Part shown: piece by piece, positions 1 through 64,000 of the stretch
How positions within the stretch are numbered: the stretch's first letter is position 1
Layout: each line of letters begins with the position of its first letter
DNA from: Liolophura sinensis
Taxonomy: Eukaryota > Mollusca > Polyplacophora > Chitonida > Chitonidae
Assembly: GCF_032854445.1 (NCBI RefSeq)
Contig: NC_088302.1
Location: 22,455,788-22,519,787, forward strand
Length of the DNA: 64,000 nucleotides
Direction: 5' to 3'
Notes under the pieces: generated by a model
What the model saw: the letters and a program-made list of their open reading frames with translations, nothing else
What the model was told of the DNA's origin: nothing
The model's database searches: none
Program-made: the position numbers and the translations under genes

Positions 1-502
1 CGTCTTCATTATTTTTTTTTTTCGGTTTTCCTTTAAACAGAAAATGACACTGGAAAATAATTTTTGTATGGTGGATATCTGGGACCACCTCTAGGCATAT
101 GTTGTCTTTTACAAACCTTGAACCCAGCGCTTTGTATACAAAGTGTTCAGTACAAGTTGAGGTTTACATTCAAATGTATTTATTACTTGAGTTTTTGTTC
201 AAACCTATAAATCATATGTTAACATCGGTGTACTTGATCCATTTATGATATCAGATGAAAAAACTGATTCCGTTGTCATTGCTGAACCATTGACAAAATC
301 TTTCCTTCACAGTTAATAAAGCTACACTCGCAACGAGTTTACTTTATAACATCACAGTATATAGAAAGCAAATTTAGGTAATTAAGCCCTTTTTAGCAGC
401 CCCAAAAGGTTGGTCTACACTACACCAGTTTATTTGGAACAAGTACTGTCTTGAGTCTTAATGTGCTGGACGTCAACCTAAGTTCTGATTTTCTGTCTAC
501 AG

Positions 503-2027
503 GCGTTCTACAATCTCACAAGTGGGAGAATGCCATGACGATTGACCGGAAGTCGTGGGGTTACCGCAGAGAGGCTCCCCTGGCTGATTACCTCAACATG
601 GACCATTTAACACAGCTTATGGCCGAGACGGTCAGGTAAGCAAGTGGAAGAGTAATTCCAAACTGATTGCTTGATTGATTAGTGTGTAACGCTGAGCTGA
701 AGAATATTCACTTATAAGACGGCGGTCAGGTTTATGGGTAAATAAAGCTGCTGTGCCCGGTGTAATCCACCAACCTTCATGATACACTTCCTGCCCCAAA
801 ATCCTTGCCCCCCTGACAGCTACAGTGAACCAACACCTTTGTTTTCCGGTCCACGCTGATTGACAATCATCAGTTCCACGCCTTTATTACCGTACCTTTC
901 TGTTCCACCTGTAAATGAGTTTAACTTTCTGCTTCACTTCTTATAGCAACTTTTTTTTATTTGTAATGATAAATTCATTATGATGTCCAGTTACACAGCT
1001 CAGAGTAACTTACTTTCTGTTTCCAGTTCTGACCGTAACTAATTGATAGTCATCAGTTACTTTTTTGTTATAATTCTGGAGGTAACTTTTACTTTCTGTC
1101 TCAGTTGTGATGGTAACTTTTACTTTCTGTTTCAGTTGTGGAGGTAACTTACTGATGAATATCGGTCCCACGCATGACGGTCGCATTGTTCCCATTTATG
1201 AGGAGAGACTCCGAGACATGGGAGCCTGGTTGAAGGTCAACGGCGAGGCGATCTATGGCACAAAGCCCTGGGCACATCAGAACGACTCTGTGACACCGGG
1301 AGTGTGGTAAGATTTACTTACTGTATTGGTTCTAAAGTAAGACAGAACATCCAATACTCATTCAGCTCGAATTACAGAACTCCACATCTGCCTGTATTAC
1401 ACCCTTAAACCCGACTTTCAAGTTATGCCAAATTATTACAACAAAGTAAAATATAATTGAACCCTGTGCCAAGTTGTATTTATTTTTTTCATTTCGTAAT
1501 GGGACTCAAACAACAAAATTGCACATTCATTGTGGGAAATTCGACATATCTGTTTACATTACACTTTTTAACAAGAGTTTCAAATAATATGACATTGTTG
1601 CAACAAATTAAATTAGTTCTCATTACTTTCATTTGGTAAAGGCATAGTGTTCTACATATAAGCAATTCATTTTCTAGCTTTTTATATAGAGAAAGAATAC
1701 AACACTAGACTCACGAAAATTTGAATCTCTATCACATTATTTGGTCAAAAATTACTGCTTGTATTTTACAGGTATACGTCCAAGATTGACATCACACAAA
1801 CCTTTGTCTACGCCATCTTCCTGGATTGGCCAGAGAAGGGTTCTCTTTTCTTACAAGATGTCTCTCCTAACTCTCAAACCAGAGTCACCTTGCTGGGATA
1901 TGAAGGAGAGTTTGATTGGCAGCCAGGAACTTCAGGGGGCATAACTGTTGAGATCCCGCCTATTCCTATAAATAGGATGCCGTGTAAATGGGCATGGACA
2001 TTAAAGTTCCAGAATCTTGTATTGTGA
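503..2027 (+). CDS. FUCA: Alpha-L-fucosidase (GH29), copy A, last three exons
   Basis: Partial gene; the 5' exons lie left of the window. Exons are 503-635, 1136-1306 and 1772-2027, each with AG acceptors and GT donors and open across the joins. They encode the catalytic-domain end (motifs [38 protein letters not shown]) and the C-terminal beta domain. GH29 enzymes remove alpha-L-fucose from glycoconjugates in lysosomes or secretions. Against copy B, all eight base differences in the first two of these exons are silent, whereas the five codon differences in the last exon all change the protein or the stop, including one extra C-terminal Leu before TGA. No frameshift or premature stop is seen, so this is probably a working paralogue. 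AATAAA lies about 107 bases past the stop. Confidence 0.88.
660..785 (-). mobile_element. SINE-like repeat, type D tail
   Basis: Minus-strand copy of a repeat whose plus-strand appearance runs from a GATTAGTGT-like start through TTCACTTATAAGACGGCGG to a TTTATGGG block. The same layout occurs at 22765, 39957 and 45600. It sits in fucosidase intron 6 of both duplication units, so it predates the duplication. Confidence 0.55.
880..1135 (+). repeat. Decayed tandem copies of the exon 7 splice junction, unit A
   Basis: The end of intron 6 contains several diverged copies of the intron-exon 7 boundary, each reading roughly TTACTTTCTGTTTCAG then TTGTGRNGGTAACTT. The nearest copy is 31 bases upstream of the true acceptor at 1134-1135. 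Another, near 1020, keeps the following ACTGATG-like bases of exon 7. These are acceptor-like decoys. Confidence 0.7.
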
Positions 2028-2133
2028 TTCTGCTTTAATACATGGTTTCCTGATGAACTTTATTGATCTTTTCGATGTTTTATTTAAATGTACTTTTCCT
2101 GTCAATATCTACCAGGTGTCTTTCTCGTCCTCT

Positions 2134-2139
2134 AATAAA
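2134..2139 (+). promoter_or_regulatory. Poly(A) signal for fucosidase copy A
   Basis: AATAAA about 107 bases downstream of the TGA stop. Confidence 0.5.
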
Positions 2140-2839
2140 CTTCAAAGACTAAATAGATGTTAAAATTTGGCGAATAGGGCGTTTAGGCTGAATCAAAAAT
2201 AAATATATAAATAAATGAGTAAATGTCACTTTTTTCTGTATTACCCTTTGAGTAGCGAAGTATTGTGCTAGAGGTTTCTTATATAAGTAATCCTACATGA
2301 CGAGGTGGTTCCTTCTGCGTTGGAGCTTACTACCTCTACCAATAACCCTGGCTACCATAATATAAGTAGTGTAAAGGAGTACGACACAAAGTGCATCGAG
2401 TTTAATATTCTGAAAGGATTGTTGTGGCCGCCGTTATACTTAACAATGCTACATCTATATGAAAGACACATATGTTAGGACATGATACCTTACGTGGTTG
2501 TCCACCCAGAATACGTTACCGGACAAATACATGGCTATACATCTGTAAAATGTAAAGCCCATCGAATGGGATTATTAAAAATGGTAATTTCGGTACAGAT
2601 TTGATTAGTATTGGTCACTCTTATGCAGTATAGAAATACATACTTTATTACGGTTCAACACTGTTCAAATTCGGATATATTTCTTTTAAAATAACAATAA
2701 GCAGTTTTTTCCAATAGTAAAATGCGTCTTCAGAATTAAAGCTGATTAATCAAATTCCTGGATGTATTCTTGATAGCTATAGTGCTTTCCAAGAAGTAAA
2801 ATCACGGATAGGTATATGTCGCTAAAGAGATTCTGAATT

Positions 2840-2990
2840 GAAAATGACACCCATGGAACAAGTACTTGTCAAGTACAAGTATAATATATAAAAACGACAC
2901 CCATAGAACAAGTACTTGTCAAGTACAAGTTTTATTGATGAAAATGACACCCATGGAACAAGTACTTGGCAAGTACAAGTATAATTAATT
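2840..2990 (+). repeat. Tandem repeat with internal palindrome
   Basis: Three copies of a unit of about 46-50 bp containing AATGACACCCATGGAACAAG followed by ACTTGTCAAGTACAAGT, whose ACTTG and CAAGT arms are self-complementary. Unit B keeps about one copy (13662-13705). Confidence 0.8.
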
Positions 2991-4602
2991 CATTCATTAA
3001 TAAGGAAGGGCTTTTCTGCAGTACTCTAACATACACGTACATGTGCTGGAAAGCCCACTTAAACAACATAGTGGCAAACATTACCACTAGCAATTTCACA
3101 GATTCAAACAAATTTTGACAGAGACTCCTCTGTTGTAATTGTACTCAAGTTTATTCCACTTATACATCAATAAGATGACTTGAGAAAGGAAGCCTGGGAA
3201 ACTGTCTGTAAAAGGTTTAGGATTTCCATCAAGAGCAATCTTCCAAACTGGATCTCTTGTCTCTATAAAGTCAATAAGTAATCATCCCTTCTGAATGACG
3301 GTCATTTCCCGGCCTCGTCAAGAGTTTGTCTGGACACACAGCTTATCCACTTAGGGGGACAGGTCTTTTGTCTTTCTTTGTTAACCGCCTTCTGAAACAA
3401 TGAAAGTTCCTCTCGTCATCAATGGCTGGTCTGCCCGCTTGCTCTCCATACATATCCACAAATGCATGTCGATTTTTCACCAACTTCTAAACCAGGGGAA
3501 GTTTCCTCGTCGTCAAGGTTATATTGGGTCACACACCCAGCAAGCCTATCCACCTGAAAGAAGGATGTTTTGCTGTATTTGTCATCACTGCCTTCAAGCA
3601 TATCCACTGTGAGTTATGCTCTCCAGTAAAGGGACCTCTCCAGTTCTATAGCTACTCTCCATATTCCTGGCTGTGTTTCATTACGGATCACGCTTTATAA
3701 ATGTAAAGAAGAAAAAGACCTGTAAAGAGAGAGGGTTTACATTTGTAGCATTTGAAGAAAGAAGAGATGAATTTGTAAAGTTTGAACTTTATTTCTAAAT
3801 GGTATCGTCGCAAGGCGTGGAATGGCAACAGGTCGGATTTCACTGGGTAGATATGACCACTGGCCAACTATCAGACTGTCTACGCTGCTCTGGTTCTACT
3901 ATTTATGTTTTAATCTTTTATACAGGATTATTCTAACTAATGGAGAACGGCAGCATGGATGAATTCTTGTGGAAGGCGCCCGCTCCAGAAGAAACCTTTG
4001 TCCAGCTGCCAGACCGTACTCACAAACGTCTTTACCTAAGTCCGAAGTCAAATCAAAAATATACCTTTCCAAAGTGAACCTTTGCCGTCTTTAAAATCTT
4101 ACCGATCACCTCTGGATGTAAAAAAAAACGTACTCACCTAGGCAGACAAAACCCGCCGTAGTTACAAACATCCAATCGTATCCAAGTAACGACTGCCTTT
4201 GGGATTTCAAAATGGCGCCGGCAACACCTGCTATACTCTAGAAAAAATTGTGCAATGATTATTTCTGGGATCCCTATTTACAGTAATTAGGCAAGAGGCG
4301 CTACATAATTGAGAATAATGGTTGTCTTCCTCTCCATAAAGATATTATCAAGGAACTCCAGTGTTTGATGCAAGCCATAATGCCACAGAAATGCATTATA
4401 TCCATGGCACGAACAGTATCTAATATGTCACCTATCGCAAAGTGAATTTTATATTTGTTTATCCATTTTACTGGTGTGTAACAGCGTTGTCCAGAACTTT
4501 TTTCATGAAGGTGGGCAGGAAACTGAAGTGCCCGAGGAAAACCACAGGCATTTGGATAGTTACTGGCATAGTAACTTTCCAACATGTGACTTACACGTAT
4601 AC

Positions 4603-4844
4603 TTAGCTCGCTAACGCAGTGTAATGACCCAGGAATCTCTCACCAATGCGGTCGCTGTGAGTTCAAGTCCAGCTCATGCTGGCTTCCTCTCCGGTCCTAC
4701 GTGGGAAAGTCTGGCAGCAACCTGCAGATGGTCGTGGGTTTCTCCCCGGGCTCTGCCCGGTTTCCACCCACCATAATGCTGGCCGCCGTCGTATAAGTGA
4801 AATATTCTGGAGTACAGCGTAAAATACCAATCAAATCAAATAAA
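4603..4844 (+). mobile_element. SINE type A, post-duplication insertion with 14-bp TSD
   Basis: A tRNA-derived SINE, 5'-truncated (it lacks the A box), with the B box GTTCAAGTCC and an AAATAAA-type tail. It is flanked by perfect 14-bp target duplications ACTTACACGTATAC at 4589-4602 and 4845-4858. Unit B has the empty site, with a single copy of the target at about 15557-15570. Confidence 0.93.
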
Positions 4845-4909
4845 ACTTACACGTATACATGTACAGATATGCTCACCTTAATGGAGGCATAAAAGTTGTG
4901 TATGTTAAA

Positions 4910-5256
4910 CGTTAGACAGTGCACACGGGCGTTAGACAGTGCAAAGGGGCGTTAGACTGTTCACACGGGCAATAGACGGTGCACACAGGCGTTAGATAGT
5001 GTACACGAGCGTTAGGCAGTGCAAACGGGCGATAGGAAATGCACACTGGCGATAGACAGTGCACACGAGCGTTAGACAGTGCACACGGGCGTTAGACTGT
5101 GCACACGGGCGCTAGACTGTTCACACGGGCAATAGACAGTGCACACGGGCGTTAGATAGTGTACACCGGCGTTAGGCAGTGCAAACGGGCGATAGGAAAT
5201 GCACACGGGCGATAGACAGTGCAAACGGGCGATAGACACTGTACACGGGCGTTGTC
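4910..5256 (+). repeat. 20-bp minisatellite, unit A
   Basis: About 17 copies of GCACACGGGCGTTAGACAGT with variants (GATAG, AAACGG). The matching array in unit B (15622-15925) lies in transporter intron 8 and has fewer, differently ordered variants. Confidence 0.92.
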
Positions 5257-5321
5257 GACCCCCTTTTGTTAAAAAAAAAACACAAGAACAATGGTACAGC
5301 TAGCAAACTGCCTGTCGAAGG

Positions 5322-5402
5322 TCGGGTTTGAAACCTCGACTCCTGTCTACTACCAATAGAAGAGCGAGCATCTTAACCACCTTAGCCACATGCTCCTTGC
5401 TC
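5322..5402 (-). repeat. tRNA-like SINE head
   Basis: Read on the minus strand there is an A-box-like TGGCTAAGGTGGTTAAGA and a B-box-like GGTTTCAAACC at tRNA-like spacing. The arms do not form a convincing tRNA, so it is a tRNA-derived repeat fragment. It is shared with unit B at 15985-16065. Confidence 0.55.
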
Positions 5403-6589
5403 CTTCAATATGTAGCATTTTAATTCAAACGATAAGAACTTTTCTGGCAGGAAACAAAAAGTAACCAATTTTCTACTTTCATTATGTTCGAACACTGATA
5501 CTTACATCTGCACTACACATCAATCCATAGTTTATGGTGTAATATTTGGAGGCAAAAGCTCGCGCCGTCTCCGAGGGTAACAGTGAGAAGGTTCCCGAGA
5601 AGGACAGAAAGATCAGGAAGACCCAGATAAAGAAGAAGGGTTTGCCGCCAAACGGCCAATATGAATACTGCGAGCGACGTACAGACGCTCAGCTGCGCCA
5701 CCTAGCGGAAAAATATAAACAAATATACCTGATCATCCTCGTCAGCACAGAGTTCAGATTTTCGGAACTTTTTAACCGATTTTGAACGGTAACACGGACA
5801 CAGACGAAGTTGATATTTTGAGAAAAGTAATTATTTTTACTACTGTAATATAAAACCAAGAAATCGCTCGAATGTGTGCAGATCGATTTTTTACCAGAAA
5901 TCTCCGTTACAGCCTCTTTAATGAAACCTGTTATATACAGAAATATGTTTTACCTTGAAACACGTTTTGTCACCAATATATCCCCAGAGTACTCGCCCTG
6001 CAGCGTTTCCCTCCGAGGGGAAGGCTCCGACATAAGCTAGAAATCTATCATCGTGGATGAACGTCTGAACATAAGCCTGCAAGAAAACAAGGTTAAGTTT
6101 GAATCTATAAAAAAGATATAGGAATATATATAGGGCTTATTTATTTGATGTATGTGATCAACTATATCTATGTATATATATTATCTCATATCAGACCAGT
6201 TTTTGCGTGTAAAATCCAAAGCATCCCGACCATAATCCACCGCTCTTCTCTAGACACCTGATAATCCTCCTGGCTGAAAGCTGCAGCAGAACCAGTGAAA
6301 GCTGAATTCAAGTCCGTGACTTTAGTGTACATGACCAAATAGGCGTGGACAAGACTAACGCTTTATGCGTATTGGTCAGCTGAATTTTAAGAATGCTGGG
6401 GGTCTATTGATTTAGCTGGTGATACCACTGTTTTGAGTGCAAATGTGTGCGCACGCACTGCATGGGTCAAACAAAAGAAAACATGGTCATTTATGCCTTT
6501 GCGACAGCCAAGGATTCAACTCAGTTCTAGGCTTGGTACATATTTTCTTCTTCAAGTTTTCGACTTGGTTTTTTTTGGTTAGACAGTTA

Positions 6590-6740
6590 TTTGATTGGTG
6601 TTTTACGCATACTTGAGAATATTTCACTTAAACAACAGTGACCAACATTATGATGGGAGGAAACCGGACAGAGCCTTGGGAAACCATTCCCATGTTGCTG
6701 GAAGACTTTCACACGTAGAGGAAGCCAGCATGACTAATTC
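6590..6740 (-). mobile_element. SINE type A fragment at the duplication boundary
   Basis: Minus-strand SINE containing GATTGGTGTTTTACGC and the GGGAGGAAACCGG core. Homology between units A and B stops inside it. It continues here to about 6740 but breaks off in unit B near 17376, which makes it the likely recombination site. Confidence 0.8.
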
Positions 6741-6884
6741 ATGCCACAGGTAACTCTACATACTTGAAGTGTTAAACCCATGGGTTACTCTTTAGAGCCA
6801 TGTGTTTGTTGTGGTTGTTGTTCTTGAAATACTAGGCTATGTCTTCTTTCTTTGTTAAGGAATGTTTTTACTACCAAATTATTT

Positions 6885-7022
6885 ATTTATTTATTTGATT
6901 GGTGTTCTCAAGAATATTTTATTTATACGACGGCGACCAGCATTATGGTGGGAGGAAACCGGTCAGAACCCGGGGAAAACCCACGAGCAGCCGCAGGTTC
7001 CTGCAGACCTTCCCACGTACCA
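6885..7022 (-). mobile_element. SINE type A fragment upstream of fucosidase copy B
   Basis: ATTTATTTATTTGATTGGTG start, internal deletion of the CGTACT block, then the GGTGGGAGGAAACCGG and CCTTCCCACGTAC core. It lies about 250 bp before the start codon of the complete fucosidase gene. Confidence 0.8.
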
Positions 7023-7277
7023 AATTGAATGTAAAGATTTATGACAATATTAGGTCGTTCACTCAACTTATTCAACGTAATTCAAAATGGCGTCACCTTC
7101 GGCCGAGATCGTGTATCGCGTGTGAAGTCACTCTCTGAGAATGTGTACCGAATGACAAAGCGCTTCGTGTGTCTCCGTATGACCTCGCCAAATACCGCCG
7201 CTGGCAGCCTGCTCACAAACTACACACGGCTCAACACTTTTGTCCATATCAGTCGCTCTTGACCGAGCTGAGAAGCA

Positions 7278-10200
7278 ATGGTTAAAGTCCTTTTCGCTAG
7301 CATCCCTATAGCCATCGGTTTCCTGTACATCTCAGGGGCAACGGCCGTTAAATACGAATCTAACTGGGCGTCATTAGATTCCCGCCCCTTACCCACCTGG
7401 TTTGATGAGGTGAAATTTGGGGTTTTTATCTGCTGGGGCGTTTACTCTGTGCCAAGCTATGGGTCACCGTGGTTCTGGTGGTACTGGAAGGGAGTTAAAT
7501 CACCAGCGTTCCAACAGTTTATGGAGAAGAATTATCCACCAGGCTTCACCTACGCAGATTTCGCTCCTCTCCTCAAGGCAGAGTTATTTGATCCAGATCA
7601 ATGGGCTGACATAATTGAGGCGTCAGGTGCCAAGTGAGTGAAAAACAAGGATTTAATGGGAAATCTTAGATAGTATCATGGGCTATCTGCTTAACAAAAT
7701 TGAGGTGAATTGTACAAAATGTATAGGCCAAATCGACCGATGGAATGAATGAACAAACGCTTGAAGTTTAGCGTCGTACTTAATTTTTCAGTCATATGAC
7801 GACGACGAGTCATGAGTTGTGTGTGTATATATTCCGTGTCTTCCATGACGACAAAGTGCTGCCACCAAGGAGGAATCAAGCTTGCCTAAGACACCAAACA
7901 TGACACCCCACCAATTCCCATTATATTGACACCATGTCAACCAATATCGTTTCCTTGCTCTAATCTATCCGTGCTGACAAGCAACAAGTACCATTTTTAA
8001 AGTCTTTGGTTTGGCCCAAACCGGCAGAAAACTCTGTCGTTCTTATAATGGGCATCTTTTCACTCTTTCGTTGTAACTTATACACAAGCCAACTTAAATT
8101 ATATCCTGAAAATTTTTTGATTCATGTGTTTTCATCCCATTACATCAGTCTGTACTAGCGATTGGCATTCGCGGTCCTAAAACTCCGTAAAGACTAATCG
8201 AAGTGTCCATGTTTTGTTTCAGATATGTGGTACTAACCACCAAACACCATGAGGGTTTCACTTTGTGGCCATCTGAGAATTCATGGAACTGGAATTCTGG
8301 GGATACCGGACCTCATCGGGACCTTGTCGGTAAGGAAGTATTCTTCAAAACGTCTCTGACGAACGCTTATTTCTTTACTTTTTACTAAACCCTTTTTCTA
8401 ACGATTTCTCTGTGATGAGTCACTCATACCTCTTTTGCATCTATCTTCAGAATTCTGCTGGTAAAGCCTCATTTCCTCACACATTAAACAACACGTTGAT
8501 CATTTCTTCACCTTTCTTCCACCAATCATTTCTTCACCTTTATGCCACCCATCATTTCTTCACCTTTACTCCACCAATCATTTCTTCATCTTCATTCCAC
8601 TGTCATTTCTGCACCTTTATTCCACCAATCATCTGTACACCTTTATTCTACCAATCATTTCTACACCTTAATTCCACCAAAGTGTCAGATTATCCCAACC
8701 CCAGAGGATTTCATAAAATTTTATCAAAATCTCAAACTCAAGGTATTAGTTAAACTTGATATGTGTTTTGATGTATTTTGTTTGACAGATTATTAATGCT
8801 GCCTATGAACAGTGTTGAATGACTGTCTATTTTACGTACAGGTGATCTTGCCACCGCCATTCGTAGAAAGCCTGGCATACATTATGGTGTGTATCACTCC
8901 ATGTTTGAATGGTTCAACCCGCTGTACCTTCAAGACAAAGCCAACAACTTCACAACTAATGAATTTGTTAAGGTGGGTAGTTTTGTAACTACACTTGTGG
9001 GAATGTGTTTAGATAGATTGTTAGTGATACCCCAATTTCTTTAGGCCAATTTTTGTCATTTTTTTCCAGAATTGGTTTTCTTCATATATTTGATCTCTGT
9101 TTTAACGCCACGCGTGAATTTCTCTTACACGAAGGGGACTATTTTTTGGGTGGGGTAAAATGGGCAGTACCGGAGAAATCATTGCCCTTCGTCAAGTGTG
9201 CCAGAAAAACCTCTTGCTGCATACTCAGCCATTGCTAGATTCGACGTCACCGAGAACTGCAAGAGCACCACCATTACTTCATGAAATATTTCATACTAGA
9301 CGTCCCTAGATGTCCCTAGATGTAGGACATGTCAAATTGATTGACCCCATTTATGGTGACCTGGCCAAAAAGTCACTAAACACCTGTATTGTCTGGTTTA
9401 TCTATAAAGAGATAAAACATTGTCTATGTTCATGTCGTGTTATCAGTAAAAACCTGTTTCAGCAGAGAAATACAAGTCTGACACATCAACTTTTAGCTTA
9501 AGCTGCATATTTCGTCAAGTTATTTAAAAATGTCGAGAATGGTTGAAGATAGTTTCTCTCTGATGGTTTATTAAAGTAACGATTCTCTGAGGAGATAAGA
9601 GTACGGTTATATAACTATTGGTGAAACCAGCATCATTTTGTCTTGAACACACACAAAACACTTGTGTTGTATGAAAAAGGCATGTTAATATCAGCGTCAA
9701 GTCCGACATTCCTATACCATTCGTAGTCCGTAAAGGGCGTTCCAAGTCGATAATCGCAAGATCCATTTCCACAACAACGTTTAACACTAACTCCCGAAGA
9801 CAAAGGTGTCTAAGAAATTATGCAAATAAGAAAAAAAGCCGGTAACACACAAGACAGAAGCGGTCATCAGTTTTCAATGATGCCGGGCAGACAATGAATA
9901 TTCCAGGCATGAATTCCATATCAAAGTTCAGATGTTAAGGCATAGACTTGTTTGTGTAGGGGTAAGACATTTGTGTGCTGAATGAAACAACACGTTGTTG
10001 TGTTAGACTTCAACAGAAGTGTTTTTTGAGTGAAGAATATCCTTCCTCGCAGCAATATTTACAGCAATGTCGTTGTTTGTACACTTTCACACCTTTAAGT
10101 TGATAAACTTAGGATTTACCGTCTCTTTAGGCAATGCTTGATGTCATTGTTTAAGTCATAACAAAATAACATCACATGTACGTCGCGATGAGTATAGACA

Positions 10201-13200
10201 CCAGGAGGGTAACTTTTGTAGTTGTCATTATTTTGTTTTATTTTTCATTTCAGACAAAGACAATGCCGGAGTTGTACGATCTGGTCAACAGATACAAACC
10301 GGAAGTGATTTATTCCGATGGCGACTGGGAGGCACCGGATACTTACTGGAACTCAACCGGGTTTTTAGCCTGGCTCTATAATGACAGGTAGCAACTTGAC
10401 ATCGTGTTTAAGAACCCTTCTGTAATAGCAGATATCTGTTGTGGTACCATAAAACGGTTCTATAACAAGGGATTTATGCCGAACTCAAGAATATTTTACT
10501 TACACTAGCACCATTAAGGTATTTCTAACAAGAAAACAGTCTTTTAGAATTATGCTTTAGTAACGGGAAGACCAAAAACAGACAATCATGAAATGAAGTT
10601 TATAAGCTGGAGCTGCGGCTGCCGTCAGTTCAAGTCCAGCTCATGCTGGCTTCCTCTCCGGCCGTATGTGGGAATGCCTTCCAGCGGATGGTCGTTTGTT
10701 TTTCCCAGGCTCTGCCCGGTTTCCTCCCACCATAATGCTGGTCGCCGTCGTATAAGTGAAATATTCTTGAGTACAGGATAAAATACCAATCAATGAATAA
10801 ATAACTAAATAAGCTGGAATAATTATTTTTCATTTCAAAATACAGAACTTCAGGTAAACTATCGTTCGCTGGTGATCAGATTCTTGACGCAAATACAACC
10901 TCATGTATGTAGATGTACGTTTCAATGTTTGGGGTTCACAAATTATGTACACAATGTTATATTTACGCTCACCTTCCTCTTGGAATCTGCCACACTATAT
11001 TTTACAGCCCGGTGAAGGATACAGTGGCTGTAAATGACAGGTGGGGGAATGGTACGTCCTGTCGACATGGAGGATACTATGACTGTATGGACAGATATTC
11101 TCCAGGTAAGATAAACATTATATATTCAGAGCTCAAAAGTAGAACCGAAAACGTGTAAAACTTTGATATTTTAAAGCATACCAAATTAAATGTTGTTTCT
11201 GGTTGGAATGTTGTTGTTCATACTTGTGACTTGGTTTCTGGTTAGGGTATTGTTGTTCGTACTGGCGAATTGGTTTCTGGTTTGAACGCTATTGTTCATA
11301 TTTGGCGAACAAGTTTCTGGTTTGAATACTCTTGCTGACATCTGATCCACATATCTGATGCGTAAAAGCATATAACTGAATGAGTATTGTTAAAGGTGGA
11401 AAAACGTGAAAATTACATAAAGTTCAGAAGAAAGAGGGCAAAAAGTTAGTTGTGGATCTGTTCTGCATTATTTTTTTTCGGTTTTCCTTTAAACAGAAAA
11501 TGACACTGGAAAATAATTTTTATATGTTGGATATCTGGGACCACCTCTAAGCATATATTGTCTTTTACAAACCTTGAACCCGGCGCTTTGTATGCAAAGT
11601 GTTCAGAACAAATTGAGGTTTACATTCAAATGTATTTATTACTTGAGTTTTTGTTCAAACCTATAAATCATATGTTACCATCGGTCTACTTGATCCACTT
11701 ATGATATCAGATGAAAAAACTGATTCCGTTGTCATTGCTGAACCATTGACAAAATCTGTCCTTCACAGTTAATAAAGCTACACTCGCAACGAGTTTACTT
11801 TATTATATAACGGTATATTAAAAGCAAATGTCGGGAATTACTGTCTCCAGCTCTTTTTAGCAGCCCTAAAAGTTTGGTCTACACTACACCAGTTTATTTG
11901 GAACAAGTACTGTCTTGAGTCTTAATGTGCTGGACGTCAGCCTAAGTTCTGATTTTCTGTCTACAGGCGTACTACAATCTCACAAGTGGGAGAATGCCAT
12001 GACGATTGACCGGAAGTCGTGGGGTTACCGCAGAGAGGCTCCCCTGGCTGATTACCTCAACATGGACCATTTAACACAGCTTATGGCCGAGACGGTCAGG
12101 TGAGCAAGTGGAAGAGTAATTCCAAACTGATTGCTCGATTGATTAGTGTTTAACGCCGAGGTGAAGAATATTCACTTATAAGACGGCGGTCAAGTTTATG
12201 GGTAAATGAAGCTGTTGTGCCCGGTGTAATCCACCAACCTTCCTGACAATCTTCCTGCCCCAAAAACCGTGCCCCCCTGACAGCTACAGTGAACCAACGC
12301 CTTTGTTTTCCGGTCCAGGCTGATTGACAATCATCAGTTCCACGCCTTTATTACCGTACCTTTCTGTTTCACTTGTGAAAGAAACTAACTTTCTGCTTCA
12401 CTTCTTATATTAACTTTTTTCCTGTTTGTAATGGTAAATTCATTATGATGTCCAGTTACACAGCTCAGAGTAACTTACTTTCTGTTTCCAGTTCTGACCG
12501 TAACTAACTGATGGTCATCAGTTACTTTTTTGTTTTAATTCTGGAGGTAACTTTTACTTTCTGTCTCAGTTGTGATGGTAACTTTTACTTTCTGTTTCAG
12601 TTGTGGCGGTAACTTACTGATGAATATCGGCCCCACACACGACGGTCGCATTGTTCCCATCTATGAGGAGCGACTCCGAGACATGGGAGCCTGGTTGAAG
12701 GTCAACGGCGAGGCGATCTATGGCACAAAACCCTGGGCACATCAGAACGACTCTGTGACACCGGGAGTGTGGTAAGATTTACTTACTGTATTGGTTGTAA
12801 AGTAAGACAGAACATCCAATACTCATTTAGCTCGAATTACAGAACTCCACATCTGCCTGTATTACACCCTTAAACCCGACTTTCAAGTTATGCCAAATTA
12901 TTACAACAAATTAAAATATAATTGAACCCTGTGCCAAGTTGTATTTATTTTTTTCATTTCGTAATGGGACTCAAACAACAAAATTGCACATTCATTGCGG
13001 GAAATTCGACATATCTGTTTACATTACACTTTTTAACAAGAGTTTCAAATAATATGACATTGTTGCAAGAAATTGAATTAGTTCTCATTACTTTCATTTG
13101 GTATAGGCATAGTGTTCTACATATAAGCAATTCATTTTCTAGCTTTTTATATAGAGAAAGAATACAACACTAGACTCACGAAAATTTGAATCTCTATCAC

Positions 13201-13489
13201 ATTATTTGGTCAAAAATTACTGCTTGTATTTTACAGGTATACGTCCAAGATTGACATCACACAAACCTTTGTCTACGCCATCTTCCTGGATTGGCCAGAG
13301 AAGGAATCTCTTTTCTTACAAGATGTCTCTCCTAACTCTCAAACCAGAATCACCTTGCTGGGATATGACGGAGAGTTTGATTGGCAGCCAGGAACTTTAG
13401 GGGGCATAACTGTTGAGATCCCGCCTATTCCTATAAATAGGATGCCGTGTAAATGGGCATGGACATTAAAGTTCCAGAATCTTGTATAG
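7278..13489 (+). CDS. FUCA: Alpha-L-fucosidase (GH29), copy B, complete
   Basis: Complete 8-exon gene of 460 codons: 7278-7633, 8223-8329, 8842-8972, 10254-10387, 11008-11105, 11967-12099, 12601-12771 and 13237-13489. All joins are GT/AG and keep frame. The length matches animal FUCA1/FUCA2 (about 460-470). Residues 1-23 form a signal peptide. YEPNW-like [46 protein letters not shown] and WNWNSGD mark the catalytic barrel. Asp220 in YSDGDW aligns with the known nucleophile of the family. The acid/base is either Asp in GYYDCMD or Glu284 in HKWEN; published assignments for the human enzyme differ. N-glycosylation sequons are NFT, NST and NGT. The enzyme hydrolyses terminal alpha-L-fucose in lysosomes or secretions. 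It is convergent with the transporter at 14860-23190, and AATAAA follows at 13530. Confidence 0.95.
7780..8012 (-). mobile_element. SINE type C fragment
   Basis: Minus-strand copy in fucosidase intron 1, recognised by CAGTCATATGACGACGACGA, a CACCAAACATGACACC block and a GTTTCCTTGCTCTAA block. It shares order and spacing with copies at 35996, 45785, 58115 and 59435. Confidence 0.7.
8485..8690 (+). repeat. Pyrimidine-rich tandem repeat in intron 2
   Basis: Seven or so diverged units of about 27-28 bp containing CCACCAATCATTTCTTCACC. The weak open frames here come from the repeat and are not genes. Confidence 0.8.
10610..10806 (+). mobile_element. SINE type A, 5'-truncated
   Basis: B box GTTCAAGTCC, CTCATGCTGGCTTCCTCTCC, a CTCTGCCCGGTTTCC core and an AATAAATAACTAAATAA tail. 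It lies in fucosidase intron 4. Confidence 0.88.
11195..11335 (+). repeat. Tandem repeat in fucosidase intron 5
   Basis: Three diverged units of about 43 bp, each with TTGTTCATACT-like and GGTTTCTGGTT blocks. Confidence 0.75.
12127..12250 (-). mobile_element. SINE-like repeat, type D tail, unit B copy
   Basis: Sister of the copy at 660-785 in intron 6, with the same GATTAGTGT start and ACGGCGGTCAAGTTTATGGG block. Confidence 0.55.
12355..12600 (+). repeat. Decayed tandem copies of the exon 7 splice junction, unit B
   Basis: Same ladder as at 880-1135. The nearest decoy acceptor ends at 12569, 31 bases before exon 7. Its use would shift the frame and reach a TAA within 15 codons. A further copy near 12490 reads GTTCTGACCGTAACTAACTG, which resembles the exon 7 start GTTGTGGCGGTAACTTACTG. 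Confidence 0.75.
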
Positions 13490-13529
13490 TGATTCTGCTT
13501 TAATACATGGTTTCCTATGTAAATGAGTA

Positions 13530-13535
13530 AATAAA
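13530..13535 (+). promoter_or_regulatory. Poly(A) signal for fucosidase copy B
   Basis: AATAAA about 41 bases after the TAG stop. Relative to copy A, roughly 150 bp of 3' UTR are missing here, which places this signal much closer to the stop. Confidence 0.5.
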
Positions 13536-14744
13536 TGAGTAAATGTCACTTTTTTCTGTATATCTAATGGATTTTCACTTTACCCTTTGAGTAACCAAGT
13601 ATTGTGCTAGAGGTTTCTTATATAAGTAAGCCTACATGACGAGGTAGTACAAGTATAATTGATGAAAATGACACCCATGGAACAAGTACTTGACAAGTAC
13701 AAGTATAATTCATTTATTCATTAATAAGGACGGGCTTTTCTGCAGTACTCTAACATACATGTACATGTGCTGGAAAGCCCACTTAAACAACATAGTGGCA
13801 AACATTACCACTAGCAATTTCACAGATTCAAACAAATTTGGACTGAGACTCATCTGTATATCTTTCTTGTAATTGTACTCAAGTTTATTCCACTTATACA
13901 TCAATAAGAAGATTTGAGAGAAGAAGCCTGGAAAATCACAGGCTTCGCCTAGACAAGGTCGACGATGTAGAATGCCAGCAGGGTAAATCCTTTACCAAGA
14001 TGCATAGATGACAAAATACTGTTTTTTCCTCGACTAATATCAATTCATATTTATCCTAATAAACTGACAACTCCACATGTTACTCTAAATAGATCCATTG
14101 AACGGTAGTCCTCTTAATCCATTTAAACGGTAACTTAACTGTCTGTAAAATGTTTCGGATTTCCAAGAAGAACAATCTTCCAAACTGGATCTCTTGTCTC
14201 TATAAAGTCTGTTGGTAATTATCCCTTCTGAATGACGGCCATTTCGCCTCCTGGTCAAGAGTTTGTCTGGACACACAGCTTATCCACTTAGGGGAACAGG
14301 TCTTTGTCTTTCTTTGTTAACCGCCTTCTGAAAGAATGAAAGTTCTTCTCGTCATCAATGGCTGGTCTGCCCGCTTGCTCTCCATACATATTCACAAATG
14401 CATGTTGATTTTTCACCAACTTCTAAACCAGGGGAAGTTCCCTCGTCGTCAAGGTTATATTGGGTCACACACCCAGCAATCCCATTAACCTGAAAGGAGG
14501 GTGTTTTGCAGCATTTGTCATCACTGCCTTCTGATTCATTGACACATTATTTAAGCATATTCACTGTGAGTGATGGTCTCCAGTAAAGGGACCTCTCCAT
14601 TTCTATAGCTACTCTCCATATTCCTGGCTGTGTTTCATTACGGATCTCGGTTTGTAAACATAAAGAAGAAAAAGCCCTGAAAAGAGAGAGGATTTGCATT
14701 TGTAGCATTTGAAGAAAGAAGAGATGAATTTGTAAAGTTTGAAC

Positions 14745-14750
14745 TTTATT
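14745..14750 (-). promoter_or_regulatory. Poly(A) signal for the MFS transporter
   Basis: AATAAA on the minus strand about 110 bases downstream of the proposed TAA stop at 14860-14862. It supports the choice of terminal exon. Confidence 0.5.
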
Positions 14751-14859
14751 TCTAAATGGTATCGTCGCAAGGCGTGGATTGGCAACAGGTCGGATTTCAC
14801 TAGGTAGATATGACCATTGGCCAACTATCAGACTGTCTACGCTGCTCTGGTTCTACTAT

Positions 14860-17800
14860 TTACGTTTTAATTTTTTTACACAGGATTATTCTAACTAATG
14901 GAGAACGGCAGCAAGGATGAATTCGTGTGGAAGGCGCCCGCTCCAGAAGAAACCTTTGTCCTGCTGCCAGACCGTGCTCACAAACGTCTTTACCTAAATC
15001 CGAAGTCAGATCAAAAATGGATAAGGTAATCTTTACCGTTGTTAAAATCTTTCCGATCACCTCTGGATCTAAAAAAAAACGTACTCACCTAGGCAGACGA
15101 CACCCGCCGTAGTTACAAACATCCAATCGTATCCAAGTAACGACTGTAGTTGGGATGGCAAAATGGCGCCGGCAACACCTGCTATACTCTAGAAAAAATT
15201 GTGCAATGATTATTTCTGGGATCCATATTTACAATTATTAGGCAAGAGGCGCTACATTATTGAGAATAATGGTTCTGTTCCTCTCCATAAAGATATGTCA
15301 AGGAACTCCAATGTTTGATGCAAGCCATAATGCCACAGACATGTATTATGTCCATGGCACGAATAGTATCTAATATGTCACTTATCGTAAAGTGTATTTT
15401 ATATTTGTTTGTCCATTTTATTGGTGTTTGACACCAATAAAATGGTGTTTGACACCGTTGTCCAGAACTTTTATCATATGAAGGACGGCAGGAAAACGAA
15501 GTGCCCGAGGAAAACCGCAGACATTTGGATAGATACTGGCAAACTTTCCAACATGTGACTTACACGTATACATGTACAGATATGCTCACCTTAATGGAGG
15601 CATAAAAGTTGTGTACTTTAAACGTTAGACAGTGCACACGGGCGTTAGACAGTGCACACGGGCGTTAGACTGTGCACACAGGCGACAGACAATGCAAATG
15701 GACGACAGACAGTGCAAACGGACGTTAGGCAGTGCAAACGGTCGATAGGCAATACACACGGGCGATGTACAGTGCACACGGGCGTTAGACAGTGCACACG
15801 GGCTTTAGACAGTGCACACGGGCGTTAGTGCACACTGGCGATAGACAGTGCAAGCTGACGTTAGGCAGTGTAAACGGGTGACACGCAATGTACACGGGCG
15901 ATAGACGGTGCACACGGGCGTTGTCAACCCCCTTTTGTTTAAAAAAAAACACACAAGAATAATGGAGCAGGTATCAAACTCCCTGTCGAAGGTCGGGTTT
16001 GAAACCTCAACTCATGTTTCCTGGTGATTGAAAAGCGTGCATTTTAACCACCTTAGCTACATGTCCCTCGCTTCAAAATGTAGCATCTAAACTCAAACCT
16101 TAAGAACTTTTCCGGCTGGTAACAAAAAGTAACTAATTTTCAAGTTTCATTATGTTCAAACACTGATACTTACATCTGCACTACACATCAATCCATAGTT
16201 TATGGTGTAATATTTGGAGCCAAAAGCTCGCGCCGTCTCCGCGGGTAACAGTGAGAAGGTTCCCGAGAAGGACAGAAAGATCAGAAAGACCCAGATAAAG
16301 AAGAAGGGTTTGCCGCCAAACGGGGTGAACACCAAGGTCAGTATGAATACTGCGAGCGACGTACAGACGCTCAGCTGCGCCACCTAGCGGAAAATACAAA
16401 CAAATATACCTGATCATCGATGTTAGCACAGAGTTCAAATTTTAGGCGCCTTGTTACGGATTTTGAACGGTAACACGGACACAGACGAAGTTGATATTTT
16501 GAGGAACGTAATTATTTTTACTATTCTAATATAAAACCGAGAAATCGACAGAATCTGTGTAGATCGATTTTTTACCAGAAATCTCCGTTATAGCCTCTTT
16601 GATGAAACTGTTACATACGGAAATATGTTTTACCTTGAAAGAGGTTTTGTCACCAATATATCCCCAGAGTACTCGCCCTGCAGCGTTTCCCACCGAGGAG
16701 AAGGCTCCGACATAAGCTAGAAATCTATCATCGTGGATGAACGTCTGACCATAGGCCTACAAGGAAAACAAGGTTAAGTTTGAATCTATGTAAAAACATA
16801 TAGGAATACAACGTTATTTTAGCCTTATCGTGACGATTGAATATATAGGGCTTATTTATTTGATGTATGTGCTCAACTATATCTATGTATATATATTATC
16901 TCATATCAGACCAGTTTATGCGTGTAGAAACCGAAGCATCCCGACCATAATCCAACGCTCTTCTCTAGACACCTGATAATCCTCCTGGCTGAAAGCTGCA
17001 GCAGAACCAGTGAAAGCTGAATTCAAGTTTGTAACGTTAGTGTACATGACCAAATAGGCTGGGACAAGAACAACGCTTTATGCGTATTGGTCAGCTGAAT
17101 TTTAAGAATACTGGGAGTCTATGGATTTAGCTGCTGATACCACTGTTTTGAGTGCAAATGCGTGCGCACGCACTGTATGGGTCAAACAAAAGAAAACATG
17201 GTCGTTTATGCCTATGCGACAGTCAAGGAATCAGCTCAGTTCTAGGCTTGGTACTTGTTTTTTCTTCAAGTTGTCGACTTGGGTTTTTTTAGTTAGACAG
17301 TTATTTGATTGGCGTTTTACGCGTACTTGAGAATATTTCACTTAATCAACAGTGACCAGCATTATGGTGGGAGGAAACCGGACAAAACATGGTGGAAACA
17401 TTTATTTATACATTAAACAAATATTTAAATAAGTGTCACGACATTCACTGAAATGTGTTTGATTGTCCTGTATTATTATACTTCAACGCAGGGGCAATTT
17501 CCGTTGTTTATCCACCACCAGATACCCGGATGTGTCACGCGCACTTGAAGCCGCAATTTGGCTTACGAGCATAATCATACTGACGAGACAGTAGATTTGA
17601 AGCAGAAATGGATAAAAACGACTTCGGATCAGTATGACTGGATGATAAGGTTTGCGAGAGTTAAAACGCAAACGTGAGAATATTTATTTTTATATAGTTA
17701 AAAACGTAAATGATACCATTTTTTGAGCATCGGCAGTAAAATTCAATATTTATTCTTATCTATTATATATATTATTATATGGAGCCTAAGAAATCTCTTA

Positions 17801-20800
17801 GCAAATGCCCTCACCTTCCACAATGACGATACAAACACTATTGCTTGTTCTATAGACAGTAACATCAACCACAGATTGTAGAATGCCCATGTCTTCAACA
17901 TTGCTGATGGTTTGAACTCTCTCTGGACTGTTTCTCTGTGATCACCTCTGTAAAGTCAAAGTTTGTACAACCTCAGAAAAAGGCTTGTATGTGGAATAAT
18001 TACACGCTGGTTTCTGTAATGGAGGTGAATATTTAAAATAAGAAACACCACGGTTTATAACGTAGGAAAATGAAATACTCTCGAATCTGTGATCACATTT
18101 TACACAATATTTACAGTCATACTGCTGAAAATGAAAACCAATGAGGATCCTTTCAATTCGCAGACTGGTATAGATGTAATATAGAAAGTGGATTTGTAAG
18201 TAACACTATTATCGTTACTAGGGAAGAGCACAGATTCTGGTGCTGAAAACTGGCTGAGATTATTGCGGGTTTCGAACCACCGACCTCAGTCTGGCACCAG
18301 ATCGCCAGCAGTACATGTCAACCGTCCAGACAACTAGTCATCGTCAAGTCTACCGGTCAACTACCTTCTGCCTGGGAAGCCTGTTGGCCGAGTTGCCTAG
18401 ACGGTTGACATGTACTGATGGCGATTTGGTGCCTGACTGAGGTCGGTGGTTCGAAACCCTCAATAATCTCAGCCAGTTTTCAGCACTAGAATCTGTACTA
18501 TTCCCTAATAACGATAACACTGTTACTTAAAAATTGACTCTCTAAATCTATCGGTCGTAGCTATTTCCTACATGTACCTGGGAGACCTGTTGGTCGAGTG
18601 CTCTAGACGGTTGACATGTATTGCTGGCGATCTGAGGTCGCCGGTTCAAAACTCGCAGTGGTCTCAGCCAATTTTCAGCACTAGAATCTGTGCTGTATTC
18701 AGAAAGTGTAACCCTAATAACGATAATACTGTTACTTTCAATTCTCGCCTAAATTATTCGGACCAAAGCTGTGTGGTTCATTCTTCATTCCTACCTTTGC
18801 GATAACGATATGTACAAATTGGTCAAGTATATGTATACTCAAGTACTGCAAGAGAACAATGGCCAATCCAGCTTGGACCCGAGTCGCCATTGCGCGGGAA
18901 AATGAGCCCCATTATTGCTGCTTCTGCTTACGATGTATTCAGTATATACATATCAAGGCTGATAACCATATCCACGTTTGTTGTTTCATCTAAGCAAATA
19001 AATACTCACTTGGACAATTCTCTGTTTATACTCACTACACCTTCTAATTTGTCTACACTTTCTTTCACAGATATTTCTTCCTCCTGTGCAAATAAAAACT
19101 GTTTGTTCAAGCAGCTCTGCTGGAGAATGCTAAAATTGTTAGTGTTCGTTATAATTTATTGTCATTAAATCATTTACAATATTATTTGTTTAATTCAGAT
19201 CCTAAGGTGCGTCGACTTAAAGGAGAAGAAAACATAAAAAAGATGCCAAAATCAGATGAAAGAGCGTCAAAACTTATTTGCAAAAATATAGGGAACTTTT
19301 TTTTCAAGAGAAAAGGGTATTTGAAAATATTGTTGTATAATGGGTTTTTGGTTCCAACTTTTGGTATTTATCGTTGTTGCCTAATAATGTTCTAAATAAG
19401 GATATGATGCTTGTCTAATAAATTTATTTGATTGTCAAATTATTTTTTATATCGAAACATATACATTTAACCTAAATTATGATAATACATGTATTTATGA
19501 ACATATTAAAAATATAAATATGATCCAAATTGAGGTTTAATACATTTGTTACCTGAAAAGAGCGAATTCTAGTGCAAAAATATTTATTAAACCTGTGTTA
19601 CATCCTCATTTAGGACATTATTAAACAAAGACTATAAATACCAAAAGGTGGTCTCAAATACCCACCATACAAAAATTATTAACAGGTGCCTTTTTCTCTT
19701 TAAGGAAAAATTGGAAAAAGAAAGACAAGAGTTAGGAATAACTTTTCGCGCTCTTTCATCTGAACTTTATGTCATTTTTATGTTTTCTCCACCTTTAATA
19801 TATAGAATGAATGCATCTGAAATATCTATATTGCTGTATATTTGCTGGCTTGGGTTTCCCCATTGAAACCGTATGCGTCCACAATATTACAATATACGGG
19901 AGGGTGGTGAGTGTTACACGTGGGAACTTTGATAGTGGGTGTAAATGTAAGTGTGGCGTCAATGCATATGTAGATGAATTTGAGAAATGAGAACGCTGTT
20001 AATGTGCGTGTGAAAAAAGCCGATGTGTGCAAAATGTGAGAACTTACACATAGTAAACTATATGGACATGCAGGAGGTGAATTTACTTGATTTATTTCTT
20101 TGGTTTTACCAACAGATAAAAACTAACAGAGTAAATTTATGTGTAGGTACATGTATGAACAAAATATGCGAACTTAAGAAGTGGATGTGTTCAAAATCTG
20201 AGAACTTACGTAATGGGTGTGCGTAAAATGTGAGAACTTGTGTAACAAGTGTTAACTGTATCACAGAGGTTAGGACTATATTGTAAATGGTGAGAACACA
20301 TGTTAAGTGCTTCGAAGAGGTTAGGACTATATGGTTAGTGGTTAGAATACGTAGTAAGTGAACGGACGAGATTGGGACAGCATGGTTATTGGTGAGAACA
20401 CGTGGTAAGTGTACGGAAGAGGTTAATACTACATGGTTAATGGTGAGAACACGTAGTGAGAGTACGGAAGAGGTTAATACTACATGGTTAATGGTGAGAA
20501 CACGTAGTGAGAGTACGGAAGAGGTTAAGACTACAGGGTTGGTTAAGATTACATTGTTAGTGGTCAGAACAGGTGATAAGCGTACGGAAGAGGTTAATAC
20601 TACATGGTTAATGGTGAGAAAACGTGATAAGCGTACGGAAGAGGTTAGGGCTACATGGTTAATGGTGAGAACACGTGATAAGTGTACGGAAGAGGTTGGG
20701 ATTACTCGGTTAATGGTGAGAACACGTGAACAAGGTAAGTGTGGAAGAGACAAGAACTTACATAGTAGGTGTAGCCAGGTGGATTTGTCATCATTATGAC

Positions 20801-23190
20801 TCCAATAATCTGCAGACAGGCGTATAGTCCACCCAGCATTAAGAAACATATGGGAACACGGCTAAGTATGTCTTTCTGATTAAAATACCTGTAAAAAATT
20901 TGGGTGGTAAAATAAATATTTGTGATGAATGGAAATTAATGTGATCATTCTAGGAGGCGACATATGCACATCGTATTGCCAGTTAGAATTAGTGCCATTG
21001 ATTCGTTTAAGGACTATCTGTTTCATTAGAAGAAACACTTATTTTGGTTGGTGTTTTACACCGTACTCAAGAATATTTCACTTATACGACGGCGGCTAGC
21101 GTCATTGTGGGAGGGAACCGGACAGAGCCCGGGGGAAATCCAGGAGCATCCGCAGGCTGCTGGAAGACCTGGGGAAAAAAAGAGGGGAAAAAAGCCTTTG
21201 AGCATCGCATCTAAGGAGGCAGTACAGAAACGTATACATGCATTACCTGTCGCTCTCCCCTTTGTACTGAAGCTCTGGTTTCTTGTTCAGTGGGTTAACA
21301 TAGGCAGTTTGTATTTGGTCAAATATGAAGGCTCCTCCACCGATTCCGCCAACCACCAAACCACTAACTAGGCCCTTCCTGTCAGGGAACCACTGTAACA
21401 CAAACCACTTATCCATAGTCGTCCCTGGATGAAATTGTTCTGGCTATTTGCAAATTTCTCATTTCTACCAGTTTTCTGTGTTTTCTCTTCGGTGTTGAAA
21501 CCAATATTATATAACAATTGTTACACTATATACCTGCTCGGGGGTGGGGGTGGGGGGTGGGGGGTGGAGAGCGCGCTCCATGCCCGAAGGGGATAGCACG
21601 TGCAAAGTACGTGTGTGCCACCAATGAAATAAATGAACTACATTTACTAATGATCTAGAAGACAGTTTTGTTGTTGTTGAGAAAGGCGATCGGTCTTACG
21701 GTGCATTTTTAAATGCGCAGGCGCCGCATTTTGTGACCTCCTTTTTTTTTTCTTAACCTCCTAAAAATAAACAACACTAAACGACGTATCACTTACCCGC
21801 ATGGCACAGGCTAGAGGTACAGCGTACCCAAAACCTTTCCCAAGTCCTGACATTAAGCCATATGTCACCAATATGGCGCCAAATGACGCGTTGATTGTGA
21901 AATATGCAATGGACACACCGGCGCTGAAATAAATATTACTTGAAAGCGGTTAAAGTTTCCTCAGATTCACCAGATATTGGTAACAAAAGGACACAAAGAT
22001 TATGGCGTCAGTCCATTTGTTTATTTCTTTAGATATTTATTTATTTATGGCTTAACTTCATACTCAATAATTGTTCGCCTAATTACACCCTTTTGCAAAT
22101 TACCGACAAACTTTCTCACTTGTTTGGCAGTCAGCATGAAGACCCTGCTGATTCATGTTGTGTCCATGCATGTACGCTTTTGTCTTGTTAACGTTAAGTT
22201 CCGCTTTCTACTGGTACTCAGTCATATTTCTGCTATCATCAGATATCTGACTGACCTGTTAACTGTGGGCGTCCAGTAGTAGAAAGGCTGACAATGTGTA
22301 GTTAACCTCATGATTTCAGATATCTATATCATAACGCGTATTGATAAACAATGTTTATCAATTTATAATTAGAGGCCTCCGTGACATTAGGGTTTAGCAC
22401 GTCAGCAGTGACCAAGGAGCCGTAATAAACAATCAACTATCGGGGGTGGGTGGGTGCATACCTGAAAATAAAACATCCGATGAATGTGGCTACCCTCGGG
22501 CCGAAGCGTCTCTCCAGCAACCCTCCTAGGAACATAGCCAGTCCCTCCCCTGTCGCCTCCGCAGATATAATCCAAGTGCTGACAGCGTAAGAAACGTCAC
22601 TGACGCCATTTACCCGCATGTACGACGTGATATATGGCGTCATGTTACCTTTAATTAAACGTGCGGGAATTTTGCTATAACGTATTGCATATGCTATGGT
22701 GATCAAGAAGATAATTATAGAACGCACGCATAATGGCGGGCAAAATAACCGATTTTAGAATTAAATGATTGAGTAATTGTTCGATTGAAATAACTTTTCA
22801 CTTATATGGCGGCGTTCAGGTCTATGGGTGGCGAAAACCAGAGTACCTGGAGAGAACCACACGTTACTAAACATCCTCACTTAAATAAATAAATTTAAAC
22901 TGCGGGAAGATGCGAACGTCTACCAACAACTATGTTAGCACATTGGATACACTGCATTGGTAACAAATAGACAGTTTTTTAACAAATAAATCTGAAAACA
23001 CTATAGCACAACCTCCAATTATCGCTGTCACGTAATTTGACGTTGAACACTTACCAAACGTGTAGGTAGAGCCGAAGGTCAGATGAATCAATATCCCTCC
23101 AATCACAACGAGCGCTCCACGCCTTTTCCGGTTCCCCGGAATCGACGAGGGATACAAAGCCGTTGTGTCATTGGTTGATTGGTCAGCCAT
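14860..23190 (-). CDS. Major facilitator superfamily transporter (oxalate/formate- or monocarboxylate-type)
   Basis: Eleven exons on the minus strand, in gene order: 23055-23190, 22462-22648, 21797-21923, 21247-21392, 20762-20888, 19041-19083, 17815-17945, 16634-16756, 16174-16383, 15089-15188 and 14860-15068. They total 512 codons with every join in frame. The ATG at 23188-23190 starts MADQSTNDTTALYPSS, followed by TM1 (GALVVIGGILIHLTFGSTYTFG). Other landmarks are RFGPRVATFIGCFIF, GLGKGFGYAVPLACAMRWFPDRKG, the acidic loop exon EEEISVKESVDKLE, AYGQTFIHDDRF, NAAGRVLWGYIGDKTSFK and LPAETARAFGSKYYTINYG. The layout is that of 12-TM MFS_1 proteins of the OFA/monocarboxylate type; the substrate cannot be read from sequence. 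The 43-nt loop exon and the terminal exon are less certain than the rest. It faces the fucosidase tail to tail. Confidence 0.88.
15622..15925 (+). repeat. 20-bp minisatellite, unit B
   Basis: About 15 copies of GCACACGGGCGTTAGACAGT and variants in transporter intron 8. The order of variants differs from unit A, so the array has changed since duplication. Confidence 0.92.
15985..16065 (-). repeat. tRNA-like SINE head, unit B copy
   Basis: Same minus-strand A-box/B-box arrangement as 5322-5402 (GGTTTCAAACC B box), in transporter intron 8. Confidence 0.5.
17300..17378 (-). mobile_element. SINE type A fragment at right end of unit B
   Basis: GATTGGCGTTTTACGCGTAC to GGTGGGAGGAAACCGGAC, then an abrupt switch to unrelated AT-rich sequence. 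It marks the end of homology with unit A. Confidence 0.8.
18200..18745. mobile_element. Three tRNA-derived SINEs, one inverted (foldback)
   Basis: Copies at about 18200-18335 (minus), 18370-18515 (plus) and 18580-18745 (plus). Each has a tRNA Ser/Leu-like head (TTGGCCGAGTTGCCTAGACG; B box GGTTCGAAACC) and a tail ending AATAACGATAA(C/T)ACTGTTAC. The first two form arms of over 100 bp around a short spacer. They lie in a transporter intron and are distinct from SINE types A-D. Confidence 0.8.
19228..19790. mobile_element. AT-rich MITE-like element, copy 1
   Basis: Ends are inverted: AAAATCAGATGAAAGAGCG at the left and CGCGCTCTTTCATCTGAAC at the right. The interior is AT-rich and shared with 42755-43205 (blocks GGATATGATGC, AATATAAATATGA, CAAATACCCACCAT). 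There is no open frame, so it is a non-autonomous DNA element by inference. Confidence 0.7.
20270..20757 (+). repeat. 51-bp minisatellite abutting transporter exon 5 donor
   Basis: About nine to ten units of roughly 51 bp containing GGTTAATGGTGAGAACACG and TACGGAAGAGGTTAA. Degenerate forms continue left to about 20030. Because 51 is a multiple of three and the unit lacks stops in some frames, it creates long apparent ORFs on both strands (247 and 136 codons). Their proteins are simple repeats of VLTINHVVLTSSV or MVRTRxxxTEEVNTTWL and are not taken as genes. The last unit runs into the first intron bases of exon 5 (minus). Confidence 0.9.
21035..21168 (-). mobile_element. SINE type A fragment
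   Basis: TTGGTGTTTTACACCGTACT start, ACGGCGGCTAGC, GGGAGGGAACCGGACAGAGC core. It lies in transporter intron 4 and is truncated at the tRNA-like end. Confidence 0.85.
21538..21570 (+). other. G-rich run, potential G-quadruplex
   Basis: At least four runs of five or more G separated by single T bases, in an intron of the minus-strand transporter. The G-rich strand is therefore the non-transcript strand. Confidence 0.6.
22765..22875 (-). mobile_element. SINE-like repeat, type D tail
   Basis: TTTTCACTTATATGGCGGCG, TCTATGGGTGGCGAAAACC, then an AGTACCTGGAGAGAACCACA block. It lies in transporter intron 1. Confidence 0.6.
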
Positions 23191-25482
23191 CTTTTTCACA
23201 TAGACATTTCACTGTAGATAGGTACCGCCCTAAATTATTAGTTTAGACAATTCGGTGTTGGTTTCAATCAGTTCCTCGGAGAAATGAGAAGGTATGAGTT
23301 TCTATAGACAGCATGTGCAGTGGGGGTTTAGAATTCACATATACATGCACAGCATCATCTGTGTAAAGCAACTGACCAATTTCATAAAGCCAATATAGTG
23401 TTCCCTTCACAAAGCCGCCAATGCGATCAACACTAAATGCATTATTCTCGCTCTGCCAAAAGCTCTCCTAATTGCTGCAGCGGTATTAACGACCATCCAC
23501 ATATGAACAAGATGTTGATAAAAACATACTAAGCCAAACATCCTTTCTAGGTCTTTTTTTCTGACGTAAGTCTTTCGGCAAAATTAGTAAGTTAATTAGT
23601 CTTCTTCTGTAAATATGATGCTGCTTTTGATATTGACCCGATCATGTGAAGTTAAAGAAAGCAACGCTTCTGGGTAAATAGGTCAGGACAGGGGATATAC
23701 AGGGTGTTAGACACGAAATATTTAAGCCATGAGACATAGATGTGTACGAATATGACCCAAATGATGATAGACGATAACAGGTCACTGATACAATAGATAA
23801 AACAATGGAGGGAGAACAGGCTTTGTGTCAGATAGGGATAGTATGGACCACTCTTAAGACATGTCCTATTTTAAGATATAGAGTCGGTGTGTTCAAATCC
23901 AGCTGCCGCTAGGTTGGCTGCGGATTTGTGTCAGGAGTATGAGTCTGGTGTGTCTACTTATCCCTTTTCGAACACCTGAATGCTGACGTATATAAAATGA
24001 ATTGTTCTTACATGACATATACAGCCTCACTAAAGATATATAGCCTCACTAAAAAAATAAACAAATAGTTCTAAAGACTATGGGTTAATACCTATGATTT
24101 CAAATGTTACAGACATGCGCACCTTATACAACTGTCGAATCCAGCGTTTCATTGACTGGGAAACAAGAATAACCAGTGAGTGCCATTCAGTCAGGCTTTA
24201 CGATTGCGCTGAAAACTTGTTGCTTCCCATGTCAGTGGTACGTGTACAAACCAAGGTAATCCACATCAGTGAGCTTGGGACGTTATTACCTATCTGTCAG
24301 TTATCTATATGTCATATCTCCGTTTATTCTCGCGAGATCTGATCTTTGAACGACGATAATTTATAACCTCGGGTACCAACGGCTTACACGAACTGATCGG
24401 TCTTTTTATCTGCCAAGTTACCTAAGCTTGGCAAAGAGAAAGACAGTTCTAATAATTAAAGAATAAATTCAGTCCAAGGGATTTTTTTTTGTAATATGTG
24501 CTCCTTGTGTGGTCAGATTGTGGCAATGTTTAAACATTTAAAGCGCTGGCACAAAGTGACAGTCAGGCAGATGAACAATGAGGTCGCGAGTTCGAATCCA
24601 GATCTAGCTGACGAGCCGAGGTTTTTAAGTCAGGAGGTCTGTCAGGTAGCTGACAAAGGTCGGTGGTTTACTCCGGGGGACGGTTTCCTCCACCCATGAA
24701 CTTGACCAAAATCATGTAAGTGGTTTTCATGAGGAGTCAAATATTAACAGAAAGTCTGTCGTCTGAGTGATACAAGAATGAATTCTGCTATTGCAGCAGG
24801 TTATGCTGTCATTGTGGTAGATTATTGTGATAAAACATAGCACAGAAAATCAACATAAAAATTGCATTAGACTAAGAGGATATTAAATTGAATATGACAC
24901 GGTGTTTTGTTACAATAACGGAATACATTTTAGCAGTGCTTAAACAACAGGTTTTCTGTTAAAAATAACAGATTGATTGTAAATGAATGAATTAAAACAC
25001 CATTATCTTGAACTCTTTGATACGAATCTTTTGCCAGATAAATATTGGGGCATGTGACGTACTCTTATCAGTCTAAGTATCAGTTTCTTTGAGAGCTTGA
25101 TTGAGAGGAGCTGAACACAACATCACTGGTCTTTTCTCAGCCCTAACAAAACTAGGGCACAGGGTTCATTGCTGTCTCATTCAACACTAGCGCTGATCTT
25201 GTTAAAGCCGATCGGTCCTACACCACTGAGGTCAAAGGTTCAAATTCAGACATCGCTGGACCTCAAGAATCGTCTAACCATTAACCTGACCCTTATAAAA
25301 GTAAAATAGTACTATGTCTAACATCAATATTTAAAATAAATAATTAAATGTTACGACTGTGTCTGTATCACCAACATGTGCAATATTTTTTCATTGTATT
25401 GTCACATCCAGTATGCATAAACGTGGTTCACGTAATGATTTTCAGAAATTTCAGAATTTTTTCAGACATTTTTCATGGAATA
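23191..25482. other. Intergenic region with SINE fragments
   Basis: Upstream of the transporter; no gene is seen. A tRNA-like SINE on the plus strand spans about 24500-24740 (B box GAGTTCGAATCC, then GGTCGGTGGTTTACTCCGG and GGTTTCCTCCACCCATGAAC). Shorter tRNA-like fragments lie near 23890-23990 (GTTCAAATCC) and 25200-25270 (GGTTCAAATTC). No core promoter motif stands out next to 23190. Confidence 0.6.
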
Positions 25483-25484
25483 TA

Positions 25485-26995
25485 CACTCTTCAAAAAAAG
25501 AAACGCAAAATGAAATTCAAAAATGATACTTACAATTTTGTACACATATATTAACTCAAACAGTTTTTGTAGGGTTGCACATTGTTACTGGAATGTTTCA
25601 GAAGATCATCCTTGACCAAACGCAACCAAAAATGATTTTGAACGGTTTTATCAATTAGGATTGTTATGATGTGCGTTGATGTCGTGCAGCACGAAGTTCA
25701 GGCACAATGATTGTTTGTCACGTGCAAAACATGAGTACGCTATGTGACTATAAAAGACCCAAACGAATCTCACAATTTTATCCAATATATTTGCAAGTAC
25801 TGTACGTGAAAATGGGACGTCTCAACGCTGCCGGCCGAAATCAGGCAATTGGACGATTGCAAGCTGGCGAATCAAAGAGTGAGGTGGCAAGGATCTTCAA
25901 CGTTCATCCCAGCACAATAACTCGGTTTTGGGATCGATTTCGTCAAACAAATTTGACAAATGACCGTCCAAGATCAGGAAGACCTAGAGTCACCACACCT
26001 GCCCAAGATCGGTACATCTGGGTAACCCACCTACGTGACCGACATCGTACCGCCCGGGACACAGCACAAGAACAGTTTGGAGCCTGAAGAGTGTCCGATC
26101 AGACAATCTGGAACTGTCTCCGAGAAGTAGGAATACCTGCCAAACGTCCAAAAGTTGACCCCTCCTTGACACGACTACATCGACGTCGACGAGTGAGATG
26201 GTGTACCACGGTGCTGCCATGGAACCTGGCAAACTGGAGGCGCATATGGTTTAGCCATGAATCCCGTTATCTCCTCAGGCGACGTGATGGTAGAGACCGT
26301 GTCTGCAGACGACGTCATGAACGTTTTGCTCCTCACTGCATCAGACAGGTGGACAGATTCGGTGGAGGGAGTGTTATGGTGTGGGGAGCGATCTCATACG
26401 CCAGCAGATCGGAGCTTGTGTCCAAGGCAACCTGACGGCCAATCGATACGTCCGATTCTCCGCCCGTTCGTCCTTCGCCTTGTTGACCTTCAACGGCAGC
26501 TCTTCCAAACAGGACAACGCCAGGCCCCACACAGCACGTGCCACCGTGGACTACCTGGCTAATAATAACATCAATGGCCCTCCAAATCCCCGGATCTAAA
26601 CCCAATCGAACACCTTTGGGATCAGATCGATAAACGGGTGCGTCGACGTCGTATTCCACCACAGAATCTTCAACAGTTGTTCCACATGCTGCAGGAGGAA
26701 TGGAGAAGGATTCCACAACAAAACATGCAACGACTGATTCGATCTGTACCCAGGAAGTGTCGGGCAGTGGTAGCAGCTGCAGGTGGTCATACGAGATACT
26801 GATTTCAACACCACCTGGTGGACAGCAGTAATGACTGCGATGACTGTTATTCTCATGAAATATGGACAACATAGCAATGCATTGCTCCACAAAATTTCAT
26901 TTATGTATTTTTGTTTTCCGCTGATCTACACGTCCTTGAATAACATCAAATTTACATTGATATTTGGGTTTTGCGTTTCTTTTTTTTGAAGAGTG
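25485..26995 (+). mobile_element. Tc1/mariner-type transposon, inactive
   Basis: Terminal inverted repeats CACTCTTCAAAAAAAGAAAC at the left and GTTTCTTTTTTTTGAAGAGTG-like at the right (the reverse complement with one extra A/T), followed inward by GCAAAA. TA dinucleotides flank both ends (25483-25484 and 26996-26997), as expected for Tc1/mariner insertion. The 1511-bp length fits a full-length element with one decayed transposase gene. Confidence 0.93.
25812..26802 (+). pseudogene. Tc1-like transposase, broken
   Basis: Begins MGRLNAAGRNQAIGRLQAGE with an N-terminal paired-type helix-turn-helix (SKSEVARIFNVHPSTITRFW) and a GRPRVT hook. An in-frame TGA at 26085-26087 interrupts it. Reading resumes in the same frame (VSDQTIWNCLREVGIPAKRP) to GGGSVMVWGAIS. 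Near 26400 it slips frame (QDNARPHTARATVDYLANNN), and again near 26580 (SPDLNPIEHLWDQI) to a C-terminus ending in GGHTRY. At least one stop and two frameshifts make it non-functional. The product family cuts and pastes DNA by a DDE-type mechanism. Confidence 0.92.
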
Positions 26996-27089
26996 TACAT
27001 GTGCAAGGTCCTTCAAATTTGGAGGTTGCAATTTTGATTCCTTTATTTTGCGTGACTGCTTTTCACGCCATGTACCTCCTTAAACGTAA

Positions 27090-27238
27090 TTTATTTATTT
27101 ACTGGATTTGTGTTATACGCCGATCTCAGGAATATTTCACTTAAACAACGGCGGTCAGCATTACAGTGGGAGGAAACCGGATAGAGTCCGGGGGAAACTC
27201 ACGACCATCCGCAGGTTGATGGCAGACCTTATCACGCC
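27090..27238 (-). mobile_element. SINE type A fragment
   Basis: TTTATTTATTTACTGGATTT start, CGGCGGTCAGCATTACAGTG, GGGAGGAAACCGGATAGAGT core, ending near CAGACCTTATCACG. Confidence 0.85.
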
Positions 27239-27794
27239 CTTAAACTGAAAATGCATGACTACCGCAATGTTAACTGCTATCTAACTTGCCATCAAAACAA
27301 GGCACATCCCATAGATATGTCTCTTTCAACCAATGAATGGCGCTCTGGTGTTGGTCTATGTGATATTTTGTTGCAAGCGGTGATTTGATTGGTTGATCAA
27401 TATTTCGACCTCATCTTCAGTACATAGATCCGCAAAACTATTGAAAACTAAATTAATTGTAACTACCATGACATCTTAAGTTATTGCAGCCAAAGCTGTT
27501 ACAATCAACATAGTCTCCGATCCTTTTGTCGAACAAATTCACAAGAGAACGATGTCATCTGTTTTCCATATACTTTTGTTTTTGTTATTCACATTTTGTC
27601 AAACTTTCGCCATGTTGTTTCGCAAACCGGAAAAATAGTATCATATTACCTTTTAATTGCTTAAAATAAAATCATCTGTATCATAAACGATCACAACTAA
27701 ATATATTCTATGACAGCTTTGATCCAACACAACTTTGATCAGATTCCCTCTTTAACTGAGTGTAATTAAGCGCTGGTCGTGATAGAAACCATCC

Positions 27795-30700
27795 TCACTC
27801 CAGTTCCATCTCAATCGGATAATGGTCACTAACAGCATGTGCCTGAAATATAAAGAGAAAAAATAATTGAAAATGCTGTTGAAATGTTGAGAATGAGACA
27901 TTAAAATCAAACAAATTATATTAAATGTTCTGATCATTTAGGTTTTGAATTGTTCTCTTGTTAAAGACGGCCTTCTTTCAAACCGAAATTTTCAGTGTGA
28001 AAAGAATTTGGTAATTTTGTTTAAATAACTGTATGCAAATTCCGTTATCTTAGCTAATTACAGTACCGTGCAGATATTTCTTTCGCACTTTCTGTTGGTA
28101 GCAACTGCTCATGTCTAGAAATACCAACCTCTGGAGTGTTCTACCCTTGTCAGTAACAGTTAAGAATTTTTGTATACTTATGCTTAATAAGCCGTTTGAG
28201 TCAGAAAAATGTTTTTTACAGAAACCACTATTTTGGCAAAATGTCTCAAGTTCCATTGAGAAAATGTTACCAACGCTGACAAAGATATTGTACTTTAGAT
28301 CATGGACATGCGCAAGCCAAGCAAAGGAATACAACACATTGTTGGTACATGTATATACCTGATCTACAGTGAGGCTTTGTGCTTCTCTGAAGTTGTAGGC
28401 TTGCACGCTGCCTGAGATCAGGTATCTATTGACTCGGTATCCCGTAATTATGAACCTGTTAAGTAGAAGAGAATTCTGATTGATCACTAACGTCATTGGT
28501 TGTGATTAGCAAAATGAATGAGTGTAGTTGCACTTATTCCGTATTAAAGGCGTGCATTGTCATAACCAATGAGCATACTGGTTTGTTGAGCAACATATTT
28601 ATTTATCTATTTTTTGGTCATTTACACAGGTGACAAATACATACAAAATGACCCGCGTTTTTAGGGTGTATGGCCTTGAGAATGATGACATTTGCTTACC
28701 TGTCATAAGCACAGGTATTTGCACCCACAGTTGTGTCCGACCCTCTGTCAATGAGCCAGGTGTAGCTAGAGTTAGTAAACAGTGGGGACGCAGCCTGAGC
28801 CGATGCGCTGAGATAACTACAATCAGCATTCAGATCTCCAGCTATGATCACGTTCTGCAAATAGGTAAAAATCAACTCAGTATCGGCAAATTTAAAATTT
28901 AAATAGCCTGATAGTAATTGCCATAGTTAAAATAATTACTACGATACTAGATTTCAGGACTTGTTTATTTTTTAGTTGTTCTTAACACTGTGTTCAGAAT
29001 TCTTACACTGTTATATAACGGTTTTCAGTTTTCTGGAAACATGTGGCCTGGTAGATCTTGGGAGCCAGATATCTGTTTTTTAGGTTGAAAAATTCATTTA
29101 AAAGTTTGACATGAAATTTGAATTATAGTCCATATATGATCGCGTTATTATGTGTTTCGCGAGGTATGTGGTTTCCTGTTCCGTGATTAATTTCGTTCAT
29201 GCGCGTCCTGTGGAAGAAAGCAATGTGACCTGACATTCAGTGTTGATCACCAAGCACTGTACACAAACAATCATTGTTGATCTCCAATGAGTGTTAGCCA
29301 CCAATCCGATTTGATCACCAATCAATATTAGCCACCAATCCGTTTTTACCAGCAATCAATATCAGCTACCAATCCGATTTGATCACCAATCAGTATCAGC
29401 CACTATTCCGTTTTGACTACCAATTAGTGATACTGGCAGGGCCTCCGTGGCTCAGTTGGTTAGCGCGCTAGCGCAGCGTAATGACCCAGGAGTCTCTCAC
29501 CAATGCGGTCGCTGTGAGTTCAAGTCCAGCTCATGCTGGCTTCCTCGCCGGCCGTACATGGGAAGGTTTGTCAGCAACCTGCGGATGGTCGTGGGTTTCC
29601 CCCGGGCTCTGCCCGGTTTCCACCCACCATAATGCTGACCGCCGTCGTATAAGTGAAATATTCTTGAGTACGGCGTAAAACACCAATCAAATAAATAAAT
29701 AAATTAGTGATACTGTAGTCTTTCATATTTTTGACAGATTTATTGGTCGGTCAATGTATATAGAAACATAGTCCATTGTCAATCGTTGATGGTCGGTTTG
29801 GCTATCATTTTCAGAGAGCATTACTACAAGCACTTGTGAGCCACTTACCTCGATGCGGTATGTCCGACAGGTATCGTCCACAACTTGCCCAAGTCTGGCC
29901 AGCTCATGACTAACATCTTCAGGCTTAGCGTGCAGACCAATGATAGCAAAATCCTTCACCCCTTGTGAGCAGATATTTAAAGGATATAGATCTTGGCAAA
30001 GTAGCCATGATTTAGGATGCGGTATTTGCACCTGAAAAATATCTGCTTCATACACCAAGCAACTTTGTCTTGCAAAGAAACAAGATTAGAAAGGAATATT
30101 TTCGTATAAAACGTTTAATCACATTTTTTGGCATTTTTCAATCTTTCCAGTGTGGAGGAAATATAAAAAAACGATTACTATCTAATCAAATTTTTTGGCT
30201 TATATTTCTGACTCTTTCTTGTGCTTAAATGTGTGCTAATATCCACCTGCTTCTTGAAAATACAAGTATATATGTGCAAACAAAAACACAAGCGTGAAAA
30301 TACAATCCTATATATCCAATAGGGACATTTTTTGCCCTGCTTTTTTGCATACGTTTTAGATTTTAGATTGTCCTTGCACAGTTCAGAAACGGTGAAAATC
30401 CTTGGCTATTTTTGTTTTCAGCGGCAAGAGATCATCGTGCATCCGTATACAAAGTCGAGTAATTACCTATCTTATTTACTATTGTTTTATAATCTACGCG
30501 TGTTTTAGAACGATTCAAACCTATAATTTATTTCTTTCAGGTTTGTTTGATATCATATTTCACGAATATTTCACTTACGCGATGGGGGTAAAACCACCAA
30601 ACATGGGCAAGTTACTGAAGAATTTTGCCCGTACGACGTACAGATATGCACATTTTGTTGTCGGAAGACAAACAGCCTTCAACGAAAATTTGCCAGTGCA

Positions 30701-33265
30701 AATTTATTTCCATTAAGGCTCTATGAATTGTGAAAGAGAGAGAGTCTACAAATTCACTTCCCAAGGCCGGGTTTGAACTCGCACCTGGTGTATCTACAAA
30801 TATTGTAAAGTACAATGGTGCAATAAATACGCACGTGTGTTATCAGAGTGGGCCACCAGGATGTACGGCTCCCGCTCAAACAAGTCGGTACCCAGTTCCT
30901 CAGAGCCATCATCAAAATGGCTGGCACTTCTCACGCTGAGAGAATACAACCTGATCAAAGGCAAAACCTTGCTTTGTATAGAGTACCAAAAAAGAAACGC
31001 ATAGGAGAATCTCAACATTAGAAATCTGTATAATGTCAAAATAGGATAGAATGTCAGAATGTTAGTATAGTACAAAATAAGCAAACGAAAACTCATTGAG
31101 CGATTACACCATTTCAAAAGTCGACGTTCATCTCACACAGCGAGTATATATATCTATGTATATGTTTGCATTGACCATTTTCCACTTCCCGTTTAGCTTG
31201 CGGTTTGACATCGCTTTGGAAATTATTTTGGTCACTTGTGTCTTCTTGGATTGGACATTAATTGAACACGACGTCATCTCGTCAGATGCCTGACAAATTT
31301 CTCTGAGGTGGATTTGAACACTCGGCCTTCCTTATCAAGATCAATAAACTGAGGGAGTCGATAGACTGCATCCCACTGTTTAGATGGCTAGTAGAATGAA
31401 ATCCTGACATGCTAGGCCTTAGGGAAAACCAAAGGGACATTTAAAAAAAAAACCCATGTATGTCATACTCCTTAGAGCGCATGCGTCGCTCTCTACCTTA
31501 CGCTTTACATCACTTTCACCACTCGGAAATTTGTACAGAAATTTTGAACAACGCCGAGGTCACTGGGGTCACGGTGATGAATCAGGAAGTTACGTCAGAA
31601 GATAAAAGCAATCAACCTTTGTCGCTAACAATACTTTATACGCATGCATTTTCAAGAGTATATACAGCATGATTCTATCCAAAACAGTAAACAATTTTAT
31701 CGATGAATGCTGATTAAGCAGTTTCACGTGAGGACCGGGGGTAAGCCTAAACCAGTCTACGTGCATCTCACAGGCTCCACAGGACAAGCTTTCCTAGAGG
31801 TGGCCGTGATGTGAAGCGAAAGTTTTTGGGCGACGCATGCGCTGTAAGCAGTATGCATGTATGTTGGTGTTTTATGTTACCTGTAGAGGAATATATATTG
31901 CTCCTTGTAGTTTGTTCTCCCAACTTTACTGCTCACTAGGGGAACATAAACTGACGCATTTTGCTGGCTGTCAATATAGAAAGCCTAACAATAAAATTAT
32001 TACATACGACTTTCAATCTTCAATAATTCGAAAAAGTATGCGTGGAAGTTATTATTATTCTGGTTACAAAAATTGTCTTTTTCACATACACGCAGTCTGA
32101 GAGAAAAAATGAAACGTATCAAAGTTAGTTCACGAATTGTAAACCAGAAACAGATCTTTGTTTCGTAAGAACAAGAAATGAGATTACACAGGAGATACAA
32201 AAAAAATGTGACTCTTAGTCATGGTAGGAAATTGATACAGGGTCTTTCTCGGATGATTAAGGCCAATATTTTGCTCAGAAAAGCACCACCTTACGAGTTC
32301 AGTTCACGGACCAGCTTCTCGGCTATAGAATCGGCGTCACCTCGGACCTCTTGTATAAGCACTACATCGTATCGCGGAAGAATCTGTAACACGTCCCAGG
32401 ATAAAATGGAGGATTAATGTGCGTTCGGAGAAAGAAATAACTAAACATGCACGTGTATGTGACTGGGACTTCACATGTATATAAGGTTTTTATGTTCTTT
32501 TGATCCAGATGTAGACAAGACCGTATTTTCAACTGGATTTACCAGGTAGAGCAATTAACTTTACCATAAGCTCAAGCCCAAACTATTTTTTACCTACCAA
32601 GACTTTTATAGTACCCAAAAACAAACCAAATATGCATGGCAGGAGAAAGTTTTACGGCATTTAATCATCATTTTGACTGATAATTAAGTACACAGTTATA
32701 CCTTCGTATGCTGGCTTGAATTATTCTAAAATTTCTTGATGGTTATATTATAAAAAAAACAAAAAAAACAAATACGTCATGTTAGGTTTGTACGTGTGAT
32801 TATTAAAGAAAGGCTGAAGAAATATTTCAGCATGTTACACAGCTAAACATTTCTCCTATTGACATCCCGTAAAATAATTAAACATGCACATGTATGTGAC
32901 TGGGATTTCACGTGTATAAAAGAAGGTTTGTATGTACTTTTGATCCAGATGTAGACAAGATCATATTTTCATCTGGATTTACCAAGCAGAGCAATTAACT
33001 TTACCATAAGCCCAAATCTTTTACCATAAGTTTACAAATCACAACACAGCTTTTTAACTTATATTTTAATTTTCCTCAAGATGTCCTTAAGAAACAGCCA
33101 ACGTATTTGGCATACCAGTTTCAATGATCTCAACACATCCGGGTCATTGACCTTGGACCAGGTCAGCCATTTTATATTGAAAGCTCCGATCTTGAGGGAG
33201 CTGTCAACTGACGCCAGGGTGCATAGGAACAGTATGGTGACAGGTAGGGCATTTAAGTACATCAT
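27795..33265 (-). CDS. DNASE1: DNase I-family endonuclease, paralogue 1
   Basis: Eight minus-strand exons: 33116-33265, 32295-32383, 31881-31967, 30835-30950, 29849-29961, 28700-28854, 28359-28455 and 27795-27842. They give 284 codons plus stop, all joins GT/AG and in frame. DNase I precursors are about 280 residues. The start MMYLNALPVTILFLCTLASV is a signal peptide; an upstream in-frame ATG at 33292 is the alternative. Family motifs are FNIKWLTWS, YDVVLIQEVRGD (metal-binding Glu), GRTNYKEQYIFLYR (second catalytic Glu), LFEREPYI, FAIIGLHAKPED (catalytic His), IIAGDLNADCSYL (catalytic Asp), TTVGANTCAYDR and AVSDHYPIEMELE (C-terminal Asp-His). It is probably a secreted Ca/Mg-dependent endonuclease for digestion or extracellular DNA clearance (inference). 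It is a tandem paralogue of 38159-48097. Confidence 0.93.
29235..29435 (+). repeat. 34-bp tandem repeat in DNase intron
   Basis: Five or so diverged units containing CCACCAATCCGATTTGATCA and CCAATCAATATTAG. The SINE at 29436 inserted at its right edge. Confidence 0.75.
29436..29701 (+). mobile_element. SINE type A, full length with 14-bp TSD
   Basis: Full tRNA-derived head (A box TGGCTCAGTTGGTTAGCGCG, B box GTTCAAGTCC), CTCATGCTGGCTTCC, CTCTGCCCGGTTTCC core and an AAATAAATAAATAAA tail. Target duplications AATTAGTGATACTG occur at 29422-29435 and 29702-29715. It lies in intron 5 of DNase paralogue 1. This and 54715-54983 are the best templates for the family. Confidence 0.95.
32436..32590 (+). 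repeat. Direct repeat, copy 1 (DNase intron 1)
   Basis: About 140 bp beginning near AAACATGCACGTGTATGTGA and including TTTTGATCCAGATGTAGACA and AGCAATTAACTTTACCATAA. It is repeated at 32878-33030 with scattered differences, in the same orientation. Confidence 0.85.
32878..33030 (+). repeat. Direct repeat, copy 2 (DNase intron 1)
   Basis: Matches 32436-32590, with the ACTTTACCATAAG end itself doubled. Copy 2 lies about 90 bases inside intron 1 from the exon 1 donor. Confidence 0.85.
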
Positions 33266-33845
33266 TCCTGAAAAGATACTAAACTGTGTCATAATCTTGC
33301 CAAACACACCAACTGTTGAACATATACAAGAGTACAGAGGGTGAAGAGGTTCCTGAAGTATTTTGTTCCTGAAAAGATCAACTGCTAAGCCGTCACATGC
33401 AAGAGAAGACGGAAGGTGGAGAGGTTCTTGCAGTAGTTTATCCCTGAAAGGATCAAGTCTTTGTCACATACAAGTGAAGAGGGAGAGTGAAGAGGCCCCT
33501 GAAATATTTTGTCCTTGAAAAGATCAGCTGTTCATTGCATACAGGAGTAGAGAGAAGGTGGAGGGATCCCTAAAGTATAATGTCTCTGAAAAGATCAACT
33601 GTTCATCGCATACAAGGGTAGGGCTTGGGAAGGTGGAGAGGTGCCTAAAGTATTATGTCGGTGAAAATTTCAACTGTTCATCACATACAATGGTAGAGCT
33701 TGGGACGGTGGAGAGGTTCCTGAAGTATATTGTCCATGAAAAGATCAGCTGTTCATGACATACAAGGGTAGAGCTTGGGACGGTGGAGAGGTTCCTGAAG
33801 GATATAGTACATGAAAAGATCAACTGTTCATCCTTCATAGAGGTA
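33250..33845 (+). repeat. ~75-bp minisatellite over the 5' end of DNase paralogue 1
   Basis: Seven or eight diverged units containing CCTGAAAAGATCAACTGTTC, ACATACAAGGGTAGAGCTTG and GGTGGAGAGGTTCCTGAAG. The innermost degenerate unit (about 33250-33330) contains the proposed start codon region (CATCATTCCTGAAAAGAT on the plus strand). The array thus occupies the 5' UTR and proximal promoter and reaches the signal-peptide codons. Confidence 0.8.
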
Positions 33846-34927
33846 AAGGAAAGGAGACAGGCCTGAAATATATTGCCCGGATAATATGGAGTATAGTGGA
33901 GGAAAACTCTTATACCTTTTAATTTCGCCCAAATGCCGGAAAAGCGGAAATGTACCCATGAATCCGCTCTTCTGCCAAAGGATATGTGTGATTAGACAGT
34001 GGTAAATGTACAAAAGAAACCACCGGTTAAATCCGGTACGTTAAAGCTGATTCACCCAAAATATTTAATTAGCCTTTCATATCATATAAAAAAGTCATAG
34101 GAAAAAATAGGCTGCCAATCGTTTAACTTTAAAGAGAAAGAGACTGAAGTTCTGTTCGTAGAGACAATAAAGATCTTACCTCTCACGTTTGTTTCCCACG
34201 GAGAAATAAAGTATATGGGAAGGTCAGTTTTGTCGAGAAACTGAGTCTAAATAGTTTTTGAAACACTTTCGATTTTTCTCGAGTCATTAGCAAGAAAAAA
34301 GTGCGGTGATTATTTCGTTCACTGATAGCAGTATCGATTCTCTACTGTATGCTTGCTTCTAACACTGCATGAAACAAAATGACATTTTCAGCTTCACAGC
34401 CATCTGGACGTATTTAGATTTTTATCGACCCCAATATTTTAGCCGTATTTAAAGCAGCAACTCGTATATTTCTGTATAAATATAGGTGCGACCTTGGCAT
34501 TTATCTACAATTAATATGACAAAAAATTGTTTCGATTTCATATTCTCCGGCGTATATAGGCTTCTTGTTATAGGACACTAGTTTATTCTGAACTTTAACG
34601 TTTATCATTTATGCACGACACGCTGAATCATGACATACAACAAGGGCATAGCAGTTCAGGTGAATCAAACATGAAAAATACTAAAAAAAAAAAACTTTAT
34701 TACACCCAAACCTTGTGTTTGATGCTGAAATAGATCGTTTCTGCGCTGGAGTACACGTTGCACTATAAAAAACTACACAACAAGATTTTCCAAAGATAAC
34801 AAAATAGTCAAATTGTCAGTCAAAACAGTGGAATCGATATTTACCATGCAGTTTGTCAAAGCCCACCTCAGATTTTAGAAACATTTGACAGTATTCGATT
34901 AATTCCGTAAATAAATATAACCTTATA

Positions 34928-35046
34928 TTAATATTTATTTATTAATTTGATTTGTGTTTTACATCGTACTCAGACAGTATTTCACTTATACGGTGACGGT
35001 CAGCATTATGTTGGGTGGAAATCGGGCAGATCCCGGGGAAAACTTT
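34928..35046 (-). mobile_element. SINE type A fragment
   Basis: ATATTTATTTATTAATTTGA start, TTTACATCGTACTCAGACAG, GGTCAGCATTATGTTGGGTG core. Truncated after CCCGGGGAAAAC. Confidence 0.8.
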
Positions 35047-35370
35047 AAATAAATAAGATACAGTTTTCAGTGGTTCGTTGAGATATCTTTCATTCTTTGT
35101 TTTCACATTAAAGAAGAAAAATGGAGATTATTTTGACGACTGATCGATAATAGCGTACGCTTTCTTAATATTGATATACCCAAAGCCAATCCCAAGCCGA
35201 TTCAATCCAAACGAACATGTATTTTAAACTGGTAACTTGGTACTGCTTCTTTTGGTCCCCCGTGGGGTCTCCAGTGTGAACAAAATAGGACTTCAACCCT
35301 CTATAAGGAAACTTGTTGTGGAAGAAACACGTGGATCCGGTGAATAGAAGAGGCCTTATTCAAATATAAT

Positions 35371-35716
35371 CAACCGGCCCCGATAGCACAGTTGGTAGAG
35401 TGCCCTGTTCGGGAGCGTTAGATCCAGGGTCAGTCCTGGTAGGGTCAGTCCTGGGTCGAGTCACACGTAAGACCTTAAAAGAGGAAGTTGAAAATTCCTC
35501 GCTTAGCTTTCAGCATGAAGGGTATAGTGCAACGACTGGTTGATCCGTATCAGTATAATGGCTAGGGCGGGGCGGCCTACTTGCCTTCGGTTAGTCGTCT
35601 CAGTGAAATCCGTCCAGCAACAAGGAGGCACATTACATGCACTCTAAGGATTCCTTCGTCGTCATATGACTGAAATATTGCTAAGTTCGACGTTAAACCC
35701 CCAAGCACTCACTCAG
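35371..35716 (+). mobile_element. SINE type B, full length with 11-bp TSD
   Basis: tRNA-like head (GATAGCACAGTTGGTAGAGT A box; GGGTCGAGTC B-box-like), central GACTGGTTGATCCGTATCAG block, CATATGACTGAAATATTGCT and a tail CGTTAAACCCCCAAGCACTC. Target duplications TCAAATATAAT lie at 35360-35370 and 35717-35727. Further copies are at 50650 and 59100. Confidence 0.93.
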
Positions 35717-35995
35717 TCAAATATAATTGTTTCTTCGATGCACGGGGCCTTGGTCCCTTACTGTGCTTTATGGTTTGACCACGTAGTGGTACGAATACTG
35801 TAGTTAAAAACAATTTTGAACCTTTTTCTCAAAGGACAAGAACTATATGTATATTTGATAAGGCTTTGGAATTTTGAATGATTGCTGTTCTTTGGTTCAT
35901 TTTAAAAGCGTTTTGTTTCCTTTTGTTCTTTTTCTGGATGTTTAATTTCTCATATTCAACACCATGACTGTTTCCCGGTTCCAACATGTTTTCGG

Positions 35996-36330
35996 CACAA
36001 CGATGGCCTAATGGTTAGAGCATCCGCCGCGAAGTCGGTAAATCCCGGGATCAAACCAAAGGCTTTTAAAATGGTACTCGCTTGGCGCTCAGCAGTGAGA
36101 GGTTGGAGCAAATAAACTTGACTGGTTGGTCTGGTGTCTGTATAATGTGACTGGGTGAGATGTCATGTTTGGTGTCTTCAATACTTCAGTGATGGCTGCA
36201 CTTTAGCGGCATGGTCTCGAGTTGCCACAAGAAGACACAATATATGTATGTACACCTAATGACTCCTCGTCGTCACATGACTGAAAATTTGTTAAGTACG
36301 ACATTAGACCCCAAACATACATATATACAT
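35996..36330 (+). mobile_element. SINE type C
   Basis: tRNA-like head GATGGCCTAATGGTTAGAGC, the block GACTGGTTGGTCTGGTGTCT, TGTCATGTTTGGTGTCTTCA, then GACTCCTCGTCGTCACATGA and a tail with TTAGACCCCAAACATACATA. It shares the CATATGACTGAAA...TTAAACCCCAA 3' domain with type B. Confidence 0.88.
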
Positions 36331-37540
36331 ACATACATGATTGACACTTCTCTGAAGTCTGGTTAAAACACAGCACAAACGTATGTGCTTGTACAACGAC
36401 ATATACAGTGCTTATATTTCTTAGTGTCAGGGTTATACGACAGTACAAGAGTGTGTGTTGTCTATAAGCGAACGTATGTAGCGCTTGCGTTGCTCAAGTT
36501 GTTGGGGTCAGGGTTAAACCTCATCATGCTGTATGTGTTGTAGAGGGCGCTGTTATTAGTCATGTCTTTTAAACGAGACGACGCCATCTTGTTACTGGCT
36601 TTTTATACTGCCAATATTGCGCTAAACCTACTCTCCTCATGCAGAGACCCACAGCCTTCCATCTTCTCCCTCTGCTGAAAGACCCCAGAAATCTGATACA
36701 AATGTTTCTGTGAAAAATTTTACCAAATTCTTTGAGGAAATCAGTTTTGAAGTATGGAGACTCGTGGGCAATCGGTGAGGCAAGGTATTGCTGAAGCAAT
36801 TTTTTATTTCATTGCTAATGCGAAACTTGATACAGTCAACACCGTGTATAAGTTATGTGAATATTAATGAACACACACCTCCACATCGACCAATGAAAAT
36901 TTGTATTCGTGTGTCAAGGTATTTGGCGCTTACAGAGCTTTCATTGGCTCACACGAATAACGTCACTTTTCACTTCTATCAGCTGTTTCTCATACGCCGG
37001 GAGTAACGTAACGTTATGCCGGTCTAATCACCATGACGTCACATACTGACTCCATACGCCGCTTTGGTATTTGCGACCGACGTAACGTTAAGACCCCTTT
37101 CAGAAACAGCCCTCAGGTGTCTTTCGATGGAGCATCAGATCAATAGATTTAAATAATCTGTCGAGGAGAGAGTACGTTAAACCCTAATCAATCATCCATT
37201 CACCTTTCATGGGGTACTCAGCATATGGGGATGACATGTCTGACCACTGTAATCGACAACTCTGTTATAGTAAACTTTAGGTTGACAAGAATTCGTGGGT
37301 GGTGATTTCAGTTTTTAGCGAGTCTATATATACAATGAAAATATCTTCATTGGGAGGGCAAACAGTCACTGTCGTGAACCCAGCTTAGACGATTCTCTCT
37401 AGTGTGGTCTTATATGACGTTCCCTGAATACCAATTCTCAATGTGACACACACTTATTTCTCATGAGAGTTGTTCGCCAGTATAACTTCTCATGATTTAC
37501 TCCTGGCACTCCAATTTCTTCCACCTTTTATCCTGTTGGG

Positions 37541-37670
37541 AGCTTCCGTGGCCAAGTGATTAGCGTGCTAGCGTAGAACAAAGAGCTAAAGACAATAATG
37601 CATGCTGGCCGCCATCATATATAAGTGAAACATTTTTAAGTGGAGCTTTAAACACCAGTGAAATAAATCA
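37541..37670 (+). mobile_element. SINE type A, internally deleted
   Basis: Head CTTCCGTGGCCAAGTGATTA followed, after a large internal loss, by CATGCTGGCCGCCATCATAT and an AAACACCAGTGAAATAAAT tail. Confidence 0.75.
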
Positions 37671-37779
37671 GTTAATCATAATCGTAGTCGCGATGATAAA
37701 TTGAAAAACTCTTGAGTATGTCGTTGAACCGCAATATTGAAAAAAATTAGCAAGAAGAATGAGACTTTCAAATCAGCTG

Positions 37780-37972
37780 GATAGCGTTCAAGTCCAGCTC
37801 ATGCTGGCTTCCTCTCTGGTCGTGCATGGGAAGGTCTGCCAGCAACCTGCGGATGATCGTGGGTTTCCCCTGGGCTCTGCCCGGTTTCCTCCCTCCATAA
37901 TGCTGGCTGCCATATTATAAGTGAAATATCCTTGACTACGGCGTAAAACACCAATCAAATATATAAATGAAC
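37780..37972 (+). mobile_element. SINE type A, 5'-truncated
   Basis: Starts at the B box GTTCAAGTCCAGCTCATGCT and runs through GCTCTGCCCGGTTTCCTCCC to a CACCAATCAAATATATAAA tail. Confidence 0.85.
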
Positions 37973-38158
37973 AGTTCATAGAAATAGTTCATAACGTTTG
38001 AACAGGATTATGTGTGGTTGACACAATTAAGGCGTACTACCTCTGCTATATAAAATAATTTCGAGCCACCAATAATTATGAAAGAAAATGAACTGTGAAG
38101 GCTGCAAAGTATCTGGTTGACTTATTATTAACATTTGTTCCACAAAGTTGAGATCTCC

Positions 38159-41100
38159 CTACAGCAATTCAAGGGCAATTGGGAAATGGTCTGTGACTAT
38201 TTTAGCCTGTGGAAAGAAAGAGATTAATACAGAAATAACGGATGACGATCCATTTACTTCCTTGGTTATTGGTCCACACTCTCGCCCGTTAAATTGTTGC
38301 GTGGTAAGTAGTTTTTAAACCGCAACGAACACCATGAGTCCTTGGTGCCAGTTGAGAGTACTGTATTTACATATACAAGTGGAGAATCAACTTAAAATAA
38401 GTTGACTGATAGATAGACTGGATGAACGAATGACTGATTAAGTCGAGTAGTAACAGATCCAGTTGTTTAGTACCTAATTAAATCAATCATTCACCACACA
38501 GAGGACGTTTAACTGTTTAAAAAATGGATGGAATAATTCAGTAATGTAACTCTGGAACTGTTGTTATTTGTTTCAAAAACATACGCATTTTTATACAAAT
38601 AATGAAAAGAAAAAAAGCAATTTACCTGTTCATAAGAGAGATTAAAGGCCGTCTGGTAGTTGAAGACAGAGACACTTCCGTCGACAACTGCATCCTTCAG
38701 AGATCTGCTTGTCAAAAACCTATTAGTGGAACAATTCGCGTTCATGTATATCTACTGGCGTCGTTTAAAGTAAAGACAATACCAAACCAAATGTGCACAT
38801 ACATCGATAAAGTATCACATCGTTTAAAAAGCACACTTTTTTTCTGTGATGTTGCACTAGCGAAATATCGCAGTTGAAAGTGAGCAAAATTACACCCATT
38901 AACAATTACACCTATCGATCGCATCTAGGTCGCTGATGGATACAAACCACAGCTATAGCTGACTCGAGAGAACAATTGTAGTTTCAGGTCTAATTATTTG
39001 GATTTCTGCCCATTGATGGGTCTTATCTTGTAGAACAGTGCCCACCCAACGCAGACGAAGATGGTGCAGTAAACAATGATATTAGGCATAGTTGGTGTTG
39101 CACACAGTTAACTGGTGTTGTAAACATTCAGAGTAGACGAAGCTCATGATGTAATCAACTATAGTAGGCACAGTTGGTGTTGTACCCACACATCGCAAAT
39201 AATTTTATTGGCGGTCTTTCGAGGCCGAGGTGCTTAGTGTGTTTACACGGCGCAATGGCCCAGGCCGTCTGGTACGTCGTTGTAAGTTCGCCCAACTCAT
39301 GCTGACTTCCTCTCCGGCCGTACGTAGGAAGCTATGCAGCAACCTTGGGATGGTTGTGGGTTTCCCCCGGGCTCTGCCCGGTTTCCTCCCTCCTTAATGC
39401 TGGCCGAAGTCTTATTAGTGAAATATTCTTGAGTACGGCGTGCGACACCAATCAAATAAATAAATCAAATGGTGTTATAACCAACGATCGTAGGCACCGT
39501 TGTTGTTTTCCCCAACAATCGTAATCACAATTGTTTGTTTGTATATGAATTTAGACGTACACTCACCGATCGTAAGCACAGTCAGTGTTGGTGCTGACCG
39601 TGGTATCGGCGTCACTGCCAATCAACCATTTAAAACGACTGTCTGTAGTGAGCAGAAGATCGTTGTACTTGGAGGATCTTAGATACGAGCAGTCGGCGTT
39701 AAAGTCTCCCGCGAACAGAATATTCTGGAAATAACAACGAAAATGCATTGATCCGTTTAATATTCCATTATTTGCTCTTTTGATCAGTGCTATAGGCCGT
39801 ATACGATAATACTTCACTTACACGATGGGGATCAGATTTGACGCTGGAGGAAATACATCGGGGATTGCCCGAGGTGAAACATGGTTGACAATTGCTCAGG
39901 ATGAAGACAACTCCGCGGGAACTGGGATCGAACCAGCAACCCCTTGAATGACATACTGATTGATTGTTGTTTAACGCGAAATTCAAGAATTTTTCACTTT
40001 CATGGAGGCGGTCAGTTTTATGGTGTGTCAGGAATAAAGGACAGCTCTTTTACAGGTACCTGACTTCAAGCAGCCTTCCAGATAGGGAGGATTCAGTCTA
40101 TAGTCGCCCTTGCTCACTGCGCTACATAGACAATACTGCATAATAAATCTTGCCAATGTTGCTTTTAATTGTTCTGCAATTTCCATCTTAGAGTTCACTC
40201 AGTCATTAATTCTTGCTTGATGGAATCTGGTGAATTTTTCTTTGCATTTTGATAAAATAAATTTGAGGACATGAAAAAATCGGAAAAACATCTGGAAAAG
40301 ACTGTGCACGAGTGAAATAAACCTGCAACAAGTGTGTAATAACTGATATCTAATATATTTTCTGCAATATAATACAATATATTTTCTACATCGTACTGCT
40401 CTTGTGAAAATGTAACATATTATTATATTAATTGCAACATTGCTTACACTTATAAGCATGACTGAACAACACCATAATTATCAGACCGGAAATAAGTGAA
40501 GAAATATAATCAAAATGTCAACATGAAATATTGCACGTTTCTGGAGACATTGTTTTATCAGAAATTATACCTAGCCTACACTCTTAATGTGGCGTGGAGG
40601 ATTAACACACATCAGAGATACCTGAATACGTTTGACATGTCACAATGTATCAAAATGCTAAACGCGTTTAGCAAAATTCACGAAGTAATCTGTTTCATGA
40701 CATTTAATTGCTTTATCACGATTAGTGTAAACACGTAATCGTCGTTTATTGGTCATAGGGCATTTATATGAGCATATCCTTGCTAAACATAAAGATGACT
40801 CAAAGCTAAGCATGTAGAATTGCTTCACAGAAAAGTTAGCATTTTATTAAGAACATGTGTAACAGCTAAATATGTCTGTCTATACGACGATTTTTTATGA
40901 CGCTATTATTTAGTTCAGTTGCTAACCAAACGTGCTTAGTCTAAACGAATGTAGCCTCCTATCCGTTCTATTTGCGCATGCTCGCCGTGATTTTTGTTGA
41001 AAACGAGGCTGGTTGATGGCAACAAATCAAATGGATAATTTACTGTAGGGTTTCACAATGTACCTTTTGTTAATTTGTCAGCTTTTGCAGGCAAAACTTA

Positions 41101-44100
41101 CTGCTCAACCAAGTTTGTATGTATAATTTGCAATTTTATGATTACGAAAAATTTGTGCTATACACATACATCTATGTTGTGCTTATAAAATAGAAATTAC
41201 ACAGAAGCTTACAAAAATGAATTTATCACTTGTTATTCTTTTTCATATTCGAAATAATACTTTCTCATAAACTGAAATAAGATTTGGTTTAAATTTCTAA
41301 ATAAAGTATATTATCAAATACATACAGAAAATTACATAAAACAAATAAATAAATTAAATAAATTACAGAAAACACATAAAACTGCGTACGATGCATATAA
41401 ACCGGCTCAAATTGAGTACGTCATGACATGTGCGAGGTGATATTGAGAATCACAGTACGTTATAACCAGTCTGCCACGCTTACACATTTCAACCAATCAA
41501 ATTGAGTATAAGAAAGGAAACCTAGAATTTGAAGTAAGTTTTAATCGATTAAAGGTGTGCTTTCCTTGATTTAGGAAAATATTGTCACACTAGTAGAACA
41601 GATACATTTAGGAATCGAAGCGAAATCCTAACTAGAATGCAACAACATAGCATTGAATGTCCATGGCAGCATGTACCGGAGCGCCAACTTACCGGGGGGA
41701 TACATGTAGGCCTACAATGCGCCTGAGGATTTATGTGTACTGGGTACAAAAATATTGATATTCATGGTAAAAAGCAATATACCGAGAATATTTATTTATT
41801 ATTTCATTTGCGTTTCCAAAGCTGTGTTCGTTAGGTATCAAACATGTTTAGCATACCACGTGTTTTAGGGGTAAACATATTTAGGATTCCCAAACAAAAA
41901 TATTTTGTGCCTTTCACGTGTTTAATGCCTCCACATTTCAAACTAAACTCTTTTTGTTATTACATATTTATCCAACCGTGTGCTTAAAAAGTGAAAGCAA
42001 GATTGTGTGGAGCTTTGTGTTTAGGCCCAACACACATATTTTAGAGTGTAGCTCCGGAAAGAAACGCATATACCTCCCGTCCAAGAAAAGAAATCTTTTA
42101 ATTTTAACAAACAGTATATGTGATGCTAGAATGTATTCTATTATTATAAAAATATTTTGTGTCAGATTCTATATAATATCCTGTTGATCTAATACAATCT
42201 TTATGTTAAATTACATTCTAGCATGACTCAGACTTTCTCAGACTTAACAGATTTTTTCATGAGAGTAGCTTTACATGCATGTATACAACCTCACGTTAAT
42301 TTGTCCAATGAGAGTTATAATTAAACCAATTAAAATAAAAATCCAGTATATACGTTTATACATACTTCAGTTCCAAGTTGAGTCACAGCGTAATCATAGA
42401 CTAGGGTCAAATTGTTCAGTTCCGCGACCGTGTCATCTGGTTTAATGTGAGCGCCAATGATACCGAACGTCTTCACACCTTTACAAAAAAAATTTAAACT
42501 GTACATGAATCCTGTTCAATTATTCATCATTCGTGCATGTATACCCGGAACTGGTGGCTGAGACGTAAAAATTAGTAAACTGAGAACAACACATGAAGTA
42601 CAAAAGTGTTAAAGGTAGGCTTTTAGAAAATAACAAGGCTGTGATAGTATACAGTTCTATATAGCTACGATTATAGGAGCTTGGTAAAACGGTCGTATGT
42701 TGCAAGCTTTAAATTCGGACTTGAGTTGAAGGAGAAAAAAATATGAAAATGATGTAAAAAAAAAGATGAAAGAGCCTGAAATCTTATTTGCAAATATGGT
42801 CTTCAATATTTCTTCGATTTTTTCTTTCAGGATAAAAGGGTATTTAAAAATATGTTTGTATGGTGGGTATTATAGGTCATAATTTAGTACATATTGTCTA
42901 TGCTTAATAATGTTCTTAAGAAGGATATGATGCATGTCAGTGTAAATTTAGTGCTTATATTTAAGCACATGCATTTAATCTGAATTATGACAATATTTAT
43001 AATCATATAAAAAATATAAATATGAACAAAATTCAAGTTGAACACATTTGTTTGCCGAAAACACCAAATCCAAATAGTTCCAAATACCCACCATTCAAAA
43101 ATTATTTCTCAGTGTCTTTTTCTCTCGAAAGAGAAAACGAAAAAAACATTTAAGACCATATTTAAGACTTTTCACTGACTTTCACCTGAACTTTAATGTA
43201 TTTTTTTTTGTAGAAGATTCTCGATGCCAGCTGTGGGGTTTACAAAAGCCTTATATAACCGTAATATTTCTGGTTTAATTGTTTACATCACCAGTTTACT
43301 ACATCAAGCAATGGTTGTGCCGTGTATGTATACATATACTCACTCAGCGAGGGAGTGTCAATCTGCACTATATACGGTTCCCGCTCAAACACGTCTCTCG
43401 TGTCATTATATTGCAGAGCAGTCATCACGCTAAAACCTGCGTCTTGTCTATTACCAAAAAAGAAAAAAAAATGACAGTGTATGGCATTTTTAACTCCATT
43501 TATTCCTGTAGTTAAAAGATTCCGTATGACGTACTCAAAAATATTTCACTCAAAGAGTAACATGACAATACTGACCATGTTTCTAAATCGATACTTTGGG
43601 GTGATGAGACCTCAAGAGTAACAATATCATTGGTCACATCAGCGCCTGCGCTCTAGCACGTAACTTACTGGTCGAAAAGTGCTACGTGTATTTCAACTCG
43701 AATTACTCACCAAAGATGTCAGATGTTATCCAGCCGGTATAAAGGGATGCCATCTGGTAAAGCAAAATCTGGTATTGCTAGGTTTGTCCTGTCCTGTTGG
43801 CCATGATGGCGACATTTTCCACACATTTTTGGTGTTAGAAAGCTTCAAACCCGTAAACGTATACAGGTATATATGTGTTCGCTTGTAGGTAACAAATTCA
43901 TAAAATACAAGCTTTGCTTTAATCAGCACAATGTAGAAAAAAAGACATCAACGACAGCAGACAAAGCAGTCAATCCTATGTTTGAGTGACCTGACCTAAA
44001 ATCGACTGTATGTATCGATGCGTAAGGAACGACTGACTTCGCTGGTCAAATGAACTTAGTATTTATTCCAATACAGCCATGACACTGTACTCTATTTCAC

Positions 44101-46497
44101 AAAACATACCCAAACACAATTCTTACAGAGTATCACTTATAGGACGCCGATATTGTTCAAAGATTCAGCATATAATTTGGTTTACATAACAGAGAACTGC
44201 ATATGGACAAGTTATATATTCAACAGCGCTTGGTATACATACATATACATAGCAAACTGTGCACACATTTTTTAGTAAACCCGCAGACGAGCCATCGAAA
44301 GTTGGATTCGAACTCGCAACGGCGTTGTTTAATGCATGGCTTTTGATCTGGAGTGTACCACTTTACAGCACTCGACCACAGATGGTCCTGCATGCGTATG
44401 ATAAATAAAACTATATTTTATATTAAATTAGCCATACCTATACACATAGGCGTATTGCTCCTTGTACGAGCTCCTGCCTGTCTTTTTGCTCATAACATAC
44501 CCGTATGTATGACCAGTCAAGCTGTGAACAGAAGTCGTAAAAGAAATATACTACTTAGCATAAAAATGGTATACAGAGTATGCAATATCTAGTACCGTAT
44601 GCAAATGACATATACCTCGCTTTAATGTATCAAAAAGGTGAACTTGTCTTATTATACACAAAGAGTTACGACGTTAATAGTGTTCTTGGTCAAAATACTA
44701 TATACATGAAATATTGTACAAATGCTTTAGTCAAGCATGTCCTCCAATTATGTATTTATGTATTTATTTACTTATTTATTGGTCTGATTGGTGTTTTACG
44801 CCGTACTCAAGAATATTTCACTTATACGATGGCTTAAACTCCGTCATAATCATGATGATTTAGCTAAGCTATAAGCGGGAGGATGATTAGAAATATTTTA
44901 ACATCTCAGCATTTCCAAACTTCTAATTTATTTTTTGACATTATTTTAATTTGTCAGAAAACTGATACATAACAGACATTTGTAACCTATAGGCCTAATG
45001 TAAATAGATAGCTTTGAATGCTTGATGAATTTTGATAACCCGCCTGTACACAAATGGCAAGCTGAACGTAAACCAGAAAGACTTTCATTTGTTTCCTACG
45101 TCATTTCTTGAAGACAGCAAATGTGACGATAACACAGCACAGAAAGAGTGATGTGTTTCTGATGGTATTTTTCCGCTTTACTCGCTGTAGCATACAGTGT
45201 ATAGTTAGTTATAAGAGTGGCAAAGGCAAAGAATTAATCCATTGTTAGCTTTCAGTTGTTTGTGATTAGGTCTTGTGTTGTTATGCAGTTCTTAACGCTA
45301 TTTTGTTACGACATCCAATTTTTCCAGATGTCCGACTTCTTCGAAAATGTTTCAGTATGGGTCTATACCTTGAGAGATCGGCAATTGCTCGTGACATCAC
45401 ATTGATACCGTCTCCTCGGATTTCTTGAATCAGAATGATGTCATAGCGACTCAAGATCTGTAACAAGTATACAAAAGATTGCATGGTATAAACTAAAAAA
45501 AAAAGATATTATAAATTTTACAGTAAATTCCTCAGAAAAATGCATTGACATAATGTACAGCCTTTTTTGATTTTTGTACACGAACATAGTTTTAGCCTTC
45601 CTGTATGTATTTATTTGTCTGTTTAGTTGACAGTTGTTTTCCGCCATGCTTAAGAATATTGAGTATATTGAGTACGCCCATACGACGGCGGGCGGTTTTA
45701 TGGGCGGAGGAAACCGAATTTTCATGAGTTAATAGCGAATTCTCCCACGAGCGTCGTACACGTATTTCAAATTAAGACCTTTGACCGCTTCGGTGGCCTA
45801 ATGATTAGCGTCCACCTCGAAGTCGAGAGACCCCTGGATCAAATCCTGGTAGGGTCATACCAAAGAGTTTAAAAATGGTACTTGCTGCTGCCTGCTCAGT
45901 ACTGAGAGGCTGGAGCAAGGAAACATGACTGGTTGGCCCGATGTCAGTATGATTGGGTGAGATGTCATGTCTGGTGTCTTCAGCATGAAACTTCATGGGC
46001 GGCATTACTTTAGCGGCATGTACTCACTCTGCCACAAGGAGACACAATATATTTACACACCTATAATGACTGGTCGTCGCCATATGACTGGAACATTGTT
46101 AAGTACGACGTTAAACCGCAAGCATGCACACATACATATACGTAAAAACCTTTTCTAAATGTAAAAAGTTTTCGATAAACTTCATGCGATACCACACAAG
46201 ACAGCATGTCGTCAGTATATTGTTTCGAAAGTTTCGAAAACAATGTAGCTGGGCGAAATCTGAGCTGGATATAGAACAAGTGACGTCATTAGTTCCAAGG
46301 TAATGTTTGTCAAAGTACGATCTGCCAGATCGTCGATCAAGCAGTCTTACCAAATGATCACGACAAAATGTCTCTATGAATGGTGTTCATGTATGATTTC
46401 TCCCCCTTATCCCCCCCCTTCCAAAAAATAATGTATTATATGTTTATCGTCAGAGCGCATGCAGTGTGAAGTTGTCGATCTTTTGAAACGCTTACAT

Positions 46498-46528
<31 letters not shown>

Positions 46529-48097
46529 TTTGATTGGTGTTTTACGCTGTACTCAAGAATATTTCACTTATACGACGGCTGCCAGAATTATGATGAGAGG
46601 AAACCGAGCAGAGCCCAGGGAAACCCACGACCATCCACAGATTGCTGTCAGACCTTCCCACGTACGGAAACACTTATACCGTGAATAGGGCCTACATATA
46701 ATGCAACTAAACTAGTCTTCGTACAATATATGCCGATAACGCATCCATACCCCGACTGGAGAAAGCTGGATTTGATCATAAGACTTTGTTGGCCGAGGGC
46801 TTTTGTTGCCTGCAGCGAGAATAGGCGGTTTGGATAATCGAGTCAGCGAGACATTAGACAGGTTTCAAGCCGTCACGTATACACGCTTAGAGATGCCGCG
46901 ATACGTCATCACTTTGTGTGATCTCTGTGACGTATATCCGTTGTTCACAGGTCTGCAACGCATATCAGCCGCCATACACGTCATTACAGATACGAATATA
47001 TTGTTTGGATTATTTATTTATTTGATTATTGTTTAACGCCATACTCAAGGATGTTTCACTAAAGGGTGGCTATTAGGCCTATATTAATTTTAATTTAGTC
47101 TGCAATAAATTGTAAGGAAACCAACTTCATACCATTCCTGTTTTTGTTTTTATGGTTACTAAATATGAGAAATTTCCAATCAAAAAATGAGCAAGGAGTA
47201 GAATTTACTAAAATTCGAAAGTTGCGTCGACTGCATATATCTCCGTGAAATAGGTCGGACACAGCCGAAGAGAAGTTTCTTAATGTATTAACGGAGACGG
47301 TTGTGGTATTTTATTCGTATCTGCATATGCCACATTGCAGTATTGCGATCTTTTCTGAAGTGTGGCATTAACACTTCGAGGAGTTTCCACACTTTGCACA
47401 GAACACTTACAACTGTTACATATCATGTTACCGAGCAGTTTTACAACTGTTACATGCCTTACTTATAAGTGTTACATAATACACTTACAAGTGTTACATA
47501 TCACACTTACAACTAGTTAGGCCTACATATCACACGTAGAACTTGTTACATATGACACATACAACTAACCACATACAACTAACCATATATCACAATTCCA
47601 ACTGGTTACATATAACTCTTACAAATATTACGTTCTACACTTTTAATGAAGTGCAGCATAGCACACTTTTAAACTGCGGTCACTCCTCGAACCGTTTACG
47701 CAAGTGTTAATGCAACACTTTATAGTTTTTAACAGTGTCTTACTTACCGCATATTTGCCATCAATGTTCGCTTAAAAGGAGCTTTTTTAAACATAAATAA
47801 TTGTCATGAAGTATTACTTATATAGTGCATTTTCCCAGAAGAATATTATCTTACTTTCTTTAAAAATCATCCGAACTCTCACAATGAGTAATTTCGTTGC
47901 CTGCAAAATTATAGGTGAAAAACGGTAAACAGAAATGCGCCACTCACCTCGGGAATAATCTCAGATACGATGGGCTTGTCATACTTGCTGGGAGTCAGCC
48001 ATTTGATGTTAAAGGCTGAGAAGACGAGGCCGTGAGAGGTGGAAAATAGCATAACCAAGCAGCACGCCAAAGTCGTCATTCCAAGATGTCGATGCAT
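38159..48097 (-). CDS. DNASE1: DNase I-family endonuclease, paralogue 2
   Basis: Eight minus-strand exons: 47948-48097, 45369-45457, 44438-44521, 43344-43447, 42366-42478, 39567-39724, 38626-38719 and 38159-38206. They give 279 codons plus stop, with all phases matching paralogue 1. The start MHRHLGMTTLACCLVMLFST is a signal peptide. Motifs in order: FNIKWLTPSKYD, YDIILIQEIRGDG (Glu), GRSSYKEQYAYVYR (Glu), VFEREPYIVQID, FGIIGAHIKPDD (catalytic His), ILFAGDFNADCSYL (Asp), TTVSTNTDCAYDR and KIVTDHFPIALELL (Asp-His). All catalytic positions are kept, so it is probably active. Introns are longer than in paralogue 1 and full of SINEs and a MITE. It shares with paralogue 1 the likely role of a secreted nuclease. 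Confidence 0.94.
39220..39472 (+). mobile_element. SINE type A, diverged
   Basis: Diverged tRNA-like head (GAGGCCGAGGTGCTTAGTG), CTCATGCTGACTTCCTCTCC, GCTCTGCCCGGTTTCCTCCC and a CAATCAAATAAATAAATCAA tail. It lies just outside DNase paralogue 2 exon 6. Confidence 0.85.
39775..39955 (-). mobile_element. tRNA-derived repeat, minus strand
   Basis: The minus strand has a B-box-like GCTGGTTCGATCCC near 39925 and a tail region matching CGTATACGATAATACTTCAC. A copy of the tail occurs near 30550-30600. Different from types A-D. Confidence 0.5.
39957..40125 (-). mobile_element. SINE-like repeat, type D
   Basis: GATTGATTGTTGTTTAACGC start, GGAGGCGGTCAGTTTTATGG, then a longer body with CAGGTACCTGACTTCAAGCA and a CCCTTGCTCACTGCGCTAC head end. 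Confidence 0.6.
42755..43205. mobile_element. AT-rich MITE-like element, copy 2
   Basis: Matches 19228-19790 along its length, with inverted ends AAAAAGATGAAAGAGCCTGA and GACTTTCACCTGAACTTTAA. It lies in intron 4 of DNase paralogue 2. Confidence 0.7.
44280..44395 (-). repeat. tRNA-like repeat fragment
   Basis: The minus strand reads TGGTCGAGTGCTGTAAAGTG and the B box GAGTTCGAATCC. The acceptor arms do not pair well, so it is treated as a tRNA-derived repeat and not a tRNA gene. Confidence 0.5.
44750..44845 (-). mobile_element. SINE type A tail fragment
   Basis: TATTTATTTACTTATTTATT tail and GATTGGTGTTTTACGCCGTA, ending after TTCACTTATACGATGGC. Confidence 0.85.
45600..45730 (-). mobile_element. 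SINE-like repeat, type D
   Basis: TGTATTTATTTGTCTGTTTA tail, TTGTTTTCCGCCATGCTTAA, then CGGGCGGTTTTATGGGCGGA and AGGAAACCG. Confidence 0.65.
45785..46140 (+). mobile_element. SINE type C
   Basis: Head TCGGTGGCCTAATGATTAGC, TGGATCAAATCCTGGTAGGG, central GACTGGTTGGCCCGATGTCA, GTCATGTCTGGTGTCTTCAG and a 3' domain CATATGACTGGAACATTGTT plus TTAAACCGCAAGCATGCACA. Confidence 0.9.
46495..46672 (-). mobile_element. SINE type A
   Basis: Long TTTA tail (nine or so repeats), GATTGGTGTTTTACGCTGTA, then a GAGGAAACCGAGCAGAGCCC core to CCTTCCCACGTACGG. It lacks the tRNA-like head. Confidence 0.9.
47005..47070 (-). mobile_element. SINE tail fragment
   Basis: TTATTTATTTGATTATTGTT and AACGCCATACTCAAGGATGT, ending abruptly. 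Confidence 0.65.
47390..47650 (+). repeat. ~23-bp tandem repeat in DNase paralogue 2 intron 1
   Basis: About ten diverged units of ACTTACAACTGTTACATATC and variants, about 300 bp inside intron 1 from the exon 1 donor. Confidence 0.8.
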
Positions 48098-48842
48098 GTT
48101 AATGTCGTATACAACTGCCCAGTAGAAACCGGCCTTAATTGAACAGATTGATACAGACTTGTGATATACCTGAAAATTTACGTTAAAATTACAGATCTAC
48201 CCACCAAGTCAACAGAATGATATTTTCTCTGCACGCCAATAGTAAGCAATTATGACAACTGCATGAGATAATTCATATTGTCGGTACCTGCATGTGGCAA
48301 TGGGGAGAGTCCGGTTAGTCTGTTTTAAAATACAAAAGTAATTTGCTTATATACTCTAATAATATGACTCTATATCCTGAATTTTTAATTTTAAACACTC
48401 GAAACTTCATGTCGCTATGTGAAGGGTCCGGTTAGCTTGTTTAAAAAAAATACATAATTACTCTTATTAATATGACGCAACATACCCGGAAAATTGAGAT
48501 TTTTCAGCTTTAAACACAGAAAGCGATAGCCAGACCAAACTTCCTACGGCCCACAGAGAGTTACTCTCAGGTCTCGCAGATGTGGGCCAACCGTTTGTTT
48601 AAAACTATCGCGGTACTCAAACACTCATTCTTGAGTCACAAAGTTAAGCCTACTGTATTTTCAAGACATTATTCAGGGCACGTTCCAAGTTTACGGAATT
48701 ATTATCAGTTCATTCAAGACACCGGTGAGATTTATAGCCTGACTTTCGTACATGGATACATAAATTATCTCGCATTTCATAAAAGCAAGACAAATTCATT
48801 CAAGACACCATGTAATGCAGATATAACTTTGCACTTTTCACA

Positions 48843-49078
48843 GCTTTATTTATTTATTTATTTGATTGCTGTTTTACACCGTACTCAAGAATATTTCACT
48901 TATACGATGGCGGCCAGCATTATGGTGGGTGAAAACCGGGCAGAGCCCGGGGGAAACCCACGACCATCCGCAGGTTGCTGGCAGACCTTCCCACGTACGG
49001 CCGGAGAGGAAGCCAGCATGAGCTGGACTTGAACTCACAGCGACCGCATTGGTGAGAGACTCCTGGGTTATTGCGCTG
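48843..49078 (-). mobile_element. SINE type A, nearly full length
   Basis: TTTATTTATTTATTTGATTG tail end, full core, GAACTCACAGCGACCGCATT head up to GGGTTATTGCGCTGAGA. It lies 75 bp from an oppositely oriented copy. Confidence 0.92.
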
Positions 49079-49151
49079 AGATTTTCCGGTGCATGCATGA
49101 GAAAGTTGCCCGGCGAAACTTTCTGCGTATTAAACATCGTCTTAAATATAT

Positions 49152-49288
49152 CCCCCTCCGGCTGTAAGTGGGAAGGTCTGCCAGCAACCTGCGGATGGTC
49201 GGGCTGTGCCCGGTTTCCACCCACCATAATGCTGGCCGCCGTCGTATAAGTGAAATATTCTTGAGTACGGCGTAAAACACCAATCAGA

Positions 49289-49319
<31 letters not shown>

Positions 49320-49322
49320 ATT
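49152..49322 (+). mobile_element. SINE type A, inverted partner
   Basis: CGGCTGTAAGTGGGAAGGTC start, GGCTGTGCCCGGTTTCCACC, then a tail of eight AAAT units. Together with 48843-49078 it can fold into a long hairpin. Confidence 0.9.
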
Positions 49323-49551
49323 TTAAATATATCGTTACGAACACACACGTTCCCTCCAACTGTAAAAGTAATGGTGTGCTGTCAAGCCATTTTCATATGC
49401 TGTATCACGTTTCGAATGATTTCTTAAGCACATTAATTCAGTCTGATAAGAAAGTGCATGATGGCTGTTCATTCTGTGATAATAGGCTCTATGAATGACA
49501 CTTTCTGAAACACACCATGCATGTAGATGTATAGACATCTCACCTCTACGG

Positions 49552-49698
49552 TCTCGTGTGTCGGAAAGTCGGGCAGAATACTGCGGATGGTCGTGGGTTT
49601 CCTCCTACCGTAATGCTGCCTGCTGTCGCACAAGTGAAATATTCTTGTGAATACAGTGTAAAAACCCCCAATCAATCAAATAAATAAATAAATAAATT
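49552..49698 (+). mobile_element. SINE type A, diverged fragment
   Basis: GGTCGTGGGTTTCCTCCTAC, AAGTGAAATATTCTTGTGAA, CCCCCAATCAATCAAATAAA tail. Confidence 0.8.
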
Positions 49699-50654
49699 TA
49701 CCCATTTAGTTTCTTGTTTATACTCTTGTTTTATATATCTGTTAACGCATATAGCGATACCATTCACAGCAGACGTATATGTATACTGTGAAGAAAGCTT
49801 TGCGAGTGGGTACAAATGTATTCCTCTAATATTAAAACAGGATACTTAATCTGATAGTTCAAGGAAAGAAGTCATATTTATTGCCAACTTCTGATGGGAA
49901 ATCCGCTTTTAAAACGCTAGTGTTAGGTTAAAGTGGTTAGTGTCAGTGTTAAAGTGATATAATGTGTTACATGCTCTTAAATGTGAGTACATCAACATTT
50001 TAAAGTGTTACGCCGAGAAATGATTGTTAATTTAACATACAATAAACTACATATATATACATATAGATTACAACATTTCTAAGCATTTTGTAAAGTTTTA
50101 TATTTCTTACACTTTAGAAAGTGTTAACCTAACATTACAAATTCGTTCTCTCATCCACCACTGTCAAACTGTTACACAGTTGAGTTTGAAGAGAATGTGT
50201 TTCCATATATAGAACAGACAACGGCATACCATGATAAGAGAAGTAAAAAAAAATTGCACACTTACTCCAAGCTCTTCTTGTGAGAGAACGACAGAAGTCG
50301 AATGTTTCAGGTTTGGATTGATCTTTTCGTTTTATATTCGTTTTTGTATGCACAAAAAGACTGATCTGCATGTTCTATACATAGAATTATTATTAGCAAT
50401 TTGAACGACCATGTAAAACTGTATTGTGTGCATTTGAATATGGACAGATGTTCAATTTAAAATTTTTTTTGGAGTATATGATATTGTATAGATATACTCG
50501 ATAATTTTAAAATTTAATCATATCCTACTTTTTAAATTTATAATTTAACTGACCCAACAGTAACGGAATCGGTTTAAATTTGGGGAGGAAATATCGTTAA
50601 CCTATGCAATAAAGCTTATGAAGTATACACCAATGATCAGTATACATAGTCAGT

Positions 50655-50962
50655 ATACGTTGGTAGAGCGTCCGCTTCGGGAGCGGCAGATCCAGGGTCA
50701 ACCCTGGGTCGAGTCACACCTAAGACCTTAAAGGAGGAAGTTGTAACTTCCTCGCTTGGCGTTCAGCATGTAAGGGATGGTGCAACGACTGGTTGACCCG
50801 TATCAGTATAATTTTCGGCTTACTTGCCCTCGGTAAGGCGTCTCAGTGAAGCAGCACTAGATAAAAGAGCGGTGGAAATCCGTCCTGCAAGAAGGAGGCA
50901 CATTACATACATTCTAAGGATTCCTTCGTCGTTAAACCCCAAACACTCACTTACTCTAACTA
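50655..50962 (+). mobile_element. SINE type B
   Basis: GTTGGTAGAGCGTCCGCTTC head, GGGTCGAGTCACACCTAAGA, GACTGGTTGACCCGTATCAG, GGATTCCTTCGTCGTTAAAC and an ACACTCACTTACTCTA tail. The CATATGACTG block seen in other copies is missing. Confidence 0.88.
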
Positions 50963-53604
50963 TTGGGCATGAGATGATATAGTTTAACGGTTAGCGCCCC
51001 ACACGCCTGTCTCGCAAAATGAAGCCATCGCATCATGGCTCGAGAGATACGTGCATCATATGAATAACAGTCAAATTGTGCTCGAATGACTGAGAAAATG
51101 TAGAGTTAATTATTACAGTTGTTGGCGTATGAAACAGGTGCATATACCTCATAATAGCATTCAGATATAAGCAATTCCAGATGTTTAATTAAAAAAAAAA
51201 ACAAAAAAAAACAATTCCTTTTAATGCAATAAATTATTTTCTCTGTATGATTGCAGTATATTGTATCCTGTATCATTTTTTTCCCTATTCTTTTATGATG
51301 AAATCATACCAAAACTGATTACATTTCATACATGCATTTTACTGACAAAAAAGGTTAGTTTCGAGAGAGTTTTTATTGGATCACTAAGCCGGGCCTAGGA
51401 CAGGAAATTTGTAGATGCCCTCGCTCTTACTCTCTGTATAGGGACCATAGGTAACGATAAGCGGCCCATGACGACCATGTGCATGGCCGTTTGCAGGGAA
51501 GTCTGAAGACCACGTCTCCAACCAATGTAGTGTGCATATCTGTATGTCACACGGGGAAAATTGGTTAGTAACTTGTCAAAGGACGTTGGTTATCCCCGGG
51601 CACTCCAGTTCCCTCCACTCATAAAATCTTTTCTAGACATAATATGTAATCCTCGATATATTTGCAAAAATATATCTGATAATGAGTGCGATTTTAAGCT
51701 GCGTGCATGTCAAAACTGATTTCGGGTTAATTTTTTTTTTTGTTTTTCTTTTTTGCTCTTTATGGGAGACAAAGTGTAATCTTAAAACTCTTTGGTGTAT
51801 AAGGAATATGACATCACATGACATTTTAGGGTATTATACCGAAGTCATTTCCAGAGCATTCTTCACCCGTATGGAGCTACATTATGTTGTAACAACATGG
51901 ATGGCTTACAAAATGAATGATTAATATTTATAGTCCTTTGTTTTCTTGTGTTCAGAAAAGGGTGTGAAACTAAACATCAATCGAAAACTAAGCCGCTTTT
52001 GTGCGTTTTTTTTTTTCTTCTGCCAGCAAGACTGTAAAATCAAAAGAATTATAGACAGGCTTACATAGTAATAACCAATGCCATCGCCGACAAGTTAAGG
52101 ATGAAGTTAAATTACTTCACATCTCACGTTACTGCAAAGTCCCAAAAGTCTGTCTTAGTCAGCAGATTGGGTTACGGATAGTGTTTCCATACAGACCTCA
52201 GTTACAAAGTTCTGAAAGCTATAGAAAAGGTTACCATATGTTGTATAGAGCCAATGTGTGGCTTATATATACCAACATCATAAAGTGACAATTTACTGAT
52301 CACCAGGAGACCAACAGAGCCGTCAAAATTCAGTCGTTAAAATCAGGTAGGTTCAAAAGTGTTAATGAGGAACTATCCAGTGATAATGCAAATTTCAAGA
52401 AAGTTAGGTTTTAATTATATTTAAAAGCGTCGAGTCACAACCCGCCGGTCTAGTGTGATGATCTGAGGTTTATTCATGGGAGAACAATGTGGGTCTCCTT
52501 GTCTGACTCAAGATATTGCAAGGCGTACACATAATGTTAAGCCATAAATACTCAGGAAGAAGTAGAAGATCATGAAAATGGCCTTCCACATCAATGATTG
52601 CGAAACTAATGCAACCAGCTCACAAAAAAATACGTTTCTAATAATTACATAAATAGTATTGTAAGTAAACCTTATATGCCCTGTAAAAGAGAAGCAACCA
52701 ATAGTTTTCAGCCAAGCAGGGGAGACGGTCGATATTCCAGGAATGATATATATAAAAAAAAAAATTAAAATTCGTAATCTGTGATTAATTTTGTGGTCGA
52801 ATACTAATATAGGTATCTAAGTCGCGTATCAAATACATCCGTTTATAAAAACCTCAGCTCATGCTGAAATATTAAACATTTATTTATTTATTTATTTATT
52901 TATTTATTTGCTAGAGCCAGGGAAACGGCCGGAGACATATAATAAACATGGATTTCTAGATACATATACTTGATGTATAGGCATAACTGAGAAGTTATTC
53001 CACTATAGTCTAATTCTTTTAGCCAGCTATATTCAGCTGTACTCGCTACCAAGTGAACCTGTTATTGCAATGCACCAACATGTGGTTAGAACAAACTCCA
53101 CGCAATGATACAGTACACACTTTTGTCTCAGCGAATAGACTATATTGTTTTTCATAACAGAATTTCCTCACACCCAACTCTAAAACCGTACTGCCGTCAG
53201 TTCATATTGTACAAGATATAATCCAAAACAAAACTCTTCTATAAAGGTTATATTATACTAAACGTGAGAAAAATATCAAATATGACAGCATCAGAAACAG
53301 GGTTTCGATTAATGTCGATTGGAGTTTAGGTAACTGGTGAGCCATTCGTCGAAGTATATTGAACTCTGTCCAATATCTAACATGCCACTTTATTGTTTTT
53401 GTTTTTATATAAACATGAGGCAATGAGTTCTTGCCGTAGACACCTTATGCTTTTTTATGCAAGTTAACACGGTGAATTTAAAAAGTGTTCTAACTTCGTG
53501 TTCTGTGCATAAATATGAATTTTCAACCTATTCATGTGTAGAGCTTGTGTTGTTACGTGATGAAAGGCAATTTTGGTAGGGAGTATGCCTGATTCTACAG
53601 ATAG

Positions 53605-53959
53605 CTGAATATAGGCGACTGGCTATAGAAATACTATCTATACTTATAGCAACATCACATTCAGGAGGATATAAAGTATCTATACTTATAGCAACATCAC
53701 ATTCAGGAGGATAGAAAGTATCTATACTTATAGCAACATCACATTCAGGAGCATAGAAAGTATCTATACTTATAGCAACATCACATTCAGGAGGATAGAA
53801 AGTATCTATACTTATAGCAACATCACTTTCAGGAGAAGATATACTTATAGCAATATCCCATTGTGGGGAATAGAAAGTACCTATACTTTTAGCAACATCA
53901 CATTGTGGACAATAGAAAGTGTCTATACTTTTATAAACATCACATTCAGGAGAATAGAA
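53605..53959 (+). repeat. 42-bp minisatellite, left part
   Basis: About eight units of TATCTATACTTATAGCAACA followed by TCACATTCAGGAGGATAGAA. The array is split by the LINE; its continuation is at 56216-56270. Confidence 0.9.
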
Positions 53960-56215
53960 TGAATGAATGAATGATTATGGCTTAACGCCACATCCGCAAT
54001 ATTTCAGCCATATCGTGGCGAGATCTTTTAAATCAGATAAGAAAAAACCAAAACAGGTAAAACTCGAAAACAAACATATTTTAAAAATAGTATATCTAGA
54101 AACCTATATGTATGTAAAGTTTTATCTATAAATATTTATGACAATGAAAATTTACATTTTATGATATAGGCCAATAGCCCTCAAATGTTTTCTAACAGCA
54201 TCGCAAACAAATCATGTACAGAGTTGACTGTGTAGAATCTGTGCCGAACATGGGCAAAGTCTACGCAGTCAACTTGGATATGCTTGATGCCATATTGGGG
54301 GCATCACATCCAACACACTTGGGAGAACTGTGTGTTAGACGAGAATGCCCGATACGACATTTGGTTAAAACTACTTGATCTCTTCGAGACATTTCACAAG
54401 TATAAGAATTGTAGCCAATGACAGGATGAATAGCATGCAGTTTATTATGGACATATAAGATATATTGTCCATAATAAAATATATTGTTTTTGACTTTAAA
54501 ATTGGTTATTTGTTTTTCCTTAAGGAAAAGCGCACAGTCCCTAGGGGAGGCCGTGTGATCTCCAACGCAGTTGCAACACCTTACTGTGTTGCTGCAGTCG
54601 AAACCATCATGACCTTCACTGCCGCATCTAAAACAAACCAGTTTATTATTGCACTGGCCCTTGTCATGACCAAATCTTTGGCAAGTGAAACAAAATGTCG
54701 GGTTAGAAATGTATTTATTTATTTATTTATTTGATTGGTGTTTTACGCCGTACTCAAGAATATTTCACTTATACGATGGCGGCCAGCATTATGGTGGGTG
54801 GAAACTGGGCAGAGCCCGGGGGAAACCCACGACCATCCGCAGGTTGCTGGCAGACCTTTCCACTTACGGCCGGTGAGGAAGCCAGCATGGGCTGGACTTG
54901 AACTCACAGCGACCGCATTGGTGAGAGGCTCCTGGGTCATTACGCTGCGCTAGCGCGCTAACCGACTGAGCCACGGAGGCCCCGGTTAGAAATGTATAAA
55001 TCCACATTAACCCTATACTGGCCAATGTAGATATACGATGGTAGAGAGGTATTACTGAAGGTATGTATTTAATTTGAGGATGTTGCCAGCTTTTTTGTTG
55101 TGAAGCGCTTCACTCTGTCAACACCTTGTGGCTTTAATTCTGTACATATTTCTTCTTCAGATAGATCAACGGTATCACCATCTCTATCACGTATTATTCC
55201 CTGACAGCTGTTCGGGGAATTGTGAGGGGGTGTATTAAACAGATATATCAGAGATTTCATTTAAAGATAATAAATTTTAGATTGTTGTTTCTGGAAACAT
55301 TCGATGAGAATGTCTCCGGATCGTAGTTTTTTAAATGATTTTTAAAGTGCCTGCTGGTCCTTCTAAAGCCCTTTTAACAAAAAAGGATGGACTTTAGAGG
55401 CCTGCTTTTGTTCACTAATACTGGAGAGAACGATAAAACCGGCCAATTGTCCTGTCTGTTATCAAGCGGGTCGGACAAAACTTCTAACATCCTCTTTTTA
55501 TTAGTACCTGAAGTTAGCTGAGAGGAAGATCGGATAGATACATTAGAAACGTTCGACGAAAGGTTTAGGGAAGACATAATAGATATTAAATAGGAATTCA
55601 CCTCACGTGTTCCCCACCCACCACGGAGTGCCAACAAGGGCGATACCTGAACCCCAACAGGAAACGCACCCAGGACTCCACATGAGGTATACTCACATAG
55701 ATGCCCTTAATGAGACCCCACCACGAGCTCCCCCGTCTCCTACCCAGTGAATAAGGACATACATTAGACACGTACTACTCGATTGAGCCATGAGCCACCG
55801 CCTCAAAACGTAGTCACCCAAATGAAATTTCAGAAATAACATTTTTCTCCAAAGAGTGGTGTCATGGAGAAATTCTGGGGTCACGCATAGGCAAGACGTG
55901 ACCAAGCCGATTGATCGTACCGGGCCCATCCGACCTCCCGTCTCTCTCCAAGTAAGGGCCAAAGAGACGTGTTGGACTTGAGGATCTCGGAAGACCAGCA
56001 TGCCCTTAACCACCAGTATCCTGTCCCCGGAAATTACGGGTCGCAACCCACGCAAACCCGTGGGCCTCCGGTTACCTCTCACACAACCAAGAAGATGCGA
56101 GCCTATATTATTCACCGGGCCCACACGGGAGAGCTCTAGGTTAGTCACCTTTTACGACAAGCTTGCCTAAAGGGCTGAGGTCCTAATCGTTTCACCCCAG
56201 AGACCCCACGGGGGC
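53960..56215 (-). mobile_element. Non-LTR retrotransposon (I/Nimb-like), internally deleted
   Basis: Minus-strand element. Its 5' part (about 55640-56215) is G+C-rich untranslated sequence. ORF1 remains, broken by shifts and stops, run from MSSLNLSSNVSNVS near 55580 through KKLRSGDILIEC, GIIRDRDGDTVDLSEEEICT and LKPQGVDRVKR to two zinc knuckles (CFRCGSEGHDGFDC and CCNCVGDHTASPRDC) near 54530-54630. The endonuclease and reverse transcriptase are missing. The distal end of ORF2 survives (SRRDQVVLTKCRIGHSRLTH; VDFAHVRHRFYTVN-like segment near 54180-54400). The 3' end is CATTCATTCATTC. Flanking AGGAGAATAGAA (53948-53959) and AGGAGAACAGAA (56216-56227) look like a target duplication with one mismatch. 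Confidence 0.87.
54715..54983 (-). mobile_element. SINE type A, full length with 14-bp TSD, nested in the LINE
   Basis: Complete copy from the TTTATTTATTTATTTGATTG tail to the head ending CTGAGCCACGGAGGCCCC. Perfect target duplications GGTTAGAAATGTAT lie at 54701-54714 and 54984-54997. It interrupts the LINE ORF1 just before the first zinc knuckle. Confidence 0.96.
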
Positions 56216-56272
56216 AGGAGAACAGAAAGTATCTATATTTATAGCTACATGACATTCAGGAGATCTGAATTC
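56216..56272 (+). repeat. 42-bp minisatellite, right part
   Basis: AACAGAAAGTATCTATATTT and ATAGCTACATGACATTCAGG continue the array cut by the LINE. Confidence 0.85.
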
Positions 56273-56321
56273 AGCAGGCAGTCTTGACCGTGCTATAGCG
56301 TTCCTACATGTATACCGTTTT

Positions 56322-56540
56322 CAGTGTCCTCCGTGGCCTATTGGTTATCGTGCTCTCACCAATGCGGTTTTTGTGAGTTCAAGTCCAGCTCATGCGGGCT
56401 TCCTCTTCAGTCATAAGGGCTAAGCTTTACTAGCAAACTGCCAATGGTCGCGGGTTTCCCCTGGTCTCAGAACGGTTTCCTCCAACCATATTACGTTTTT
56501 GAGTAAGGCCTAAAACTCCAATCAAATAAATAAATAAAAG
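56322..56540 (+). mobile_element. SINE type A, diverged
   Basis: Head TCCTCCGTGGCCTATTGGTT with a deletion, B box GTTCAAGTCCAGCTCATGCG, tail CAATCAAATAAATAAATAAA. Confidence 0.85.
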
Positions 56541-57289
56541 TCTGTTCTTGTAAGCAATGTAAGCAATTTGATGAATGGAGACTCTCCATTTGAATGGAGA
56601 CTCACTTCTATACGATTCTTCATTAACAAGACATATATTCGATTGAGTATTCAAACGAAAGTAATTAGTATACGTGAGTTATGACGCACGGCGGAAATTT
56701 ACATTTGCCAACACATCGACAGTATAAATAAAAAGCCCATTATACGTGAAAGTCAATTAGCGTTCTTTTTTTTTTTTGGATGAAACATACAGAAGTCTAA
56801 AAAAACTATCATGCGCACTGATGAAGCTATCAATCATTATATCGACTGTACAAAATGCAATCAAACTGAACAAATGTAGGCCTACATTCCATTTAGTTAC
56901 TGTTATCACTTAATAATGACGAAATAAATGACGTAGAAAAAAACAGATCTAAGTTTGCATTCGAGCCATTTCTGTCTAAGTTCAATGTATTGATAAAAAT
57001 TTTATACGGAGCTTGAAAACGTGCCTACATGTGCATATATATAGAAGACAAATGAACAATTACTGCTCACGCCATGCGTCTCAAATTTGCAGCCAATGAG
57101 GTGTACCGCCCAATATTTGATAGATAAGAAACATAATCGTTCCCATTAACCTGCGCGTGCTATCGCATTCAGCAGATCAAACATATGTTCCATTTACATG
57201 ATTCCCTAATCACAACAAAGGACTGTCGCGTGCGTTGCAATCGGAAACATTTTCAGAGCTTTTCAGTCCATTAAATCCCTACATCACGA

Positions 57290-57405
57290 GACGATGGGTT
57301 CATGTCTTTTTGTTCTCCGTTTCCTCCCACCATAAATACTGGTCACCGTAGTATAAGTGAAATATCCCTGAGTGTGGCGTAAAGCACCAATCAAATAAAA
57401 GAAAA
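57290..57405 (+). mobile_element. SINE type A tail fragment
   Basis: CGTTTCCTCCCACCATAAAT, AGTATAAGTGAAATATCCCT, AGCACCAATCAAATAAAA. Confidence 0.8.
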
Positions 57406-57714
57406 GTCCATCCTCGGAAAGGAAATTATTAGGGTTCCACTTCATCAATTGTTCTTGGGATCGTGGTGGCAATAAGTAATCAATAGTGCTTCCTGGTGTG
57501 GTCTGGTTTGCCTCAGATCATTCTTGTCAGATTTTCTTGTGGGAGCGCTGGACGACAGAAAAAATAACCAGTGAGTGTAACTAAATCTGCTTCTGCTATT
57601 ATATAATATTTTGGAGATCTTGACACAGGTACTGAACGTCAAGCCAATGAATATTTTCGCTTGTGTACATGCTAATCCAATCAGGATGGTGAGTCGTGTA
57701 TGTACGAATGTAGG

Positions 57715-57782
57715 GCAGTTCCCCCTCCGGACATTTTCCCCTCCAGACCCCCCCCCCCCGGACATTTTCCCCTCCCTAAATA
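57715..57782 (-). other. C-rich run, G-quadruplex potential on minus strand
   Basis: Two copies of GGACATTTTCCCCTCC flank a run of ten or more C; further CCCC runs lie on both sides. Confidence 0.55.
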
Positions 57783-58114
57783 TCTACATGTACATATGAT
57801 CTGTGGGAAATATAAATATGATCTTCCAGGTGAGGTGTCTTGTAATGAATAGCCCAGGGGGGTCAAAATAAGCAATTTTTTTGGCATATTCCCAAAATTC
57901 AGGTATTTTGCTTCATATGGTGAAGAGGCCCCTGTAGCCTGTCAGGGGGTCAAAAGAGTCGTTTTTTTATTTTTATATATTCACAAAATTCGGGTAGTTG
58001 TCTTCATATGGTGAAAACAAGTTTGTAATCAAAGTGGAACTTCCCACAATAATGCAGTAACAAAACAGTATTGTGATAAAAGCTTCTGAATAGACCTGTG
58101 TTCTCTAGAATTTG

Positions 58115-58262
58115 GAGTCCATGTCACCAAAGTGCTGTCACCACTGAAGTATCATGTCGAAGACATCAGACACGACACCCCACCCAATCACATTAAATTG
58201 ATATTGGGCCAACCAGTCCGGTTTCCTTGCTCTAACCTGTCGATGCTGAGCACTAAATGCTA
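58115..58262 (-). mobile_element. SINE type C fragment
   Basis: AGACATCAGACACGACACCC, GGGCCAACCAGTCCGGTTTC, CTTGCTCTAACCTGTCGATG on the plus strand, matching the type C body in reverse. Confidence 0.8.
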
Positions 58263-58307
58263 GAGGTATATATGTCACTGGTAACGTCAATATGTTTCAA
58301 CAAAATA

Positions 58308-58482
58308 ACTTTCAGCCTTTCGCTTTACAAACAATCTGACCAACGTCAAAAAACATCGGACACTGTTGAAATTGTTTGATTCATCTCAACCACTGTAGGG
58401 ATGTACTTTCAGCCTTTGGCTTTACAAACAATCTTACCAACGTCAAAAAACATCGGACACCGTTAAAATTGTTTAATTCATC
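58308..58482 (+). repeat. Direct repeat, two ~70-bp copies
   Basis: CTTTACAAACAATCT and CCAACGTCAAAAAACATCGG occur at about 58310-58380 and again at 58408-58482, with few differences, 98 bp apart. Confidence 0.85.
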
Positions 58483-58582
58483 GCCACACATGTAGGGATG
58501 TACATTGTGTAATTTTGTGTTCAAAGGGAGATAACTGAGTATATGTCTATACATTATGTGAGTATGTACATGTATATAAAGT

Positions 58583-58745
58583 GGTAAACCAACCTCACTC
58601 AACCTGCCCATATATTCCCAAAATCATAGGGTTAAAAACACATTTGCTATCATTATTGCACCTTTTGAAAGCAGACGTGTTTTTGACCCTATGATTTTGG
58701 AAAGATTTGGGCGGGTTGGGTGAGGTTGGTTTAGTTTACAACCTT
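58583..58745. repeat. Large inverted repeat (foldback element)
   Basis: Left arm GTAAACCAACCTCACTCAAC to CATAGGGTTAAAAACAC; right arm GTGTTTTTGACCCTATGATT to GTTGGTTTAGTTTAC. Arms of about 60 bp enclose about 35 bp. It could be a small non-autonomous DNA element. Confidence 0.85.
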
Positions 58746-59099
58746 ATATAATAAATAGACTTGAACTTTTCGTTTCTACATGGTCGATATGCGCTTTCTG
58801 CACGTGGAATGCTGTAATAGTTAAAACATTGTAATGCTATCAGCTCTCTTCACCATGTTGTGAATATGAACTGACAAAGGTACCCTAAATTGTAATACAT
58901 GTTGTAAATCTAGAAATGCATGCATGTGACCTATTTAGAATGTACACATGCAAATTGAATATGTATCAAGCCATGATCTCTACGCCAAGACGGTGTGGCA
59001 ATATATGGACATTGCAAAAGCACTGTCAGAGAAGCAAATAAAGACCCAGTGGTTAGTCCAGGGCTAAAAAAACAAAACAAGAAAACAATCACATGTATA

Positions 59100-59405
59100 A
59101 GGCCCGGATAGCACAGTTGGTAGAGCTTCCCGGATCAATCCTGGGTTGAGTCACACCTAAGACTTTAAAAGAGGAAGTTGTAACTTCCTTGCTTGGCGTT
59201 CAGCATGAAGGGGATTGTGACCCGTATCAGTATAATGGCTCGGGCGGGGCGCCTTACTTACCTTCGGTAATTCCTCTCAGTAAAAGAACGGTGGAAATCC
59301 CTCCTGCAACAAGGAGGAACATTACCTACATCCAAAGGATTCCTTCGTCATCATATGACTGAAAAATCGTTGACCACGATGTTAGACCCCAAGCACTCAC
59401 TCGCA
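59100..59405 (+). mobile_element. SINE type B
   Basis: GGATAGCACAGTTGGTAGAG head, GGGTTGAGTCACACCTAAGA, GACCCGTATCAGTATAATGG, CATATGACTGAAAAATCGTT and GACCCCAAGCACTCACTCG tail. Confidence 0.9.
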
Positions 59406-59434
59406 CATGCATGCTTGGGATTTAATTAAAAATT

Positions 59435-59740
59435 TCTGGTCGTATGGCGATAAGGAACCAATAGGTGTCTACACATACATATTGTGTCTTCTTGTGGCAG
59501 GGTGACTTATTGCCGCCACTTAAATATCATCCTTAAGACACCAGACATGACACTGACCCAGTCATATTATTTGGACACTGGGCCAACCAGTCCTGTTTCC
59601 ATGCGCTCTTTCTGTTTTTTTTTTCTTGCCATGCAAGCTACACTTTTTTAATGTCTTTGGTATGACCCAACTTGGGTTTCCCCCAATCACTGGAGGTAGC
59701 CACTCTAACCATTAAACCACTGAAGTGGACATAACTGAGA
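59435..59740 (-). mobile_element. SINE type C
   Basis: The plus strand shows the reverse of type C: GACACCAGACATGACACTGA, CTGGGCCAACCAGTCCTGTT, then a head-end reading ACCATTAAACCACTGAAGTG. Confidence 0.88.
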
Positions 59741-60082
59741 ATAGGGCGAGATACGGGGTGCATGTAACCTATGTCAAAGTGAACTAATTTTGTACACGCA
59801 AAATTAAATCCTATTAATTAATTTTTCATCTGCATTGGTCATTTAATACAGGGCTGTTGCTGTAATACTCTGGTTTTATGTGTTATCATGGGTATTCACA
59901 TGTACATTTAATATGGGCTGCATATACATGCACCAATGACAACAGACAATATCACTGCACACAAAATAACTAGAGCTGAAATGTCAGACAAGCATTTTGA
60001 TTTTAACGCAAGACTTGTCCTGTCCTCTACCTGTAGTATTTAGACAATTGCCACCTTCCACATACTTTACAGGCTATCAAAT

Positions 60083-60232
60083 ATGTTTATTTGATTGGTG
60101 TTTTGTGCCGTACTCAAGAATACTTCACTTATACAACAGCGACCAGCATTATGGTGGGAGGAAACTGGGCAGAGCCAGGGGAAAACCCACAACCATCTGC
60201 AGGTTGCTGACAGACCTTCCCACGTACGCTAT
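60083..60232 (-). mobile_element. SINE type A fragment
   Basis: TTTATTTGATTGGTGTTTTG, CGACCAGCATTATGGTGGGA, AACTGGGCAGAGCCAGGGG core to CCTTCCCACGTACG. Confidence 0.88.
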
Positions 60233-60782
60233 CAAATACAGAATTATAACACAGAGCACCAAAAATCCATATTACAGGTGTTGAAGGAAACCACACTCAC
60301 ACTGGATTGTTGTTTCAACTTGAATAGAAAAAAAAAAAAGTTTTATGTGTTCAATATTTTATGACAATCAACAGTAGTGTACATCATTAATGCTTTTTCA
60401 CACATCAGTGGGTGGTCAAATATGTCTTCAAAAATTTTCAACAATAACTGGACTGTCAGAAAAGTTCGACCAAAAGGAACAACATGCACATAACTGTCTT
60501 CTGGGAGTCTCTTACTTTGCATTGTCCATATATCATTTCCCAGGATTTAGTCCCTCTTCATAGCTACAGTATAATCATTACATCTTAGAACCAACTTGCA
60601 GCAGTTTTACCCTCTTCTCTGGGGAGTACACAATATACTGAGGATCTCCCATTCATGATCCTGTAATATCAAATTTATTAAACGAAATTTTGACTTAAAT
60701 TTAATAAGTCTGATATGACAGGGTCATGAAATGGGGATCCTCTATGTATCACATATAACAAGTATTTTGTCATTCCACATGG

Positions 60783-60856
60783 CTCCCAAGACCCCAACCC
60801 AGACTCCCAAGACCCCAACCCAGACTCCCAAGACCCCAACCCAGACTCCCAAGAAC
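60783..60856 (+). repeat. 21-bp tandem repeat
   Basis: Three and a half copies of ACTCCCAAGACCCCAACCCA plus G. It yields short PKTPTQT or GSWESGL repeat peptides that are not genes. Confidence 0.92.
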
Positions 60857-61269
60857 CCATGGTCTACAGGTTATAGTAGACTATACAATTTTCAGCATGA
60901 ATACATCTGCTGTGAGATCCCAGAATTGTAAATGTGGTAGAGTGTCAGATGTCAAGATCAAAGTACATGTATCTGCTTTTCATAACAAACATCTAAGATG
61001 ACTATGAATGCCAAATATGGGCACCACCTATTTCTTTACAACTCCCTCCTGTACTTGTTACATGAGGATCATGTCAACAGATTATTATCAAACTTTAACA
61101 ATTGTCCAAGAGAAATGTTAATATAAAGGTACAATTTTGGCAACATCCATGATTAGCAAGAAGCTTGTTATAATTGGGGTAATGGGTTAGGTTTCCACGG
61201 AACCACTGAGTCACAGTTTCTTCACTTCCTCAATTATATGAAGTTCTTCGATTATGCAATTTCTTCACT

Positions 61270-63177
61270 TCAGTGTAAATTCACAAAGTCCACTAAAGTA
61301 CATGGAATAGAACTAACAAAGTCAATTTTGTGTTTCTTCACAGCTTTCGCCGCTAAACATTTGAGACGAATTTTCATTTGGCTTCTCAAGATGACTTCAG
61401 CTACCCCTGTCACAGTGGCCGTCATGGGAGTCTTCCCATCACAATTACATATGTCAATGTGCGCTCCGAAGCGGATCAACATCATAATTAACTGGTGAAG
61501 CGTGTCAAAGTCACTGATAGGGTTGTCATAACGAACAATGACATGCAGAGGTGTGTTGTTCCTCGAGTCCAATGCGTTTGGATCGGCGCCACACTGCAGC
61601 AAGAGTTTTGCCAAAGGCGCATTGGGAAAAGAGACTACGTCAACCACATGGAAGTCATCAATCAGTGTCGCAGAATCTGCTGCCATATGCAGAGGTGTAT
61701 ATGAGTTTTTCAGCATAGGCTTCAGGTGCAAGAAACTGTACACCGTCCTATGCAACTGGTCATCTTCTTCGCTACTTTTATTAGTCTTCAGTGCGATTAC
61801 AATCAGATACAGGGCTGTGTGGATATTGGATTGATACACTTCTGACAGAGTTTCCTTTTCGTCCTCATCCTTTTCGAGACGTTCCTGATCCCTCTTCAGT
61901 TCTATCACAGCATGCTTCAGGACATCTTGTACATGTCGGAAATTCAGCGTTACGTCCAGGTGTAACATCTGCGAAAACACCTGAGCGAATCGCAGTAAAT
62001 CTTTATAAATAGTTCGGTTGTTTTTCTGCCGCAATCTCATGGCATGCATCCAAAGGGCTATGCAGCGGTCAAATCTTGCCGTATCTGCAAACACTGCGCC
62101 TCTGAAAATCACAGGGTGTGGAACTTCTGGGTTATCTGGGCCCAGAATCCTTTCCCGAATCGTCAATGATTCCATGTGAAGGGCATTGAAATCTCTTTCA
62201 ATAGCATCAAGTTCCATCACAGTTTTGCACTCTCTTCTATTGTCATACGCTGGCACAGGCCCATAAACAGGTTTGTGTACAACATTGTCTTCATCACTAA
62301 ACCGATCCAACATGGCTCTTCGTAAATACAGGAACGCTTTACTGATGTCATAGTTTTCCTTGAAATTGGCAAAAGAAGCTCCCAAAAGTTCTAAGGCTTC
62401 AATCTTACTCTCTCTGCAACATTCGGGCCGTGAAATGAAATACTCAACAACATTCGCCTTGCCACTTTCTGAAGCAACCAGTAGCGGTGTCATATTGTGG
62501 TCATTCTGAAGAAGTGACGCTCCAGATTCAACCAGCTCTTGCACGATATCTAAATGACCACATTCTGCAGCGAAATGTAAAGCAGTTGCACCGCACAGTG
62601 CCCTACAGTCTGGATCAGCTCCCTTGTGCAGGAGATATCGCACTACATCTTTATGGCCTTTGTAACAGGCAATCATCAGACATGTGTTGTTGTATTTGTT
62701 TGCTATGGTAATATCCGCCTTGTTGTCGATCAGATATTCCACGATGTCCAGTCGGCCTTCAAAACAAGCCGCCCTCAGTGGGGTTGAGTTTGTAAAAGTG
62801 GGGTGATTGACGTCAGCTTTATGGTCAATCAAATATTTGATGATGCCGAAATGACTCGCTCCTGCTGCGCACCACAGGGACGTGGCCCCTTCGATGACAT
62901 ACCCGTCAAACTTCACAGTTCCCGCCTGCTCAATATCTACGTTGAAATTACTCAGCAGAACCTGAACAACTTTCTCTTCGCCATTTCTCGCGGCGATGAT
63001 CAGCGGGGTTGTTTTCTGTCCGTCTTCTTCCGTTTCATGTTCCAGCACTTCTTTCACAATCGTTCGATCCAAATTCCACAACATGGCGAAAATGCTGATC
63101 GCCATTCCGTCCCTGGCGGCCACGTATACCTTTTGCTTCAAGGTCTTCATCATCTCTGGGCCAAATTCTTCAGCCAT
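61270..63177 (-). CDS. FEM1B: FEM1B homologue, CRL2 ubiquitin-ligase substrate receptor
   Basis: A single uninterrupted 635-codon frame from ATG (63175-63177) to the stop at 61270. Human FEM1B has 627 residues. Ankyrin repeats run from about residue 53 (TTPLIIAARNGEEKVVQVLL) through TSLWCAAGASHFGIIKYLI, STPLRAACFEGRLDIVEYLI, TCLMIACYKGHKDVVRYLL, TALHFAAECGHLDIVQELV and TPLLVASESGKANVVEYF. A helical/TPR-like middle follows (ALHMESLTIRERILG, YKDLLRFAQVFSQMLHL), then C-terminal ankyrins and a VHL-box-like end (IRLKCLAAKAV). Cys195 in ALCGATALH aligns with the substrate-sensing Cys of human FEM1B. It recruits substrates to CUL2-elongin BC; worm FEM-1 acts in sex determination. The match is clearly to the FEM1B branch and not FEM1A/C. 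Confidence 0.97.
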   Translation of the reverse strand: MAEEFGPEMMKTLKQKVYVAARDGMAISIFAMLWNLDRTIVKEVLEHETEEDGQKTTPLIIAARNGEEKVVQVLLSNFNVDIEQAGTVKFDGYVIEGATSLWCAAGASHFGIIKYLIDHKADVNHPTFTNSTPLRAACFEGRLDIVEYLIDNKADITIANKYNNTCLMIACYKGHKDVVRYLLHKGADPDCRALCGATALHFAAECGHLDIVQELVESGASLLQNDHNMTPLLVASESGKANVVEYFISRPECCRESKIEALELLGASFANFKENYDISKAFLYLRRAMLDRFSDEDNVVHKPVYGPVPAYDNRRECKTVMELDAIERDFNALHMESLTIRERILGPDNPEVPHPVIFRGAVFADTARFDRCIALWMHAMRLRQKNNRTIYKDLLRFAQVFSQMLHLDVTLNFRHVQDVLKHAVIELKRDQERLEKDEDEKETLSEVYQSNIHTALYLIVIALKTNKSSEEDDQLHRTVYSFLHLKPMLKNSYTPLHMAADSATLIDDFHVVDVVSFPNAPLAKLLLQCGADPNALDSRNNTPLHVIVRYDNPISDFDTLHQLIMMLIRFGAHIDICNCDGKTPMTATVTGVAEVILRSQMKIRLKCLAAKAVKKHKIDFVSSIPCTLVDFVNLH

Positions 63178-64000
63178 TCTGACATGGAAGACAGGTTACC
63201 CTGGCAAACTTTAGCTCTATCTCACATTTCCATGATGTACTTGTCTGGCGATGACATATTCTTCTCGTCGCTCTTATGCTTGGGTACTGCGCAAGTGCAA
63301 AACTTTTCGTCCAATGAAATACATGGCATTTGACAGCTCCGTAGCAGACTGATACTTCCGGATAACAACAGCAGCACGTGTTTCGAAGTGGAGACAAACA
63401 GCTCGTGCATTAGACTTTTGATTTAGTTGTAAGATCGCAAGTTCTAAAACTAAACTAAAAACAGTATAAACGTATGACAGCTTTTGGGAAGCAGTGTAAC
63501 ATAAATGTTGCTACAGTAGTGTGATATAATATGCTTTGAAACCATCCACATGTAATCTATAGGGTCTTTGCATGACCTACTTTTGACTTCGTCAAAAAGC
63601 TTAAGTTAGGATCACTCCTAAAAACCTGGTCAGAATGCTGGCCGCTAGGTCATAGAAATAAGAACGACTGGACGCTTTACTTCCCAGTGTGCTCATGTAT
63701 ATACATACATATGTACGTAGGTTGGTATTCGTAAATCACTGGGGGTATGTATATAATTTGTCTTGTACAAGTGGGAAAGTATTTCAAAGACATGAGTTTT
63801 CTTGCATAAGCTTTCTGGATTTTAAGGATGAATATGGATGTGCATGGCTCATTATTTGATAGACACATCACTCATTAAGATCCATAGTGAGACCATATTT
63901 TTCTATGTTTGGACTGTGGCGTTAAGCCATAATCATTCATTCTATTTTAAGTGCAAGGTGCACTATTAAAATTTGGCCCCCTCTTCCAGTTTAATTCTAT
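63178..64000. other. Upstream flank of FEM1B
   Basis: It should contain the 5' UTR and promoter of FEM1B (minus strand); no TATA element is clear. The last 100 bases (63905-63950: TGTGGCGTTAAGCCATAATC then ATTCATTC) match the 3' tail of the LINE at 53960, on the opposite strand, so a second copy of that tail lies at the window edge. Confidence 0.6.

Follow-up and report, generated by a model that had tools for sequence, protein, structure and literature searches.

SINE-mediated duplication and a probable later paralog exchange in a fucosidase-transporter array of the chiton Liolophura sinensis

A stretch of the 609-Mb genome of Liolophura sinensis carries two closely similar copies of a fucosidase gene, one followed by a complete transporter gene and the other by its 3′ end only, and the question raised by this locus is how such an arrangement came about. 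The stretch analyzed (C8:22455788-22519787; hereinafter referred to as the window) is 64,000 nucleotides long. Positions are given in window numbering, negative values lying to the left of the window (genome position = window position + 22455787), and the analysis covered the window and 50 kb of its left flank, 114 kb together. The original prediction attributed the arrangement to unequal crossing-over between two SINEs, one located in intron 6 of the transporter and the other upstream of the fucosidase; this event would have copied the fucosidase and broken the transporter. This SINE model proved right in its essentials, and the interpretation as a whole was partly supported: the SINE-mediated duplicate stood, but the number of units did not, as there are three, with a second event located left of the window.

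Layout of the array

Comparison of the window with itself gave three collinear, same-strand alignments, pairing 11-2051 with 11467-13516 (95.8% identity), 3200-4602 with 14137-15571 (89%), and 4845-6684 with 15558-17399 (86%). The two units named A and B in the original prediction were in this way confirmed as collinear duplicates at 86-96% identity, and unit A was found to continue rightward into the upstream region of fucosidase copy B, as had been claimed. Once the left flank was added, the array consisted of three units, each with one fucosidase (F1 to F3), and the window cuts through it. A more divergent fucosidase (F0) was located left of F1. There were no gaps in the assembly over the 114 kb. 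The array was very probably built in two steps, that is, a SINE-joined duplication followed by an exchange between paralogs. The features of the locus are listed in Table 1.

Table 1. Features of the fucosidase-transporter array in window numbering.
Feature	Position	Strand	Remarks
Fucosidase F0	-26283..-18911		more divergent, left of F1
SINE L	-16599..-16445	-	left parent SINE, left of F1
Fucosidase F1	-15892..-9589		
Fucosidase F2	-4338..2027	+	3′ part in window (1..2027), 5′ part from -4338
F2 exons 6-8	503-635, 1136-1306, 1772-2027	+	
Transporter fragment T2	3200..6672	-	pseudogene of exons 7-10, from the 3′ end to intron 6
SINE in T1 and T2	4603..4844	+	inserted after first duplication; 14-bp target-site duplication ACTTACACGTATAC; T3 site empty
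SINE J	6587..6733	-	chimeric junction SINE; second copy of same junction at -5029..-4883
Parent-switch interval	6658..6672	.	15 bp; intron-6 SINE to fucosidase-upstream SINE
Retained fucosidase upstream DNA	6673..7277	+	original, about 0.6 kb, in F3 (also F2); holds older SINE 6881-7020
Fucosidase F3	7278..13492	+	8 exons, GH29, 460 aa, intact
F3 exons 1-4	7278-7633, 8223-8329, 8842-8972, 10254-10387	+	
F3 exons 5-8	11008-11105, 11967-12099, 12601-12771, 13237-13492	+	
SINE in F3 intron 4	10612..10811	+	absent from F1 and F2
MFS transporter T3	14895..23190	-	full length, 10 exons, intact
T3 exons 1-5	23190-23055, 22648-22462, 21923-21797, 21392-21247, 20888-20762	-	
T3 exons 6-10	17922-17815, 16756-16634, 16383-16174, 15188-15089, 14993-14895	-	last exon tentative
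SINE R	17301..17399	-	right parent SINE, transporter intron 6, partial element

F1, F2, and F3 each comprised 8 exons with open frames of 463, 461, and 460 aa, respectively, and F1 and F2 differed at 7 aligned residues. Both domains expected of the family, PF01120 (GH29) and PF16757 (C-terminal), were identified in the open frames of F2 and F3, and the nearest solved structure to F3 was human FUCA1 (E = 2e-182). Among the three copies, dN was about 0.01 and dS 0.05-0.09 (dN/dS about 0.11-0.14), and this low dN relative to dS indicates that F1-F3 are under purifying selection. A tandem repeat was observed in intron 5 of F1 and F2 (about -12368 to -11886 and -675 to -118) and was largely missing from F3.

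The full-length transporter T3 contained an MFS domain (PF07690, MFS_1; E = 1.1e-11), and its distant solved relatives were an oxalate:formate antiporter and an L-lactate transporter. The frame was open through exons 1-9, with AG/GT at the splice sites; exon 10, which allows two reading frames, is tentative. The fragments T1 and T2 consisted of exons 7-10 only. The same 14 bp were missing from exon 8 in both fragments, shifting the frame, and the remaining differences in exons 7 and 9 were mostly amino acid-changing. No transporter remains were found in the left flank beyond T1. Since T3 is intact and T1 and T2 are frameshifted, the duplication left the gene whole and added only a dead 3′ fragment; the original prediction of a broken transporter was in this respect mistaken.

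Several other repeats were observed. A 20-bp minisatellite lay in the intron that separates transporter exons 8 and 9 (4910-5253 and 15623-15922), and its arrangement in the fragment differed from that in the full gene. Another short repeat, dispersed and possibly a MITE, was found at 11390-11565 (fucosidase intron 5), 19627-19798 (transporter intron 5), and 42723-43069, the first two copies being mutually inverted. In addition, an open frame at 25680-26087 resembled by eye the beginning of a transposase of the Tc1/mariner type (MGRLNAAGRNQAIGRLQAGESKSEVARIFNVHPSTITRFWDRF...).

A chimeric SINE at the junction

The homology between units A and B ended inside a SINE, in agreement with the original prediction. 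The last unit B-specific match was at 6657/17371, and the shared tract extended to 6672/17386, within the junction SINE (J) and the SINE of transporter intron 6 (R), respectively. Extension of the sequence to the left placed the other breakpoint at -16520 to -16506 (C8:22439267-22439281), inside a same-orientation copy of the junction's SINE family (L) rather than in unique sequence; this left parent had the place, orientation, and register predicted for the SINE upstream of the fucosidase. L, J, and R were all antisense and mutually in register. Over its left arm, J showed 5 differences from R in 65 bases and 16 from L in 62 bases; over its right arm it showed 4 from L in 62 bases, and R was almost without similarity in this part. 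The correspondence extended outside the SINE, where J matched R on the left (89%) and L on the right (94-96% over the main pieces); three unique-flank negative controls in the comparison of J, L, and R gave no match. The switch sequence was AGGAAACCGGACA[A/G]A (6658-6672), over which L and R are identical throughout and J has one private change. A SINE chimera at the junction, the test that had been named beforehand, was therefore present, with a change of parents within 15 bp. For random breakpoint pairs in the 114 kb, the probability that both fall in SINEs of one orientation and no more than 8 bp out of register was 9.5e-5.

Because the left breakpoint lies in an in-register SINE and the junction SINE is chimeric, the tandem duplication is supported as SINE-mediated. 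The breakpoint in intron 6 also explains why unit A has no transporter exons other than 7-10. In terms of the features that define homologous-type TE-mediated events, both breakpoints were in same-family, same-orientation SINE copies, and the in-register chimera overlapped its parents in a stretch of identity shared by both. Restoration of a full-length element is hardly applicable here because both parent SINEs are themselves partial; the junction element corresponded to positions 93-256 of a 274-bp reference copy, and a full-length element was not restored.

The second SINE reported upstream of fucosidase copy B was located at 6881-7020 and was rejected as a breakpoint. It was also found left of F1 and is therefore older than the duplication.

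With regard to a possible tRNA-like head of the SINE, A-box- and B-box-like stretches were recognized by eye in the fullest copy. A search of Rfam with the SINE head (29400-29760) gave no match, and the literature on molluscan SINEs contained no direct match to the junction-type element.

The first step may be pictured as follows. The ancestor would have carried the left SINE, a fucosidase, and a transporter with a same-orientation SINE in its intron 6. These two SINEs would have recombined or been joined by repair, in register and within the 15 identical bases, to yield the order F1, exons 10 to 7 of the transporter, chimeric SINE, F3, and full transporter, and F3 would have retained about 0.6 kb of the original upstream DNA. 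The junction displays the product of this step; as to the route, crossing-over appears about as likely as microhomology repair or template switching.

Classical non-allelic crossing-over between SINEs on misaligned chromosomes, as originally proposed, would agree with the same orientation and register of the SINEs, the chimeric element, and the absence of filler, and human TE-mediated events with such chimeras have been classed as homologous (PMC9675761). However, the parent SINEs L and R today overlap by about 100 bp at 74-76% similarity (about 25% diverged), with the 15 bp of identity at the edge of this similarity, which falls short of the long tract of near-identity used as the criterion for NAHR, and hence unequal crossing-over is only one candidate route. 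In reporter cells, Alu pairs differing by 15-30% were repaired mostly by other routes, with a shift to end joining (PMC4356517). In each SINE arm, about 7% of the divergence seen today postdates the first step, and the parents were therefore more alike at the time of the event; we regard crossing-over as quite possible, its chance falling a little short of even. An even chance is given to microhomology repair or MMBIR-like replicative template switching, with the similarity of the SINEs as the guide. Either of these would suit the shortness of the identity tract and its place at the margin of a repeat that is partial and diverged; replicative template switching has been proposed for TE-flanked duplications (PMC9675761), and microhomology repair can yield in-register chimeras with short homology (PMC4356517). 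Nevertheless, an in-register join free of filler and of extra template jumps is equally expected from crossing-over, and one junction cannot separate the two routes.

Origin of the middle unit

T1 and T2 diverged by about 0.4%. The frameshift and the SINE insertion are common to both, and the corresponding T3 site is empty; thus, the first step preceded the decay and the insertion, and the second step followed them. After the first duplication, the transporter fragment would have decayed and gained the further SINE. The middle unit would have been added afterwards by unequal exchange within exon 1 of two fucosidase paralogs, leaving a chimeric F2 with an F3-type start and F1-type remainder as well as a second copy of the SINE junction, and the likeness of F2 to F3 near exon 8 would be due to subsequent conversion.

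We infer this second step from the pattern of informative sites in F2. From the junction to -4036, 34 sites were F3-like and 1 was F1-like, and from -4015 onward the sites were mostly F1-like; the best switch, at -4036/-4015, lay within exon 1 and was not equalled in any of 10000 shuffles. Comparison of the block -14044 to -4202 with -2350 to 7414 gave a divergence of 0.4-0.7%, except for 600 bp near exon 8 in which F2 resembles F3. Over the 1.85 kb past the switch, F2 was 3.4% diverged from F1 and still further from F3. This zone would need an exchange between diverged alleles or an extra conversion, and probably counts against a simple form of the second step. A genome search for an outside donor of the zone returned the three known copies and a dispersed repeat only. 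One exchange between diverged haplotypes, together with conversion near exon 8, could cover the pattern.

The 1.85-kb zone, being older than its surroundings, could also mean that the third unit is old and that recent conversion or unequal exchange homogenized about 9.8 kb, in which case the second step would not have been one exchange. This is possible, although we rather doubt it: it requires a homogenized tract of 9.8 kb, the change from F3-like to F1-like sites is sharp, and a single exchange between diverged haplotypes fits as well. That the middle unit is an assembly artefact of two haplotypes is very improbable, because F2 is a paralog chimera and the 114 kb are gapless. Units 1 and 2 do look allele-like, with 99.3-99.6% identity over most of their length, but F2, with its F3-type flank and exon 1 and F1-type remainder, is an allele of neither, and an artefact would require a misjoin between paralogs about 5% apart. 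Even then, the first step would be untouched, since the same junction also lies directly left of F3. A first duplication joined through SINEs, followed by an exchange between paralogs, accordingly remains the preferred reading of the array.

Pocket residues and the wider setting

The aspartates aligned with the catalytic nucleophile (D225) and the acid/base (D276) of FUCA1 were both kept in F1-F3; the roles of these two residues in FUCA1 have been described (PMC9548408). Variants near the sugar pocket were found in exons 1-2 (7278-8329 in F3). The Glu of the SEWFWW motif was kept in F0 and F1 and was Pro in F2 and F3, and the Glu following the His-His pair of KHHEGF was kept in F0 and F3 and was Gly in F1 and F2. 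The His of the FIHWG motif, which presumably contacts fucose, was present in FUCA1 and F0 and was Cys in F1-F3. The SEWFWW Glu is taken as the putative counterpart of Thermotoga Glu66, at a place where the Thermotoga chain aligns with gaps; Glu66 is a pocket residue that varies in scallop fucosidases too (PMC5159873). An exchange in exon 1 would thus have brought together in F2 a Pro at the putative Glu66 position and a Gly in KHHEGF, a pairing that is new. Judged from the alignments, an effect of the re-paired variants on function is suggestive only, and it is unlikely that F1-F3 gained a new substrate specificity or a non-catalytic role via the SINE duplication and exon-1 exchange. All three fucosidases are intact, and so the lasting effect would be extra fucosidase genes with re-paired pocket variants.

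Further GH29 clusters were located on C1 and C6. The C6 fucosidase array (39148001-39356000) was built of units mostly 30-40 kb long and mainly 97-99% identical. At the right-hand end of its unit homology, the end covered by the comparison (C6:39341635), the junction was sharp and plain and no junction-type SINE was present within 1.1 kb; SINE mediation is therefore not general but one route among others.

The first step resembles human TE-mediated rearrangements, above all Alu/Alu events, in that the breakpoints lie in same-orientation copies of one SINE family, the chimeric element is in register with identity at the switch, and copies were gained after the first event (PMC9675761). In contrast to the Alu/Alu events, the SINE here is not a primate element and its parent copies overlap by only about 100 bp, the unit of about 11 kb holds a whole gene, the event is old, and the exchange between paralogs came later. 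The array also resembles the molluscan GH29 expansion in its lineage-specific duplication and in lost conservation at the putative counterpart of Thermotoga Glu66 (PMC5159873); that work drew on phylogeny and protein data, whereas here the DNA junction of one duplication was resolved.

Unequal exchange between tandem paralogs gives rise to chimeric genes. F2, which begins like F3 and continues like F1, shows no essential difference from such genes, except that its zone of older divergence does not match one clean exchange between identical chromosomes.

As this type of event is well known, the worth of the locus is as a clean worked example of gene-family growth. The origin of one copy in an expanded enzyme family was resolved to 15 bases, with both parents and the recombinant SINE side by side, and the first duplication, made by repeats, would have set the stage for a paralog exchange that mixed variants near the active site.
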